Assembly: GCF_900104575.1 (NCBI RefSeq)
Contig: NZ_LT629731.1
Coordinates: forward strand, 880,189 to 944,188
DNA from: Bacillus tuaregi
Lineage (GTDB): Bacteria; Bacillota; Bacilli; Bacillales; Cytobacillaceae
DNA length: 64,000 nucleotides
Reading direction: 5' to 3'
In this document: in pieces, positions 1 through 64,000 of the stretch
Numbering within the stretch: position 1 is the first letter of the stretch
Layout: the number at the start of each line of letters is the position of its first letter
Notes under the pieces: generated by a model
What the model was told of the DNA's origin: nothing
The model's input: the letters and a program-made list of their open reading frames with translations, nothing else
The model's database searches: none
Translations under genes and position numbers: made by a program

Positions 1-19
1 TTATGTATCAATATTTAAT

Positions 20-57
20 CTAAACAAACCATCAGTGGAAAAAATCCCCACTGATGG
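20..57 (-). terminator. Terminator of nspC
   Basis: A 10-bp perfect stem (CCATCAGTGG at 29-38 against 48-57) is followed on the minus strand by a T-rich tract. It lies directly after the nspC stop. Confidence 0.85.
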
Positions 58-65
58 AGTCATTA

Positions 66-1205
66 TTATGATAATCGGTTGCTATAATCCTCAAAGCCAA
101 ACTGTCTAATCACTTTAATACCTTCTTCATCATTATAGGAAGCGATAGAAGGCAGGTTTACCCCATTAAACATATGGTTTTTCACCATTGTATAGTGGGC
201 CATGTCCGTGAAGACCACCTTATCACCAGGCTTTAACGGCTGTTTGAAGGAATAATCACCAATCACGTCGCCAGCAAGGCAGGTCATACCGCCAAGTCGG
301 TACGTGTATTCATTCTCATTCGGCTTGCCGGCATCGATAATCGTTGGTCGATACGGCATTTCGAGTACATCCGGCATATGGCAGGTTGCGGATGTATCAA
401 GAATGGCAATTGGCATACCATTATCAACAATATCAAGCACTGTTGTTACAAGATAACCGGTATTCAAGGCAATCGCTTCACCAGGCTCTAAATAGATATC
501 CACGTCATATTTGTTTTTCATAAAAAGAATGGATTCCACTAAGGTGTCAATATCATAATCGGGTCTTGTAATATGATGACCACCACCAAAGTTCAGCCAT
601 TTCATTCCTTTTATATACTCACCAAACTTTTCATCAACCACTTTGATCGTACGAGCAAGCGTATCGGAATTCTGCTCACACATCGTGTGGAAATGCAAGC
701 CGTCAATCCCGTCAAGCTCATCTGGTTTAAAGTTATCTAAGGTAACGCCAAGTCGAGAAAACTTATAGCAAGGGTCATACAGTGCGGTCTCAATCTCGGA
801 ATATTCCGGGTTGATGCGAATCCCCGCTTCAATTTTTTTCGGATGGTTCTTCACCTTGTCCTTAAATTTCTGCCACTGTGGAAAGGAATTGAACACAATA
901 TGATCAACATAGCCTAAAAGCTCATCAATCTCACCATCTGAATAGGCGGGGGCATACGCATGAACCTCCTTGCCCATTTTCTCATAGCCTAAGCGAGCCT
1001 CAAATAAGGAGCTGGAGGTGACACCCTTTAAATATTGACCAACTAAAGGAAATACAGAATGCATGGAAAATCCCTTTAGTGCGAGCAGAATACTGCATCC
1101 TGTCCGCTCTTGAACGGAGTTTAAAATTTCAAGATTCTTTATTAACAGTCTTTCATCTACCACATAGGCAGGTGACGGTAAAGCAGCAAAATCAATTTTC
1201 TTCAT
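66..1205 (-). CDS. nspC: Carboxynorspermidine/carboxyspermidine decarboxylase
   Basis: PLP-dependent, fold-III (alanine-racemase-like) decarboxylase of 379 residues, the usual NspC length. It removes the carboxyl group from carboxynorspermidine or carboxyspermidine, the last step of the alternative spermidine/norspermidine pathway in the cytosol. The N-terminal motif LALKGFS places the presumed PLP lysine at K44. HFHTMCEQ, NFGGGHH and the C-terminal LDTSATCHMPD segment with its cysteine are typical of the family. The start has a GAGGT ribosome site. The preceding gene on the same strand, 10 bp away, encodes the partner dehydrogenase, so the two form an operon ended by a strong hairpin. Whether spermidine or norspermidine is made cannot be told from sequence alone. 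Confidence 0.93.
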   Translation of the reverse strand: MKKIDFAALPSPAYVVDERLLIKNLEILNSVQERTGCSILLALKGFSMHSVFPLVGQYLKGVTSSSLFEARLGYEKMGKEVHAYAPAYSDGEIDELLGYVDHIVFNSFPQWQKFKDKVKNHPKKIEAGIRINPEYSEIETALYDPCYKFSRLGVTLDNFKPDELDGIDGLHFHTMCEQNSDTLARTIKVVDEKFGEYIKGMKWLNFGGGHHITRPDYDIDTLVESILFMKNKYDVDIYLEPGEAIALNTGYLVTTVLDIVDNGMPIAILDTSATCHMPDVLEMPYRPTIIDAGKPNENEYTYRLGGMTCLAGDVIGDYSFKQPLKPGDKVVFTDMAHYTMVKNHMFNGVNLPSIASYNDEEGIKVIRQFGFEDYSNRLS

Positions 1206-1215
1206 TTCATATACC

Positions 1216-2415
1216 TCAATCTAATAGCGTTGGCGAGAAGCTTTCTTGCCATGGCAGCCCATTTTTATTTAATTCGTCCATAAATGGATCGGGGTCAAAC
1301 TCTTCGACATTGTATACACCAGGCTTTTTCCAGATCCCTTTCATGACAAGCATGGCACCGATCATGGCTGGAACACCCGTTGTATAGGAAATGGCTTGTG
1401 AGCCAACTTCTCGATAGCATTCCTGATGGTCACAAACATTGTACACATAATAGGTTTGCGGTTTCCCATCCTTAACACCTTGAATAATACAGCCGATATT
1501 GGTTTTCCCTTTCGTTCTTGGTCCTAATGATGCTGGATCAGGGAGGACGGCTTTAAGAAACTGCAGGGGAATGATTTCTTTTCCTTCAAATTCGATTGGC
1601 TCGATGGAAGTCATTCCAACATTTTCAAGTACCTTTAAATGCGTTAAATACTGTTCAGAGAAGGTCATCCAAAAACGAATGCGCTTAACTCCTTTAATAT
1701 GAACGGCTAAAGACTCTAATTCCTCATGGTACATCAGGTAGATATCCTTAGGACCGATTTCCGGTAAATCATAGACCTTTTTTTCTGCTAATGGCGGTGT
1801 TTCAACCCATTCCCCATTCTCATAATAACGGCCGTTTGCGGTTATTTCACGAATATTAATTTCCGGGTTAAAGTTTGTTGCAAATGGGTATCCGTGGTCA
1901 CCTGCATTGGCATCGACAATATCAATCGTATGAATTTCGTCAAAATAATGCTTTTGCGCATAGGCTGTAAATACGCCTGTCACACCTGGATCAAAGCCGC
2001 TACCAAGAAGTGCGGTCAGCCCGGACTGCTCAAACTTTTCTTTATAGGCCCATTGCCACTTGTACTCAAATTTCGCAGTCTCAGGCGGCTCATAATTTGC
2101 AGTATCCACATAATGTACACCTGTTGCAAGACAAGCATCCATGATGGTTAAATCTTGATAAGGGAGAGCAACATTGATCACTATATCTGGTTTGAAGCTT
2201 TTTATGAGGTCAATCACTTCTTCAGTATGGTCAGCATCCACTTGTGCTGTAGTGACTTTTGTTTTGCCGCCCTCAACTTTATTTTTTATTGCCTCACATT
2301 TTGCAAGCGTTCTGCTTGCAATACAAATTTCCTCAAAGACATCCGGGTTCTGACAGCATTTATGTACAACAACATTGGCTACGCCGCCAGCGCCAATAAT
2401 CAACGCTTTTCCCAA
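1216..2415 (-). CDS. Carboxynorspermidine/carboxyspermidine dehydrogenase (saccharopine dehydrogenase family)
   Basis: A 399-residue member of the saccharopine-dehydrogenase-like family. It starts with a Rossmann dinucleotide motif (ALIIGAGGVANVV, about residues 4-16). In the CASDH branch the enzyme reductively condenses aspartate semialdehyde with putrescine or diaminopropane, using NADPH, to give the carboxylated polyamine that NspC then decarboxylates. The C-terminal part carries family segments such as YTTGVPAMIGAMLV. The start is TTG at 2415, chosen because a GGGGGGAT ribosome site lies 4 nt upstream. Adjacency to nspC decides between CASDH and true saccharopine dehydrogenase. It is the first gene of the two-gene operon. 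Confidence 0.88.
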   Translation of the reverse strand: MGKALIIGAGGVANVVVHKCCQNPDVFEEICIASRTLAKCEAIKNKVEGGKTKVTTAQVDADHTEEVIDLIKSFKPDIVINVALPYQDLTIMDACLATGVHYVDTANYEPPETAKFEYKWQWAYKEKFEQSGLTALLGSGFDPGVTGVFTAYAQKHYFDEIHTIDIVDANAGDHGYPFATNFNPEINIREITANGRYYENGEWVETPPLAEKKVYDLPEIGPKDIYLMYHEELESLAVHIKGVKRIRFWMTFSEQYLTHLKVLENVGMTSIEPIEFEGKEIIPLQFLKAVLPDPASLGPRTKGKTNIGCIIQGVKDGKPQTYYVYNVCDHQECYREVGSQAISYTTGVPAMIGAMLVMKGIWKKPGVYNVEEFDPDPFMDELNKNGLPWQESFSPTLLD

Positions 2416-2550
2416 TCTAATCCCCCCTAATCAATATTGAAAAGCCAATCAGGCTGATTATACAGAAATTATAAAAAGCAATCAATAAAATACGACAAAA
2501 TATGAGTCTCCTTTTTAGTAATGTCGTAATCGCTCTTGTCTATTCCTATT

Positions 2551-2600
2551 TTAAAAAAAAAGAAAAAATAAAACTCCTGCTGACTCGTAATCAGCAGGAG
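2551..2600 (-). terminator. Terminator of the formate dehydrogenase gene
   Basis: A 10-bp perfect stem (CTCCTGCTGA at 2574-2583 against 2591-2600) is followed on the minus strand by TTTTATTTTTTC and further T runs. It isolates the gene to its right from the polyamine operon. Confidence 0.85.
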
Positions 2601-2628
2601 CTGGGGAATGGGAAATGCATTGAAACCA

Positions 2629-4695
2629 TTATGCCTTTAATGATTTAATGCTTACTGCACATGCTTTAAATTCAGCGGTTCCAGAAATAGGGTCATATTC
2701 GTTTAGCGTTAAGACATTTGTTGGAACGTCACTGAAATGGAAGCTCATGAACACAAGACCTGGAGCAACCTGCTCTGTGACCTTGACTTTTACGGTAAGG
2801 GTGCCCCGTCTTGACGATACCTCAACCAAATCACCCGTTTCAATGCCAAGTCTTTCGGCATCGAGTGGATGAATATCAAGGCTTTCCTCTTTTTGCTTTA
2901 TCTTCACTCCGCTTGCATAGAAACGGGTTTGTGAATGTGTGTTATAGGATTCATATCTTCTTCCTGTTGTTAGTGTAAATGGATACTCTTCATCAGGAAG
3001 CTCAAGCGGCTCGGTATAGGTAACAGGTACAAATGGTGACAATTGCGCATCTGTAGTCTTATTTTCATGGAACCGCGTGTGAAGAATAAATGTTCCTGGA
3101 TGTGACTCATCAGGACAAGGATAGTGGAGACTATATTCCTTATCAAGCCGGGAATATGGCATACCTCCATACATTTCCCAGGCAAGTGCTCTTAGCTCAT
3201 CCCAAATTTCTTCACTGCTTTGATAGCTCATTGGGTAACCAAGCCGGGTAGATAGATCACATAAAATCTCCCAATCATCCTTCGTATTTGGATGTGGAGT
3301 GACTGCCTGGCGGACACGCTGAATGCGGCGGTCGGTGTTCGTATAGGTTCCTTCCACCTCGCCCCATGATCTTGCAGGTAGAACGACATCAGCAAGCCTA
3401 GCTGTTTCCGTTAAGAAAATATCCTGCACAATTAACAAATCAAGCTTTTCCAGCAGCTGCTTTGTATGGTTCATATGAACATCTGCCATCAGTGGATTTT
3501 CACCGATGACATAAAGAGCTTTCACTTCCCCGCGTTCCATTCGCTCAAAGGTTCTTGTCTGCGTATCGCCTGCGATGGGATTGATGGATACCTTCCATGC
3601 CTTTTCGAAGCGGGCACGGTACTCATCATTTGTTAAGCTTACAGCACCTGGCAGCTGGTTTGGAAGACAGCCCATATCACCGGCACCTTGGACATTGTTT
3701 TGTCCGCGCAGCGGCATAATTCCACAGCCTTCTTTGCCAATATGGCCTGTCAGTAAGGCAAGATTGGCAACATCAAAGACATTGTTGACACCGCAATGAT
3801 GCTCTGTAATCCCAAGTGTATAGGCAATCATGGCACTGTCTGCCGTTGCGTACTCCCTTGCTGTGTCCACAATATCCTGTGCTGACAAGCCGGTTATCGT
3901 AGCGGCATATTCCGGTGTATACCTTTCCGTCATTTCTTTTAATCTATCAAAGTCATTTGTATAGTTTTCAATAAAAGCAGGGTCATATAATTGTTCATTA
4001 ATAATGACATGAATCATCGCATTCATCAGCGCAATATCTGTCCCGACATGAAGCGGCAGGTGACGATGAGCACTTTTGACCATGTCAATTTTGCGCGGGT
4101 CAATGACAATCAGCTTCATCCCTGATTTGACTGCCTTCTTCATTCGATTCGCAATAATCGGATGTGCTTCTGTTGTATTGGAGCCCATTAGTAAAAGGAC
4201 CTCTGTACGATCAAAGTCCTCGAGTGTGTTTGTTGGAAACCCACTACCAAATATAGTTGCCAGACCGGCAACGCTTGGAGCGTGTCAGGTTCGGTTACAG
4301 CCGTCAATATTATTGCTGCCGATAGCTGCTCTCATGAATTTTTGCGTTATATAGTTTACTTCATTCGTACTTCTGGCAGTTGCAAAGGCCGTAATCGCCT
4401 CTGGACCAAATTCAAGCTTAATGGCTTTTAATTTATCAGCGATATAGCTATAAGCCTCTTCCCAAGTGGTTTCCACCAGCTGTCCGGCTTTACGGATAAG
4501 CGGTGAAGTTAAACGGCTTTTAGCATGAACATATTCATAAGCAAAGGAACCCTTCACACATGTCTGTCCTTTATTGACAGGAGCATCTTTATCTCCACGG
4601 ATTTTGACAATCCGGTTTTCTTCTACTTCAACAACTAATCCGCAGCCGGTACCGCAATAGCCGCAAACGGTTTTAAACTTTGTTGTCTCTCCCAT
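2629..4695 (-). CDS. fdhF: Selenocysteine-containing formate dehydrogenase alpha subunit (in-frame TGA at 4285-4287 read as Sec137)
   Basis: Molybdopterin (bis-MGD) oxidoreductase of 688 residues that oxidises formate to CO2. The N-terminal [4Fe-4S] site is C11-x2-C14-x3-C18 with C46 and then VKG. The frame continues without shift through a single TGA: NIDGCNRT-U-HAPSVAGL matches the Sec140 region of E. coli FdhF (ARV-U-HGPSVAGL), and a SECIS-like stem-loop follows. Beyond it come MGSNTTEAHP and the C-terminal molydopterin-binding domain (LTTGRRYESYNTHSQT). The start at 4695 has a GGAGG site 7 nt upstream; a longer frame would begin inside a repeat element. Length resembles E. coli FdhF (715 aa), without the long ferredoxin-like N-terminus of other Bacillus formate dehydrogenases. 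No electron-transfer partner lies next to it. Without Sec insertion the product would end after 136 residues. Confidence 0.9.
4256..4287 (-). promoter_or_regulatory. Bacterial SECIS element
   Basis: The UGA (4287-4285) is followed by 12 nt and then a perfect stem GUUGCC/GGCAAC (4272-4267 and 4261-4256) closing the loop GGUCU. The first loop G is 19 nt after the UGA, the same spacing and the same GGUCU apex as the E. coli fdhF SECIS, the SelB binding site. Confidence 0.85.
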
Positions 4696-4730
4696 ACATA
4701 CTCCTCCCATTTGGATCATTATGGTGCTTC

Positions 4731-4921
4731 TAACTTCATTCAGCAAAAGTCCTCCACTTCTACAAGTGGGGGATGAAGGCAAATGGTTCTTCGATTCAGT
4801 GGGGGTTCAAACCCCGGCTGAATGAAGTTAAGCCTCCGGTGGATGTCACGGATTTTTTATAGGTAGTTTATCGAGCGAGCTCGATAAAAATCCGGACGCA
4901 AATTCGTCGGGCGAATTTGAT
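4731..4921 (+). repeat. Interspersed structured repeat, copy A (short form)
   Basis: About 191 bp. It begins TAACTTCATTCAGC, has the inverted GCTGAATGAAGTTAA in the middle, then the hairpins TTATCGAGC/GCTCGATAA and AAATTCG/CGAATTT, and ends TTTGAT. It lacks the roughly 37-bp GTACC/GGTAC hairpin segment of the long copies. It ends only about 35 bp upstream of the fdhF start, in opposite orientation to that gene. It resembles the palindromic ends of IS200/IS605-type elements, but contains no transposase. Confidence 0.85.
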
Positions 4922-5077
4922 TTCGAATTGGGGTTTATTTCATAAATGAAGAATCGTTTAGTAAGATATATTCGTAAACGCTTTCGAACATTTCATATTG
5001 AATACATTAAGCCCCATATTTATTATACAAAATAATAAAAACAGCAACGGTGACGGTTGTCACAAAAGTGTGAACAA
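4922..5077. other. AT-rich spacer with possible minus-strand promoter elements
   Basis: No gene seen. On the minus strand TATAAT (5027-5022) has a TTGCTG 14 nt upstream, which is short for a sigma-A promoter. At 5057-5077 there is an imperfect palindrome with core TCACA-N4-TGTGA. These could drive fdhF through repeat A, but this is weak. Confidence 0.25.
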
Positions 5078-5118
5078 TAAAGAACCCAACAAAACAATAG
5101 AGGATGCTTGTCGGGTTC
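5073..5118 (-). terminator. Terminator of the VanW-family gene
   Basis: GAACCCGACAA pairs with TTGTTGGGTTC (one mismatch) on the minus strand, followed by TTTATTGTT, 20 bp after the stop codon. Confidence 0.7.
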
Positions 5119-5139
5119 AAAGAAGAAAGGTAATAAAGC

Positions 5140-6060
5140 TTATCCTGCCTGATTTATTTTCGTTTCAGGTGGTAGTTTATTTTTTGTATTCGGAATTTTA
5201 TTAGGTTGAAATTGTATTTCATCTGAGGAAAAGACAAGGACAATCATCATACCGTGAATTGCCTTCGCTTTAATTAAAATTGGTTCATTATATATATTCT
5301 TGAAGGTAAAGTCTGGTCCGTACCAGCTGACCGTTGCATCACGCCCAGGCGGAACATAACGGACACGTTTACTATGAGAGTACCGCTCCATTATTTTCAT
5401 ACCGGAACGGTCTACAGCGTTAAAGAGAGTAGAGGATACCTGGCAAATACCGCCGCCAATTCCTTCAGAAAGCTCTCCCTTGACAATGATGGGTGCCGAT
5501 AAATAGCCCTTTTCCTTTGTCCGTTTGCCAACTATTTTATTAAAGGAAAATACTTCTCCAGGAAATACAACATAATTATCAATCGCTTCAGCGGCCAAAA
5601 AAATATTATGAGACCGTTCTTTATTTCGGCTATTAAAGTAAGTAACATAATGGCCAATGCGTTTGTTCTTGATATTAGACAGTATTTCACTATCAACGCG
5701 GGGATATATAGTCCTTGTTGGAGCCGGCAGGGTAGAAGCTGGACCATTTTGATAAAAATAAGTAAAAAGCTGCTCCATAAATGCTTTTTGGTTCAATTCA
5801 ATGCCCGCTTGCTCCGGAATAATCCGGCCTGAATCATCAATCTCGGCGTCAACTGCTTCTCTTCTAATCTGGCTATCGAGCTGATCTGACAACTGATTGA
5901 GCTTTTGCATATCCGGAAGTGGGAATCCGGGTATAGGTGAAGTTAAATCGGATTGACTGATGATCATGATGGGTTCATTTTCATAGGTAATGGTCAGTTG
6001 ATCAGAATCCTGCTGCTGCTGGAGAACAAGAAAAAGTCCTAAAATCCATGCTAAATTCAC
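5140..6060 (-). CDS. VanW family protein
   Basis: A 306-residue protein with the VanW domain in its C-terminal half (about residues 150-280): VVFPGEVFSFN, GGGICQVSSTLFNAV and ERYSHSKRVRYVP are the family hallmarks. The N-terminus carries a short hydrophobic stretch (VNLAWILGLFLVL) that could be a signal peptide or anchor, so the protein probably acts outside the membrane. The biochemical role of VanW domains is unknown; some occur near vancomycin-resistance or peptidoglycan genes, but nothing here supports resistance. The start was set at the second GTG (6060) because GAGGT lies 7 nt upstream; the first GTG at 6069 overlaps that site. It stands as a single gene with its own terminator. Confidence 0.85.
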   Translation of the reverse strand: MNLAWILGLFLVLQQQQDSDQLTITYENEPIMIISQSDLTSPIPGFPLPDMQKLNQLSDQLDSQIRREAVDAEIDDSGRIIPEQAGIELNQKAFMEQLFTYFYQNGPASTLPAPTRTIYPRVDSEILSNIKNKRIGHYVTYFNSRNKERSHNIFLAAEAIDNYVVFPGEVFSFNKIVGKRTKEKGYLSAPIIVKGELSEGIGGGICQVSSTLFNAVDRSGMKIMERYSHSKRVRYVPPGRDATVSWYGPDFTFKNIYNEPILIKAKAIHGMMIVLVFSSDEIQFQPNKIPNTKNKLPPETKINQAG

Positions 6061-6139
6061 TCTATTCACCTCAACATTAGTATTAGAAGGGTGAATATTT
6101 TTATGTGAAAAAAGTGAAAATTCCTGGTGAAAAAGTCTA

Positions 6140-6817
6140 TCAGCAAATTTTTTGAATTAATTGCGGTGAATTATTCTTTGGCGAATTAACTAAGCTAGAC
6201 ACCTCATAGGCTTCGATTAATTCCTCTGGAAGCGGCTTTAATAATTGATTCAATTCCCGTGTATCATGGTTCGACGGATTTAACCAAGTCTGTTCATCCT
6301 CTTTTTTCAGAATAACAGGCATCCGGTCATGAATATCCTTTACCACTGCATTGGGTGTCGTTGTGATGACAGTACAAGTATAAATTGTGTTTCCACTAGG
6401 TTCTTTCCATCTCTCCCAAAGTCCTGCCATCGCAAAAAGCTCATCTGATTTCAGCTTAATACGCATGGGTGTTTTATTCTTTTGATCCTGTCTTTTCCAC
6501 TCGTAAAAGCTGTCAGCAATCACTAAACAGCGTCTTTTTTTATAGGCCTCACGAAAGCTAGGTTTTTCGGCTAACGTTTCAGCTCTTGCATTAATGAGCT
6601 TGAAGCCAATTTTTTCATCCTTTGCCCAGGAAGGGATGAATCCCCATTTTAAATAACCTAAGCGATTTCTGGTGCCGTCATTAATAACTGATAATACCGA
6701 ATGAGAGGGGGCTATGTTGTAGCTCATATGATAGAGCTCCTCTTCCAGCGCTGCCTCAATTTCAAATCGATTAATAATCTCTGTAAAATCAGCTGTTAAA
6801 GTAAACCTTCCGCACAT
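6140..6817 (-). CDS. yedK: SOS response-associated peptidase (SRAP/HMCES/YedK family)
   Basis: A 225-residue SRAP protein. The family crosslinks its N-terminal Cys2 to abasic sites in single-stranded DNA and so shields them. After Met removal Cys2 is exposed (MCGRFTLT). The other conserved residues are visible: Asn and Arg in INARAETL, Glu in DSFYEWK, and His in HDRMPVIL. Length is normal. The start is fixed by Cys2 and by a GAGGTGAT ribosome site. B. subtilis has homologues (YoaM, YoqW). It appears monocistronic. No LexA box was identified with confidence upstream. Confidence 0.95.
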   Translation of the reverse strand: MCGRFTLTADFTEIINRFEIEAALEEELYHMSYNIAPSHSVLSVINDGTRNRLGYLKWGFIPSWAKDEKIGFKLINARAETLAEKPSFREAYKKRRCLVIADSFYEWKRQDQKNKTPMRIKLKSDELFAMAGLWERWKEPSGNTIYTCTVITTTPNAVVKDIHDRMPVILKKEDEQTWLNPSNHDTRELNQLLKPLPEELIEAYEVSSLVNSPKNNSPQLIQKIC

Positions 6818-6925
6818 GCTCCATCACCTCTTACTGTAGATACAATAATTGTAACCTTCCTAGTAAGGGAATAGCAAAGGGCTGGAGCTGGAATTAAAGC
6901 GGTATCAAGGTAGAAGAGGGCCTGT

Positions 6926-6983
6926 TCCAAACATACTTGTGAAGTATGAATGATCGTGGCGTAATCTTTGGAACAAGCACCAT
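6926..6983 (-). other. Imperfect stem-loop downstream of the MerR-like gene
   Basis: On the minus strand CTTGTTCCAAA pairs with TTTGGAACAGG, with an inner CATACTT/AAGTATG hairpin. No T tract follows, so it is not a clear intrinsic terminator; it may be a 3' mRNA structure. Confidence 0.4.
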
Positions 6984-6997
6984 TAAGATCATCTAGT

Positions 6998-7948
6998 CTA
7001 TGACCAAGGCTTCCACCATTTTTTCTTTTCCTTCTTTGTAGCCGCGACTTCTCTGTAGCTTGAAATCATTTCTTGGAAAATTTCCTCTCTTTTTTGGACT
7101 TCCTCCTGTGATTGCTTGAGCTCATTAATAGATTCAATTAAATAATCCTGCTGAACATCAAAGAATTGGGAGACGCTTTTCATTTCCTCCTTGGCTTCAT
7201 TCACCTTTTTCGATACCTTCTCTAGGAGCTTCTGATTGTCTCTTTCCGCCATTTTAGCATTTGCGTTAATCCGCTTAGCAATCCTTTCGTAAGTAGATTC
7301 CGAGCCCTTCAGAATATCGTAGGAAAGAGTTCCGAAGGTTTCGGAGGTCTTTTCCGAAGCCCTCACGATGGCATTGGAGATTTCCTCAACCTCTATTTTT
7401 CTTTTATCATTAGATCTTTGAATCGACTTAGATATCTCTCTTACGGTGACGAGAGAAGAATTTGAAATTTCATTTTTCATGCCATCCAGCAAGTCATGAT
7501 TACTTTGCTTGATTTCATATTTAATGTCACGTTTAATTTCGCTTAACAGATCCTTTTTAAAGGCCTCCATTGCTTGTTGAAAGGCTTCTAGGTTTGACGG
7601 CTGGAGTTCATTGACTGGTGCGGGTTGAAGGGTATTTTCTTGTTGGGGCTGTGACGGTGGTGCTGCTTCGAATGCTTCGGAAGCAGGGTCTAAATCTTGG
7701 TTTAGGTGTTTTTCCAATAAGGTTCTAATCATCCCTTTTGGGACATTCTGCTCCCGCATTTCCTTTACCTTATTTAAAAGTTTAATTTCATTCTCCGTAT
7801 AATATCGAGCGCCCTGCTGGGTTCGAGGGATCTTGAGAAGCCCGTTTAAATCCTTTTCCCATTGTCTAATGGTTCCGGTTGGAATATTTAAAATTTGTGA
7901 TACTTCTTTAATTGAATAAGCACGTAGGATTTGTCTGTTATTCATCAT
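6998..7948 (-). CDS. MerR-type helix-turn-helix protein with long coiled coil (RacA-like architecture)
   Basis: 316 residues. The N-terminus is a MerR-like winged helix: YSIKEVSQILNIPTGTIRQW, then GARYYTENEIKLL (about residues 7-55). A proline/glutamine-rich linker follows (about 95-125), then a long charged heptad-rich stretch (about 130-295) predicted to be a coiled coil, and a basic aromatic tail ending KKKWWKPWS. The layout recalls the chromosome-anchoring protein RacA and other MerR-coiled-coil proteins of Bacillus; the tail could touch membrane or DNA. The start at 7948 has AAAGGAA about 7 nt upstream; a longer frame to 8026 lacks such a site. It is neither a standard effector-binding MerR regulator nor clearly RacA, so its function is open. 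Confidence 0.75.
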   Translation of the reverse strand: MMNNRQILRAYSIKEVSQILNIPTGTIRQWEKDLNGLLKIPRTQQGARYYTENEIKLLNKVKEMREQNVPKGMIRTLLEKHLNQDLDPASEAFEAAPPSQPQQENTLQPAPVNELQPSNLEAFQQAMEAFKKDLLSEIKRDIKYEIKQSNHDLLDGMKNEISNSSLVTVREISKSIQRSNDKRKIEVEEISNAIVRASEKTSETFGTLSYDILKGSESTYERIAKRINANAKMAERDNQKLLEKVSKKVNEAKEEMKSVSQFFDVQQDYLIESINELKQSQEEVQKREEIFQEMISSYREVAATKKEKKKWWKPWS

Positions 7949-8232
7949 TCCATTCCTTTCTGACAAATTGAATTTGGTTTTAGATATATTCTGTCTCGTG
8001 GCTACTGTTTTCCTGCTGTATGACAAAAGCTATCAAAAGAAGATGGGTTTCAACAAAAGAGCAAAAAGGCCAGGTTATGAAATGAATAATAAAGTATAGT
8101 AACTAAATATAGAATTCCAAGCGTGGAATAAACGGGATATAGAAACTCCCAATCGTCAAATTTCCACAAATTTTTCACGAAAATAGTAGAGGACGTTCTT
8201 GACATTTGATAAAATTCTAATAAATAAGATAT
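7949..8232. other. Intergenic region left of repeat B
   Basis: No gene seen. A TTGACA with AT-rich sequence downstream (about 8198-8230) could be a weak plus-strand promoter reading into repeat B and fhs, but no good -10 hexamer sits at 16-18 bp spacing. Confidence 0.3.
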
Positions 8233-8456
8233 TTAACTTCATTCAGCAAATGTTTTTTGTACCGAAAGCTTGCGACAGGTACAGAAGTTCTCCACTTCTA
8301 CAAGTGGGGGATGAAAGCAAATGGTCCTTCGATTCAGTGGGGTTCAATCCCGGCTGAATGAAGTTAAGCCTCCGGCGGATGTCACGGATTTTTTAAAGGT
8401 AGTTTACCCGAGCGAGCTCAGGTAATCCGGACGTAAATTCGACGGGCGAATTTGAT
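8233..8456 (+). repeat. Interspersed structured repeat, copy B (long form)
   Basis: 224 bp. TTAACTTCATTCAGC at the left has its perfect inverted copy GCTGAATGAAGTTAA about 120 bp further on. The 3' hairpin is the variant TTACC/GGTAA type shared with copy D. It ends TTTGAT, 164 bp before the fhs start and in the same orientation as fhs. Confidence 0.9.
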
Positions 8457-8620
8457 CGATAGCACAGGTCATCATCACTATTCCTGAAAGGATTTTTTTT
8501 TGTGACAATTCTCAATACTTTATTCAGGCATTTTCCGATTTGGATTATTGTCTGGGTAAGGAGATAATGATTTTGACAATAATACTTTTACTAAATGATT
8601 GAGATTTGAGGAGAGGTTTT

Positions 8621-10291
8621 ATGAAAACAGATGTTCAGATTGCACAAGAAGCTTCAATAAGACCAATTAATGAAATAGCAGAATACCTTGGAATACATGA
8701 TGATGAATTAGAGCTATACGGAAAATATAAAGCAAAAGTCTCCTTAGATGTATTAGAGCGTCTAAAGGATAAACCTGATGGGAAGTTAATTTTAGTAACG
8801 GCCATTAATCCTACTCCAGCTGGGGAAGGGAAAACAACGGTCAATGTCGGACTTTCAATGGGGTTAAATAAAATTGGGAAGAAGACCATTACGGCGTTAA
8901 GAGAGCCATCACTTGGACCGGTATTTGGGATAAAGGGTGGTGCAGCTGGGGGCGGCTATGCTCAGGTCATTCCAATGGAGGATATTAATCTTCACTTTAC
9001 CGGTGATTTTCATGCCATTACATCAGCCCATAATTTGCTTGCTGCCATGCTGGATAATCATCTACATCAGGGCAATGCACTTAACATTGATCCGAAAAGG
9101 GTTGTATGGAAAAGAGCCCTTGATATGAATGACCGTGCTCTTCGTAACATTATTATTGGCCTTGGAGGAAAAGGGGACGGCTTTATTAGGGAAAGCGGCT
9201 TTGATATAACGGTTGCTTCAGAGATTATGGCTATTCTGTGCCTGGCAACAAGTTTTAGTGATTTGAAGGACAGGCTATCAAGAATGGTAGTGGCCTATTC
9301 AACGGATGGAAGTGCTGTAACCGCAGGCGACTTAAAAGCAACTGGTGCTATGACACTATTATTAAAGGATGCTATAAAACCTAATTTAGTACAAACGCTT
9401 GAAAATACACCAGCATTTATCCATGGTGGTCCTTTTGCCAACATCGCCCATGGCTGTAACTCCGTTATGGCTACAAGAATTGGAATGAAGATAGCTGACT
9501 ATGTTGTGACCGAAGCCGGATTTGGAGCAGATTTGGGTGCGGAGAAGTTCTTTCATATTAAAAGCAGATACGCCGGGTTAAAGCCTGATGCTGTCGTTGT
9601 TGTCGCGACAATACGAGCGTTAAAGATGAACGGCGGAGTAACAAAAGCTGAACTCGGTGATGAAAATCTGAAGGCTCTCAATGATGGTTTTGTCAACCTT
9701 GAAAGACATCTTCAAAATATTAATAAATTTGGGGTCCCGGCATTGGTGGCAATCAATCAATTTCCTACAGATACTGAAGCTGAAATTCATTTACTAACAG
9801 AAAGATGCAGAGAAAAAGGAGTCGATGTTATTTTAACAGACGTTTTCACAAAAGGTGGAGAGGGAGCTGTGGAGCTGGCTGAAAAAGTGGTGGAGGTTTG
9901 TGCCACTAAACCATCACACTATCGTCCGCTTTATGCTGTAGAGGGATCTATTGAAGAGAAAATTACGACCATTGCAACGGAAATTTATCGGGCAGAACGG
10001 GTTGAATTAACTGCTGAAGCTAAGCGGCAAATAGAGGAAATCACAACGCTTGGTCTGTCTCAGATGCCAGTATGTATTGCCAAAACCCAATACTCTTTTT
10101 CTGATAATCCAGCGCTGCTTGGAGCTCCAACTGGATTTACGATAACCGTTAGAGAAATAAAAGTAAATGCAGGTGCCGGTTTTATTGTGGCCATAACCGG
10201 TACGATCATGACGATGCCCGGATTGCCAAAGGTTCCGGCTGCTAATGGAATGGATATCACGGAAACCGGAAACATTATCGGTCTTTCTTAA
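8621..10291 (+). CDS. fhs: Formate--tetrahydrofolate ligase
   Basis: 10-formyl-THF synthetase: formate + THF + ATP gives 10-formyl-THF + ADP + Pi. The 556-residue length is standard. The P-loop [11 protein letters not shown] lies at residues 63-73. Other family segments are [26 protein letters not shown]-type [18 protein letters not shown], and the C-terminal [17 protein letters not shown]. The start at 8621 has GAGGAGAGG just upstream. FolD follows after a 16-bp gap and fchA after that, so the operon turns formate into methylene-THF in the cytosol. B. subtilis lacks this gene; it is typical of formate-using clostridia and some Bacillaceae. Confidence 0.97.
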
Positions 10292-10307
10292 TAACAGGAG
10301 GTAATTT

Positions 10308-11183
10308 ATGGGAATCAAATTAGCCGGAAAACCGGTTGTCGAAAACTTAAGAGAACAAATCAAAGCAAGAGTAGCCGTTCTCAACGAAAAGCAAGTAGCA
10401 CCTACATTGCTTTTAATCAGAGTCGGGCAACGTGAGGACGATATTTGGTATGAAAGAAGTATTTTAAAAAATTGTAACCTGCTTGGCATTCAATGCCAGG
10501 TAAGAGAGCTTCCTATAGATGTCACAATGGATGAACTAAAGCAGGTATTCCAGGAAGAAAACGATAACCCCAATGTTCATGGAATTATGATTTTCAGACC
10601 TCTGCCGGAACAGCTTGACCCGGAAGAAATTCGAAATCTAATCGACCCAGCGAAGGACATTGACTGCATGTCGCCTGTCAATCTTGAAAAAGTATTTGAA
10701 GGGAATAGCAATGGGTTTGCACCGTGTACGCCAAAAGCTGTAATTGAGCTTCTAAAGCATTATGATATTCCATTGCAAGGCGCCAATGTGGCTGTGGCGG
10801 GCAGAAGCTTGGTCGTCGGCAAGCCGCTTGCGATGCTGCTTTTAGATGAGCACGCAACTGTGACGATTTGTCATTCTAGAACGAAGGATATGCCGGCTGT
10901 GACAGGAAAAGCAGATATTGTCGTTGCAGCGATTGGCAAAGCAAAGTTCATGACGGAAGAGTACTTCACTGAAGGGCAGATTGTTGTGGATGTTGGGATC
11001 AATGACGACGGCAATGGAAAAATTGCCGGAGATGTTGATTACGATGCTGTGTTTGATAAAGTAAAAGGCATTACGCCCGCTACAGGTGGGATTGGTCTCA
11101 TTACAACAACCATATTACTGAACCATGTCGTACAGGCTTGTGAAAATTTAACAAATGGCCGTAAGGAGCATAGTCCAGTATAA
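10308..11183 (+). CDS. folD: FolD-family methylenetetrahydrofolate dehydrogenase, cyclohydrolase residues replaced
   Basis: A 291-residue FolD homologue that should interconvert methenyl-THF and methylene-THF with a nicotinamide cofactor. The Rossmann motif GRSLVVGKP (165-173) and KDID (116-119) are kept. The cyclohydrolase residues are not: in the Y-V-x-x-K motif the sequence is Y48-E-R-S-I52, so the catalytic Lys (human K56) is Ile, and the VQLPL motif reads IFRPL, so the catalytic Gln (human Q100) is F96. After the conserved Asp119, the usual GFH is CMS. I infer a dehydrogenase-only enzyme whose missing step is done by FchA, encoded next. GGAGG precedes the ATG by 8 nt. It is probably a paralogue of a normal housekeeping folD elsewhere. 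Confidence 0.88.
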   Translation: MGIKLAGKPVVENLREQIKARVAVLNEKQVAPTLLLIRVGQREDDIWYERSILKNCNLLGIQCQVRELPIDVTMDELKQVFQEENDNPNVHGIMIFRPLPEQLDPEEIRNLIDPAKDIDCMSPVNLEKVFEGNSNGFAPCTPKAVIELLKHYDIPLQGANVAVAGRSLVVGKPLAMLLLDEHATVTICHSRTKDMPAVTGKADIVVAAIGKAKFMTEEYFTEGQIVVDVGINDDGNGKIAGDVDYDAVFDKVKGITPATGGIGLITTTILLNHVVQACENLTNGRKEHSPV

Positions 11184-11257
11184 GGATGAAGCGGGAAGGA
11201 CTGATATTGCCTTCCTTTCTATTTTTATTTATTTTTATTCAGAACGGAGGAATTACC

Positions 11258-11884
11258 TTGCTAGAAAAAAGTAGCAATCAATTTATTGAAGAGCTTTCCT
11301 CAAAGGCCCCTATTCCCGGTGGAGGCGGAGCCTCAGCATATGTCGGGGCATTAGGAATGGCATTGGGAAGTATGGTTGGGAATCTAACGATTGGAAAGAA
11401 GAAATATAAAGATGTCGAAGAGGATGTAAAAGTGCTTCTCGAAAAATCTGAAACGATCATTCGAAATTTAAAAAGTCTGGTCAGTAAGGATGCAGAGGTA
11501 TTTTATCCCTTATCACAGGCCTATGGAATGCCCTCTACTACTGAAGAGGAAAAAAAGAAAAAGGATGAGGTTCTACAAGCGGCTCTAGTGGATGCGACAA
11601 TGGTTCCGCTAGAAATTGCTAGAAACTGCGTTGATGCTATCCATTTACATGAAGAATATGCCCGCAAAGGAACTCGCATTGCCATTAGTGATGTAGGCGT
11701 TGGAGTGATTTTTTGTAAAGCGGCTCTTCAAGGGGCAAAGCTGAATGTCTTAATTAATACAAAGATTATGAAGGATGCAGAGCTGAAAAAGAAGGTTGAG
11801 ACTGAATTAGCTGAAATCGAGAGAATGGGTTTAGCAAAGGCAGACGAAATCTATCGTGAAGTTGAAAGCATGCTGCAATCTTAA
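11258..11884 (+). CDS. fchA: Methenyltetrahydrofolate cyclohydrolase FchA (formiminotransferase-cyclodeaminase family)
   Basis: A 208-residue protein of the FTCD C-terminal/cyclodeaminase family, the length of clostridial FchA. It hydrolyses methenyl-THF to formyl-THF or the reverse. The glycine-rich N-terminal motif PIPGGGGASAYVGALGMALG (about residues 14-33) binds folate in this family; the rest is largely helical. The start is TTG at 11258, with GGAGG 7 nt upstream; upstream in-frame codons would encode an unlikely leader. It sits about 75 bp after folD. Because the adjacent FolD lacks cyclohydrolase residues, FchA probably supplies that activity. A glutamate formiminotransferase role is less likely, as no histidine-use genes are near. 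Confidence 0.9.
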   Translation: MLEKSSNQFIEELSSKAPIPGGGGASAYVGALGMALGSMVGNLTIGKKKYKDVEEDVKVLLEKSETIIRNLKSLVSKDAEVFYPLSQAYGMPSTTEEEKKKKDEVLQAALVDATMVPLEIARNCVDAIHLHEEYARKGTRIAISDVGVGVIFCKAALQGAKLNVLINTKIMKDAELKKKVETELAEIERMGLAKADEIYREVESMLQS

Positions 11885-11947
11885 AAGAGTTGATCGTAAG
11901 GAGTGTCAGATACTACTATAAAAGTGGTGTCAGACGCTCTTTTTTGT

Positions 11948-12175
11948 TTAACTTCATTCAGCAAATGCTTTTTGTACCGAAAGCTTGCGACAGGTACAGA
12001 AGTCCTCCACTTCTACAAGTGGGGGATGAAGGCAAATGGTCCTTCGATTCAGTGGGGGTTCAAACCCCGGCTGAATGAAGTTAAGCCTCCGGCGGATGTC
12101 ACGGATTTTTTAGGGGTAATTTATCGAGCAAGCTCGATAAAAATCCGGACCCAAATTCGGCGGTGCGAATTTGAT
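11948..12175 (+). repeat. Interspersed structured repeat, copy C (long form)
   Basis: 228 bp with a perfect 15-bp terminal-to-internal inverted repeat (TTAACTTCATTCAGC). The 3' stem is the TTATCGAGC/GCTCGATAA type with loop AA. It lies between fchA and the formate channel gene, in their orientation, ending 123 bp before that start. Confidence 0.9.
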
Positions 12176-12298
12176 AGGAATGAGATGCTCTAGTAATAAA
12201 TAACAAAATTGAATGGACACACTTTTGTCATTGCCTTTCTCGTACTGATTGTGATAATTTCACATTGTTGGGTAAAAGCAACGGAGAGGTGGAAATAT

Positions 12299-13114
12299 AT
12301 GAGTTACTATAATCCCAAAGAGATTGCTGATATCTCTATTAAAAAAGGGGTAGAAAAAGTAGAGTCATCCAAATTATCTATGGCGATCCTTGGCTTTTTG
12401 GGAGGGGCCTTTATCTCATTAGGATATCTAGCATATATTCGTGTAACGGGCACGATGCCGCATGAATGGGGAAGTTTGGTCACCTTTATCGGGGCAGCCG
12501 TTTTCCCGGTTGGGCTAGTATTGGTCTTAATTGCTGGTGGAGAACTTCTAACTGGTAATATGATGGCGGTGAGCATTGCCTATTTTGCTAGGAAAATTAG
12601 CTTCACTCAATTAATGAAGAACTGGCTGCTTATTGCTTTTTATAATCTCCTTGGAGCACTATTTATTGCTTACTTTTTTGGACATTTTGTGGGCTTGACT
12701 GAAGGGGCTTTTTTAGAAAAGACGCTACATACTGCTGAAGCGAAGGTAAATGATCCATTTTGGGTAGCGTTTGTTTCCGGAATTGGATGTAACTGGCTTG
12801 TGGGGATTGCGGTTTGGTTATGTTACGGAGCAAAGGATGTCGCTGGAAAAATTCTAGCGATTTGGTTTCCAGTCATGACTTTTGTATTAATTGGATTTCA
12901 ACACGTTGTGGCGAATATGTTTATTATTCCAGCAGCTATCTTTGCCGGACATCTATCCTGGACGGAATTTGTGTTCAATGTCATTCCTGTCTTTTTAGGT
13001 AATGCGGTTGGAGGAGCAGTCTTTGTCAGTCTCATGTATTTTCTGGTTTATCAAAAGGAAGCTTCAAAAATTGGCGCCTTTTCTGTTGATAAGGATATTA
13101 AAAAAGCCGGCTAA
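12299..13114 (+). CDS. Formate/nitrite transporter family channel (FocA-like)
   Basis: A 271-residue integral membrane protein of the FNT family, which form pentameric channels for formate, nitrite or hydrosulfide. About six transmembrane helices are evident. The family signature segments GGELLTGNM, GIGCNWLVGIAVWLCYGA and GFQHVVANMF (with the central His of formate channels) are intact. The ATG at 12299 is preceded by GAGAGGTGG at good spacing; earlier in-frame codons give an extra hydrophobic leader without a site. Its place after fhs-folD-fchA makes formate the likely substrate, but sequence alone does not exclude nitrite. Its link to the operon is interrupted by repeat C, so it may have its own promoter. 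Confidence 0.9.
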   Translation: MSYYNPKEIADISIKKGVEKVESSKLSMAILGFLGGAFISLGYLAYIRVTGTMPHEWGSLVTFIGAAVFPVGLVLVLIAGGELLTGNMMAVSIAYFARKISFTQLMKNWLLIAFYNLLGALFIAYFFGHFVGLTEGAFLEKTLHTAEAKVNDPFWVAFVSGIGCNWLVGIAVWLCYGAKDVAGKILAIWFPVMTFVLIGFQHVVANMFIIPAAIFAGHLSWTEFVFNVIPVFLGNAVGGAVFVSLMYFLVYQKEASKIGAFSVDKDIKKAG

Positions 13115-13124
13115 TGGCTGTGAC

Positions 13125-13168
13125 GCTGTTTGAAAAAATCTGCTCGATTCTTTCAAACAGCCATTTTT
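13125..13168 (+). terminator. Terminator of the formate channel gene
   Basis: GCTGTTTGAAA (13125-13135) pairs with TTTCAAACAGC, followed by a T run ending near 13168. Confidence 0.8.
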
Positions 13169-13176
13169 TACTATCT

Positions 13177-13208
13177 AAAAAGGCGATACCTAAGGGTACC
13201 GCCTTTTT
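13177..13208. terminator. Bidirectional terminator
   Basis: GGCGATACC and GGGTACCGCC form a stem flanked by AAAAA on the left and TTTTT on the right, so it can serve both convergent genes. Confidence 0.75.
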
Positions 13209-13220
13209 GAGTCTATTTGA

Positions 13221-13511
13221 TTATGATTGCTTAACTTCCTGCTTAACTTCTTCCCAATAATATTGAACAGCTTCTTTACGGACAACCTCAGGACATTCTA
13301 CTTCATCAGCCCAGTCATCATAATTGTTCTTACCGTGGATATGTTGAATTTCAACTGAATAGTACTTTTCTTTATATTTAAAAATTACTACAATCATTTC
13401 ATCGAAGCCAGCATCATCGTTTCCAAGTTCCTGAACAAACTCTAGACCGTAATCAGGGTGATCTTTTCTTTCTGCTACAGATTCTAAAATAACATCTTTA
13501 GGGAACTTCAT
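13221..13511 (-). CDS. Conserved hypothetical protein, 96 aa
   Basis: A small acidic soluble protein of 96 residues that I do not recognise. It has a mixed alpha/beta pattern (EMIVVIFKYKEKYYSVEIQHI suggests two beta strands) and an acidic C-terminal helix ending EEVKQEVKQS. No signal peptide, membrane helix or metal-binding motif is visible. AAGGAG lies 8-9 nt before the ATG and a terminator-like stem follows the stop, so it is a real single-gene unit. Coding quality matches the neighbours. Confidence 0.75.
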   Translation of the reverse strand: MKFPKDVILESVAERKDHPDYGLEFVQELGNDDAGFDEMIVVIFKYKEKYYSVEIQHIHGKNNYDDWADEVECPEVVRKEAVQYYWEEVKQEVKQS

Positions 13512-13754
13512 TTTATTCTCTCCTTACTTTTTATCCCGCTATTGATAACGGAATTACTATCAAATATTCAGCAGGTAATGTGCCCTGACTGATGGATGTA
13601 TTCTTTATAAGCGTATTTTAATACGTTACTAGACAAAAAGAAATAAAAAATATCAGAAAAAATTGTCTAATTTGTGAATCAAAGAGGGCATGAATCGAAC
13701 AAGCTCACATAATTAGTATTGGATAACAACCTGAATATATCCTGAAATGAATGG

Positions 13755-14321
13755 CTACACATTTTGTCCTGAATTCCCTTTTTTCTTAGCCTGTTTTTTC
13801 AAGACGGCTTTCTTCATTCCCTTCACTAAGTATCCGCCTTTAAAACTTGTTGGTTCATAGGCAACCACAAAGGCCTTCGGAGCATCTTCATTTAAAATAT
13901 TCATTAGTTCCTTTTCTCTATTTCTTTTCACGACAATATCGAGCCGATATCGTCTGTTACCCTCGCGACCCTCACCTTCAAAAATCGTGACGCCAAAGCC
14001 TTCGCTTCTGAGCCTTTCAATTAATTCTGTATCATGATCGAGTAAGCTTACATTAACGGTTCGATATCCTATCGCTAATCTTCTTTCTAATAATCCTCCT
14101 AAAATGATTCCACCAGAATATCCTACAGAATAGGCAACCATATTCAAATAGTTCGACAGATCTGAAAAGATGATTCCTAAACTGATTACATAGATTAGTG
14201 CTTCTACACCGCCTAATAATGAAGCGATTTTTATCTCGCTTTTTACAAGAAATATTGTCCGAAGTGTTGTGAGTGGTACGATGACAAATTGCATCAATAC
14301 GATTAACAGTGCATCTAACAT
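13755..14321 (-). CDS. UPF0316/DUF2179 family membrane protein (YebE-like)
   Basis: A 188-residue protein of the UPF0316 family. The first about 85 residues hold three probable membrane helices (LLIVLMQFVIVPLTTLRTIF, ALIYVISLGIIFSDL, VAYSVGYSGGIILGGLLE). The C-terminal half is the soluble DUF2179 domain (VNVSLLDHDTELIERLRSEG, then LDIVVKRNREKELMNIL), a ligand- or sensor-type fold also found in YitT proteins. Function is unknown. The start at 14321 is preferred because of GAGGCG upstream; the longer frame from 14387 has no comparable site. Confidence 0.85.
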   Translation of the reverse strand: MLDALLIVLMQFVIVPLTTLRTIFLVKSEIKIASLLGGVEALIYVISLGIIFSDLSNYLNMVAYSVGYSGGIILGGLLERRLAIGYRTVNVSLLDHDTELIERLRSEGFGVTIFEGEGREGNRRYRLDIVVKRNREKELMNILNEDAPKAFVVAYEPTSFKGGYLVKGMKKAVLKKQAKKKGNSGQNV

Positions 14322-14590
14322 ATATGTTCGCCTCGCAATAAAAAATACATTCACTTGATAATAAATGTAACAAAAATCTGATGTCAAATTATTTTAATTA
14401 AGATAAAGTGAATCTTGTTAGTTCTTTCTCTTTTTGACATAGAATATTCATTATTACATTTCGTAAGTTGCTGCGTAAAAAAGGTGCTTACAGAAAAACG
14501 TCTTATACGCTACAATTACGATATTGATCGATTGCGTGAAGAATTAGAAAATAGTACTATTTTTACAAAGGTTCAAAAGATATCCTATTT
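14322..14590. other. Intergenic region with a possible small or broken plus-strand frame
   Basis: A plus frame open from at least 14412 ends at a TAA (14592-14594) inside the first bases of repeat D. The last 36 codons from a GTG at 14484 (LTEKRLIRYNYDIDRLREEL near the N-terminus) look protein-like. There is no clear ribosome site or ATG, so this may be the remnant of a gene cut by repeat D, or chance. Confidence 0.25.
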
Positions 14591-14782
14591 TTAACTTCAT
14601 TCAGCAGAAGTCCTCTACTTCTACAAGTCGGGGATGAATGCAAATGGTCCTTCGATTCAGTGGGGATTCAACCCCCGGCTGAATGTAGATAAGCCTCCGG
14701 CGGATGTCACGGATTTTTTAAAGGTAGTTTACCCGAGCGAGCTCAGGTAATCCGGACGCAAATTCGACGAGTGAATTTGATT
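14591..14782 (+). repeat. Interspersed structured repeat, copy D (short form)
   Basis: 192 bp. Like copy A it lacks the GTACC/GGTAC segment; like copy B it has the TTACC/GGTAA stem variant. The internal inverted copy is decayed (GCTGAATGTAGATAA). It ends 59 bp before aroD, in the same orientation. Confidence 0.88.
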
Positions 14783-14841
14783 GCTAGAGAGATGCAAAAC
14801 ATAACGAACCATTTGAGTATAAAGAGACGGAGTGGGAGAAA

Positions 14842-15609
14842 TTGAAAAATACAGTCGTAGTCAGGGGTATAGCAATCGGTGAAGGGGAACCTAAGATTTG
14901 CGTACCTATGGTTGGTGAAAACATCATAGAACTTGAGAACGAGGCTGCTTTTCTTAAAACAATCGATTTGGATGTTGTGGAGTGGCGTGTAGATTTTTAT
15001 GAGGGTGTTGAAGATATTGAAAAAGTAAAGCAAGGATTGGAGAGAATCCGTTCTGTTCTTTCTGACATCCCGCTCATTTTCACTTTTAGAAGTGCAAGAG
15101 AAGGCGGAGAAAAGGAAGTGAGCACACAGTATTACTTTGAAATGAACAAAGAAATTTGTCGGACAGGTCTTGTTGATATGGTAGATGTTGAATTGTTTCA
15201 AAACGAGCGGCAGATTCAATTGTTAATTGAAGAAGCACATCGTCAAAATGTCTTTGTTATTATTTCAAATCATGATTTTGCTAAAACTCCTACTAAGGAG
15301 GAGATTATCTCTCGACTTCGAAAAGCACAGGAATTAGGCGGGGACATACCGAAAATGGCTGTTATGCCAAGAAATACAGGTGATGTCATAACCTTATTAG
15401 AAGCAACAAATGAAATGAAGGAAAAATACGCTGATCGACCGATCATTACGATGTCAATGGCCGGTAAAGGAGTCATCAGCCGATTGGCAGGTGAAGTCTT
15501 TGGCTCCACCTTAACCTTTGCAGCGGCAAACAAGGCCTCAGCTCCCGGACAGGTGCCTGTCACCGAATTAAGGAATGTTCTAAAGCTGATTCATTCTAGC
15601 TTAGACTAA
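14842..15609 (+). CDS. aroD: Type I 3-dehydroquinate dehydratase
   Basis: Third step of the shikimate pathway: 3-dehydroquinate to 3-dehydroshikimate by a Schiff-base mechanism. The 255-residue TIM-barrel protein has EWRVDFY (Glu48), the catalytic His144 in IISNHDFAKTP and the Schiff-base Lys171 in IPKMAVMP, all at family positions. B. subtilis calls the same enzyme AroC. The start is TTG at 14842 with GGGAG just upstream. It is a single gene between repeat D and a strong terminator; the repeat lies in its presumed leader. Confidence 0.95.
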   Translation: MKNTVVVRGIAIGEGEPKICVPMVGENIIELENEAAFLKTIDLDVVEWRVDFYEGVEDIEKVKQGLERIRSVLSDIPLIFTFRSAREGGEKEVSTQYYFEMNKEICRTGLVDMVDVELFQNERQIQLLIEEAHRQNVFVIISNHDFAKTPTKEEIISRLRKAQELGGDIPKMAVMPRNTGDVITLLEATNEMKEKYADRPIITMSMAGKGVISRLAGEVFGSTLTFAAANKASAPGQVPVTELRNVLKLIHSSLD

Positions 15610-15628
15610 GAATGTCATAAAAATAAAA

Positions 15629-15656
15629 AAACCTTGAGATATATCTCAAGGTTTTT
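15629..15656. terminator. Terminator between aroD and tRNA-Ala
   Basis: AAACCTTGAGAT/ATCTCAAGGTTT stem with flanking A and T runs, usable from both strands. Confidence 0.85.
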
Positions 15657-15662
15657 GGTTGA

Positions 15663-15735
<73 letters not shown>

Positions 15736-15832
15736 AAAGGATTGGTACAAAAGAAATTATAGCGGGAAATGACTGTCGATGCAAGAGCTTTTTGTGATTT
15801 TTTTTACATAAAATGCTGGAGTCTCCAAACTA

Positions 15833-16528
15833 TTATTGTAAGCCACCAATTTCCGTTCTTTTTACGCCATCAATGCTGGAGACTTTATAATAAACATCGG
15901 TAATATTTCGGCGGAAATCAACGGTGACAAGGAGTCTAATGACGTGCTCACCACCTTTTACATCCTCGATATGAATTTTCCGAATGTGAATTTTTTGTTT
16001 TTCGAAAGCCTCAATGATAGAATCGAATTTATTTTTATCGTCTACCCTTAAGTTTATATTGATTTCCTTTTGTCGTAGTTGTCTTGGCCCGACCAAGCTG
16101 AAAAAGAAGGGGATGATTTCCACGCTGATAATTAACATAGCAACTCCTGCAAGTGCTTCAACATAATAACCGGCTCCCACCGCAATTCCAACCCCGGCAG
16201 CACCCCAAATGAGGGCAGCAGTCGTTAATCCCGAGATACTGTCATTTCCTCTTCGTAAAATCACCCCGGCACCTAGAAAACCAATACCTGAAACGATTTG
16301 GGCTGCAAGTCTAAGTGGATCCATCGTAATATTAATCTGGTCATTATGGGGGAACTTATAGGCTGATTCAATGGAAACAATGGTCAATAAGCAACTTACA
16401 ATCGATATAACCAAGCTTGTTTTCAGTCCTACAGGTTTTCGTTTTAATTCTCTTTCCAGACCAATGACCATGCCTAAAATTGCTGAAATTCCTAGTTTCA
16501 TTAAAACATCTAATTCTATACTGATCAT
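15833..16528 (-). CDS. MgtC/SapB family membrane protein
   Basis: 231 residues. The N-terminal about 140 residues are the MgtC/SapB membrane domain with four to five helices and the signature GMVIGLERELKRKPVGLKT followed by GIGFLGAGVILRRG. The C-terminal domain (about 150-231) is a soluble ACT-like regulatory domain. MgtC proteins are tied to Mg2+ limitation and membrane-potential control; the Bacillus homologue YhiD has no firm role. The start at 16528 matches the usual family N-terminus, though its ribosome site (GGTTGAG) is weak; an ATG at 16546 is possible. It appears to be a single gene. Confidence 0.88.
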   Translation of the reverse strand: MISIELDVLMKLGISAILGMVIGLERELKRKPVGLKTSLVISIVSCLLTIVSIESAYKFPHNDQINITMDPLRLAAQIVSGIGFLGAGVILRRGNDSISGLTTAALIWGAAGVGIAVGAGYYVEALAGVAMLIISVEIIPFFFSLVGPRQLRQKEININLRVDDKNKFDSIIEAFEKQKIHIRKIHIEDVKGGEHVIRLLVTVDFRRNITDVYYKVSSIDGVKRTEIGGLQ

Positions 16529-16673
16529 CTCAACCGCTCTTTTCATTAAGACTATTTTTCTGATTCATGAACTTAACAGAATTGTACTTCTATTAAAAAT
16601 ATAACATAAAAAATAATGTTAATATAATATTGATATATGCATTTATAGAATAATAGCATTAAAGGAGCAGACA

Positions 16674-17585
16674 ATGAACACACCAAAAATAAATCCCTAT
16701 TTTGTACTTGTGATAGGTGTTATTAGCATTTCAACATCAGCCATCTTTGTAAAATTGACTTCCGCACCATCTGGTATTACGGCATTTTACCGGTTACTAT
16801 TTACCGTCCTTTTTATGCTTCCTCTGTTTACTTATAAATATATGTCAGAGTTGAAGCTTATATCCAAAAAGGATTGGTTCTTTTCGATAATTTCAGGTGT
16901 CTTTCTTGCCTTTCATTTTATCCTGTGGTTTGAATCGTTGCGTTTTACTTCGGTAGCAAGCTCCACTGTACTAGTAACCCTGCAGCCATTATTTGCTTTT
17001 ATTGGCTCTTATTTATTTTTTAAGGAAGTCTTCTCCGGAAAAGCCCTTTTATCATGTGTTTTGGCGATAGGGGGAAGTGTGATGATTAGCTGGGGGGATT
17101 TTTATGTAAGTGGGACAGCGTTATATGGAGACTTATTGGCGTTAATAGCCTGTGTGCTTGTGACGGTTTATTTTTTATTCGGACAAACAGTTCGGAAAAG
17201 AATCTCGCTCATCACGTACACCTTTGTGGTCTATTCAATTAGTACAATGACCTTGTTTATCTATGCTTTAACCAAGGGAGAATTGTTCTTCCCCTACGAA
17301 TCAAGGGACTGGTTGTATTTTATACTTTTAGCGGTTTTTCCAACTTTATTAGGTCATTCCCTTTTTAATTGGTCATTAAAATGGTTGAGCACCTCCACCA
17401 TTTCGATGGCTATCCTATTAGAACCTGTCGGTGCAGGTATTTTGGCGTATTTTTTATTTCAAGAAACAATTAGTTGGACACAAGCCTTTGGGAGCATCAT
17501 TATCATCGCAGGTATCATGTTCTTTCTCTTAGATGAAAAGAAGGTGAAGAAGAAAATGAAAATAGGCTTAAAAAAGAGTGGTTAA
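16674..17585 (+). CDS. EamA (DMT superfamily) transporter
   Basis: A 303-residue inner-membrane protein with about ten predicted transmembrane helices in two EamA repeats (about residues 10-140 and 150-290). Family features include the small-residue-rich first helix (VISISTSAIFVKLTS) and EPVGAGILAYFLFQE in the second repeat. DMT transporters export or import varied metabolites; nothing in the context fixes a substrate. AAAGGAG lies 7 nt before the ATG. A bidirectional terminator follows. Confidence 0.88.
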   Translation: MNTPKINPYFVLVIGVISISTSAIFVKLTSAPSGITAFYRLLFTVLFMLPLFTYKYMSELKLISKKDWFFSIISGVFLAFHFILWFESLRFTSVASSTVLVTLQPLFAFIGSYLFFKEVFSGKALLSCVLAIGGSVMISWGDFYVSGTALYGDLLALIACVLVTVYFLFGQTVRKRISLITYTFVVYSISTMTLFIYALTKGELFFPYESRDWLYFILLAVFPTLLGHSLFNWSLKWLSTSTISMAILLEPVGAGILAYFLFQETISWTQAFGSIIIIAGIMFFLLDEKKVKKKMKIGLKKSG

Positions 17586-17624
17586 TATAAGTAGCTATTA
17601 ATAGTAGAAAAAATGGATAGACTA

Positions 17625-17655
17625 AAATAGTCCCTATAGAGCATAGGGGCTATTT
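17625..17655. terminator. Bidirectional terminator
   Basis: AAATAGTCCCTAT pairs with ATAGGGGCTATTT; T runs lie on both sides. It separates the EamA gene from the convergent 58-codon gene. Confidence 0.75.
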
Positions 17656-17657
17656 GT

Positions 17658-17834
17658 TTAACTAAATGCAAATGTTAGAGCAGAGAAGACAAAGGCCGAC
17701 ACGGTTGTTAAAATAAATGTTCCACCATAAACCTTATCGTCACTGTCAGCAATTTTGATTCCTTCAAAGTATGAATATAAAAATAAAAATACTGCCATGA
17801 TGAACGACAGGTAGAGTGCGAGCGTTTGAGCCAT
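17658..17834 (-). CDS. Small two-helix membrane protein, 58 aa
   Basis: A short gene easily missed by length cut-offs. Translation starts MAQTLALYLSFIMAVFLFLY, then a short polar segment (EGIKIADSDDKVYGG), and a second hydrophobic helix ending FVFSALTFAFS. AAAGGTGAT lies about 6 nt before the ATG and a terminator follows the stop. I do not recognise a family. The loop would be on one side of the membrane with both ends on the other. No operon partner is present, and repeat E begins 73 bp upstream of its start. Confidence 0.72.
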   Translation of the reverse strand: MAQTLALYLSFIMAVFLFLYSYFEGIKIADSDDKVYGGTFILTTVSAFVFSALTFAFS

Positions 17835-17906
17835 GGTTCATCACCTTTCAAATTAATAGGGTTACTAGAACTTATGTAAAGTGTCATCACATTATGACTT
17901 CTATGT

Positions 17907-18134
17907 TTAACTTCATTCAGCAAATGCTTTTTGTACTTAAAGCTTGCGACAGGTACAGAAGTCCTCCACTTCTACATGTGGGGATGAATGCAAAATAGTA
18001 CTTTGATTCAGTGGGGGTTCAAACCCTGGCTGAATGAAGTTAAACCTCCGGCGGATGTCACGGATTTTTTTAAAGGTAGTTTATCGAGCAAGCTCGATAA
18101 AAATCCGGACGCAAATTCGACGGGCGAATTTGAT
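17907..18134 (+). repeat. Interspersed structured repeat, copy E (long form)
   Basis: 228 bp, with the perfect TTAACTTCATTCAGC/GCTGAATGAAGTTAA pair and the TTATCGAGC/GCTCGATAA stem with loop AA as in copy C. It lies between the 58-codon gene and the promoter of the tRNA cluster and is the last copy seen in the window. Confidence 0.9.
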
Positions 18135-18262
18135 TGCTTTCCAAAATGCATCATGAAAGAACTATTGAAATCAGAAGCAATACATGCTATATTACTTCCT
18201 ATCTTATAGAAAGCTAATGTAAAGTAAGTTGTCTTGTGCGAGAATAATTTTTATGAAACCTC

Positions 18263-18290
18263 TTGCAAAATTTATAAAAAACATTATAAT
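18263..18290 (+). promoter_or_regulatory. Sigma-A promoter of the 5S-tRNA cluster
   Basis: TTGCAA (18263-18268), 16 bp, TATAAT (18285-18290), in A/T-rich surroundings, about 19 bp before the 5S gene. It implies the cluster is transcribed on its own and not as the tail of a larger rrn operon. Confidence 0.7.
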
Positions 18291-18308
18291 AATAAATGTC
18301 TTAAAGAG

Positions 18309-18425
<117 letters not shown>

Positions 18426-18433
18426 ATGTGAAT

Positions 18434-18509
18434 GGAGGATTAGCTCAGCTGGGAGAGCATCTGCCTTACAAGCAGAGGGTCGGCGGTTCGAGCCCGTCAT
18501 CCTCCACCA
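18434..18509 (+). tRNA. tRNA-Val (TAC)
   Basis: Cloverleaf with anticodon loop CTTACAA; CCA encoded. First tRNA after the 5S gene. Confidence 0.97.
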
Positions 18510-18588
18510 TTTTTAGTAGCTAGTTATTAGTTGGTTAGGTAGAGTAATTCCCTAACAACTAAAAACTAACAACTAGTAACTAGAATTA

Positions 18589-18664
<76 letters not shown>

Positions 18665-18689
18665 TTTATGATTATAAAAACATTATTTT

Positions 18690-18765
18690 GAGCCATTAGC
18701 TCAGTCGGTAGAGCATCTGACTTTTAATCAGAGGGTCGAAGGTTCGAGTCCTTCATGGCTCACCA
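18690..18765 (+). tRNA. tRNA-Lys (TTT)
   Basis: Cloverleaf with anticodon loop CTTTTAA; CCA encoded. Confidence 0.97.
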
Positions 18766-18793
18766 AAGTTTTTTGCATAAGCAAAATAACTTT
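18765..18793 (+). repeat. Inter-tRNA hairpin, copy 1
   Basis: AAAGTT-TTTTGC pairs with GCAAAA-TAACTTT around a 4-nt loop. Near-identical hairpins recur at 19348 and 20374; they may guide tRNA precursor processing. Confidence 0.6.
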
Positions 18794-18799
18794 CCATAT

Positions 18800-18881
18800 G
18801 CGGGTGTGGCGGAATTGGCAGACGCACTAGACTTAGGATCTAGCGCCGCAAGGCGTGGGGGTTCGACTCCCTTCACCCGCA
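18800..18881 (+). tRNA. tRNA-Leu (TAG)
   Basis: Class II tRNA with variable arm; anticodon loop CTTAGGA. CCA not encoded. Confidence 0.97.
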
Positions 18882-18886
18882 TTAAC

Positions 18887-18961
18887 GCGGAAGTAGTTCA
18901 GTGGTAGAACACCACCTTGCCAAGGTGGGGGTCGCGGGTTCGAATCCCGTCTTCCGCTCCA
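18887..18961 (+). tRNA. tRNA-Gly (GCC)
   Basis: Cloverleaf with anticodon loop TTGCCAA; CCA encoded. Confidence 0.97.
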
Positions 18962-18967
18962 AATTTT

Positions 18968-19053
18968 GCCGGGGTGGCGGAACTGGCAGACGCACAGGAC
19001 TTAAAATCCTGCGGTAGGTGACTACCGTACCGGTTCGATTCCGGTCCTCGGCA
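18968..19053 (+). tRNA. tRNA-Leu (TAA)
   Basis: Class II tRNA with variable arm; anticodon loop CTTAAAA. CCA not encoded. Confidence 0.97.
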
Positions 19054-19095
19054 CTTTGCTTTTTATCATAGTAAAGCAAATGGATAGAAGTATAT

Positions 19096-19169
<74 letters not shown>

Positions 19170-19176
19170 CTTATTA

Positions 19177-19253
19177 CGGGAAGTAGCTCAGCTTGGTAGA
19201 GCACTTGGTTTGGGACCAAGGGGTCGCAGGTTCGAATCCTGTCTTCCCGACCA
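19177..19253 (+). tRNA. tRNA-Pro (TGG)
   Basis: Cloverleaf with anticodon loop TTTGGGA; CCA encoded. Confidence 0.97.
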
Positions 19254-19273
19254 TTAAATAGATGGATTATTTT

Positions 19274-19346
19274 GGGGCCTTAGCTCAGCTGGGAGAGCGC
19301 CTGCTTTGCACGCAGGAGGTCAGCGGTTCGATCCCGCTAGGCTCCA
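19274..19346 (+). tRNA. tRNA-Ala (TGC)
   Basis: Cloverleaf with anticodon loop TTTGCAC; CCA not encoded. Confidence 0.97.
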
Positions 19347-19347
19347 T

Positions 19348-19377
19348 CAAAGTATTTTGCTAAAGCAAAATAACTTG
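19348..19377 (+). repeat. Inter-tRNA hairpin, copy 2
   Basis: CAAAGTATTTTGC pairs with GCAAAATAACTTG; same family as the hairpins at 18765 and 20374. Confidence 0.6.
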
Positions 19378-19397
19378 TCATCTTCATATAGTATTGT

Positions 19398-19474
19398 GGC
19401 GGTGTAGCTCAGCTGGCTAGAGCATTCGGTTCATACCCGAAAGGTCGTAGGTTCGATCCCTATCGCCGCTACCA
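19398..19474 (+). tRNA. tRNA-Met (CAT), elongator
   Basis: Starts GGCGGTGTAGCTC, anticodon loop TTCATAC, CCA encoded; resembles the Bacillus elongator tRNA-Met. Confidence 0.93.
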
Positions 19475-19489
19475 CTTATTTTATTTTTT

Positions 19490-19566
19490 GGACCTTTAGC
19501 TCAGCTGGTTAGAGCAGACGGCTCATAACCGTCCGGTCGTAGGTTCGAGTCCTACAAGGTCCACCA
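19490..19566 (+). tRNA. tRNA with CAT anticodon, probably tRNA-Ile2 (lysidine-modified)
   Basis: Starts GGACCTTTAGCTC with anticodon stem-loop GACGG-CTCATAA-CCGTC. The position between Met and Ser, and the body sequence, match Bacillus tRNA-Ile2, whose C34 is converted to lysidine by TilS to read AUA. Confidence 0.9.
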
Positions 19567-19579
19567 TATACTTTTTTGT

Positions 19580-19672
19580 GGAGGAATACCCAAGTCCGGC
19601 TGAAGGGATCGGTCTTGAAAACCGACAGGCGGGTTAAACCGCGCGGGGGTTCGAATCCCTCTTCCTCCGCCA
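19580..19672 (+). tRNA. tRNA-Ser (TGA)
   Basis: Class II tRNA with long variable arm; anticodon loop CTTGAAA; CCA encoded. Confidence 0.97.
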
Positions 19673-19687
19673 TAAAAAAGTATGAAT

Positions 19688-19718
19688 ATCTTAATTTCTA
19701 TTATCGCGGGGTGGAGCA
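19688..19718 (+). pseudogene. 5' fragment of an initiator tRNA with its leader (duplicated)
   Basis: CGCGGGGTGGAGCA (19705-19718) and a similar upstream ATCTTAAT...ATT.TCG block repeat the sequence in front of and at the start of the intact initiator tRNA at 19852. After this point the copy diverges completely, leaving about 130 bp of unexplained sequence before the true gene. Confidence 0.65.
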
Positions 19719-19851
19719 ACGAAGCGTTCCTTCATCGAATTAGTTGCGAGTTGTACCGATTGAGCTGCTGCTTGAGTAAGCTTCCTGAGATCGGGACAGT
19801 TATGACGCATACTATGTGTCGCATAAGGTACATCTTAATATTTTTTATTGT

Positions 19852-19925
<74 letters not shown>

Positions 19926-19956
19926 TTGTATTTCTAAGGAAACTTGGAAATACGCT

Positions 19957-20033
19957 GGTCCGGTAGTTCAGTTGGTTAGAATGCCTGCCTGTCACGCAGG
20001 AGGTCGCGGGTTCGAGTCCCGTCCGGACCGCCA
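19957..20033 (+). tRNA. tRNA-Asp (GTC)
   Basis: Cloverleaf with anticodon loop CTGTCAC; CCA encoded. Confidence 0.97.
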
Positions 20034-20047
20034 TTTATCTTAAATAA

Positions 20048-20120
20048 GGCTCAGTAGCTCAGTCGGTAGAGCAATGGACTGAAAATCCATGTGTCGGCGG
20101 TTCGATTCCGTCCTGAGCCA
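20048..20120 (+). tRNA. tRNA-Phe (GAA)
   Basis: Cloverleaf with anticodon loop CTGAAAA; CCA not encoded. Confidence 0.97.
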
Positions 20121-20127
20121 TCATAAT

Positions 20128-20204
20128 GGCGGCTGTGGCGAAGTGGTTAACGCATCGGATTGTGGTTCCGACATTCGTGGGTTCGATTCCCATCAGCCGC
20201 CCCA
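20128..20204 (+). tRNA. tRNA-His (GTG)
   Basis: Cloverleaf with anticodon loop TTGTGGT; the extra G-1 facing C73 is encoded, as is CCA. Confidence 0.97.
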
Positions 20205-20214
20205 TAGTCATTTC

Positions 20215-20288
20215 GCGGGTGTAGTTTAGTGGTAAAACCACAGCCTTCCAAGCTGTTGTCGAGGGTTCGATTCCCTTCACCCGCTCCA
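20215..20288 (+). tRNA. tRNA-Gly (TCC)
   Basis: Cloverleaf with anticodon loop CTTCCAA; CCA encoded. Confidence 0.97.
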
Positions 20289-20297
20289 TAAATTAAT

Positions 20298-20371
<74 letters not shown>

Positions 20372-20373
20372 CT

Positions 20374-20402
20374 AGAGTTTTTTGCGAAAGCAAAATAACT
20401 TT
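20374..20402 (+). repeat. Inter-tRNA hairpin, copy 3
   Basis: AGAGTTTTTTGC pairs with GCAAAATAACTTT around GAAA; same family as the hairpins at 18765 and 19348. Confidence 0.6.
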
Positions 20403-20409
20403 CCTTTAT

Positions 20410-20484
20410 TCCGCAGTAGCTCAGTGGTAGAGCTATCGGCTGTTAACCGATCGGTCGTAGGTTCGAATCCTACCTGCGGAGCCA
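20410..20484 (+). tRNA. tRNA-Asn (GTT)
   Basis: Cloverleaf with anticodon loop CTGTTAA; CCA encoded. Confidence 0.97.
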
Positions 20485-20486
20485 AT

Positions 20487-20577
20487 GGAGAAGTACTCAA
20501 GTGGCTGAAGAGGCGCCCCTGCTAAGGGTGTAGGTCGGGTAACCGGCGCGAGGGTTCAAATCCCTCCTTCTCCGCCA
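20487..20577 (+). tRNA. tRNA-Ser (GCT)
   Basis: Class II tRNA with long variable arm; anticodon loop CTGCTAA; CCA encoded. Confidence 0.97.
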
Positions 20578-20580
20578 TCT

Positions 20581-20652
20581 GGCCCCTTGGTCAAGCGGTT
20601 AAGACACCGCCCTTTCACGGCGGTAACACGGGTTCGAATCCCGTAGGGGTCA
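20581..20652 (+). tRNA. tRNA-Glu (TTC)
   Basis: Cloverleaf with anticodon loop CTTTCAC; CCA not encoded. Last tRNA of the cluster. Confidence 0.97.
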
Positions 20653-20656
20653 TACT

Positions 20657-20693
20657 AAAAAAGCTGTTGACATTATAGGTCAACAGCTTTTTT
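20657..20693 (+). terminator. Terminator of the tRNA cluster
   Basis: AAAAAAGCTGTTGAC and GTCAACAGCTTTTTT form a 15-bp stem with T tail; it also works for the convergent small gene. Confidence 0.9.
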
Positions 20694-20715
20694 AGTATCG
20701 TAAATACTTTAATAA

Positions 20716-20901
20716 TCAATCAGTTAAATGATCTTTGTCTTTTCTTTTCCCTCCAGGGTTGTTTAAGTCTAAATCTGAAAAAAAGCCAGGCGATGGACCG
20801 CGAAACATGTCAAAAGCTAAAATTTTGTTATCTGGAGCTTCAAAAAATGGCACTTTCTCTTCCTTATTTTTCAACAAAAATTCTTCCTCTGAATGACTCA
20901 T
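20716..20901 (-). CDS. Small hydrophilic hypothetical protein, 61 aa
   Basis: A 61-residue charged protein beginning MSHSEEEFLLKNKEEK and ending KRKDKDHLTD. The centre (FDMFRGPSPGFFSDLDLNN) is rich in Phe, Gly and Pro. No known domain, signal peptide or membrane helix is visible. AGAGGTGG lies 6 nt before the ATG, which supports a real gene. It converges on the tRNA cluster and is divergent from glgB. I do not recognise its family. Confidence 0.65.
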   Translation of the reverse strand: MSHSEEEFLLKNKEEKVPFFEAPDNKILAFDMFRGPSPGFFSDLDLNNPGGKRKDKDHLTD

Positions 20902-21144
20902 TGTAAACCACCTCTCTTGAAATTATTATTTAAAACATCAGCCTATTTTTATTATTCCAACTTCTATAAAAAATATGTCAAAACTGGAATATTTATGGTA
21001 TATTATAGAAAATTTTTGAAAAATTTTTAATTTGTTGTCGAAAAAGATAAAAAAATTTTTCAAGGACTTTTTCTCTTTTAGCAGAATATATAACTAAATA
21101 TGGGTATATGCTGTAATTTACTTTTAGTATAGGTGGGGAGAAAT

Positions 21145-23085
21145 TTGATTAGCACTTCATTATATCCATCAGATTATCAAGTGCATCTTTTTCATGAAGG
21201 GACCTTATATGAATGTCATAAACTCTTTGGCTCACATATTATTGAGGTTGATCGTGAAATATGGACAAAGTTTTCTGTGTGGGCACCAAATGCAAAAGAA
21301 GTAAGACTTGTTGGAGATTTTAATAATTGGAATGGAAAAGGCTATTCGTTACATAAAATAAATAAACAAGGTATATGGACGATAAGTTTAAAAGAAAACT
21401 TGGAAGGCAGCTTATATAAATATGAGATTGTAACAAATTCCGGAGAGTCTATTCTCAAAGCAGACCCTTATGCTTTTTATTCGGAGGTTAGACCTAATAC
21501 TGCTTCAATTGTCTATTCGCTCGATGGCTTCAAATGGGAAGATAGCCGATGGCTCAATTATAAAAGCAAACGGAATATATTAGCGGATCCGATCTCGATT
21601 TATGAAGTTCATCTTGGTTCCTGGAAGAAAAAAGAGGATGGCAGTTTATTATCTTATCGGGAATTGGCTACGGAGCTGATTCCATATGTATTAGAATTAG
21701 GTTTTACACATATCGAACTGCTGCCCATTGTTGAACATCCACTTGATATGTCATGGGGCTATCAAGGAACAGGTTATTTTTCAGCAACAAGCAGGTATGG
21801 CACTCCTCACGAGTTCATGTATTTTATCAATGAATGTCATAAAAATGGCTTAGGGGTCATTCTTGATTGGGTACCTGGACATTTTTGTAAGGATGCACAT
21901 GGGTTGTACAGATTTGATGGCAGTTTTTTATACGATTATCCTAATGTAAACGATCGTGAAAATCCTGTTTGGGGAACAGCGAATTTTAATTTAGGAAGTA
22001 ATGAAATTCATAGCTTTCTGATTTCCAACGCCCTATTTTGGATTCAATATTTTCATATCGATGGTTTTCGTTTGGATGCTGTGTCTAACTTGATTTATTG
22101 GCCAAATCAACATGGTAAGGTAAAAAACAATGACGGAATAAGCTTTTTAAAAAAACTAAATACCGTTATCTTTCAATATGATCCAACTGCACTCATGATT
22201 GCAGAAGATTCAACAGATTGGCCAAATGTGACAGCGCCTGTACACTATGACGGTTTGGGCTTTAATTATAAGTGGAATATGGGTTGGATGAATGATGTTC
22301 TTTCTTACATGGAAACTCCATCAAATTCAAGATGGAAAGTACATGAGAAAATGACTTTCTCCTTACTGTATGCCTTCAATGAAAATTTTGTTCTTCCTTT
22401 TTCTCATGATGAAGTTGTTCATGGGAAGAAATCCCTCCTTGATAAAATGCCGGGAGATTACTGGCAAAAATTCGCCCAATTAAGGCTATTACTAGGTTAT
22501 ATGATTGGTCATCCAGGGAAAAAATTATTATTTATGGGATTTGAATTAGGTCATTTTTCCGAATGGAAAGATAAGGAACAGTTAGATTGGCATCTCTTAG
22601 ATTATGATATGCATCGGAAAATCAATGAATATGTTAAAGAATTACTCAAATTGTATAAACGCTCAAAACCATTATATGAATTGGATCATTTGCAGGCTGG
22701 GTTTGAATGGATTGATGTGAATAATCGGGAGCAAGCTATTTTTTCTTTCATTAGAAAAAGTAACAAGGAAAATGATTTGCTCATATTTGTATGCAATTTC
22801 ACTCCTGTCGTCTATCACGATTATCGAATGGGTGTCCCTCAGAAGGGCTCCTATCGGGAAATTTTGAATAGTGATCATGAAAGCTTTGGTGGTTCTGGCG
22901 TTATCAATAAAAAAGTCCTTCAAGCAACAGAAGAGTCTTTTCATGGAAAACAATATTCAATTAAGCTGTCAATCCCGCCATTTGGGGTTAGTGTATTGAG
23001 ATTAGTAAAACATCGGAAGGAGAGAAAGGGCGATGACAAAGAAAAAGTGCATAGCCATGCTATTGGCAGGAGGAAAAGGAAGTAG
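21145..23085 (+). CDS. glgB: 1,4-alpha-glucan branching enzyme
   Basis: GH13 enzyme that introduces alpha-1,6 branches into glycogen. The 646-residue protein has the CBM48 N-terminal domain (about 1-120: [18 protein letters not shown]) and the catalytic barrel. Nucleophile Asp311 lies in DGFRLDAV, acid/base Glu354 in IAEDSTDWP, and Asp422 in FSHDEVVHG. The start is TTG at 21145 with GGTGGGGAG upstream; this agrees with the usual N-terminus. The C-terminus is a basic tail that runs 53 nt into glgC. It is the first gene of glgB-C-D-A-P. The 240 bp upstream is very A/T-rich; I could not assign its promoter. Confidence 0.96.
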
Positions 23086-24172
23086 ATTAAACGCCTTAAC
23101 GAAGGATATTGCTAAACCTGCTGTTCCGTTTGGAGGAAAATATAGAATTATTGATTTTGCACTAAGTAATTGTACCAATTCAGGCATTTCAACTGTTGGT
23201 GTTTTAACTCAGTATCAGCCCTTAGTCCTAAACTCTTATATCGGAATCGGAAGCACCTGGGATTTGGATAGAATGGATGGGGGAGTCACCGTTTTGCCCC
23301 CCTACAGCGCTTCTTCAGAGGTGAAATGGTACACAGGGACTGCCAGTGCAGTATACCAAAACTTAAATTATATAGAACAGCATGATCCGGAGCATGTATT
23401 AATTTTATCAGGTGATCACATCTATAAAATGAATTACGAGGAAATGCTGGATTACCATATGAAAAAAAAGGCAGATGGTACTATTTCGGTGATTGAAGTT
23501 CCTTGGGATGAAGCGAGTCGATTTGGAATCATGAATACGGACGAAAATCTTGCGGTTACAGAATTTGCAGAAAAACCCGACGAGCCGCAAAGTAACTTGG
23601 CTTCGATGGGCATCTACATTTTTAAATGGGAAATTCTTAAAGAATATCTTTATCTGGATGCGAAAAATACAGAATCTTCCCATGACTTTGGCAAGGATAT
23701 CATCCCAAAGCTACTTGAAGATCAAAAGAAACTGTTCGCTTATCCATTTAAAGGATATTGGAAGGATGTTGGGACGGTTAAGAGCCTTTGGGAAGCTAAT
23801 ATGGACCTATTAGATGAACAATGTGACCTTGATTTATTTGATTATGATTGGCGTATTTACTCCGTAAATCCGAATCAAAAGCCACAATATATATCCCCTG
23901 AAGCTGAGGTTAGTGAATCCCTGTTAAATGAAGGCTGCTCCATTGAAGGAGTTGTAACTAAATCAGTCCTGTTTCAAGGTGTTACGGTAAAAAAGGGAGC
24001 GATGGTCAAGGAATCAGTTATTATGCCTGATGCTGTTATCGGAGAAAATGTATTTATTGAACGAGCCATTGTCCCTTCACATGTTCATATACCTGACAAC
24101 ACCGTAATAAAAGCAGGTTCAAATCGGGAGAAAATTATTTTAGTAACAGATGAGATCGTTGCAAGTAATTAA
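23033..24172 (+). CDS. glgC: Glucose-1-phosphate adenylyltransferase, catalytic subunit
   Basis: Makes ADP-glucose from glucose-1-phosphate and ATP, the committed step of glycogen synthesis. The 379-residue protein has the pyrophosphorylase motif [19 protein letters not shown] (about residues 11-29) and the C-terminal left-handed beta-helix (about 285-370). It overlaps glgB by 53 nt; its GGAGAGAAAGGG ribosome site lies within glgB. In Bacillaceae GlgC acts with GlgD as a heteromer. Confidence 0.97.
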
Positions 24173-24229
24173 AAGGCTTATAGAAACGGGGGAGATATCA
24201 TCTTTCAGCCAAAAAGGAGAGGAAACCTC

Positions 24230-25255
24230 ATGAATAAAAAGTTATTAGGTGTTATAGATGCAACAACCTATTTTGATGATTTAAAGGACGTAACGACACA
24301 TCGGTCATTAGCGGCCCTTCCTTTTGCCGGAAGATATCGTTTAATTGATTTTGTCCTATCCTCGATGGTTAATTCAGATATTCAAAGCGTAGCCATTTTC
24401 CCAAAGTATCAGTACCGTTCTTTAATGGATCATTTGAGCTCAGGGAAAAATTGGGGGTTAGACCGTAAAAGAGATGGCTTGTTCTTTTTCCCGTCACCTA
24501 ATTTAGATAGTCCAAGTGCGGGGATTGGATCCTTTACACACTTTGCTGCCAATCTTGATTATTTATACAAAAGTACGCAGGAATATGCCATTATCGCTAA
24601 TTGTTATACCATCTTTAATATGGATTTTCAGCCTGTACTTGATCGGCATATAGATATGGGCTGTGATATTACGGAAATATGTCAAAACGGGCAATCACTC
24701 GATATGTATCTAGTCAAAAAGAGGCTCCTTATTGAACTAATTGAAACGAGACATCAAACAGGATTCACGTGTATGAAGGATGTCGTAAATGGTGTAGTGC
24801 CATATTCTTTATGTACGTATGAGTATCCTGGATTAGCCTATAAAATTGATTCCATTGCGGCTTACTATCAAACATCGATGAAGATTCTTCATCCATATGT
24901 CTTAGAACAATTATTTACTTCATCACAGCCTATTCTTACAAAGGTAAAGGATGAACCGCCGACCCGTTATCAAAAAGGAGCCGTTATGAAAAATGCAATG
25001 ATTGCTAACGGTTGTATGATTAATGGAAGAGTTGAAAATAGTATTATTTTCCGAGGAGTCAAAATTGGTAAAGGAACCATTATTAGAAACAGTATTATTA
25101 TGCAAAAATGCCAAATAGGTGAAAATTGTGTAATAGATTCGGCTATCCTTGATAAAGATGTTAGGGTAGAATCAGGAACCGTTATGAACGGTGTTGACAA
25201 AAAACCGTTAGTTATTCGAAAAGGTACAGTACAGGGAGCGTTGATGAACTCGTGA
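24230..25255 (+). CDS. glgD: Glucose-1-phosphate adenylyltransferase regulatory subunit
   Basis: A 341-residue paralogue of GlgC. At the N-terminus, where GlgC has GGKGSRL, it reads IDATTYFDDLKDV, so the catalytic nucleotide-binding motif is missing, as in other GlgD proteins, which activate GlgC. The C-terminal beta-helix repeats (IFRGVKIGKGTIIRNSIIMQ) remain. GGAGAGG precedes the ATG by 6-8 nt. Its stop overlaps the glgA GTG start by 4 nt, which suggests translational coupling. Confidence 0.95.
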   Translation: MNKKLLGVIDATTYFDDLKDVTTHRSLAALPFAGRYRLIDFVLSSMVNSDIQSVAIFPKYQYRSLMDHLSSGKNWGLDRKRDGLFFFPSPNLDSPSAGIGSFTHFAANLDYLYKSTQEYAIIANCYTIFNMDFQPVLDRHIDMGCDITEICQNGQSLDMYLVKKRLLIELIETRHQTGFTCMKDVVNGVVPYSLCTYEYPGLAYKIDSIAAYYQTSMKILHPYVLEQLFTSSQPILTKVKDEPPTRYQKGAVMKNAMIANGCMINGRVENSIIFRGVKIGKGTIIRNSIIMQKCQIGENCVIDSAILDKDVRVESGTVMNGVDKKPLVIRKGTVQGALMNS

Positions 25256-26703
25256 AAGTATTATTTGCTGTAAGTGAATGTGTTCCATTTATCAAATCGG
25301 GGGGACTTGCTGATGTAGCAGGTTCCTTGCCGAAGGAGCTTCAAAATTCCGGTGACGATGTGCGCATCATCATGCCAAAATATGGAACGATTCCAGATTC
25401 TTATAAACAAGAAATGAAGAAAAAAGCTGAGTTTAATGTCAGGGTTGGTTGGCGGAATCAGTATTGTGGAATTGAAGAATATGTGTATCAAAACATGACC
25501 TTTTATTTTATTGATAATGAACAATATTTTAAACGAGATCGTCTTTATGGATATGATGATGATGGTGAAAGATTCGCCTATTTTAATCAAGCTGTATTGG
25601 AAAGTCTCCCGCAGCTTTCCTATTATCCAGATATCATTCATTGTCATGACTGGCATACTGGAATGATACCTTTCCTTTTAAAAAGAAAATACCAGAATCT
25701 TGAGGAATTCTCACAGATTAAAACGGTATTCACAATTCATAATTTGCAATTCCAAGGAATTATGCCGAGGGAAGCACTAAAAGACCTGTTTGATTTAGAT
25801 GACAGGTATTTTCATATAGATGAGCTCGAGTTCTATGGGAATATAAACTTTATGAAAGGCGCTCTTATCGCAGCCGATAAAATCACAACGGTAAGTCCGA
25901 CCTATATGAATGAAATACAAAATGATTATTATGGCGAAAAACTAAATGGTGTTTTAGCGGCAAGAAGAGCTGATTTAAGTGGAATTCTCAATGGAATTGA
26001 TGAGGAAGTTTATCATCCAGTGCATGACAAAAATATCATTCATCCTCTTCGTTCATCAGTGGTGCCATATAAACAAGCAAATAAGGTACATATACAGCAG
26101 CGATTTGCTCTGCCGGTGAAAGAGATTCCCCTGATTACGATGATAACAAGGTTAACAAAGCAAAAAGGATTAGAGCTAGTGAGAGCAGTCTTTCATGACA
26201 TGATGCTGGAAGATATCCAAATGATTGTTCTAGGGACGGGTGACCCGGAGTTTGAACAATTTCTCCGAGAAATGGAATATCAGTATGGAGATAAATTTAA
26301 GGCATATATTGGCTTTGATGAAGAATTGGCGCACCAGCTTTATGCAGGTGCAGATATATTCCTGATGCCATCAAAGTTTGAGCCGTGCGGACTTGGACAA
26401 TTGATCGCAATGAAATACGGAACAGTGCCTGTAGTCAGGGAAACAGGTGGATTAAACGATACAGTCCAGTCTTTTAATGAATTTACCTGGGAGGGAAATG
26501 GCTTTAGCTTCACAAACTTTAACGCCCATGACATGTTAAACACGCTAAGGAGAGCGATTCATTTTTATTATGAGAAGGCTGTATGGACTCATCTGGTCGA
26601 AACGGCAATGGAAATGAATTATAGCTGGTCACAATCTGCTTCAAAGTATCTAGAGCTATATGAGAATCTTGTCTCGAGGAGTGAAATGTATGTTCACAAA
26701 TAA
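25252..26703 (+). CDS. glgA: Glycogen synthase (ADP-glucose)
   Basis: GT5-family enzyme of 483 residues that elongates alpha-1,4-glucan from ADP-glucose. The ADP-glucose-binding KSGGLADV motif is at residues 15-22 and the C-terminal PSKFEPCGLGQLIAMKYG and VRETGGL segments belong to the GT-B nucleotide site. The start is GTG at 25252, overlapping the glgD stop. It is followed by glgP with a 14-nt overlap from the preferred glgP start. Confidence 0.97.
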   Translation: MKVLFAVSECVPFIKSGGLADVAGSLPKELQNSGDDVRIIMPKYGTIPDSYKQEMKKKAEFNVRVGWRNQYCGIEEYVYQNMTFYFIDNEQYFKRDRLYGYDDDGERFAYFNQAVLESLPQLSYYPDIIHCHDWHTGMIPFLLKRKYQNLEEFSQIKTVFTIHNLQFQGIMPREALKDLFDLDDRYFHIDELEFYGNINFMKGALIAADKITTVSPTYMNEIQNDYYGEKLNGVLAARRADLSGILNGIDEEVYHPVHDKNIIHPLRSSVVPYKQANKVHIQQRFALPVKEIPLITMITRLTKQKGLELVRAVFHDMMLEDIQMIVLGTGDPEFEQFLREMEYQYGDKFKAYIGFDEELAHQLYAGADIFLMPSKFEPCGLGQLIAMKYGTVPVVRETGGLNDTVQSFNEFTWEGNGFSFTNFNAHDMLNTLRRAIHFYYEKAVWTHLVETAMEMNYSWSQSASKYLELYENLVSRSEMYVHK

Positions 26704-29095
26704 AGAGGAGTTCAAAAGACATTTCCTGCAGAGACTGGAAATGATGTGTGGAAAAAGTTTTTCCGAGAGTACAAAAGACGATCAATTTGATACATTGGGT
26801 CATATGATCCGTGAATATGTCAGCAAGGACTGGATCCAAACAAATGAACGCTATCGCTCATCAGAAGAGAGACAGGTATATTATCTTAGCATCGAGTTTT
26901 TACTTGGCAGGCTCCTTCGCCATAATCTACTGAATCTTGGAATTGAAAGACTTGTCGAGGAAGGATTGCAGGAATTAGGCATTGACCTAAATCAAATTGA
27001 AGAAGTGGAATCAGATGCAGGATTAGGAAATGGGGGACTTGGGAGGTTAGCTGCCTGTTTCCTTGATTCCCTTGCCTCGTTAAATTTACCTGGCCACGGC
27101 TATGGGATCCGATATAAGCATGGTTTATTCGAGCAAAAAATTATTGAGGGATATCAAGTAGAGCTACCTGAACTTTGGCTCAGGCATGGACAAGTTTGGG
27201 AGGTTCGTAAAGCCGATTTAGCGATTGAAATTCCATTTTGGGGACATGTGAAGGTAGTCGAGGATAACGGACGTCTTGCCTTTCAACATAAGGATGCGGT
27301 AACCATTACAGCTGTTCCCTATGATATTCCAGTTGTTGGCTATGATAATCAGACAGTCAATACACTGAGGCTTTGGAGTGCAGAGCCTTCTCCGTTTCCA
27401 TTTCATAAGGATATTTTAAAATATAAGCGGGATACAGAGAGTGTTTCTGAATTTTTATACCCTGATGATACACATGATGAAGGAAAAATCCTCCGTTTAA
27501 AGCAGCAATATTTTCTTGTTAGTGCCAGTATTAATTCTATTATCAAAGACTATTTAAAAAAGCATGACCGTCTAGAGGATTTTCACCGTCATGTGTGTAT
27601 TCATATTAATGATACTCATCCAGTCTTAGCCATCCCGGAACTGATGAGAATTCTGATGGATATGGGCGGACTAGGCTGGGATGAGGCATGGAACATTACG
27701 ACGCAAACTATTTCCTATACGAACCATACAACGCTGTCAGAGGCATTGGAAACCTGGCCAATTCGAATATTCCAGCCATTATTACCGAGAATTTACATGA
27801 TTGTAAACGAAATAAATGAACGCTTCTGTCAGAAATTATGGCAGCTGTATCCCGGTGATTGGAAACGGATTGAACGTATGGCAATCATTGCGCATGATCA
27901 GGTGAAAATGGCTCACCTTGCTTTAGTCGGCAGCTATAGTGTAAACGGAGTAGCGGCTCTTCATACAGAAATATTAAAGAAACGGGAAATGAATGATTTT
28001 TATCAAATTTTTCCTGAGAAATTTAATAATAAAACAAATGGCATAACACATAGAAGATGGCTGTTAAAATCAAACCCAATGCTGGCAGAATTAATTACGG
28101 AAGCGATCGGCACTTCTTGGGTGAAGCAGCCTGAGGAGCTCAGTAGGCTACTTGAATATAGGAATGATTCTGTTTTTCTTACACAATTAGATCATATAAA
28201 GAAGCAGAATAAACAAAAGCTGGCAAAGCGGATTCAAGCTCAGTCAGGGATTCTAATTGATCCTTCAACGATTTTCGATGTTCAGGTAAAAAGAATGCAT
28301 GCCTATAAACGGCAGCTTTTAAATATCCTTCATATCATGCATATCTATAATAGTTTAAAAGAAGATCCGCAGTACTTATTCCAGCCTCGTACCTTTATTT
28401 TTGGTGCGAAAGCGTCACCTGGTTATTATTATGCAAAAAAAATTATTAAATTAATCAACACCGTAGCAGAAAAAGTCAATCATGATGATGAGGTGAATGA
28501 TCGATTAAAGGTAATCTTCTTGGAAAATTATCGTGTATCATTGGCGGAGGATATTTTTCCCGCAGCAGATATCAGTGAACAAATTTCTACCGCTAGTAAA
28601 GAAGCGTCCGGAACCGGTAATATGAAATTCATGATGAATGGTGCCTTGACAGTCGGCACCTTAGATGGAGCAAATGTTGAAATTAAGGATAGAGTCGGAG
28701 AGGAAAATATCTTTATCTTTGGTTTGAAGGCTGATGAAGTATTGAACTACCAGGGTTACCGGTCGGTTGACTTTTTTCATTATGATAAAAGAATCCGTAA
28801 AGTAGTCGATCAGCTGACAAACGGCTTTTTTACTAATGTTGATGATGAATTTGAGGCAATCTATGATTCCTTGCTCATGCAAAATGACCAATACTTTGTA
28901 CTTCGTGATTTTGATTCCTATGTGAATGTTCAAAGGGAAGTCAGCCGAACGTATGCGAATCGAGAAAAATGGTTAACCATGAGTTTAATTAATATTGCTC
29001 AATCTGGATATTTTTCAAGTGACCGTACAATCAAAGAATATGTAGATGAGATTTGGAAAATGGACCAGGCAGGTTATAAGAATCTCGTGAATTAA
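26690..29095 (+). CDS. glgP: Glycogen phosphorylase
   Basis: GT35 enzyme of 801 residues that releases glucose-1-phosphate from glycogen ends. The PLP lysine is in GTGNMKFMMNG; upstream EASGTGNMK is the family signature. The N-terminal VESDAGLGNGGLGRLAACF and the NGITHRRWL segment are intact. The start at 26690 has GAGGAG about 9 nt upstream, inside the end of glgA. Having synthesis and degradation genes in one transcript is normal for Bacillus, where the operon is linked to sporulation. Confidence 0.96.
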   Translation: MFTNKEEFKRHFLQRLEMMCGKSFSESTKDDQFDTLGHMIREYVSKDWIQTNERYRSSEERQVYYLSIEFLLGRLLRHNLLNLGIERLVEEGLQELGIDLNQIEEVESDAGLGNGGLGRLAACFLDSLASLNLPGHGYGIRYKHGLFEQKIIEGYQVELPELWLRHGQVWEVRKADLAIEIPFWGHVKVVEDNGRLAFQHKDAVTITAVPYDIPVVGYDNQTVNTLRLWSAEPSPFPFHKDILKYKRDTESVSEFLYPDDTHDEGKILRLKQQYFLVSASINSIIKDYLKKHDRLEDFHRHVCIHINDTHPVLAIPELMRILMDMGGLGWDEAWNITTQTISYTNHTTLSEALETWPIRIFQPLLPRIYMIVNEINERFCQKLWQLYPGDWKRIERMAIIAHDQVKMAHLALVGSYSVNGVAALHTEILKKREMNDFYQIFPEKFNNKTNGITHRRWLLKSNPMLAELITEAIGTSWVKQPEELSRLLEYRNDSVFLTQLDHIKKQNKQKLAKRIQAQSGILIDPSTIFDVQVKRMHAYKRQLLNILHIMHIYNSLKEDPQYLFQPRTFIFGAKASPGYYYAKKIIKLINTVAEKVNHDDEVNDRLKVIFLENYRVSLAEDIFPAADISEQISTASKEASGTGNMKFMMNGALTVGTLDGANVEIKDRVGEENIFIFGLKADEVLNYQGYRSVDFFHYDKRIRKVVDQLTNGFFTNVDDEFEAIYDSLLMQNDQYFVLRDFDSYVNVQREVSRTYANREKWLTMSLINIAQSGYFSSDRTIKEYVDEIWKMDQAGYKNLVN

Positions 29096-29125
29096 AGGAT
29101 ATTCCGCTTTCGAACTTGAAAAGTC

Positions 29126-29156
29126 AAAAAGCTTCTGCATCATGCAGAAGCTTTTC
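29126..29156. terminator. Bidirectional terminator between glgP and menA
   Basis: AAAAGCTTCTGCAT and ATGCAGAAGCTTTT form a perfect stem usable from both sides. Confidence 0.9.
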
Positions 29157-29159
29157 TTA

Positions 29160-30095
29160 CTAAATGAAGGTTCCAAGGAAAATACCAATTGATAATAGTA
29201 GTCCGAAAAAAGTATTGGTCTGTGAGGTAGCCTTCATAGCGGGCATCATTTGGATAGGTGCCGTGTTATGAATAAATCCTTTAACCGCTGTTACCGCTTT
29301 CGGTATACTTAAAATCACAAGCAGTATCCAAGGGGAAACAATTCCAAACCCCATTAGCATAAATACCCAGACATAGGAAATAATAAACATAGACGCAAGA
29401 AAGACTATGGCATTTTTTTTGCCAAGTAAAATGGCTAGTGTTTTTCGCCCGTTTTCCTTATCACCTTCTAAATCACGAATATTGTTAGCTAAGTTAATGG
29501 CACCAACTAAAATCATAATCGGTGAAGCGGTTAAGATGCTTTCGATTGAGACAAAACCAGTTTGAATAAAGAATGAAATTAACACAATTACCATACCCAT
29601 TAAAAATCCAGAAGCAAGCTCACCAAAAGGTGTGTAGGCTATAGGTACAGGACCGCCTGTATAAAGATAACCAGCTAGCATACAGCCTAGGCCGATTAAT
29701 GCTAACCACCAGCTTGTGCTTATACAAATATAAATTCCTATTAATAGAGAGATTCCGTACAAGCTTAAAGCTAGTTTCATAATGGTTTTGGGCTGGATAC
29801 CGTCTCTCACAATCCCTCCGCCAATTCCAACAGATTCTTCATTATCAAGTCCACGCTTGAAATCATAGTATTCATTAAATAAGTTAGTCGCAATCTGTAT
29901 CAGGATACTAGCAACCATCATGGCTAGGAAAAGTAGCAAATGAAAAGTAGAGTCATAGCTCATAGCCAACACGGTTCCAAGTGTAACAGGAACAAATGCT
30001 GCCGTTAATGTATGGGGTCTAGTTAATCTCCACCATACCTTCCAATTTTTTTGTTTAGGCAGTGGAGAAGTGGCTGACTGTACCTGCGAATCCAT
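29160..30095 (-). CDS. menA: 1,4-dihydroxy-2-naphthoate polyprenyltransferase
   Basis: UbiA-family membrane enzyme of 311 residues that joins the polyprenyl chain to DHNA to give demethylmenaquinone. Both aspartate-rich motifs are seen: NLFNEYYDFKRGLD (about 90) and NNIRDLEGDKENGRKTLA (about 205). About eight membrane helices are predicted. AGGGGGA lies 7 nt before the ATG. It is transcribed away from menF, from a shared 400-bp region, so the menaquinone genes here are split into two divergent units. Confidence 0.96.
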   Translation of the reverse strand: MDSQVQSATSPLPKQKNWKVWWRLTRPHTLTAAFVPVTLGTVLAMSYDSTFHLLLFLAMMVASILIQIATNLFNEYYDFKRGLDNEESVGIGGGIVRDGIQPKTIMKLALSLYGISLLIGIYICISTSWWLALIGLGCMLAGYLYTGGPVPIAYTPFGELASGFLMGMVIVLISFFIQTGFVSIESILTASPIMILVGAINLANNIRDLEGDKENGRKTLAILLGKKNAIVFLASMFIISYVWVFMLMGFGIVSPWILLVILSIPKAVTAVKGFIHNTAPIQMMPAMKATSQTNTFFGLLLSIGIFLGTFI

Positions 30096-30496
30096 CGAAA
30101 ATTCCCCCTATATTTCTTTTACTGAAAAAATAATATTATGCATAGATGATTCTATGTATCAGAAAAAAGATTACTTTCAAAATAGTCCTGATTTTGAACA
30201 TTTCGTTACAATTTTAGTTTATGGAAAGAGCCAGTTTGTGTCAACCACTTTACTTTCAAATATGGAATTTTTGTGGCAAATTTACAGTGGGAAATGTTTA
30301 CAACTGCAAAAACAACTATATTATAGTAATATCTTAAAAGAAGGTTTATCAGGCGTTTTTATCCTTTTTATTTAAACCCACTTACGACTAAAGCTTGAGA
30401 TAATAGTCATATGTACGTTAATATGATATGATATTTGAGTGTATTTGAAGTTAACCACAATTTAAAATAGATTGACTGTTACTGGAGGGGATTTTT
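30096..30496. other. Divergent menA/menF control region
   Basis: No convincing gene. On the plus strand TTGAAG (30445-30450), 17 bp, TAGATT (30468-30473) fits a sigma-A promoter but would give a very short leader before the menF GGAGGGG at 30484. Upstream TTGAGA and TAATAT hexamers (about 30390-30425) are an alternative. Confidence 0.35.
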
Positions 30497-31903
30497 TTGG
30501 TTACCATTCAACGGACGGAGCTGAAAGAAGGGATCCACGCAGCAATAGAAAAGGCAAAAAATAATTCTGCCTCCATATTAGTGAGCGAGGTGCAAAAAAT
30601 CGACTCATGTTTACCTCTTTCTTTTTTTGCAGCCGGAAAAGATAAGTATGGCGGTGAAAGATTTTTTTGGAAACATCCTTCAGAAGAAAGCTATATGATT
30701 GGTTTAGGAATATGTAAGGAAATTGTATCGGATCAGGCAACTGACCGCTTTTTTCATGTAGAAAAGGAGTGGAAACGCTTTATCGATCAAGCTATTATCC
30801 TTGATGATGAACATGTACAGGGCACTGGCCCAACTGCCTTTGGCGGTTTTTCCTTTGATCCATACAAAGAAAAAACCATGCTTTGGTCTAACTATGCCTC
30901 TTCCTTATTTCATATTCCTCGTTTTATGTTAAGTGTGATAAAGGGGCAAGCCTTTTTAACAACGAATGTGATATGTCATCATGACCATTCTCCTTCGCTT
31001 TATCATTTAATAGAAAATGAACGGCAAGAGCTACTAGAGCATAGTAGTATGGAGCTGAAATTCGATTTAGCTGCATTGGTGCATAAGCAGGAGCTCGAAC
31101 CGGAAGCCTGGAAACAGTCTGTTACAAAGGTCGTTGAAGACTTGAAAAACGGTCCGCTTAAGAAGGTTGTACTGGCAAGAGAGCTAAGACTTCAATTTAA
31201 TAGCAAGATACACATTGAAGCGGTAGTAGAACGGCTACTAAAAGAACAAAAGGACAGCTACGTATTTGCTTTTGAAGCAAATGGTGACTGTTTCATCGGT
31301 GCATCACCAGAACGCTTAGTGAAAAAAGACAGCCATGAAGTGTTTTCTACCTGTTTGGCAGGTTCAATTGCTAGGGGGAAAGATGTGGTTGAGGATGAGC
31401 AGCTTGGCTATTCCCTCTTGACAGATGATAAAAATTTAATTGAGCATCAATATGTTGTGGATATGATAAAAGCAGCAATGGAGGAATCCTGTTCCTACGT
31501 AACGATACCCTCCCAGCCAAGCTTGCTTAAATTAAAGCATATTCAACATTTATATACACCTGTCATTGGTAAAGCCTGTGAACAGACATCACTTCTTACA
31601 TTAGTCGAAAAGCTTCATCCTACACCTGCGCTCGGAGGTCTGCCAAAGGAGCCTGCTGTTGCAAAAATTAGAGAAGTAGAAATGCTAGACCGTGGCTTTT
31701 TTGCTGGACCAATCGGCTGGCTGGATTATAATGGAAATGGTGAGTTTGCTGTAGCGATTCGCTCCGGTTTAATTCAGGGTCATGAAGCTTCTATTTTTGC
31801 CGGCTGCGGGTTAGTCGAGGATTCTGTTGTCGAATCTGAATATGAAGAAACAAATATAAAGTTTAAACCGATGCTATCAGCACTTGGAGGAATCGAACAA
31901 TGA
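30497..31903 (+). CDS. menF: Isochorismate synthase
   Basis: Chorismate-binding enzyme of 468 residues that isomerises chorismate to isochorismate, the entry to menaquinone synthesis. The C-terminal catalytic domain shows KVVLARELRL, IGASPERLVKK, STCLAGSIARG, LHPTPALGGLPK and the final CGLVEDSVVESEYEET segments. The start is TTG at 30497 with GGAGGGG 6 nt upstream. The stop overlaps the menD start (ATGA), a sign of translational coupling. Confidence 0.95.
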   Translation: MVTIQRTELKEGIHAAIEKAKNNSASILVSEVQKIDSCLPLSFFAAGKDKYGGERFFWKHPSEESYMIGLGICKEIVSDQATDRFFHVEKEWKRFIDQAIILDDEHVQGTGPTAFGGFSFDPYKEKTMLWSNYASSLFHIPRFMLSVIKGQAFLTTNVICHHDHSPSLYHLIENERQELLEHSSMELKFDLAALVHKQELEPEAWKQSVTKVVEDLKNGPLKKVVLARELRLQFNSKIHIEAVVERLLKEQKDSYVFAFEANGDCFIGASPERLVKKDSHEVFSTCLAGSIARGKDVVEDEQLGYSLLTDDKNLIEHQYVVDMIKAAMEESCSYVTIPSQPSLLKLKHIQHLYTPVIGKACEQTSLLTLVEKLHPTPALGGLPKEPAVAKIREVEMLDRGFFAGPIGWLDYNGNGEFAVAIRSGLIQGHEASIFAGCGLVEDSVVESEYEETNIKFKPMLSALGGIEQ

Positions 31904-33654
31904 ATCATCAGGAAGCATTAACAGGCTATATAGCTTCTTTTGTATCAGAGCTAGTACAGTCAGGTATTAAGGATATTGTTGTCAGCCCGGGTTCGCGGTC
32001 AACTCCAATTGCGATGGTAATGGCGGAACATCCTGACCTTAGACTTCATATCCAAGTTGATGAACGCTCTGCTTCCTTTTTTGCTTTAGGGATTGCAAAA
32101 GCTTCCCAAAGACCAACCGTTCTTTTATGTACATCTGGAACAGCAGCGGCCAACTATTTTCCAGCCATTGTGGAAGCCAATATTTCACGTATTCCATTAG
32201 TCGTCTTAACGGCTGACCGGCCGCATGAACTGCGGGATGTGGGGGCGCCGCAATCCATTGATCAAATTCAGCTATATGGTAATCATGTTAAGTGGTTTGT
32301 CGAAATGGCACCACCGGAAGGCACAGAGGAAATGGTCCGTTATGCTCGCATGGTTTGTGCCAGAGCGGCTGCCACTGCCATGCAGGCTCCAGCTGGTCCG
32401 GTGCATCTGAATTTCCCATTACGGGAACCGCTTGTGCCACTGCTTGAGAATGAGCAGTTATTTAGCCAAAAGGAGAGAGTAAATGGGTATGTGAAAATTC
32501 AGCAGCCAACTGTGTCATTGCAGATGCATGAATTTGATTACTATGCTGAATTAATGAATCAAGCTGAGCGGGGAATCATCATTTGTGGACAAATGGATGA
32601 TGTTCATTTTTCAAAAGCAATCACAGCATTTGCCGAGAAATGTCAGTTTCCTATTTTAGCGGATCCCCTTTCACAGCTAAGGAGCGGTACTCATAGCGGG
32701 AATGCCATTATTGACACTTATGATGGCTTTTTACGAAATATTAAGGCAAAAAAGGTACTAAAGCCTGATCTTATTATCCGATTTGGATCTATGCCCGTAT
32801 CAAAAGCCTTAACCTTCTTTTTAAGAGAAAATCATACAGCCCAGCAATTAGTCATTGACGGAGGGATTGGCTGGAGAGACCCAGCGTTGGTCTCAACGGA
32901 GATGATTTATTGTCAAGAAACTCTTTTCTGCAATGAGATGGCGAAGAGAGTGGTAGAAAGGCATTCATCAAACTACTTCCAAAAGTGGCTGACCATAAAT
33001 ATGTATACTAAAAAATTAATCCATAAGATTGATGAAGCGGAAGAGTTGAGTGAAGGAAAGCTGTTTCACCAGCTGGCTGAATTACTTCCAGAAGAAGCAG
33101 CAATCTTTGTTGGAAACAGTATGCCAATCCGTGATTTAGATTCCTTCTTCCACTTTAATGAGAAAAGCATAAAAGTGCTGGCTAATCGCGGGGCAAATGG
33201 AATTGACGGGACAGTCTCAACGGCATTGGGTGTGGGTACGATCCATCAGCCGCTGTATTTAATTCTTGGCGATTTAACCTTTTTCCATGATTTAAATGGT
33301 TTAATTGCAGCGAAGCTTCAAAAGCTCAATATGACGGTATTATTAATCAATAATAATGGTGGCGGTATTTTTTCATTTTTACCGCAAGCGTCACATCCAA
33401 AGCATTTTGAACTCCTTTTTGGTACTCCGCTGGATTTGGATTTCAGTAAGGCGGTTGAGATGTATGGCGGAGAATTTACCTCTATCTCGAATTGGGAACA
33501 GTTTCCTGATGCCCTATTACAGGATCAAAATAAAGACGGGTTGCGTGTTATTGAAATCATGACGAATCGCAACAGTAATGCAGAAGAACACCGAAAATTG
33601 TGGGAATTTGTTTCCCGGGAAATAGATTCCTTGCTTGAGAAGGAGAATTCTTGA
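31900..33654 (+). CDS. menD: SEPHCHC synthase (2-succinyl-5-enolpyruvyl-6-hydroxy-3-cyclohexene-1-carboxylate synthase)
   Basis: Thiamine-diphosphate enzyme of 584 residues that adds succinic semialdehyde, from 2-oxoglutarate, to isochorismate. The N-terminal VSPGSRSTPIAMVMAEHP and the TPP glutamate region, and the C-terminal GDLTFFHDLNGL with NNNGGGIFSFLPQ, are characteristic. Its ATG overlaps the menF stop by 4 nt and its end is 1 nt from menH. Confidence 0.97.
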   Translation: MNHQEALTGYIASFVSELVQSGIKDIVVSPGSRSTPIAMVMAEHPDLRLHIQVDERSASFFALGIAKASQRPTVLLCTSGTAAANYFPAIVEANISRIPLVVLTADRPHELRDVGAPQSIDQIQLYGNHVKWFVEMAPPEGTEEMVRYARMVCARAAATAMQAPAGPVHLNFPLREPLVPLLENEQLFSQKERVNGYVKIQQPTVSLQMHEFDYYAELMNQAERGIIICGQMDDVHFSKAITAFAEKCQFPILADPLSQLRSGTHSGNAIIDTYDGFLRNIKAKKVLKPDLIIRFGSMPVSKALTFFLRENHTAQQLVIDGGIGWRDPALVSTEMIYCQETLFCNEMAKRVVERHSSNYFQKWLTINMYTKKLIHKIDEAEELSEGKLFHQLAELLPEEAAIFVGNSMPIRDLDSFFHFNEKSIKVLANRGANGIDGTVSTALGVGTIHQPLYLILGDLTFFHDLNGLIAAKLQKLNMTVLLINNNGGGIFSFLPQASHPKHFELLFGTPLDLDFSKAVEMYGGEFTSISNWEQFPDALLQDQNKDGLRVIEIMTNRNSNAEEHRKLWEFVSREIDSLLEKENS

Positions 33655-33655
33655 G

Positions 33656-34462
33656 ATGAATGTAACCATTGATGGCATTCTCTATCATGTTGATACTATA
33701 GGTAAAGGTTTTCCCTTGCTTCTATTACATGGTTTTACAGGTGATTCCACGACCTGGAAGCCTTTTTTATCGCAATGGAGCCAGGAGCATCAGGTCATTA
33801 CGGTTGATATCATCGGTCATGGGAAGTCAGCTTCACCAATAGAGGTTGAGAGATATGATATTCAATCTGTGGCAAAGGATATAAAGGGAATTCTTGAACA
33901 CTTAGGAATTGAACAAGCAAATGTGTTGGGGTACTCTATGGGTGGAAGACTAGCCTTAAGCTTCTCCCTACTGTATCCGCAATTTGTATATAAGCTAATT
34001 TTAGAAAGTGCCTCTCCTGGATTGGAAACGAAACAGGAACAGGATAACCGTCGAATACAGGATACAAACCTCAGTCAGTTCATTCGAAAAAATGGAATAG
34101 AGAGATTTGTGGACTACTGGGAGAATATACCGCTTTTTCATACACAAAAAAAGCTTTCATTACATATGCAGCAGGAAATTAGAAAGCAAAGATTTGAAAA
34201 CTCTGTAATAGGTCTTAGTAATAGCTTACTAGGTATGGGGACTGGGGCACAGCCATCCTGGTGGAATCGATTGCAAGAGCTGAAAGCCGAGACTCTTCTG
34301 CTCACAGGTGAACAGGATCAAAAGTTTTGCTTCATAGCTGAAAAAATGGTAAAAAAGATGAAGCATGCCAAATGGCAAAAGTTTAATGAATGTGGACATG
34401 CTATTCATGTGGAACAACCTGAAAAATTTGGTACAATAGTAAGTGTCTTTTTGTCAAACTAA
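33656..34462 (+). CDS. menH: SHCHC synthase (2-succinyl-6-hydroxy-2,4-cyclohexadiene-1-carboxylate synthase)
   Basis: Alpha/beta hydrolase fold lyase of 268 residues that removes pyruvate from SEPHCHC. The nucleophile elbow is LGYSMGGRLAL (Ser about 93), the late His is in GHAIHVEQPE, and the LLHGFTGDSTTW oxyanion region is present. The B. subtilis homologue is YtxM. The start at 33656 was chosen for AAGGAG about 10 nt upstream, within the end of menD. Confidence 0.93.
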   Translation: MNVTIDGILYHVDTIGKGFPLLLLHGFTGDSTTWKPFLSQWSQEHQVITVDIIGHGKSASPIEVERYDIQSVAKDIKGILEHLGIEQANVLGYSMGGRLALSFSLLYPQFVYKLILESASPGLETKQEQDNRRIQDTNLSQFIRKNGIERFVDYWENIPLFHTQKKLSLHMQQEIRKQRFENSVIGLSNSLLGMGTGAQPSWWNRLQELKAETLLLTGEQDQKFCFIAEKMVKKMKHAKWQKFNECGHAIHVEQPEKFGTIVSVFLSN

Positions 34463-34501
34463 TGAGAAAAATGATAGTCATTATAGAAGGAGGAATTCAA
34501 T

Positions 34502-35320
34502 ATGACAGTAGAATGGATTGCAGGACGTCAGTATGAAGAGATTCTGTATGAAACGTATAACGGAATGGCAAAAATTACGATTAACCGTCCCCATGTTCAT
34601 AACGCCTTTACACCAAGAACGGTTATGGAATTAATTGATGCTTTCGCATATGCCCGCGATGATTCAAGTGTAGGGGTTATCATCCTAACAGGAGCAGGGG
34701 ATAAGGCATTCTGTTCAGGCGGAGACCAAAAGGTACGAGGACATGGTGGATATGTAGGCGACGACCAAATTCCACGCTTGAATGTCCTTGATTTACAGCG
34801 TTTAATTCGTGTCATTCCAAAGCCGGTTATTGCGATGGTAAAGGGTTATGCGATTGGCGGCGGCCATGTATTACATATTGTATGTGACTTAACGATTGCA
34901 GCGGATAATGCCATCTTTGGACAAACAGGTCCTAAGGTAGGTAGCTTTGATGCTGGTTATGGTTCTGGCTATTTAGCAAGAATTGTTGGCCATAAAAAGG
35001 CTCGTGAAATCTGGTACCTATGCCGACAATACAATGCCCAGGAAGCATTGGATATGGGACTTGTCAATACGGTCGTACCACTAGAGCAGGTCGAAGAGGA
35101 AACGATTAAATGGTGTGAAGAGATCCTTGAAAAGAGTCCAACCGCGCTTCGGTTCTTAAAGGCTGCCTTTAATGCAGATACTGACGGATTAGCCGGGATC
35201 CAGCAATTTGCTGGTGATGCGACACTTCTTTACTATACAACAGATGAAGCAAAAGAAGGCCGTGATGCATTCAAGGAAAAACGCCAGCCAGACTTTGATA
35301 AATTCCCTAGATTTCCTTAA
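34502..35320 (+). CDS. menB: 1,4-dihydroxy-2-naphthoyl-CoA synthase
   Basis: Crotonase-family ring-closing enzyme of 272 residues acting on o-succinylbenzoyl-CoA. Family segments: [19 protein letters not shown], the oxyanion-hole glycine in [14 protein letters not shown], and [17 protein letters not shown]. The C-terminus [21 protein letters not shown] is typical of MenB. AGAAGGAGG precedes the ATG. A terminator-like hairpin follows before menE. Confidence 0.97.
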
Positions 35321-35371
35321 TAGCATCGATTATAAACGGAAATACACATGATTATTTTGACAAAAACACCT

Positions 35372-35405
35372 CAGCTTGATGGTTAGCCCCATCAGGCTGT
35401 TTTTC
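35372..35405 (+). terminator. Terminator-like hairpin between menB and menE
   Basis: CAGCTTGATGG pairs with CCATCAGGCTG (one mismatch) and is followed by TTTTTC. It may lower menE expression relative to menB. Confidence 0.7.
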
Positions 35406-35422
35406 TTAAGAGGGTGAAGGAT

Positions 35423-36895
35423 ATGAAGCAAACCATCCCAAATTGGCTTAAAAAACGGGCTTATTTAACGCCTGAACGACAGGCTATTGTTTTTAATGGG
35501 AAAACCATTACTTTTGCAAAGCTGTATCAAGCAGCCTACGAAATGGCTGGAAAGCTAACTGCAGAAGGGATTAAAAAGGAACAGTTTACAGCGGTACTCT
35601 TGCCTAATCATCTTGATTCTGCTGTGATTCTGCTGGCGCTTCAGCTGCTAGGGGTTCGGGCTGTTATATTAAATAACCGATTGACTGCTGAAGAACTTAT
35701 TTGGCAGATTCAAGACTCACAATCCGTTCAGTTACTGAGTGAGGGTCGGTTTCGAGTTAAGCTGGACATAATCGGTGCCAGTTTGACGGCCTTACCTGTT
35801 CTAACGAAGGAAGAATTGCAGCATGCATCTTTTGCGGAGCCACAAATAATAGAAGAAATCGATTTAGATGATATTTGTACGATTATGTATACATCTGGGA
35901 CTACCGGTAATCCAAAGGGAGTCATGCAAACATACGGAAATCACTGGTGGAGTGCAACAGGCTCTGCCTTGAATCTAGGCTTGCATGAAAATGATTGCTG
36001 GCTTTGTACGGTTCCACTTTTTCATATTAGTGGATATTCGATTTTAATGAAAAGTATGATTTATGGCATGAAAATCGTTCTGCATGAAAAGTTTGATGTG
36101 AATGAGACTCTTAGCGACATTTATAAAGAAAAGGTAACGATGATGTCTGTTGTTAGTACAACACTAACCATGATTCTAGACCAGCTCCAGAATGAAAGGC
36201 TCCCGAAAAGCTTCCGCTGTATGCTGTTAGGCGGAGGACCTGCCTCACTGCCACTTTTAGAGAGGTGTGTTGAAAAGGAAATACCTGTCTTTCAAACTTA
36301 TGGGATGACAGAAACATCATCACAGATTGTTACGCTGTCTCCTGAGGATTGTTTTCGGAAACTAGGCTCAGCAGGAAAGCCGCTTTTCCCTGCCCAAATT
36401 AAAATTATGCAGGATGGCCGTGAGGTAGCAGCATTTGAGACTGGAGAAATCGTGGTCAAAGGACCAAATGTCACAAACGGTTATCTTAACAGAGAAATGG
36501 AAACAAATAAGGACAGACAGGATGGCTGGCTGCACACAGGAGATATCGGATATTTGGATGAGGATGGTTTTTTATATGTCCTAGACAGGCGCTCTGATTT
36601 AATTATTTCAGGAGGAGAGAATATTTATCCAGCTGAAATTGAGGGAGTGCTGACGGCTCATCCGGCTATTAAAGATGCAGGTGTTATTGGTCGACAGGAT
36701 AATAAATGGGGAGAGGTGCCAATTGCCTTTTTAGTCATGAATCAATCTGTTTCCGAAATGGACATCCTTGCTTACTGTCAGGAAAAGCTTGCTAAATATA
36801 AGCTTCCAAAAGATATTTATTTTATAGATGAGATTCCCCGTAATGCAAGTAAGAAAATCCTACGAAGAGAGCTACGTAAGCTCATTAATCATTAA
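35423..36895 (+). CDS. menE: o-succinylbenzoate--CoA ligase
   Basis: ANL-superfamily adenylate-forming enzyme of 490 residues that activates o-succinylbenzoate. The P-loop-like motif TIMYTSGTTGNPKGVMQ (about 150-166), QTYGMTETSSQ and the hinge region DRRSDLIISGGENIYPAEIE are present, with the catalytic Lys near the C-terminus (PRNASKKILRREL). The start ATG at 35423 is favoured over the GTG at 35414 by spacing to AGAGGGTG. No menC follows, unlike the B. subtilis order menF-D-H-B-E-C. Confidence 0.95.
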   Translation: MKQTIPNWLKKRAYLTPERQAIVFNGKTITFAKLYQAAYEMAGKLTAEGIKKEQFTAVLLPNHLDSAVILLALQLLGVRAVILNNRLTAEELIWQIQDSQSVQLLSEGRFRVKLDIIGASLTALPVLTKEELQHASFAEPQIIEEIDLDDICTIMYTSGTTGNPKGVMQTYGNHWWSATGSALNLGLHENDCWLCTVPLFHISGYSILMKSMIYGMKIVLHEKFDVNETLSDIYKEKVTMMSVVSTTLTMILDQLQNERLPKSFRCMLLGGGPASLPLLERCVEKEIPVFQTYGMTETSSQIVTLSPEDCFRKLGSAGKPLFPAQIKIMQDGREVAAFETGEIVVKGPNVTNGYLNREMETNKDRQDGWLHTGDIGYLDEDGFLYVLDRRSDLIISGGENIYPAEIEGVLTAHPAIKDAGVIGRQDNKWGEVPIAFLVMNQSVSEMDILAYCQEKLAKYKLPKDIYFIDEIPRNASKKILRRELRKLINH

Positions 36896-37034
36896 TGCTT
36901 TTTTTCTCAAGAGACTGACAGGTAAGAATGTTGGTCTCTTTGTTTTAGAAACGAGGAAGATTATTTTTCATGAATTTGAAATCCAAATCAGATATGATAA
37001 GGATAAATGATTTTTCTGAAAAAGGGGTAGACAG

Positions 37035-37730
37035 ATGACAAAGGATACGATATTGGTTGTTGAAGATGAAGAGAAAATCTTACGCTTGCTGGAGCTGGAG
37101 CTTGTCTATGAAGGCTATGAGGTCGGAAAAGCAAATGATGGCCTGAAAGGGTTTGAATTATATCAAAATCGAAAATGGGATTTAATCCTGCTGGATGTGA
37201 TGCTGCCAGGAATTAGCGGAATTGAGCTCTTGCGGCGGATTCGCTCACAGGATGTCCATACGCCTGTTATTCTGTTGACAGCGAAAAGCTCTGTCGAGGA
37301 TAAAGTATCGGGCCTCGATCTAGGGGCAAATGATTATATCACAAAGCCCTTTCAAATCGAGGAATTACTGGCACGGATTCGTGTTGCATTAAGATTGAAG
37401 CCCGCTATTGAGCCAGTTGAAGATCTAGCAGTTTTACATATAGCCGATTTGAGTGTGAACGAAAAAACAAGAATGGTTATGAGGGGGGATAACCAGCTCG
37501 AGTTGACGCCCCGGGAGTTTGATTTACTTGTTTATTTATTAAAAAATAAGCAGCAGGTACTTAGCCGAGAACAAATTATCGAGGCTGTTTGGGGCTACGA
37601 TTATTATGGGGATACAAATGTTGTGGATGTCTATATCCGCTATATTCGTAAAAAAGTTGACCTTCCACACGTTAATCCGTTAATCCATACGGTTCGCGGG
37701 GTCGGTTATGTATTGAGGGAAGGAAAATGA
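37035..37730 (+). CDS. ykoG: Response regulator, OmpR/PhoB family (YkoG-like)
   Basis: A 231-residue regulator. The receiver domain (about 1-120) has the acidic pair VVEDEE, the phosphoacceptor Asp in LILLDVMLPG (about 54), Thr in LLTAKSS and Lys in ITKPF. The C-terminal winged helix (about 130-231) has ELTPREFDLLVYLLKN and DVYIRYIRKKVD. AAGGGG lies before the ATG. The stop overlaps the sensor kinase start by 4 nt. The arrangement regulator-kinase-two PepSY proteins matches B. subtilis ykoG-ykoH-ykoI-ykoJ; the symbol rests on that gene order. Confidence 0.9.
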   Translation: MTKDTILVVEDEEKILRLLELELVYEGYEVGKANDGLKGFELYQNRKWDLILLDVMLPGISGIELLRRIRSQDVHTPVILLTAKSSVEDKVSGLDLGANDYITKPFQIEELLARIRVALRLKPAIEPVEDLAVLHIADLSVNEKTRMVMRGDNQLELTPREFDLLVYLLKNKQQVLSREQIIEAVWGYDYYGDTNVVDVYIRYIRKKVDLPHVNPLIHTVRGVGYVLREGK

Positions 37731-39094
37731 GGCTTCGCCAAAAAATTATTTTTTCAACGACCTTTCTATTTATTGGCTTATTTATCCTTATCAATTTTTC
37801 AATCTATTTTGTTTTCAGCTACTTAATTCTCGAAGGGGAAAAGGAGCAGGCAGCAGCAGAGACAGAAAAAATAGTGGATGGAATCAGTGAGTCGATAGGG
37901 GAGATTAAGACGGATAAGCTTCTTCGTGCCTATGTCCCAATAAATGGTATGATTCAAATTGTATCAAGCGAGCAAAAGCCTCTTTCTCAAGTCACTTCGC
38001 CTTCTGAAAAAAGCTTGAGCAGCCGAGACGTACACTATTATGAGACGGAAGTGAAAGAGAAGCTCACCTATAAGGATCAAACCTATTTATTTCATTCTAT
38101 TCCGACAATAGGGGCAGACGGAAAAATTGTGAACCTGCAAATGATGAAAAATATTCAAAGTGCGATGGATGACCTGGCCATCTTAAGAATTGTTCTCTTA
38201 TCCGTCACCATCATCGCCATGATTCCGCTCATTATTTCGAGCCGGGTGCTTAGTAATGTGATTACCAAGCCCATTACATCGCTGATTGACACAATGACTG
38301 AGATTCGAAAAAAAGGTGGCTTTAAACGAATCCAGCTTGAATCCCGCTCAAAGGATGAATTATATGATATGGGTGAGACATTTAACCATATGATGGATTT
38401 ATTAGAGGCCAATTTTGAAAAGCAGGAGCAATTTATTGCCAATGCATCCCATGAGCTTAGAACACCTTTAACGATTATTGAGAGCTATGCCAGTCTAGTT
38501 AAAAGACGAGGACAAGCAGAGCCAGAAATTTTTCATGAGTCTATTGATGCGATTCATTCTGAAGCTGTTCGCATGAAGGAAATGGTCGAACAATTATTGC
38601 TGTTGGCAAAGCATAACGAAGAATGGAATATCCAATTGGAAATGATTGACCTTGGGGAGCATGTCAGTCAGACCATCAATACGTTTCAAAGTGCCTATCA
38701 AAGGGAGATCCAGTTTCAACAAAAACCGAATATTACAGCTCTTGCCGATACTCAAAAATTAAAGCAGCTGACCTATATCATTTTGGACAATGCTAAAAAA
38801 TATAGTGAGGATGCAATACGTGTTGAGGTTGGCCAAAAAGACGGCATCCCGTTTATTCAAATTGCGGATAGAGGTGTAGGCATTCCGAAGGAGGATTTGA
38901 ATAAAGTATTCGATCGTTTCTTTCGGGTGGATAAAGCAAGAAGCAGAAAAATGGGTGGAACAGGCCTCGGTCTTTCGCTCGCCAAGGAAATAGCTGCGGC
39001 AATGAATGCACACCTATCGATTGAAAGTGTTGAGGGAATTGGCACAACCGTAAATATTGAGCTATCAGGGACAGTAAATAAGGGATTCTCATGA
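37727..39094 (+). CDS. ykoH: Sensor histidine kinase (YkoH-like)
   Basis: A 455-residue membrane kinase. Two membrane helices (about 7-30 and 150-173) flank a 120-residue extracytoplasmic sensor domain. A HAMP domain follows (about 175-228), then the HisKA domain with the phosphorylated His in FIANASHELRTPLTI, and the ATPase domain with YIILDNAKKYS (N box), DRGVGIPKEDL (G1) and GGTGLGLSLAKE (G2). It pairs with the regulator just upstream. The signal is unknown; the PepSY proteins encoded downstream are candidates to act outside the membrane in sensing. Confidence 0.92.
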   Translation: MRLRQKIIFSTTFLFIGLFILINFSIYFVFSYLILEGEKEQAAAETEKIVDGISESIGEIKTDKLLRAYVPINGMIQIVSSEQKPLSQVTSPSEKSLSSRDVHYYETEVKEKLTYKDQTYLFHSIPTIGADGKIVNLQMMKNIQSAMDDLAILRIVLLSVTIIAMIPLIISSRVLSNVITKPITSLIDTMTEIRKKGGFKRIQLESRSKDELYDMGETFNHMMDLLEANFEKQEQFIANASHELRTPLTIIESYASLVKRRGQAEPEIFHESIDAIHSEAVRMKEMVEQLLLLAKHNEEWNIQLEMIDLGEHVSQTINTFQSAYQREIQFQQKPNITALADTQKLKQLTYIILDNAKKYSEDAIRVEVGQKDGIPFIQIADRGVGIPKEDLNKVFDRFFRVDKARSRKMGGTGLGLSLAKEIAAAMNAHLSIESVEGIGTTVNIELSGTVNKGFS

Positions 39095-39144
39095 ATTTCT
39101 CATTTTTCCCGTGCATAATGAAAGAAAAGATTTGAGGTGACTAA

Positions 39145-39726
39145 ATGAATAGAAGGCTGTTTCTTTGGATTGGTTGTGGGGCTGCGGTACTAATCATCCT
39201 AATTTTTGTAGCTACACAAATGACAGGGCCGATTTTTACAAAGGCAGATATGTTAACAGAGCAGGAAGCGCAGGCAATCGCAGAAGATCGTTATGCAGGG
39301 AAGGTGCAAAAAATTAATCAAAGTAACAATGATTTTGTCATGGAATTGGAAAGAAATACAGGTGTATACGAGATTAGGATAAATAGAGAATCTGGCGAGG
39401 TAACATCCTTAAAAAGAATCAGTCAAGCTTCAGAGTCAGAGGGAGCGACGAATGAGAAAAATGATGAAGCTACGGGTGAGCCTTTGAATCCGGAAACCCC
39501 TCCTGTCGATGAGGGTTCGAAAAGGCTGACGGAGCAGGAAGCAGCAGCAATAGCACTCGAGCAGGTGGCTGGAAATATTGATGATGTGGATTATGAGAAG
39601 GTCAATGGAATGGGCTTCTATTTTGTTGATGTCGAAACGACCGACGGACGTGAAGCAAAGGTAGAAATCAATGCGATTACCGGTGAGGTTAAATCATTAA
39701 CCTGGGATGATGACGATGATGATTAA
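39145..39726 (+). CDS. ykoI: PepSY domain protein with N-terminal membrane anchor (YkoI-like)
   Basis: 193 residues. One N-terminal hydrophobic helix (LFLWIGCGAAVLIILIFVAT) can act as signal anchor. Two PepSY-like domains follow (about 35-90 and 130-185), each with the EQEAQAIAE/EQEAAAIALEQ start and a G-E-V end. They are split by a Glu/Thr/Pro-rich linker. The C-terminus is a run of Asp. PepSY domains often inhibit or shield; here no peptidase is adjacent, so a role with the YkoGH system is inferred. GAGGTGA precedes the ATG. Confidence 0.82.
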   Translation: MNRRLFLWIGCGAAVLIILIFVATQMTGPIFTKADMLTEQEAQAIAEDRYAGKVQKINQSNNDFVMELERNTGVYEIRINRESGEVTSLKRISQASESEGATNEKNDEATGEPLNPETPPVDEGSKRLTEQEAAAIALEQVAGNIDDVDYEKVNGMGFYFVDVETTDGREAKVEINAITGEVKSLTWDDDDDD

Positions 39727-39849
39727 AAAAAGCCACCTCCGCTTTTCTCATTTCTAATCAAATTCTAATCTTTCTTTCTCTATCCTCTCATTTACCATGC
39801 GTATATTGAAAGTGTAAGGAGCAGGAAACAAAAAAGGAGGAACTTGATT

Positions 39850-40446
39850 ATGAGTAAGAAGATATTGATTGGAGCTGTTCTATCAGCAGTTGTATTGGGC
39901 GGTTCAATCGCAGCGGTGGCTGCAAAGGATGATACAACAAAATCAGTTGCAGACGGTAAGAAGTCATTCATTACCCTTGAAGAAGCAAAAGCCATTGCTC
40001 TTAAGGAAGTGGATGGCAGAGTAGAAAGCATTGATTTAGAAACAAAGGTCGGTAAATCCTACTACGAGGTAGAAATTGAAAAAGACAAGATGGACTATGA
40101 TATTTATATTGACGCGGTAACAGGTGAGCCCTATTCTGTAAAGCAGGATGATGACGATTTTGATGATAGGTATGATGATCATTTTGACGATGATGTTCGG
40201 TACGATGACGACTCTAAATCAATTAGCGATAAATCTAAACCAACAATGGAAGTTATTACTGAAGCAGAAGCAGCAGCGATTGCAGAAAAAGCGGTGAATG
40301 GAAAGATCGTTGAAATGGACAAGGAATATGATGATGGCTTGCTTGAATATCAATTTGAACTTCATACAGACCGTGGTGAAGCAGAGGTGGATATTGATGC
40401 AGCAACTGGAAAAGTCATTGAAATAGACTATGATGATAGGGACTAA
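39850..40446 (+). CDS. ykoJ: Secreted PepSY domain protein, aspartate-rich (YkoJ-like)
   Basis: 198 residues with a signal peptide (KKILIGAVLSAVVLGGSIAAVAAK). Two PepSY domains (about 38-95 and 135-195, FITLEEAKAIALKEVDG and ITEAEAAAIAEKAVNG) flank a strongly acidic Asp-rich linker (about 98-125) that could bind cations. The start ATG at 39850 is preferred: AAAGGAGG lies 9 nt upstream, whereas the TTG at 39844 is too close. A separate upstream region (39727-39843) may hold its own promoter, perhaps a YkoG target. A terminator follows. Confidence 0.82.
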   Translation: MSKKILIGAVLSAVVLGGSIAAVAAKDDTTKSVADGKKSFITLEEAKAIALKEVDGRVESIDLETKVGKSYYEVEIEKDKMDYDIYIDAVTGEPYSVKQDDDDFDDRYDDHFDDDVRYDDDSKSISDKSKPTMEVITEAEAAAIAEKAVNGKIVEMDKEYDDGLLEYQFELHTDRGEAEVDIDAATGKVIEIDYDDRD

Positions 40447-40448
40447 AG

Positions 40449-40480
40449 AGAAAGAGAGTTCAGTTAAGAACTCTCTTTTC
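40449..40480. terminator. Terminator between ykoJ and the zinc-binding lipoprotein gene
   Basis: AAGAGAGTTC pairs with GAACTCTCTT, with T residues after it; usable from both sides. Confidence 0.8.
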
Positions 40481-40500
40481 GTAATGTATAGGATTTAGGA

Positions 40501-41475
40501 TTATTGCAAAGCCTTTTTTAAGGCCTCTTGATTATCGGTCATGATAGAAAAATAGTCACGGTTTTTTTTCATATCCTCTTCCGTTCTGACTGATAAATTG
40601 TGAAGTGTAAGAGCTTCAGCACCAATTTCAGCTTGAACAATTTCAGTTAACTTTGAGCTAACATTCTGTTCAAAAAAGATATAGTTGCTATTCGTTTTCT
40701 TAGCTGCTTTGACAATTTCTTCAAGAGCTTTCTGTGAAGGCTCACTGGAAGTAGATAAACCGGATATACTGATTTGTTCTAAGCCGTAGCGTTTTTCCCA
40801 ATAGCCATATGCTGCATGGGAAACAATAAATTCTTTATGTGCAGCCTGGTCAGCTAGTTCTAAGAAGCTGCTGTCCAATTCATCAAGCTTTTGTATTAAG
40901 GCTTCATAGTTCTTTTCAAAAGTAGCTTCATTTTCTGGGCTTTTTTCAACTAATGCATTTTTAATAGATTGTGCTAATTCTTTCGAATAGATAGGATCGA
41001 GCCAAACATGTGGATCAATATCACCATGCGAATGGCCATGCTCCTCTTCATGTCCTGCATCATGTTCTTCTTCATGACCATGATCTGAGTGGTCATCCAG
41101 TTCATCAAAATGAATAGACTCTCCGGTAGCTACCATGGTAACCTGTTCTTTTTCTAATGTATTTTTCGCCTTTTCGACAAAGCCTTCGAGTCCTAGACCT
41201 ACGTATAAGAATAAGTCTGATTCAGCCAGTTTTATCATATCCTTTTGTGTAGGCTCAAATGTATGCTCATCTGCCCCCGGTGGATATATTGTTTCTACAC
41301 TGACATGCTCACCGCCTATTTCCTCAGTAAAAAATTGCAGCGGATAGACCGTTGTATAAGCGGTTAATGGCTTATTATCATCTGTATTGCCTGTTTCAGC
41401 CTGTTTATCTCCGCAGCCTGCTAAAAATAGGCTGACCGTAAGGATGGCCGTTAAACTTAAAATCCATTTTTTCAT
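40501..41475 (-). CDS. znuA: Zinc ABC transporter substrate-binding lipoprotein (ZnuA/AdcA/YcdH type)
   Basis: 324 residues. A lipoprotein signal with lipobox LAGC (Cys21) is followed by the cluster A-I binding-protein fold. Zinc ligands are expected at the His of DEHTFEP, the His after the acidic His-rich loop (GHSHGDIDPHVW) and the His of VSHAAYGYW. The loop (about 128-152) holds many His, Asp and Glu residues and is typical of zinc rather than manganese proteins. Two Zur boxes sit upstream. No znuB or znuC gene is adjacent, so its permease is encoded elsewhere. GAGGGGAAAG precedes the ATG. Confidence 0.93.
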   Translation of the reverse strand: MKKWILSLTAILTVSLFLAGCGDKQAETGNTDDNKPLTAYTTVYPLQFFTEEIGGEHVSVETIYPPGADEHTFEPTQKDMIKLAESDLFLYVGLGLEGFVEKAKNTLEKEQVTMVATGESIHFDELDDHSDHGHEEEHDAGHEEEHGHSHGDIDPHVWLDPIYSKELAQSIKNALVEKSPENEATFEKNYEALIQKLDELDSSFLELADQAAHKEFIVSHAAYGYWEKRYGLEQISISGLSTSSEPSQKALEEIVKAAKKTNSNYIFFEQNVSSKLTEIVQAEIGAEALTLHNLSVRTEEDMKKNRDYFSIMTDNQEALKKALQ

Positions 41476-41500
41476 TTTCTTTCCCCTCTCATCACCCTAT

Positions 41501-41521
41501 AAAACGTATTAATTACGATTT
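41501..41521 (-). promoter_or_regulatory. Putative Zur box 1
   Basis: AAAACGTATTAATTACGATTT is close to the Bacillus Zur consensus TCGTAATNATTACGA, 26 bp before the znuA start. Confidence 0.7.
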
Positions 41522-41547
41522 AAAAAAGAATATCCCCCAATTGATAT

Positions 41548-41568
41548 TAAACGTAATCATTACGATTT
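41548..41568 (-). promoter_or_regulatory. Putative Zur box 2
   Basis: Core CGTAATCATTACG is a perfect palindrome matching the Zur consensus. With box 1 it gives a double operator upstream of znuA. Confidence 0.85.
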
Positions 41569-41671
41569 CAATCTTACAAAAAATAATTATAAAATGCAAG
41601 TCAAAAAAATTGTTTTATTTTGGCGATTTTTTGTATGCTAATAAAGAAAAACAATCGTGAGGGGTTTGTGT

Positions 41672-42235
41672 ATGAGATTACTAGATGAGGTACTGACGTA
41701 TAATGAGAAATTTGTTGCTGATAAGAAATATGAAGAGTTTGCTACCGATAAGCTGCCTAATAAAAAGATGGTCATTCTAACCTGTATGGATACACGTTTA
41801 TTGGAATTGCTCCCACATGCACTGAATTTTAAAAATGGCGATGTAAAGATGATCAAAAATGCTGGAGCAGTATTGAAGCATCCTTTTGGGAGTGTGATGA
41901 GAAGTATACTAGTAGCAGTGTATCAGCTGAAGGCAGATGAAGTACTTGTCATTGGTCATCATGATTGTGGTATGGGCGGATTAAAGGCCGATGATATCAT
42001 TCCAAATATGCTGGAGCGCGGAGTATCTCAAAAGACACTTGATACATTAGAGTACTCTGGAATCGATGTGCAGAAATGGCTGAAGGGCTTTAGTAAAGTA
42101 GAGGATAGTGTTGCACATAGTGTAGATGTCATTAGAAATCACCCGCTTTTGCCAGGGAATACACCTGTTCATGGACTAGTCATTGATCCGGCAACTGGGA
42201 AACTAGATTTAGTAGTGAATGGCTACGAAAAATAA
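41672..42235 (+). CDS. ytiB: Beta-class carbonic anhydrase (YtiB)
   Basis: 187 residues, the B. subtilis YtiB length. It hydrates CO2 to bicarbonate. The zinc ligands are seen in ILTCMDTRL (Cys and Asp, with the Asp-Arg dyad) and in VIGHHDCGMGG (His and Cys). KNAGAVLKHPFGSVMRSI is the usual substrate-side segment. The start at 41672 follows GAGGGG; an upstream GTG at 41657 lies too early. It is divergent from znuA and the Zur boxes lie between them, so Zur could also affect it. Confidence 0.95.
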   Translation: MRLLDEVLTYNEKFVADKKYEEFATDKLPNKKMVILTCMDTRLLELLPHALNFKNGDVKMIKNAGAVLKHPFGSVMRSILVAVYQLKADEVLVIGHHDCGMGGLKADDIIPNMLERGVSQKTLDTLEYSGIDVQKWLKGFSKVEDSVAHSVDVIRNHPLLPGNTPVHGLVIDPATGKLDLVVNGYEK

Positions 42236-42238
42236 GAT

Positions 42239-42270
42239 AAAAAAGATGGGGGATTCCCCATCTTTTTTAT
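42239..42270. terminator. Terminator between ytiB and yidD
   Basis: AAAAAAGATGGGG pairs with CCCCATCTTTTTT; bidirectional. Confidence 0.9.
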
Positions 42271-42530
42271 TGCTTCGAAATAGATTTCTTTTTTTTTCTC
42301 ATCATACCTGGCCATTTTTCCGGTACTTCATCAATTCCTCCAGGGTGGAGCGGGTGGCATTTTAATATCCGCTTAACAGCAAGATAGCCACCCTTTAAGG
42401 CTCCAAATCGTTTGACAGATTCTAGCCCATAATGAGAACAGGTTGGGTAAAAACGGCATGTGGGCGGTTTTAATGGAGATATCACCACTTGGTAAAAACG
42501 GATGATGGCAATGAATGCGGCTTTAAGCAT
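42267..42530 (-). CDS. yidD: Membrane protein insertion efficiency factor YidD (YtjA)
   Basis: 87 residues of the YidD family, small membrane-associated proteins that assist insertion of inner-membrane proteins with YidC/Sec. All hallmarks are present: [25 protein letters not shown] (given here in two halves: [13 protein letters not shown] and [12 protein letters not shown]), the [18 protein letters not shown] signature, and a basic tail. AGAAGGAT precedes the ATG. In B. subtilis the homologue YtjA is in the same neighbourhood. Confidence 0.95.
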
Positions 42531-42580
42531 TTGATTTAATCCTTCTTTTTACATGTATTCGAATCCTTTGATAAACTTTT

Positions 42581-44035
42581 TTATAAAATCGGTGATAACA
42601 ATCTTGATATAGATTCCTTAAACCGAATGATGATGCTTCTGCGGTTATATTCCTGCATTGTTAATTCCCTTGATAGCTTTAGATCCTCATAAAAGCTATC
42701 TGTCAGGGCTTCTGCAATTTTCTCATCATATATAAACGCATTGACCTCAAAATTAAGCCTGAAGCTTCTCACATCAATATTGGCGGTACCAACAGATGAT
42801 AAGGTATGATCAACAATAATGGATTTGGCATGAATAAAGCCGTTATCATAAATGTACACCTTTGCTCCTGCTTTTAGGATTTGCCCGATATGGGAATAGG
42901 TCGCCCAATAGACAAAGGGATGATCAGGTTTATTCGGAATCATGATTCTCACATCTTTACCGGTGAGTGCGGCGATTTTTATTGAGTCGAGTAGACTTTC
43001 ATCTGGAATGAAATAGGGTGTTTGAATCCAAATAGATTTCTTGGCAGAGGAAATCATTTTGATATACCCGTATTTAATCTGTTCCCATTCTGAATCAGGT
43101 CCACTGGAAACAATTTGCATGGCAATATTACCGGATGGCGTTGTTTCCGGGAAAAGATTGGGTAAATAGGAAATATCATGCCGGTGTGAAGCTTGGTTCC
43201 AATCTAAGATAAATCTTGTTTGAATCGCATGGACAGAGCTACCGGTAATCCGGAGATGTGTATCACGCCAATAACCAAATCTTTTGTTTAAGCCTAAGTA
43301 TTCATCCCCGACATTAAAACCGCCAATGTAACCAACCATTCCATCAATAATGACCAGCTTGCGATGATTTCGGTAATTCAAACGTAAATTGATGAGCGGG
43401 AATTTCGATGGAAAAAAGGCTTCGACTTCACCACCGGCCTCCAGCAACTCCTTAAAGGCACTGCGACGTAACGATCGAGAGCCAAGGTCATCATAAAGAA
43501 TACGTACCTTTACCCCTTGTTTTGCCTTCTCAACCAGCAATTGAATCAGTTTTTTTCCTATATCGTCATTTTTAAAAATATAATATTGCAAATGGATAAA
43601 ATCGGTTGCCCCTTCAATATCCTTAAATAAGGCTTCAAATTTTTCTTTTCCATCTGTGAATATTTTGACCGAATTATCGGTTGTTAAGATGGCATCATTG
43701 TTTGCGAGCAGCATATAAATAAGACCTTGATTATTTTCCGTTATCTCGTTATGACAGTTGATTCTCCCGGACCGAAAGCTGGAGGTTTGCTCAGCAATTA
43801 TTTCCTCAATTCCAATTTTCTTCTTATCCTCCCATTCAAACAAGGAGCTTCGGGTCAAATTTTGGCCGAAAAGCAGGTAGAGAATAAACCCTAAAATGGG
43901 AATAAAGAAAAGAACCATCAGCCATGCCCATGTTGGCCCAGCATCTCTGTTTTCCAAAAAGATGACGATAACAGCAAGAATCATATTTAAAAACAATATC
44001 AGGCTGACAATCAATGAATATAAATCCAAATCCAT
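42581..44035 (-). CDS. cls: Cardiolipin synthase
   Basis: Phospholipase-D superfamily enzyme of 484 residues that condenses two phosphatidylglycerols into cardiolipin. Two N-terminal membrane helices (about 5-28 and 38-58) precede two HKD motifs: NHRKLVIIDGMVGYIGGFN (about 224) and HAKSIIVDHTLSSVGTANID (about 402). Length matches ClsA/YwnE of B. subtilis. AAAGGT lies upstream of the ATG. The gene is followed, on the same strand, by yidD. Confidence 0.96.
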   Translation of the reverse strand: MDLDLYSLIVSLILFLNMILAVIVIFLENRDAGPTWAWLMVLFFIPILGFILYLLFGQNLTRSSLFEWEDKKKIGIEEIIAEQTSSFRSGRINCHNEITENNQGLIYMLLANNDAILTTDNSVKIFTDGKEKFEALFKDIEGATDFIHLQYYIFKNDDIGKKLIQLLVEKAKQGVKVRILYDDLGSRSLRRSAFKELLEAGGEVEAFFPSKFPLINLRLNYRNHRKLVIIDGMVGYIGGFNVGDEYLGLNKRFGYWRDTHLRITGSSVHAIQTRFILDWNQASHRHDISYLPNLFPETTPSGNIAMQIVSSGPDSEWEQIKYGYIKMISSAKKSIWIQTPYFIPDESLLDSIKIAALTGKDVRIMIPNKPDHPFVYWATYSHIGQILKAGAKVYIYDNGFIHAKSIIVDHTLSSVGTANIDVRSFRLNFEVNAFIYDEKIAEALTDSFYEDLKLSRELTMQEYNRRSIIIRFKESISRLLSPIL

Positions 44036-44062
44036 AGGTCATATACCTTTCTGAACATCATT

Positions 44063-44218
44063 TTATGCATCTGTTTTTCGATCTTGGTTAGCGTCAGATG
44101 AAGAATCGGCAGGAGGATCAATGGTATGATTATATTGATATGCTTTCTTCGTTACCTTCAGACTGACGATTAACACTAGAAATATAATGATAATTGAAAT
44201 TATTAATACGGTTAACAT
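44063..44218 (-). CDS. ytzI: Small membrane protein YtzI-like, 51 aa
   Basis: A 51-codon gene. The N-terminal half is one membrane helix (LTVLIISIIIIFLVLIVSL); the C-terminal half is polar (KVTKKAYQYNHTIDPPADSS). AAAGGAG lies upstream of overlapping ATG codons; this frame gives the protein-like product. The helix followed by VTKKAY resembles B. subtilis YtzI, which lies in the same region near ytjA and dps; this match is from memory. Function unknown. Confidence 0.75.
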   Translation of the reverse strand: MLTVLIISIIIIFLVLIVSLKVTKKAYQYNHTIDPPADSSSDANQDRKTDA

Positions 44219-44352
44219 TCATATCATCTCCTTTATTCAATTGTATTTTAACATGAAATAGAAAGAAACTTTTGATAATCCTTTCGAATTCCCTTTTTTT
44301 TGGGATGAACCTGCATTAATTGGTTATGTTAATGAAGGGAGGTAGATAAAAC

Positions 44353-44790
44353 ATGAGTCAGGAATTGATTCAAGCTGTGAATAAGCAGGTAGCCAATTGG
44401 ACTGTTCTGTATGTAAAGCTGCATCATTATCATTGGTTTGTAAAGGGACATCACTTCTTTACTTTACACGAAAAATTTGAGGAATTCTATGATGAAGCAA
44501 ATGAGCATATCGATGTCTTAGCTGAAAGGCTGCTTTCCATTGGGGCTACACCGGTATCAACGATGAAGGAGTGCCTCGAGTTAGCCTCCGTTAAAGAAGC
44601 AACTGGAGGAGAAAATGAAACGGAAATGGTCCGAGAAACCTGCAATGATTTTGAAAAGCTCATCCAGGAGCTTCAAGAGGCTATGAGATTAGCGGATGAT
44701 GCTGGTGATGAAGGAACAGGAGACGTCCTTCTTTCCATCCATGGCAGCTTACAAAAGCATGTCTGGATGCTGAAGGCATATTTAAGCTAA
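44353..44790 (+). CDS. dps: Dps family ferritin-like DNA-binding protein
   Basis: 145 residues forming the Dps dodecamer unit, which oxidises and stores iron and protects DNA from peroxide. The inter-subunit ferroxidase ligands lie in HHYHWFVKGHHFFTLHEKF and EEFYDEANEHIDVLAERL. It corresponds to B. subtilis Dps (YtkB) by place and length. GGGAGG precedes the ATG. It stands alone with a terminator behind. Confidence 0.95.
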   Translation: MSQELIQAVNKQVANWTVLYVKLHHYHWFVKGHHFFTLHEKFEEFYDEANEHIDVLAERLLSIGATPVSTMKECLELASVKEATGGENETEMVRETCNDFEKLIQELQEAMRLADDAGDEGTGDVLLSIHGSLQKHVWMLKAYLS

Positions 44791-44806
44791 TGGCTGGTTA
44801 AGGCGT

Positions 44807-44856
44807 AATAGAATGGTTCTATGTTCTTTCAGAACAAGAATTCATTCTATTTTTTG
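44807..44856 (+). terminator. Terminator of dps
   Basis: AATAGAATG pairs with CATTCTATT, with an inner GTTCT/AGAAC pairing, followed by TTTTT. Confidence 0.85.
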
Positions 44857-44937
44857 TGGAAAGAAAAAATGCAAAAAGAAGAGACTCCCTCATGATGAAG
44901 CAGCCTTTTGAATTCTTTAGCCATTATGTATGTAGTT

Positions 44938-45195
44938 TTAATGAAGGTTTCGCTGGTTTAAGACAGGACTTTGCTGTTGACCATAGTCTTCTTTTGCGAA
45001 TTTACCTTTTAGACTTTCGATTAAGTAGAGCCCCATTAATGTATAAAGTTCCTGTTCATCCATTTCCTGAATCAAATGCAAGATGTCTTCCCTTGACATC
45101 TCCTCAAGAAATGCAAACGCTAACATATCAATGTCCTCTTCATCGCCGGTTAATTTGTTTCGGTACATTTCATAAAGTTCATCTACAAGCTTCAT
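44938..45195 (-). CDS. Small conserved protein (DUF6154-like), 85 aa
   Basis: 85 residues, acidic, all-helical in appearance, with the start MKLVDELYEMYRNKLTGDEE and the segment REDILHLIQEMDEQELYTLM. It resembles the DUF6154 small proteins of Bacillaceae, a match made from memory. No membrane segment or known motif. There are three ATG codons in a row; the third (45195) has GGAGG at 8-nt spacing and is taken as start. Function unknown. Confidence 0.75.
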   Translation of the reverse strand: MKLVDELYEMYRNKLTGDEEDIDMLAFAFLEEMSREDILHLIQEMDEQELYTLMGLYLIESLKGKFAKEDYGQQQSPVLNQRNLH

Positions 45196-45359
45196 CATCA
45201 TCACCTCCATCTTTAGTATATAATGACTCAACGATTTTTACATTATATTTAATTTTACCCATTATTATGTGAAAAAATGCTTCCCGGGCTTGTAGGAAGT
45301 TTTTCGTATAGTTTTGATTATAACATGGGGACGATAAAGGTAAAAAGGAATGATTCATA

Positions 45360-45677
45360 ATGGACGAAAAAAAAACCTACTATATTGAAATTGCTTCCGA
45401 ATCCATCTCACAGAGCGCAACGGATTCACCATGGAATTTTAAAATTGAAGCGAATGATGAAGAAATTCGTCAACTACGAGAATACTTTAATCAAAGTGAG
45501 TCAACAGAAATCGGTAATTTCATTCGTGCCCATATCCCGTTTCGTGAGTATCACAACGACCCTGACAATGATCGATATGATGAGAACCTAAAATATATTT
45601 ACCAGACCATTCATAAGCTGGGTGATGCTGAAGCAAAACAGCATATTGAAAATATGGGGTTTTTGGACCATATCTAG
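45360..45677 (+). CDS. Conserved hypothetical protein upstream of ytkD, 105 aa
   Basis: 105 residues, acidic and soluble. It starts MDEKKTYYIEIASESISQS and has the segment FIRAHIPFREYHNDPDNDRYD with several His and Asp residues. Bacillus homologues exist as small conserved proteins, but I know no function. AAAGGAAT precedes the ATG. It lies 60 bp upstream of ytkD on the same strand and may be co-transcribed. Confidence 0.75.
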   Translation: MDEKKTYYIEIASESISQSATDSPWNFKIEANDEEIRQLREYFNQSESTEIGNFIRAHIPFREYHNDPDNDRYDENLKYIYQTIHKLGDAEAKQHIENMGFLDHI

Positions 45678-45737
45678 TGCCACATTGCTCATTTTCCATA
45701 TATAATAAGACTATGGAAAACACGAGGTGCGAATTAG

Positions 45738-46223
45738 ATGGATACTTTTATCGATTATAATGGTGGGACCGTTACGGTTTCCTTTCAAAGGGACGCTTTT
45801 TTGCAAAGAGCTAAACATGTGCTGGTGATTTGTCGTTTCTCCAATCAATGGCTATTAACGAAACATAAAATCAGGGGCTGGGAATTTCCCGGAGGAAAAA
45901 AAGAAGAAAATGAAACGTTGGAAGAAGCCGCAAGAAGAGAGGTCGAGGAGGAAACAGGCGCCCTTATACAATCCCTACAATTTATTGGAGAATATGAAGT
46001 AAATACAGGGGAGAATTCCTTCGTCAAAGCGATATACTATGCTGAGGCAGATAGCCTGGAGCCAAAGAAGGATTATCTCGAAACGAACGGACCCGTCCTC
46101 ATTGGCGGAGATCTATTAAGTCTCCGTTTCCAGGACTCTTATAGCTTTATCATGAAGGACAAGGTCATGGAACTCGCATTAGAAAAAATTATGAGGTGCC
46201 AGGCACCCCAAATGAACAATTAA
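45738..46223 (+). CDS. ytkD: Nudix hydrolase YtkD
   Basis: 161 residues with a complete Nudix box: GGKKEENETLEEAARREVEE followed by ETGA (about residues 53-76), matching GX5EX7REUXEEXGU. YtkD of B. subtilis hydrolyses nucleoside triphosphates including 8-oxo-dGTP and can pyrophosphohydrolyse mRNA 5' ends. GAGGTG precedes the ATG. The last codons overlap the palindrome GGTGCCAGGCACC (46195-46207), so the C-terminal residues (RCQAPQMNN) are probably not family-conserved. Confidence 0.93.
   Translation: MDTFIDYNGGTVTVSFQRDAFLQRAKHVLVICRFSNQWLLTKHKIRGWEFPGGKKEENETLEEAARREVEEETGALIQSLQFIGEYEVNTGENSFVKAIYYAEADSLEPKKDYLETNGPVLIGGDLLSLRFQDSYSFIMKDKVMELALEKIMRCQAPQMNN
46195..46207. repeat. Short palindrome GGTGCCAGGCACC
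   Basis: A 13-bp perfect palindrome across the ytkD 3' end, followed at 46240-46253 by the related GTGTCATGTACCG. Similar GGTGCC-GGCACC units are dispersed in several Bacillus genomes, to my knowledge. Confidence 0.5.
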
Positions 46224-46255
46224 GCTTTTGTTTTTTTGTGGTGTCATGTACCGTT

Positions 46256-47062
46256 TTAACTGCTTTTGATTATTTTTTTCTCAAGCAATTCAACGAGCTG
46301 GTACATGATGGTGGCAAAAATGGCGATCACAAATAGTGACAGAAAAACGAGGGTGAAATTGAATACCTGAAAGCCGTAGATAATCATGTACCCAAGACCT
46401 TTAGAAGAAACTAAAAATTCCCCTACGATGACCCCGACCCAGGAAAGACCAACATTCACCTTTAATGTAGAAATAATGGTTGGGAAGGAAGCGGGTAAGA
46501 CCGCTTCCTTAAACGATTGCGCTCTTGAGGCTCCAAATGTATATAGGACCTTTACATAGTTAGGGTCGACCTCACGAAATGATGTATAGACCACGATGGT
46601 AGTGATAATAACCGAGATTAAGGCTCCCATGGCCATAATGGAAGTAAAGTTTGGACCTAGTGCGACGATTAGTATGGGTCCTAAGGCTATTTTGGGCATG
46701 GCATTGAGAATTACTAAATAGGGATCAAGGATTTTTGACAAAATGGGTGACCACCACAATAGGGCAGCAAGCAAAGTGCCAAGCAGGGTCCCGAGCAGAA
46801 AGCCAAAGATGGTTTCGCCAAGTGTCACACTAATATGCATGAATAGTGATCCGTTCTGCACATTATCAATCAGCAAAAGACCTACTTTTGAAGGGGAGCT
46901 GAAAATGAGTGGATCAATCCAGCGGAAGGTACTTGCCAGCTCCCAGCTGCCGAAAAAGGCCAAGAAGATAATGAGCTGATAAAAACGAACCCATCGTTTT
47001 TCTTTTTTCAAAGAATTAATATAGTTTTGATGAAGTTGTTGAATCTCAGTTGAGGACTTCAA
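46256..47062 (-). CDS. ytlD: ABC transporter permease (YtlD/SsuC-like)
   Basis: 268 residues with about six membrane helices and the BPD_transp_1 domain. The EAA loop is [19 protein letters not shown] (about 175). It belongs to the nitrate/sulfonate/thiamine-precursor type family. The start is TTG at 47062, inside the end of the ATPase gene: AGGAG lies 10 nt upstream. A longer frame to 47113 has no clear site and a 68-nt overlap. With the ATPase and binding lipoprotein it forms a complete importer, substrate unknown. The symbol follows B. subtilis gene order. Confidence 0.85.
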
Positions 47063-47819
47063 GGGATTCCAACTCCTTCCAAATTGTTTGAAACAGGATC
47101 TGAAATTTTTCATGATTTCTTGCGTGAAAGGGTGTTAGGCTTCGCAATTCCTCGGGGACGATAAATGTCTTATGGAGCTGACCAGGACGGGCGGATAATA
47201 GAAAGATCCGATCGCTCATGGCAATGGCTTCACCAATATCGTGTGTGACGAGAATCGCTGTTTTGTGAAAGGATTTAAGCGTTTCAAATATATGATCCTC
47301 TAAATGGAGCTTTGTTTGAAAATCAAGGGCTGAAAAAGGTTCATCAAGCATGAGTACCTTTGGCTCTGTTGCTAATGTTCTGACCAGCGCAGCCCGTTGT
47401 CTCATCCCCCCGGAAAGCTCCTTTGGATACTGCTTCTCTACTCCTTTTAACCCCATTTTCTCTAGCAGCTGCAGTGTATATTGTTTTCTGTCAGCTCGGA
47501 GCTGTTTATTTAGCTTTAGACCAATGAGAATGTTTTGTTCAATCGTCTTCCAAGGAAAAAGATAATCCTGCTGAAGCATATATCCAATATCATTTGATTT
47601 ATTGCCAATCTTTTTTCCCTCCAACGTGACTAGTCCTTCAGACGGCTGGATTAAGCCAGCGATAATGGAAAGAAGCGTCGTTTTCCCGCACCCACTTGGA
47701 CCAAGCATGGATACGAACTCCCCTTCGGCGATATCAAGAGAAATGTCAGAGAGGGCAGTCGTAGCCGATGTTTTAGTAAAATACGTATGACTTACGTTTT
47801 GAACTGATAAAAAGCCCAT
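47046..47819 (-). CDS. ytlC: ABC transporter ATP-binding protein (YtlC-like)
   Basis: 257 residues. Walker [13 protein letters not shown] (about 38), Q-loop [11 protein letters not shown], signature [16 protein letters not shown], Walker [14 protein letters not shown] and the H-loop His in LVTHDIGEA are intact. It energises the importer formed with the permease gene downstream and the binding protein gene upstream. The ATG at 47819 has AGGAA 9 nt upstream; the GTG three codons earlier overlaps that site. Confidence 0.92.
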
Positions 47820-47922
47820 GTAAGGCACTTCCTAACCCAATTTGCTACAAGCTACAAGGAGGGGGATTCAAGGAAAGTGTCTATTCCACCTTCCTCGAAT
47901 AATATAGAGCCTCCGCTGTGTT

Positions 47923-48939
47923 CTAATCCATCACTTTCTCAGCAAATTCTGTATTGACTAATGTTTCATAATCAATACGTTTTGGTAGCTCACCCGCTTC
48001 ATCCATAATATTTTGCAGATTATCCCATTCCTCTTCATCTAGAATTGGATTTGTGGCAAAGGAGGTTTGGGTTTTATAACGATCAATAGAGGATTCAATA
48101 ATATCCAAATCTGTATTCTCGAAATATTTTTGAATTAATTTTGCTGTTTCTGCTGAGCTGTTTTCATATACCCATTGCTGTGCTTTATAAATAGCCCGTG
48201 TAAAGGCTTCAACAAGCTCCTCATTCTCTTCTATATAGCTTTGCTTGGTCATGAAGGTTGTGTATGGAACATGCCCTGATTCCGTTCCAAATGATGCTAC
48301 AATGTAGCCGCGCCCTTCCTTTTCAAACATGCTGGCCTGCGGTTCAAATAATTGAACGAACTCTCCCGTCCCTGAAATAAAGGCATTGGCAATATTGGCG
48401 AAATCAATATTCTGAATTAAATTCAAATCATTATGAGGGTCAATTCCATGATTTTTTAACACAAATTCGCCTACCATCTGAGGCATCCCGCCTTTTCTTT
48501 GGCCGAGGAAGGTACTGTCCTTCAGCATCTGCCAGTCGAAGTTTTCAATTTTATCACGGGAAACAAGAAAAGTACCGTCTGTCTGCGTCAGCTGAGCAAA
48601 GTTAATAACGGGGTCTGTCGAACCTTGGGCAGCTACATAAATCGATGTTTCTGAGCCGACAAGTGCGATATCAGCACCGCCCGATACGAGAGTAGTCATG
48701 GTTTTATCGCCGCCAAAGGTTGTGATTAATTCAACATCAAGACCTTCTTCTGCAAAAAATCCTTTTTCAATCGCAACATATTGAGGCGCATAAAAGATTG
48801 AACGAGTGACTTCTGCTATCTTGACTTTTTGGAGCTTTTCAGAATCTTCCTTAGATTTCCCAAGGTTACAAGCAACGAGACTGGTCATTAACACAAGGAT
48901 AACTAGCAGTAATAAACTAGCCTTCCACCATTTTTTCAT
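47923..48939 (-). CDS. ytlA: ABC transporter substrate-binding lipoprotein (YtlA-like, NMT1/THI5 type)
   Basis: 338 residues. The lipoprotein signal ends in lipobox LVAC (Cys24). The mature part is an NMT1/SsuA-type binding protein: RSIFYAPQYVAIEKGFFAEEGLDVEL, given as RSIFYAPQYVAIEKG and FFAEEGLDVEL, with GADIALVGSETSIYVAAQGS. Such proteins bind sulfonates, nitrate or pyrimidine precursors of thiamine. The homologous B. subtilis locus is unassigned as far as I know. No riboswitch (TPP or S-box) was recognised upstream, so the substrate remains open. GGGAGG precedes the ATG. Confidence 0.88.
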   Translation of the reverse strand: MKKWWKASLLLLVILVLMTSLVACNLGKSKEDSEKLQKVKIAEVTRSIFYAPQYVAIEKGFFAEEGLDVELITTFGGDKTMTTLVSGGADIALVGSETSIYVAAQGSTDPVINFAQLTQTDGTFLVSRDKIENFDWQMLKDSTFLGQRKGGMPQMVGEFVLKNHGIDPHNDLNLIQNIDFANIANAFISGTGEFVQLFEPQASMFEKEGRGYIVASFGTESGHVPYTTFMTKQSYIEENEELVEAFTRAIYKAQQWVYENSSAETAKLIQKYFENTDLDIIESSIDRYKTQTSFATNPILDEEEWDNLQNIMDEAGELPKRIDYETLVNTEFAEKVMD

Positions 48940-49057
48940 GATAGAGGACCTCCCTTAGTAAAGAATATGGATTTTTTAAGCCTAACCTATCGTATGAAAG
49001 TTGAAAAAATGTGTGAATGCCCAGGTTCTCGCCATTCAGGTGTTTAAACAAAGTAAA

Positions 49058-49111
49058 TTAAAAAAACCTCAATATCTAAGTGGCTGTAAACCATTCCTTA
49101 GGTATTGAGGT
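49058..49111 (-). terminator. Terminator of the CAP-domain gene
   Basis: ACCTCAATA-CTAAG pairs with CTTAG-TATTGAGGT on the minus strand, followed by a T run. Confidence 0.85.
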
Positions 49112-49121
49112 GTTAGTATTG

Positions 49122-50459
49122 TTATTTACCAATAAACATTTGTGTCCAGTGATGGCCACTTGCTTCATAGCCGACGCCAATATGGGTGAATTCTCGGCTT
49201 AAAATATTTTTACGGTGTCCTTCACTATTCATCCAGGCATTAACCACCTCTTGAGGAGTTCTTTGTCCCTGGGCGATGTTCTCACCTGCAGTTTTATACG
49301 ATACGCCATGGTCGCGCATCATATCAAATGGTGAGCCATAGGTTGGACTAGTGTGAGAAAAATAACCCTTTTGCTGCATGTCGGTGGATTTTTTCTGTGC
49401 GACACTGCTTAATTGAGTGTCAGCCTGTAAAGCTGGTAGACCATTTTTACGACGTTGTTCATTTGTTAAGTCAATCACCTGCTGAACAGCTTGGCTCACA
49501 TTTGCCGGTGCTTGCTGGGCAGGAGCCTTTTGAGCTGGAGCTGGGGCTGGAGCCTGCTGGGCCGGTGTTTGCTGTTGTGGTGCTTGCTGAGCAGGGGCTT
49601 GATTTGCCTGCTGCTGTTTTTGCACTTCTGGTGCCTGTGCTGATTCTTTATTTTGACGAAGTCTTGCCTGTAAGCGATTATCCTGATTAGGATTAACTGG
49701 AATGAACTGATATCTCGCTTCTTGAATTAATACCGCTTTTGTGTGCGGGTATTTATTACTTGATTGTGATGTTTTTAAGCTGGAAAGATTTGGACTCTCA
49801 TTTGTGTTGTCGTAATTTTTATTACGAGCTGTTACATTGTTATGATCATTATTAACTTTGTTCCTTTGGCTTGACCACTTGTTGTCATTGCGATTCGTCA
49901 CATTGCGGTAATGGATATTTCGATTATTGTCATTGTTATTGCGAACAGTCCGATACGGAGACCGGTTATTGTTAGTGGTTCTATTGTTATCGTTCTCTAA
50001 ATAATCCTCTGTAAGAGGACCACGGTGGTCAAAGCCATACGCTGAACGGTCATCCACTTCACGATTTCGATTGTTTACCTGATAGGCATTAGTACCGCCT
50101 CTGGTAGCTGTATTGAGCTGGTTGCCATTTTGTGTATTACGGCCATTATCTCGCATATTGTTGTTATTGTTATTGCGAACAGTCCAATAGGTAGGCCGAT
50201 TATTGTTAGCGGCTCTATTGTCGTCGTTATCTAAGTAATCTTCAGTAAGCGGACCGCGATGATCAAAGCCATACGCTGAACGGTCATCTACCTCGCGATT
50301 TCGATTGTTTACCTGATATACATTGGTACCTGCTCGGTTGGCCGTATTGATCTGATTGCCATTTCGAGTATCCATCGCATCATTTGTATCATTATTACAA
50401 GCCACCAGGCTTAGAATAAGCATAGGGGTCACAAAAACACTGAATTTCCGTTTTCTCAA
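49122..50459 (-). CDS. CAP (SCP/PR-1) domain lipoprotein with duplicated Asn-rich N-terminal region
   Basis: 445 residues. A lipoprotein signal with lipobox LVAC (Cys20) comes first. Two near-identical units of about 70 residues follow (about 35-105 and 107-175), each with NRNREVDDRSAYGFDHRG then PLTEDYL and an Asn-rich tail. A Gln/Ala/Pro-rich linker (about 270-325) leads to the C-terminal CAP domain (about 328-445: LTNEQRRKNGLPAL, YFSHTSPTYGSP, AGENIAQGQRTPQEVVNAWMNSEGHRKNIL, here listed as AGENIAQG and WMNSEGHRKNIL). The start is TTG with GGAGG 8 nt upstream. It resembles YkwD-type spore or envelope proteins. The activity of bacterial CAP domains is unknown. Confidence 0.88.
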   Translation of the reverse strand: MRKRKFSVFVTPMLILSLVACNNDTNDAMDTRNGNQINTANRAGTNVYQVNNRNREVDDRSAYGFDHRGPLTEDYLDNDDNRAANNNRPTYWTVRNNNNNNMRDNGRNTQNGNQLNTATRGGTNAYQVNNRNREVDDRSAYGFDHRGPLTEDYLENDNNRTTNNNRSPYRTVRNNNDNNRNIHYRNVTNRNDNKWSSQRNKVNNDHNNVTARNKNYDNTNESPNLSSLKTSQSSNKYPHTKAVLIQEARYQFIPVNPNQDNRLQARLRQNKESAQAPEVQKQQQANQAPAQQAPQQQTPAQQAPAPAPAQKAPAQQAPANVSQAVQQVIDLTNEQRRKNGLPALQADTQLSSVAQKKSTDMQQKGYFSHTSPTYGSPFDMMRDHGVSYKTAGENIAQGQRTPQEVVNAWMNSEGHRKNILSREFTHIGVGYEASGHHWTQMFIGK

Positions 50460-50672
50460 GTTGATTTCCTCCTTCGATTAGATGGACTACTCTCTTATTA
50501 TTTTTAGTTCTAAGAAAAGTATTGATGGGAATAACCGACTAATTTGGAGGAGAGACAATAGAATTGGCAACTAAAACAAGATGAATACGATAAATAATGT
50601 GCCTGTGGAGGAGTATTGTCCCCCTTGAATAGGCAATTCAAGGGAGCTGTAAATTCTGGAATGTGAATGAAA

Positions 50673-51524
50673 CTACATTCTTGTTTCGGAGATTGTACTT
50701 CTTATTTTTTCAAGAGAACGCTGAGCCTTTTCTTTATTTAGAACGACTAAGTTAACATAAAGGGCGTCAATAAGGCTGAGTTGTGCGATTCTCGACGATA
50801 AGGCTTCTGAACGATATTCATTGTCCTCGGAGCTTGTATAAAGTGCTACATCAGCATGCTGGGCTATTGGGGATTTTGGATAGCCGGTAATGGCAATCGT
50901 TTTCGCTCCATTTCGCTTAGCTGTCTTTAAAATATTTAAGGTATCCTTATTTGTCCCTGTATGAGAAATAATAACAGCTGTATCACTTTCTGTTAGCTGG
51001 GAGGCAGATGTAAGCTGAAAGTGGGAATCAATAAATGCAAACGCTTTAATTCCTGTGCGCACAAATTTATGGAACGCATCCATAGCAATGACTGCAGATC
51101 CACCCGTGCCATAAAACTCTACTCGGTTGGAATACAGCAAGAGATTGACTGCCTTTTGAATGGCTGTGTGATCTAGAATCTCTACTGTATTTTCAATCGT
51201 TCTAATATTTGCTTGGAAGACTTTATCGGCAATGGTCTTAGCATCATCATCATCCGAGATTTCAATATCCTCTTGGATTTGTTGGTTCGGAGTGATGATT
51301 TCAGAAGCAAGGGCAATCTTCATTGCCTGGTAGCCCTTAAAGCCGATTCGTTTGCAAAAACGAAAAACAGTTGCATCTGCTATATTTAAATCCTCAGCAA
51401 CTTCATTGATGGTCCCGTGGATAATTTTATCGGGATCATCCAAAATATAATCGGCTATCTTTTTTTCTTTCTCGCTAAGCCGAGCGTAATTCGAACGAAT
51501 TTTTCCTATGCAATTTTGTGACAT
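50673..51524 (-). CDS. MurR/RpiR family transcriptional regulator with SIS domain
   Basis: 283 residues. The N-terminal RpiR helix-turn-helix (about 1-77: TINEVAEDLNIADATVFRFC) binds DNA. The C-terminal SIS domain (about 125-260: VEFYGTGGSAVIAMDAFHKF, DTAVIISHTGTNKDTL) binds phosphosugars. No sugar-use operon is adjacent, so the effector is not evident; MurR-like regulators often respond to N-acetylmuramic acid phosphate. It faces away from the methionine aminopeptidase gene. The A/T-rich intergenic region has repeated AATATTC-like units at 51575-51655 that could be its operator. Confidence 0.9.
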   Translation of the reverse strand: MSQNCIGKIRSNYARLSEKEKKIADYILDDPDKIIHGTINEVAEDLNIADATVFRFCKRIGFKGYQAMKIALASEIITPNQQIQEDIEISDDDDAKTIADKVFQANIRTIENTVEILDHTAIQKAVNLLLYSNRVEFYGTGGSAVIAMDAFHKFVRTGIKAFAFIDSHFQLTSASQLTESDTAVIISHTGTNKDTLNILKTAKRNGAKTIAITGYPKSPIAQHADVALYTSSEDNEYRSEALSSRIAQLSLIDALYVNLVVLNKEKAQRSLEKIRSTISETRM

Positions 51525-51746
51525 TCCGATTTTCCTCTCTATCGTGTTTACCTTCTTAGTATACCATAACCATTTAGTAAAAAATATTCCTTAATTTATA
51601 TAGTATTAGTTAAAAAAAATTTATTAGTTTCATAAATATTCTTTAATAAATATTCTACTACAGAAAGTGTGTTTGGAAAGTAACGCGTTTGAGAATTTCG
51701 TGAATCCTATGTTAAAATGGGATAATGCAATGATAAAAAATAATAA

Positions 51747-52529
<783 letters not shown>

Positions 52530-52548
52530 TCAAAGTTAATCAGTTACA

Positions 52549-52579
52549 TTCCTGATGGTACAGCTGTCAGGAATTTTTT
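52549..52579 (+). terminator. Terminator of the methionyl aminopeptidase gene
   Basis: ATTCCTGA pairs with TCAGGAAT, followed by TTTTTC. Confidence 0.85.
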
Positions 52580-52663
52580 CTATGCTCCTTTTCTAAATTA
52601 GACAATAATTTACTTCTTCATGTGAATAATATAAACGACTAAAAGGAACGAAAGGAGACGAGG

Positions 52664-53443
52664 ATGAATCCTATTATTATCAGTAAACAAAAGTTTCCGT
52701 CTCCGAATCCGGAGATTGAATTATCGATTATTACTTATCTGGTTGAAGGTTTAAAGGTGAAGGGATTATTAGCAGAGCCTAGAAATGCTGACATCTATGA
52801 CGGATTTCTTTATTTAAGAGGCGGCATCAAAAATGTTGGAAAGGTGAGACCGGCCAGGATCGTTCAATTTGCCTCAGAAGGGTTCATTGTATTTGCTCCA
52901 TTTTATCGCGGCAATCAAGGAGGGGAGGGAAATGAAGATTTTGCCGGAGAGGACAGGGAGGATGCTTTTTCAGGCTTTGAGCTGCTTCGTTCACATCAAA
53001 GGGTTAAAAACGTTCATATTTTTGGTTTCTCCCGCGGAGGTGTAATGGCCTTATTAACAGGAATTACATTCCCAGACGCAGCCTCTGTTGTTACTTGGGG
53101 AGGTGTTAGTGATATGTCATTAACATATGTGGAGAGAAAGGATTTAAGAAGAATGATGAAGCGAGTCATCGGCGGGACTCCAGCGAAGGTTCCTGAGCAG
53201 TATCAATACCGTACGCCCCTATATGATATAGAGAAGCTAAGACCTCCCGTGTTGATTATTCATGGTCGAAGGGATATTAATGTTTCGGTTGAACACGCCT
53301 ATCGACTAGAGAAGCGCCTAAAGGACCTGAATAAAAAAGTAGAGTGCTGGTATTTTGACCAATATACACATTATTTTCCTCCGGCAATAAACAGGCAAAT
53401 TGTCGCTGATTTAACGTTGTGGATGAAAAAGCAGGCTGACTAA
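52664..53443 (+). CDS. ytmA: Alpha/beta hydrolase YtmA (prolyl oligopeptidase-like)
   Basis: 259 residues. The nucleophile elbow is FGFSRGGVMAL (Ser about 126), the acid Asp is in HGRRDINVSVEHA and the His in QYTHYFPP. The protein lacks a signal peptide and should be cytosolic. It resembles peptidase family S9 enzymes lacking the propeller domain, and matches B. subtilis YtmA in length and in its place before ytmB. Substrate is unknown. AAAGGAG precedes the ATG. Confidence 0.92.
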   Translation: MNPIIISKQKFPSPNPEIELSIITYLVEGLKVKGLLAEPRNADIYDGFLYLRGGIKNVGKVRPARIVQFASEGFIVFAPFYRGNQGGEGNEDFAGEDREDAFSGFELLRSHQRVKNVHIFGFSRGGVMALLTGITFPDAASVVTWGGVSDMSLTYVERKDLRRMMKRVIGGTPAKVPEQYQYRTPLYDIEKLRPPVLIIHGRRDINVSVEHAYRLEKRLKDLNKKVECWYFDQYTHYFPPAINRQIVADLTLWMKKQAD

Positions 53444-53516
53444 TGGTAAGATATCAGAAAGAAAGGATAGATTTTCATACATGATTAAAATCTATTAAAA
53501 AAGGAGAGGGAATAGG

Positions 53517-53759
53517 ATGGGAATGCCTTTAGAATTAAATACGATGATTGTGACAAAGGGTAAGGAACAGAGAATTGGCGAGAATGATTTTACTTTAGTA
53601 AAGGATGATTACCGAATCTACCCAATTGAAATCCCGCTCGAAGTTAGAAAGACAAAGGACAGTGAGCCGGGAGCATATGCTGTCATAAAAAGACTAGAAT
53701 GGGAAAACAGCAAGACTACCATTACATATCAGCTAATATCATTGAATACAACTAACTAA
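53517..53759 (+). CDS. ytmB: DUF2584 family protein YtmB
   Basis: 80 residues, the full length of the DUF2584 family, beginning MGMPLELNTMIVTKGKEQRI and ending with beta-strand-rich KTTITYQLISLN. Function is unknown. AAAGGAGAGGG lies upstream. It follows ytmA by 73 bp on the same strand, as in B. subtilis, and is followed by a bidirectional terminator. Confidence 0.9.
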   Translation: MGMPLELNTMIVTKGKEQRIGENDFTLVKDDYRIYPIEIPLEVRKTKDSEPGAYAVIKRLEWENSKTTITYQLISLNTTN

Positions 53760-53793
53760 CAAAAAACAGCAACTCTAGAGTTGCTGTTTTTGT
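53759..53793. terminator. Bidirectional terminator between ytmB and pckA
   Basis: AAAAACAGCAACTCT pairs with AGAGTTGCTGTTTTT around a minimal loop. Confidence 0.9.
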
Positions 53794-53797
53794 TTAT

Positions 53798-55384
53798 TTA
53801 TGCCATTGGTCCGCCTTTTTCGATAATATCTGTTGAAACGTTTTGGAACTTTTTAAAATTGTCGCGGAATTTTGCAGCTAGTTCCTTTGCCTTCACCTCG
53901 TACTGCTCCTGATTCGACCAAGTACGATTAGGTTGTAGGACATCATCTGGTACTCCAGGTACATGTAAAGGAATTTCTAAGCCAAAAATTTCATCCTTTT
54001 TCGTTTCAGCATTCGCCAGTTCACCTTCAAGTGCTGCTTGAACCATTGCGCGAGTATAGCTTAGCTTCATACGTGAACCAACACCGTATTCTCCGCCAGT
54101 CCAGCCTGTATTAACAAGGTATACATTTGCATTATGCTGGCTGATTTTTTCACCAAGCATTTCTGCATAGCGAGTTGCTGGTAATGGTAGGAATGGTGAA
54201 CCGAAGCATGTTGAGAATGTTGCTTCTGGTGATGTCACACCGCGTTCCGTACCTGCAAGCTTAGACGTGTATCCACTTAAGAAGTGGTACATTGCCTGCT
54301 CCTTTGAAAGCTTCGCAATAGGAGGTAAAACGCCAAATGCATCAGCAGTTAAGAAAATAATTGTATTGGGATGACCTGCAACACTTGGGTCAACAATATT
54401 TTCAATGGCCTGCAGTGGGTAAGCAGCACGAGTGTTTTCCGTCAATGTGCCGTCATCATAATCGGCAATGCGTGTATCTTGATCAAGCATAACGTTTTCT
54501 AATACAGAGCCAAAACGGATGGCATCGAAGATTTGCGGTTCTTTTTCACGAGATAGGTTGATACATTTAGCATAGCAACCGCCTTCAATATTGAATACGC
54601 CATTTCCTGACCAGCCGTGCTCATCATCACCAATTAGACGACGGTTTGGATCTGCAGAAAGGGTTGTTTTTCCTGTTCCTGATAAACCGAAGAAAAGGGC
54701 CACATCGCCTTCGTTTCCTACGTTAGAAGAGCAATGCATTGGCAGGATGCCATTCTCAGGTAATAAATAATTCATAATGGAGAAGACTGATTTTTTGATC
54801 TCTCCTGCATATTCTGTTCCACCAATCAGAACCGTACGCTGTTCAAAGGAAATAATAATAAATGTTTCTGAACAAGTACCATCAATGGCAGGGTCCGCTT
54901 TAAAATTAGGGGCTGCAATAACGGTAAAGCCAGGATCATGGGCTGCTAATTCTTCCTTTGTAGGACGAATAAATAACTGATGGGCAAATAGGTTATGCCA
55001 TGCATATTCATTAATAACCTGGATAGGTAGACGGTGCTTTTCATCAGCTCCAGCGAAGCCTTTAAATACAAACACTTCGTCTTTCTCTTTTAAAAATTCC
55101 AACACTTTATTGTATAGACTTGAGAATACCTCTTTCGAGATTGGCTGGTTCACAGAACCCCAGTCAATTTTGTCCTTAACAGACTCTTCTTCCACAATGT
55201 ATTTATCCTTCGGGGATCTTCCAGTGTACTTTCCAGTTGTAGCGATTACCGCGCCGGTTGAAGTTAATTGCCCTTCCTTCCGTGTTAATACTTTTTCGAC
55301 AAGTTGTGGTACAGATAATTGAGTAAGAATATTAGTGCCATTAAGAAATTCATTTATTTCTTGTTTCAAACTTACAGAATTCAT
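53798..55384 (-). CDS. pckA: Phosphoenolpyruvate carboxykinase (ATP)
   Basis: 528 residues. It converts oxaloacetate + ATP to PEP + CO2 + ADP, the key step of gluconeogenesis. The kinase P-loop is [16 protein letters not shown] (about 237-252), with [20 protein letters not shown] and [16 protein letters not shown] following. AGGAAGG precedes the ATG. A palindrome overlaps the promoter; in B. subtilis this gene is repressed by CcpN under glycolytic conditions. Confidence 0.97.
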
Positions 55385-55450
55385 CCGACGAATACCTTCC
55401 TTTAATCAGTTTTATTTAAATTTACATTCGGAGTGATTTAGCTCACAATT

Positions 55451-55485
55451 AGTATAGCACAATTATTTGAATAGTCTATACTATT
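55451..55485 (-). promoter_or_regulatory. Putative pckA promoter with overlapping palindrome
   Basis: On the minus strand TATACT (55456-55451) is a good -10. The perfect palindrome AATAGT-CTAT-ACTATT (55470-55485) overlaps the -35 position. It could be an operator, for example for CcpN, but this is inferred from place only. Confidence 0.45.
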
Positions 55486-55587
55486 GATGAAAGTTTTTGG
55501 TCTTTTCCCAAAAATTAAAATGGTTGAATACTTTGATTAAAGACTAGCAAATTTTTATATATATAGTAATTATTTGATGTGTATTCA

Positions 55588-55617
55588 TTGACAGCCTTTC
55601 TATCGGTACGATAAGAT
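55588..55617 (+). promoter_or_regulatory. Sigma-A promoter of metK
   Basis: TTGACA (55588-55593), 18 bp, TAAGAT (55612-55617), placed about 20 bp before the riboswitch. Confidence 0.65.
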
Positions 55618-55636
55618 GTTTCATTGAACGGATACT

Positions 55637-55899
55637 CTCTTATCCCGAGCTGGTGGAGGGACAGACCCAATGAAACCCAGCAACCTGCTAAGCAGAGCAT
55701 AATTAGATATAAAACTAGCTAACTAATTATTGTAGAAAATTTTTCGTTTACAAAATATTGAGGTAGAAATGTTTTATATGTATGCGATTCTTTTAGTAAA
55801 GGTGCTAATCTGTGGCAAGGATTCATTTCCTTGAACGATAAGAGTGAAAGGCGCGAATTTTTTATTTTCAACCTTTTCACAAGATGAGAAGGTTTTTTT
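55637..55899 (+). ncRNA. SAM-I (S-box) riboswitch with terminator, unusually long P3 arm
   Basis: P1 CTCTTATC (55637) pairs with GATAAGAG (55837-55844). The core has GAGGGACAGACCC, ATGAAACCCAGCAACC, AAGGTGCTAATC and the P4 segment AAGGATT..CCTTGAACGATAAGAG. Between CAACCTGCTAA and TTAGTAAAGGTGC about 100 nt are inserted, folding as GCATA and ATATAAAAC against GTTTTATAT and TATGC. The expression platform is a terminator, CCTTTTCAC..GTGAGAAGG-like stem with T7 (55870-55899), and GTGAAAGG at 55844-55851 can act as antiterminator. It should shut off metK when SAM is plentiful. Confidence 0.92.
55870..55899 (+). terminator. Riboswitch-controlled terminator upstream of metK
   Basis: ACCTTTTCACAAGATGAGAAGGT stem followed by seven T residues; the left arm can alternatively pair with GTGAAAGG of the riboswitch. 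Confidence 0.85.
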
Positions 55900-56002
55900 A
55901 TGCGTCTCCAATAAATAAGGAACTAATTTACTCTGATTTTTAATAAATAGGATAAATTCACCTTATTTTTTCCAAACTACTAGGGGATGAGTTCCGTATC
56001 AT

Positions 56003-56036
56003 AAGAGATTGTTAATGCACTGTTTCTTCGCAATCT
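56003..56036 (+). other. Leader hairpin just before the metK ribosome site
   Basis: AAGAGATTG pairs with CAATCTCTT and ends about 12 bp before AAGGAGG. It may influence mRNA stability or translation. Confidence 0.5.
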
Positions 56037-56061
56037 CTTTATATATAAGGAGGAAATCAGA

Positions 56062-57267
56062 TTGTCAAAACGTCGCTTGTTTACTTCAGAGTCAGTTACT
56101 GAAGGCCATCCAGATAAGATTTGTGATCAAATTTCTGATGCCATTTTAGATGAAATTCTTACCCAGGATCCTAATGCACGTGTGGCTGCTGAAACATCAG
56201 TTACGACCGGCTTAGTATTAGTTTCAGGTGAAATTACTACATCAACATATGTAGATATTCCCAAAATTGTTCGGAATACCGTAAAGGAAATTGGCTATAC
56301 ACGAGCCAAGTATGGCTTTGACTCTGAAACATGTGCCGTATTAACGTCTATTGATGAGCAGTCTCCGGATATTGCAATGGGTGTTGACCAGGCCTTAGAA
56401 GCCCGTGAAGGAAACATGACGGATGAGCAAATTGAGGCTATAGGAGCTGGAGATCAGGGTCTTATGTTCGGATTTGCCTGCAATGAAACAAGTGAGCTGA
56501 TGCCATTACCGATTTCATTAGCCCATAAGCTTTCCCGCCGTTTAGCAGAGGTACGTAAGGATAATACCTTGGCATATCTTCGTCCTGATGGAAAAACGCA
56601 GGTTACAGTAGAATACGATGAAAATGATCAGCCTGTTCGAATTGATACGATAGTCATTTCGACTCAGCATGATCCAGAGATTGGTTTGGAACAAATTCAA
56701 CGAGATCTTAAGGAGTACGTCATTTCTCCAGTTGTGCCAAAAGAGTTAATTGATGATCAAACAAAGTATTTTATCAACCCAACCGGTCGTTTTGTTATCG
56801 GGGGACCACAGGGGGATGCCGGTTTAACAGGTCGAAAAATTATCGTTGATACATATGGCGGCTATGCTCGTCATGGCGGTGGTGCCTTCTCTGGTAAGGA
56901 TCCGACAAAGGTTGACCGCTCTGCAGCTTATGCTGCCCGTTATGTAGCGAAAAATATTGTTGCCGCTGGATTGGCAGATAAAGTAGAGGTTCAATTTGCC
57001 TATGCGATTGGTGTAGCCCGTCCTGTATCGATTTCAATCGACACATTTGGTACAGGTAAAGTAGATGAGGATGTACTCGTAGATGTAGTGAATAAAAACT
57101 TTGATTTACGTCCTGCAGGGATTATCAAAATGCTTGACCTTCGCCGCCCAATCTATAAACAAACGGCTGCCTACGGTCATTTCGGTCGTGTGGATGTGGA
57201 CCTTCCATGGGAGCGTACGGATAAAGCCGAGCTGATACGTGATCAAGCGTTAAACAGTGCTTTATAA
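56062..57267 (+). CDS. metK: S-adenosylmethionine synthetase
   Basis: 401 residues. It makes SAM from methionine and ATP. Signatures: [17 protein letters not shown] (about 16-32), the ATP motif [16 protein letters not shown] (about 131-146) and the P-loop-like [18 protein letters not shown]. The start is TTG at 56062 with AAGGAGG 8 nt upstream. It is controlled by the SAM riboswitch in its leader and ended by its own terminator. Confidence 0.98.
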
Positions 57268-57285
57268 TCTTATAATTCAAATGAG

Positions 57286-57325
57286 AAAACAGGAGTCGCA
57301 TTATCATAGTGCGGCTCCTGTTTCC
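57286..57325 (+). terminator. Terminator of metK
   Basis: AAACAGGAGTCGCA pairs with TGCGGCTCCTGTTT (one G-T pair), then T residues. Confidence 0.9.
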
Positions 57326-57566
57326 GTTTAAAAGAACTGCAGCAGATTCAAGTAATCAATATGAATAGGAAAAAAATTGTACAATGTTTTAGAATAAATA
57401 GAAAAAGTATAAACTGCTTATAATAGCATGATTTTCCCATTGTTTTTTTTTTCACTTCATGACATTATAAAAAAATTAGTGGTAGTATAAGAGAGTATGT
57501 TTTTTTGAGTAATTTAAGAACCTTTATGTGAGGGGCTTTTAAATAAAGAATGGAGTGACGTACATA

Positions 57567-59468
57567 ATGTGTGGTTTTATTGGTTGTGTACATGAAAAGG
57601 CACAGAATTTTAATGAAACTGAAAAACAATTATTCCAACAGATGAATAATCTGATAACCCACCGCGGACCTGATGATGATGGATATTATATGGATAACCA
57701 TATCCAATTTGGCTTCCGTCGATTAAGTATTATTGATATTGAAAGCGGCCACCAGCCCTTAACATATGAAAACGAGCGCTATTGGATCATTTTTAATGGC
57801 GAGGTTTATAACTATGTTGAATTACGTGAAGAGCTTATCAAAGAAGGGCTTTCATTTGAAACAAGCTCTGATACAGAGGTTATCATTGCTCTCTATAGTC
57901 ATGTAAAGGAAAAAGCCATTGAACGTTTACGCGGGATGTTTGCTTTTGTGATTTGGGATAAAGAGGAACAAACTCTTTATGGCGGAAGAGATCCCTTTGG
58001 AATCAAACCATTCTTTTATTATGAAGATGATGAAAGAACGTTTTTCGCCTCTGAGAAAAAGAGCATTTTGCTAGCCATGAAAAATGATGTATTAAACTAT
58101 GAATCCTTACAGCATTACTTAACCTATCAATTCGTACCAGAGCCAGAGACACTGTCACAAGGCATTCACAAGCTTGAACCGGGCCACTATTTTACTAAGA
58201 AAATCGGTTCGCCAATGGAAATTAAACGCTACTGGAAAGCGAATTTCCAGCCTGTTCAAAAATCAGAAAGTGATTTTATTAAGGAAATTAAAGATGTACT
58301 ATTTGATTCTGTCAAAATTCATATGAGAAGTGATGTACCGGTTGGTTCGTTCCTATCTGGCGGAATTGACTCCTCTATTATTGCTTCCATTGCGAAAGAG
58401 TTTCATCCGGCGATTAAAACCTTTTCGGTGGGATTTGATCATAACGGCTTCAGTGAAATTGATGTAGCAAAAGAAACAGCTGATAAGCTGGGGTTAGAAA
58501 ATATCAGCTACGTGATTTCTCCTGAGGAATATATGAACGAAGTGCCAAAAATTATGTGGCATATGGATGATCCGCTCGCAGACCCTGCCTGTGTACCGCT
58601 TTATTTCGTTGCTCGTGAAGCGAGAAAGCATGTAACGGTTGTTTTATCAGGTGAGGGAGCTGATGAGCTGTTTGGCGGCTACAATATATACCGAGAGCCG
58701 GAATCGCTTAAAATGTTCAATAAGATGCCCCAATTTGGCAAGGTATTCCTAAGTTGGATTGCCAGACTAATGCCAGAGGGAATGAAGGGAAAAAGCTTTA
58801 TTGAACGTGGTGTGACACCGATGGAGGATCGCTATATCGGGAATGCGAAAATGTTCACAGAGGCAGAAAAACAGCAGCTACTGAACGTTTTCAATTCTAA
58901 TCTGCATTATACAGATATTACGAAGCCGCTATATCGTGAAAGCCGTGGCTATGACCCGGTCGATCAGATGCAATATATTGATATCCATACTTGGATGCGC
59001 GGTGATATTCTTCTTAAAGCAGATCGTGTGACAATGGCACACTCACTGGAGCTCCGCGTCCCATTTTTAGATAAAGAAGTGTTCCGTGTAGCCTCACAAA
59101 TTCCAACAAGCCTAAAAACTGCGGATGGTACAACGAAATATGTTCTACGTAAGGCGGCTGAGGGCATCGTTCCAGATCATGTCCTAAATCGGAAAAAACT
59201 AGGCTTCCCCGTGCCCATCCGTCACTGGTTAAAGAATGAAATGAATGACTGGGCAAAAAAAATAATCCGTGAAAGTGACACGGATCATTTGCTAAATAAA
59301 ACGTATATTTTGAATCTGCTTGAAGACCACTGTCAGGGAAAAGCCGACAATAGCCGGAAAATCTGGACGGTATTAATGTTTATGGTTTGGCATCAGATCT
59401 ATGTGGAGAAGAAATATGATTTTGATCAAGAGGCCGTAAAACCAATGAGTCAGGCCGTTAGAGGCTAA
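57567..59468 (+). CDS. asnB: Asparagine synthetase (glutamine-hydrolysing)
   Basis: 633 residues. It makes asparagine from aspartate, glutamine and ATP. The class II glutaminase nucleophile is Cys2, which fixes the start at 57567 (MCGFIGCVH), with GGAGTGA upstream; an in-frame codon 12 bp earlier would block processing. The glutaminase domain (about 1-210, LTHRGPDDDGYY) is followed by the synthetase domain with the PP-loop SFLSGGIDSSIIA (about 262). It matches B. subtilis AsnB, next to metK. No T-box leader was recognised in the upstream 300 bp. Confidence 0.97.
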   Translation: MCGFIGCVHEKAQNFNETEKQLFQQMNNLITHRGPDDDGYYMDNHIQFGFRRLSIIDIESGHQPLTYENERYWIIFNGEVYNYVELREELIKEGLSFETSSDTEVIIALYSHVKEKAIERLRGMFAFVIWDKEEQTLYGGRDPFGIKPFFYYEDDERTFFASEKKSILLAMKNDVLNYESLQHYLTYQFVPEPETLSQGIHKLEPGHYFTKKIGSPMEIKRYWKANFQPVQKSESDFIKEIKDVLFDSVKIHMRSDVPVGSFLSGGIDSSIIASIAKEFHPAIKTFSVGFDHNGFSEIDVAKETADKLGLENISYVISPEEYMNEVPKIMWHMDDPLADPACVPLYFVAREARKHVTVVLSGEGADELFGGYNIYREPESLKMFNKMPQFGKVFLSWIARLMPEGMKGKSFIERGVTPMEDRYIGNAKMFTEAEKQQLLNVFNSNLHYTDITKPLYRESRGYDPVDQMQYIDIHTWMRGDILLKADRVTMAHSLELRVPFLDKEVFRVASQIPTSLKTADGTTKYVLRKAAEGIVPDHVLNRKKLGFPVPIRHWLKNEMNDWAKKIIRESDTDHLLNKTYILNLLEDHCQGKADNSRKIWTVLMFMVWHQIYVEKKYDFDQEAVKPMSQAVRG

Positions 59469-60346
59469 TAAAGATACGTAATGGCCTGTTTACCCATTTG
59501 CACCCAGGAATCCTCGAATTCCGTTATGGGTGCTTTTTTGTTTTTTTCACCTGTTAAAGGGTCATTAAAGTAGACATACTGCTTATCGTAGCCAGTAACT
59601 AGCACGGAATGCTCTTTATAGGTGATTTTGACAGGACCGCTTGGTGTCTGCCAGGTTTGAAAGCGGCTGTCTGGAAGCCTGCTGTAGGCTGTATTAATGA
59701 TGACCCATACAGGACGGTTGTCAGAAAGGTGAACCTTCACCTCATGAAAGTCAGCTCCGGTAAAATCAACGATCTGCCCCGGCAAGTACTGTTCGGCTAG
59801 GTTATTTATTGGTTTATGGTAAACTCCTAGTCCAGGATTATGGTAAGAGTACATATCTCCGACAAATCCGTCATTGGGGTGACCGAAATAAATAACCCCG
59901 TTTTCCTTGCGATAGGTAGAAGGCTCCTTTTTAATCTGTTCAGCAAGTGTCATTTTATCGACTTGGACACCTGCATGCTGAAGGAGCATTGCCAGACTTG
60001 TTACTTCACAGCCGCGTGGGAGCTCTGGCATTTGTTTAATAATCGGTGCATCCACAAGGGCACTGTCTTTTACCGTTATATTGGAGTGGTCAAAGGTTTC
60101 CTGGATAAAAGTATTGGTTTTGGCAATGGGTGATTGAAACCAGGTCTTGATCTGCTCTATGGCATTAACCGAATTCCTCTGTCCTATTGAATCCAATGTA
60201 AATCCACCTACTAATACAATCAAAACCACACTAAATGTAATAAATGATGTAAACAAGGTCTTTCGCTCGATTAATTTTGCGATTAGCGTAATGAGCAAGA
60301 TAAATAACACAGCAATGAAAAGATATAATATTATCATAAGTACCAC
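59465..60346 (-). CDS. Membrane-anchored C39-like papain-fold peptidase (YvpB type)
   Basis: 293 residues. Two N-terminal hydrophobic segments (about 5-25 and 32-52) anchor it. The C-terminal about 180 residues are a Peptidase_C39_2 domain: the catalytic Cys is in LPRGCEVTSLAMLLQHAG, the His in YKEHSVLVTGYD, and the Asp in YFNDPLTG. The domain probably faces outside. Its substrate is unknown; no bacteriocin transporter is near, so a peptide-processing secretion system is unlikely. Its stop overlaps the convergent asnB end by 4 nt. Confidence 0.88.
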   Translation of the reverse strand: MVLMIILYLFIAVLFILLITLIAKLIERKTLFTSFITFSVVLIVLVGGFTLDSIGQRNSVNAIEQIKTWFQSPIAKTNTFIQETFDHSNITVKDSALVDAPIIKQMPELPRGCEVTSLAMLLQHAGVQVDKMTLAEQIKKEPSTYRKENGVIYFGHPNDGFVGDMYSYHNPGLGVYHKPINNLAEQYLPGQIVDFTGADFHEVKVHLSDNRPVWVIINTAYSRLPDSRFQTWQTPSGPVKITYKEHSVLVTGYDKQYVYFNDPLTGEKNKKAPITEFEDSWVQMGKQAITYLY

Positions 60347-60436
60347 CTGATGTAATTTTTGGTTGATAATACTAGTATAGTTTAATTTCGGTATCTATTT
60401 ACACGGTTAATATTGGAAATGAAGTTCATACTATGA

Positions 60437-60961
60437 TTAATCATTTCGTTTATTTTGTAATGATTTATAATAGATGCCTTTTTCAACATATTCTCTACGT
60501 ATTCGTTCCATATCCTTTTTATCTTCATCATTTAATTCACGAATAACCTTTGCTGGTCTTCCAAAGGCAAGTGTATTCGGCGGAATTTTTTTTCCTTGTG
60601 GAACTAGGCTGCCAGCTCCAATAAATGCACCTTCACCAATCTCGGCTTGATCAAGGACGATGGAGCCCATACCGATTAATGCGTTTTCTCTTATAACACA
60701 GCTGTGAAGAATCACTTGATGTCCAACGGTTACACCATCTTCAAGGATGAGTGGATTGTTAGGACTTTGATGCAAAACAGAATTATCCTGGACGCTGACC
60801 CTTTTACCAATTATCGTCGGCGCTACGTCTCCACGGATAGAGGTGTTAAACCAGATGTTTGATTCGTCACCAATTTCTACATCGCCAGATATAGTAACGT
60901 AATCGGCGATGAAAGCAGAAGCAGAAATTTTGGGGCTTTTACCTTTGTAGGGATAGATCAT
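60437..60961 (-). CDS. ytoA: Gamma carbonic anhydrase family protein (YtoA)
   Basis: 174 residues of left-handed beta-helix hexapeptide repeats (IWFNTSIRGDV, VSVQDNSVLHQS, VTVGHQVILHS, ALIGMGSIVLD). The metal-ligand His residues of gamma carbonic anhydrases occur in VLHQS, VGHQ and ILHSC. Activity in Bacillus homologues is uncertain. The start at 60961 follows AAGGAG; an earlier codon at 60988 has no site. It lies divergent to ytpA. Confidence 0.92.
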   Translation of the reverse strand: MIYPYKGKSPKISASAFIADYVTISGDVEIGDESNIWFNTSIRGDVAPTIIGKRVSVQDNSVLHQSPNNPLILEDGVTVGHQVILHSCVIRENALIGMGSIVLDQAEIGEGAFIGAGSLVPQGKKIPPNTLAFGRPAKVIRELNDEDKKDMERIRREYVEKGIYYKSLQNKRND

Positions 60962-61236
60962 TGTTTTATACTCTCCTTTTTCAATCAATATACAATTTGA
61001 CTTAGCGATATCTACTCTTAATATGTTAGAAAATTATGCTGGTCGTAGCTTAACCAAGTCATATCTGTTCTACTAATTGTATCTAATAAGTGATGAGATT
61101 TGTCAAAGGATTTGTATTTGGTCATAATAGTATTATTAATGTCTGGATTTCGTGGACCAGATAAAAAGGACATGCAAAAGAATTAGAATGATAGTAATGA
61201 GTCGATTCACTTTTTGATTTTCAGGAGGAAGGTACA

Positions 61237-62040
61237 ATGTGGAAATGGGAAGCGGAAGGAGAAGCAAAAGCGGTAGTGGTAATCGTTCATGGGGCGATGG
61301 AGCATCACCGCCGCTATGGCTGGTTAATTGAAATGTGGCGTCTGTCAGGCTTTCATGTTGTCATGGGTGATCTCCCTGGACAGGGCATGACAACACGAGC
61401 AGGAAGAGGTCATATCGATGCCTTTGATGAATATCTTTTCGAGGTGAAGGATTGGGTACAGGCTGCCTATCAATTCAATTTGCCGGTTTTTCTCATCGGT
61501 CATAGTTTAGGTGGGCTGATTGCAGTCCGTTTATTGCAGGAAGAGCAATTGAATTTGGCAGGTGTTATTTTATCCTCTCCGTGCCTGGGATTAGTCAAAC
61601 CGCCATCAAAGCTATTGAATTTATTTTCATACGTATTAAACATTATTGCTCCACAATTAAGGTTAGAATCAGGCTTGACGGTTGAGATGGCGACTCGTAA
61701 CGAAGAAGTAAGGGAAGCAGATTTGAATGATACGCTTTATATCACAAAGGTGTCAATCAGGTGGTATCGTGAATTAATTGAAGGGATTAAAGAAGCCTTT
61801 GAGGAGATTAATCAAACTCAGGATGTTCCGCTCTTCCTTATGCAGGGCGGTGATGACAAAATTGTCAATAAACACACAGTTAGAAACTGGTTTAACCTAG
61901 TGCCTTTGTCAGAAAAAAGATATAAAGAATGGCCGAATTGCTATCATGAAATTTTTAATGAACCAGAGCGTGAGGAAGTATTTGAATATGCGAAGGATTT
62001 CTTTAACAGCCAGCTAAAATCAATCGGCTATAATGTATAA
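61237..62040 (+). CDS. ytpA: Alpha/beta hydrolase, phospholipase-type YtpA
   Basis: 267 residues of the monoglyceride-lipase/lysophospholipase family. The nucleophile elbow is LIGHSLGGLIAV (Ser about 90), the Asp is in MQGGDDKIVN and the His in CYHEIFNE. In B. subtilis ytpA is needed to make the lysophospholipid antibiotic bacilysocin, presumably by deacylating phosphatidylglycerol. GGAGGAAGG precedes the ATG. Its end is 14 bp before the ytpB start. Confidence 0.94.
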   Translation: MWKWEAEGEAKAVVVIVHGAMEHHRRYGWLIEMWRLSGFHVVMGDLPGQGMTTRAGRGHIDAFDEYLFEVKDWVQAAYQFNLPVFLIGHSLGGLIAVRLLQEEQLNLAGVILSSPCLGLVKPPSKLLNLFSYVLNIIAPQLRLESGLTVEMATRNEEVREADLNDTLYITKVSIRWYRELIEGIKEAFEEINQTQDVPLFLMQGGDDKIVNKHTVRNWFNLVPLSEKRYKEWPNCYHEIFNEPEREEVFEYAKDFFNSQLKSIGYNV

Positions 62041-62053
62041 GCGAGGGATTGTT

Positions 62054-63160
62054 ATGTCAGTACCAAGTATGCCGTTTAGTTTAATGTCCCAATCCTATTG
62101 GAAGATTTTCCCTAGTGTTAATAAGGAGCTCTCTTATTGGAAGGAGCGAGCACTGAATATTCCCAATCAAGAACTGCGAAAGCAAGCATTGGCAAGCATT
62201 AAAGATAAGACCTTTCATTGCGAGGGAGGTGCCATCATGGCCCTCATGGCTAAGGAACAATATGCTGAAGTCATTCGCTTTATCGTTGCCTATCAGACGA
62301 TTAGTGATTATTTAGATAATCTTTGTGATCGAAGTACGTCACTCGATCCAGCGGATTTTAGTGCATTACATGAAGCGATGCGAGATGCCCTGACATTGAA
62401 GCAAACGGAAGGCCGTTATTACCGATTCCGCACGGAACAGGATGATGGAAACTACCTATCAGACCTTGTTGCAACCTGCAGGCAGGTGCTGTCAAACTGT
62501 AACCATTATGAAAAGATAAAAGACTATTTATTAGAGCTTTGCGGTTATTATTGTGATTTACAGGTTCATAAGCATGTGATACCGGATGAAAGGGTGCCTC
62601 GATTAAAAAGGTGGTTTCTTGAAAATAAAGAGTCGATTCCGAAAATGGAGTGGTATGAGTTTTCTGCTTGTTCTGGGTCAACCTTAGGTGTCTTTTGTCT
62701 GGTAGCTTACGCTTATAGCGATGATTTCCAAGGTCAGTATGCGGATGATATTCGCAAGGGTTATTTTCCATATATTCAAGGCCTACATATCCTATTGGAT
62801 TATCTAATAGACCAGGAAGAGGATAAAATAGAGGGAGATTTAAACTTTTGCTTTTATTATGAAACAGAAGAGCAGCTCTTTACGCGCTTAAAGCATTTTA
62901 TAAAGGAAGCGGACCGTCATACTAATAGTCTCCCACATAGAAGGTTTCATCGTTTAATAAACCGAGGACTCTTAGGACTTTATTTATCTGATGAAAAGGT
63001 AAGAAAGCAGCGGGATGTCCGCAAACTCTCAAAAGGGATTTTAAAGACAGGCGGGGGTGTTAGCCTTTTCTTTTTTGTAAATGCGATGATTTACAGGACG
63101 ATACAGAAACACAGCCGGGATTTGAAGCATGAAAAGCGAAGACTAGAGCGTTTTGTATAG
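62054..63160 (+). CDS. ytpB: Tetraprenyl-beta-curcumene synthase YtpB
   Basis: 368 residues of the DUF2600 family of large terpene synthases, which cyclise tetraprenyl diphosphate to the C35 sesquarterpene tetraprenyl-beta-curcumene. The Asp-rich Mg2+ motif is SDYLDNLCDRS (about 85-95), with a second acidic cluster YLIDQEEDKIEGD (about 252-264). The start at 62054 follows GAGGG; an upstream in-frame codon at 62033 overlaps ytpA. Co-transcription with ytpA is as in B. subtilis, whose sesquarterpenes are linked to spores. Confidence 0.92.
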   Translation: MSVPSMPFSLMSQSYWKIFPSVNKELSYWKERALNIPNQELRKQALASIKDKTFHCEGGAIMALMAKEQYAEVIRFIVAYQTISDYLDNLCDRSTSLDPADFSALHEAMRDALTLKQTEGRYYRFRTEQDDGNYLSDLVATCRQVLSNCNHYEKIKDYLLELCGYYCDLQVHKHVIPDERVPRLKRWFLENKESIPKMEWYEFSACSGSTLGVFCLVAYAYSDDFQGQYADDIRKGYFPYIQGLHILLDYLIDQEEDKIEGDLNFCFYYETEEQLFTRLKHFIKEADRHTNSLPHRRFHRLINRGLLGLYLSDEKVRKQRDVRKLSKGILKTGGGVSLFFFVNAMIYRTIQKHSRDLKHEKRRLERFV

Positions 63161-63173
63161 GTTCATTTAGTGT

Positions 63174-64000
<827 letters not shown>

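Follow-up and report, generated by a model that had tools for sequence, protein, structure and literature searches.

Does a minus-strand frame for a formate dehydrogenase alpha subunit, interrupted by one in-frame TGA, encode a selenoprotein, or is the gene split, broken or misread? The frame lies near one end of the window, by which we mean the whole 64,000-nucleotide stretch of Bacillus tuaregi DNA that was analysed. On the evidence of the sequence and its relatives, the locus almost certainly encodes a cytosolic FdhF-type formate dehydrogenase containing selenocysteine (Sec), with UGA137 predicted to be decoded as Sec. The features on which this reading rests are as follows, in window coordinates.

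2629..4695, minus strand: fdhF, encoding the alpha subunit of a cytosolic-type formate dehydrogenase (688 codons, one of them for Sec, opening with ATG and closed by TAA)
4285..4287, minus strand: predicted Sec codon 137, in-frame TGA (CNRT-U-HAPSVAGL), present in 56/56 close relatives and aligned with X (Sec) of 1aa6
4701..4708, minus strand: likely ribosome-binding site of fdhF, GGGAGGAG, judged from the sequence
4256..4272, minus strand: SECIS upper hairpin GUUGCC-GGUCU-GGCAAC, with loop 4262-4266 at nucleotides 19-23 after the UGA
4242..4282, minus strand: possible lower SECIS stem, predicted from the single sequence (minimum free energy -16.3 kcal/mol)

One reading frame with a single TGA

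The first-pass annotation described one open frame from 4695 to 2629 broken by a single TGA at 4287-4285, and translation confirms this: the frame runs for 688 codons with TGA only at codon 137, and then reaches its stop. The remaining five frames of the same segment hold 26 to 61 stops each, and base composition predicts ~41 in 689 codons. Plain ORF calling splits the gene into a 165-amino-acid ORF (4782-4285, from an upstream TTG start) and a 519-amino-acid ORF (4188-2629). The expectation that automatic annotation would yield a pseudogene or two separate genes is therefore correct for simple ORF calling, but in the one RefSeq record consulted, that of E. coli, fdhF is annotated as one CDS across its TGA. 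The locus is a reminder to annotators that simple ORF calling cuts such a gene in two. Two pieces are also what would be expected of a pseudogene, that is, an fdhF broken by a nonsense mutation, although the frame holds no further stop in 688 codons.

Protein identity and conservation of the TGA

Read through the TGA, the protein scores 787.8 bits against TIGR01591, the NCBIfam equivalog model of formate dehydrogenase alpha subunits, above its cut-off of 666.25. Its domains occur in the expected order: PF04879 (Molybdop_Fe4S4) at residues 5-57, PF00384 (Molybdopterin) at 61-483 and PF01568 (Molydop_binding) at 573-680. The closest solved structures are HDCR FdhF (7qv7), F420 formate dehydrogenase, formate dehydrogenase 7bkb and E. 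coli FDH-H. In the alignment, the TGA column is printed as X (Sec) for two chains, 1aa6 and 9t1s, and as Cys for two others, 7qv7 and 7bkb. The claim that the TGA falls exactly at the active-site Sec position is borne out by E. coli FDH-H (1aa6). Four N-terminal Cys, a Lys, the U-His pair and the Arg of RGQNNVQG are kept among FdhF, E. coli FDH-H, HDCR FdhF and F420 formate dehydrogenase. In enzymes of this type the Sec or Cys, followed by His, belongs to the active site, and the Arg of RGQNNVQG is conserved.

A scan of genome contigs for fdhF gave 67 loci, 56 of them close (73-93% identity over the best segment) and 11 distant. The close loci come mostly from Bacillus, Neobacillus, Cytobacillus, Mesobacillus and Robertmurraya, two of them from one MAG, and with the window fdhF they form the 57-sequence alignment used below. 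All 56 carry TGA at codon 137. A stop that sits at the active-site Sec position and is common to every close relative argues against a pseudogene. It likewise argues against a sequencing or assembly error replacing a Cys codon, since the same TGA recurs in 56 loci from ~55 other assemblies. In addition, 21 other fdhF-bearing genomes of the 50-genome sample described below have one TGA per fdhF match, counted at any position and in a set that may overlap with the 56 loci. The suggestion that the TGA might be a misread TGC or TGT is in practice refuted by the relatives, and we assign this explanation a negligible probability.

The 11 distant loci, from Megasphaera and Veillonella at 38-40% identity, have Cys at the Sec position in nine cases and TGA in two. 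That a Cys form exists in nine of these 11 loci lends some plausibility to the idea that the UGA is read as Cys or Trp, by general readthrough or through a changed code. A changed code, however, would be expected to place TGAs in many genes, and with table 11 the large neighbouring ORFs of the window are uninterrupted. Further evidence on this idea comes from the decoding genes and their distribution.

A hairpin downstream of the UGA

The stem of the hairpin that follows the UGA has 6 bp, and its loop begins at 4266, the 19th nucleotide after the UGA, leaving a spacer of 18 nucleotides. The first-pass annotation had the loop start 19 nucleotides past the UGA and likened this to E. coli fdhF; we confirm that GGUCU stands at +19 in both. 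The SECIS of Moorella, for which a structure with SelB has been solved, reportedly resembles this hairpin. The possible lower stem is absent from the alignment consensus, which retains the upper hairpin. Against Rfam, the only signal at the locus is SECIS_3 (RF01989), at 22.1 bits compared with a gathering score of 63.

A bacterial SECIS model set out in the legend to Fig. 2A of PMC13188914 calls for a loop of 3-9 nucleotides with G in the first two positions and a stem of 4-16 bp; it also limits the distance from the UGA to 16-37 nucleotides and the energy to -7.5 kcal/mol or lower. The fdhF hairpin agrees with this model, its bare energy of -7.7 kcal/mol being narrowly inside the limit (-9.1 with flanks). 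The folding energy is only modestly unusual relative to shuffled sequences (z of -1.6 and -2.1). As a control, 38 of the 2762 TGA trinucleotides on both strands of the window precede an uninterrupted hairpin that fits the model.

Constraint on the nucleotide sequence is more telling. In 111 fourfold-degenerate codon columns the residue is an unvarying A, G, P, T or V; only two of these, codons 143 and 144, also keep a single third base throughout, and both lie inside the hairpin. Leu145 is moreover CTG in 57/57 sequences. The frozen third bases at codons 143 and 144, together with CTG at 145, indicate selection on the nucleotide sequence where a SECIS is expected.

The stem also covaries. On the 57-sequence alignment, 342/342 cells are paired and five of the six pairs are invariant. 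The variable pair, 24-36, is U-A in 41 sequences, C-G in 14 and U-G in two. It occupies the position of the bulged U of the upper stem, a conserved feature of prokaryotic SECIS elements according to a review (PMC8704476); in the fdhF hairpin the bulge is missing and the position is base-paired throughout the 57 sequences. Against 500 shuffles, the stem exceeds all for cells paired, for cells changed on both sides and for covariation score, but it fails to do so for two others, which are counts of pairs or of pair types. Because these shuffles ignore relatedness, the covariation test is supporting and not decisive, and the freezing of synonymous sites is the stronger support for a SECIS. With a model that fits only 38 of 2762 TGAs, frozen synonymous sites and covariation across 57 sequences, the hairpin is not due to chance. 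A conserved, covarying hairpin downstream of the TGA is also difficult to reconcile with a pseudogene.

Sec decoding genes in the genome

The source genome (4.86 Mb in 16 contigs, completeness 100) was searched for selA, selB, selD and a tRNA-Sec, the check proposed in the first-pass annotation, and all four were found. The tRNA-Sec scores 56.9 bits (Rfam cut-off 47) and has the anticodon TCA according to ARAGORN. selA scores 560.7 bits, and selB, at 350 bits, is the sole match above its cut-off. SelB winged-helix domains are present, and in a PDB search with SelB the best 60 of 150 chains align with its EF-Tu-like region. selD, at 406.3 bits, itself contains a single in-frame TGA, at KAG-U-GC. 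Downstream of this TGA, the SECIS test for uninterrupted stems picks a hairpin at +34. The fold shows a further hairpin at +18, and its total energy is no better than that of shuffled sequences (z -0.06). These genes do not form a single operon: selA lies next to selD in divergent orientation, selB is ~107 kb away and the tRNA-Sec ~0.5 Mb away.

With tRNA-Sec, selA, selB and selD all present, the selenoprotein reading is not contradicted by a lack of decoding genes. Together with the shared TGA and the hairpin, these genes leave a broken fdhF an exceedingly improbable explanation, and the original proposal of a selenoprotein in place of a split or broken gene is upheld by them and by the TGA of 56/56 close relatives. 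A full Sec decoding set also argues against reading the UGA as Cys or Trp.

By analogy with what is established for the family, we infer Sec insertion, enzymatic activity and the direction of the reaction to be as follows. SelA would make Sec-tRNA from Ser-tRNA(Sec), with selenophosphate supplied by SelD. When a ribosome reaches UGA137, SelB-GTP carrying Sec-tRNA(Sec) and bound to the downstream hairpin, with GGUCU at +19, would deliver Sec and so avert termination. Sec137, beside His138, would coordinate the Mo/W bis-MGD centre, and FdhF would interconvert formate and CO2, the electrons passing via a single 4Fe-4S cluster.

Termination at Sec UGA codons under selenium limitation is a known phenomenon, and the 136-amino-acid product ending at the UGA might be a functional protein made in a regulated way when selenium is short. 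The sequence gives no sign of this, and the fragment would include the Fe-S domain but reach no further than the beginning of the Mo domain (Pfam ranges); we consider such a role highly improbable.

A second Sec-type formate dehydrogenase

A molybdopterin search of the same genome returned five matches, two of which contain a TGA: fdhF and the following gene.

G000:C16:197,669-200,644 (L153 7670-10645, where L153 is G000:C16:190000-208000): FDH-N alpha (FdnG), a second Sec-type formate dehydrogenase, with TGA at codon 189

FdnG has 991 codons, a TIGR01553 score of 1262 bits and a twin-arginine-like N-terminus. Judged by eye, its cluster has an fdhD-like gene before it and, after it, genes that resemble those for an iron-sulfur (beta) subunit and a cytochrome subunit, along with fdhE and genes of Mo-cofactor synthesis. 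The fdnG SECIS has a GCC-GGUCU-GGC tip at +19, as in fdhF, but with a bulged U, and because of this bulge it was missed by the SECIS test for uninterrupted stems. The genome likely contains at least three Sec genes, namely fdhF, fdnG and selD. Bulged and bulge-less SECIS elements in one genome offer a clean test of what SelB requires.

Distribution of the Sec trait in the family

We counted selA by profile cut-off in the 193 genomes of the family Cytobacillaceae. It is above cut-off in 172 of them, compared with 40 of the 121 genomes of a class sample, three of these 40 being family members. All six order-mates from other families among the genomes listed for the class sample, a list that leaves out 61 further negatives, are without selA above cut-off. 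For this lineage, the statement that Bacillaceae seldom use Sec is therefore wrong: in Cytobacillaceae the Sec trait is nearly fixed.

Fifty family genomes were analysed further: all 21 without selA above cut-off, and 29 of the 172 selA-positive genomes, picked across genera. The sample is thus enriched for selA-lacking genomes. Under stricter filters, tRNA-Sec is present in 31 of the 50, which are all 29 selA-positive genomes plus G179 and G183, whose assemblies are 81 and 80% complete; it was not found in the other 19. fdhF, at E 1e-150 or better, occurs in 22 genomes (20 of the 29 selA-positive ones, G179 and G183) as 23 matches, each with one TGA. At this threshold, beyond which more distant homologues would not show, none of the 19 genomes without tRNA-Sec has fdhF.

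selD is above cut-off in 37 of the 50 genomes. It has a TGA inside in all 29 that are selA-positive, with a TAA besides the TGA in G010, and no stop in the other eight, among them G174, whose fragmentary selD begins at profile position 113. The motif K-(G/A/S)-G-x-GC, scored at 30 loci (L015 and L119-L147) out of 39 matches, has TGA in 23/23 selA-positive and Cys in 7/7 selA-lacking loci. These counts indicate that fdhF is seen only with Sec decoding, and that the Sec or Cys form of SelD follows Sec decoding. That fdhF and TGA-bearing selD occur only where tRNA-Sec is present counts further against decoding of the UGA as Cys or Trp, which we regard as extremely improbable.

At E 1e-150, nine of the 29 selA-positive genomes lack fdhF (G001, G007, G008, G024, G050, G092, G098, G163 and G188), yet they still carry tRNA-Sec, selA and a TGA-containing selD. 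Sec is thus not retained for the sake of fdhF alone, and fdnG is a candidate for a further reason. The family consists of Gram-positive bacteria with many named isolates, in which Sec is the rule and apparent natural losses are available for comparison.

We favour, with some reserve, a joint reading of these results: Sec is nearly fixed in the family; the two selenoprotein genes differ in their response to its loss, since the sampled genomes without Sec decoding show no close fdhF, while any retained selD has the Cys form; the fdhF SECIS is frozen and bulge-less, with one covarying pair; and a single SelB would read both the bulge-less fdhF form and the bulged fdnG form.

Gene neighbourhood

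No electron partner for FdhF was recognised in the genes adjoining fdhF. FeFe hydrogenase (PF02906) has no match in the genome, and among 14 control genomes was detected in Thermotoga maritima; a hydrogen-dependent CO2 reductase was rejected because the hydrogenase was not found. Formate hydrogenlyase genes (HycE-type, HycB) were not recognised by eye among ORFs of at least 80 amino acids in window positions 1-14000. A divergent C1 set, ~4 kb from fdhF, comprises fhs, a folD-like gene (by eye), a gene with a cyclodeaminase domain and a formate/nitrite transporter. We would guess that FdhF supplies or removes formate for these folate C1 genes.

A conserved electron-transfer operon around fdhF was rejected after 12 window genes were compared by blast with the 67 loci, with flanks of at most 6 kb per locus. 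Window neighbours are retained in L019 (six), L021 (four) and L026 (one), and elsewhere the hits are limited to fhs here and there (L081, L084, L085) or weak matches to focA (L029, L075). In 41 of the 56 close relatives, fdhF lies <500 nucleotides downstream of, and on the same strand as, a member of one protein family (for example, L033:4072-5865); in L021 the upstream sequence is too short for this neighbour to be scored. The one member scanned has MHYT, PAS, HisKA and HATPase domains, and a histidine kinase-type neighbour hints that fdhF expression might be signal dependent. In the window and in L019, the gene upstream of fdhF encodes a VanW-like protein, the window copy being below VanW cut-offs.

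Just downstream of fdhF, in window positions 66-2415 on the minus strand, are nspC (carboxynorspermidine decarboxylase, above its cut-off) and a gene resembling that of carboxynorspermidine synthase, which at 432.6 bits does not reach the cut-off of 800. The two correspond to an alternative polyamine pathway. A SAM riboswitch lies at 55637-55844 and a large tRNA/5S rRNA cluster at 18309-20652, both on the plus strand.

An intergenic repeat of >100 bp occurs, always on the plus strand, at window positions 4731-4926, 8232-8462, 11947-12179, 14592-14787 and 18041-18071, the last being a match to the 31-base core only. The core has 100 matches in the genome (up to 1 mismatch) and none in a reversed control. 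Its orientation differs strongly between the chromosome halves: on contig C16, 50 copies are plus and seven minus before 2.06 Mb, and two are plus and 31 minus after it, this boundary having been chosen by eye. The repeat is possibly a non-autonomous element of IS200/IS605 type, elements that are linked with replication direction. With 100 matches genome-wide, the idea that the copy upstream of fdhF is a special regulator of this gene was set aside. Moreover, an exact-pattern search of L019, the nearest relative, for a 30-base part of the repeat gave no match.

Comparison with known systems

The Sec-type fdhF described here is real, ordinary and of a well-known kind, and Bacillales selenoproteins have been tabulated since 2006: Table 2 of Zhang et al. 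2006 (PMC1794560) gives three selenoprotein families and three selenoproteins for Firmicutes/Bacillales. Relative to that table entry, the present analysis counts the trait over a whole family. In excerpts of PMC12298126, Mesobacillus appears only in connection with selenium oxyanion reduction. Descriptions of nearly fixed Sec in the family, or of an unbulged fdhF SECIS, were not found in open-licence literature, which is a weak absence. The locus is real and well explained, and the finding is moderately useful.

The protein resembles E. coli FDH-H (FdhF, 1aa6; E 2.1e-164), with Sec in the same column and a GGUCU loop at +19, but the PDB chain is longer by 27 residues, and where the E. coli SECIS has a bulged U the position here is paired, as U-A or C-G. 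HDCR FdhF (7qv7) is the best PDB match, at 671 bits, and shares the stand-alone length and the N-terminal 4Fe-4S domain; unlike the B. tuaregi protein, the 7qv7 chain has Cys at the Sec position, and its FeFe hydrogenase partner has no counterpart found here. Within the same genome, fdhF and fdnG share an in-frame TGA and an upper hairpin at +19, whereas the bulged U is present only in fdnG.
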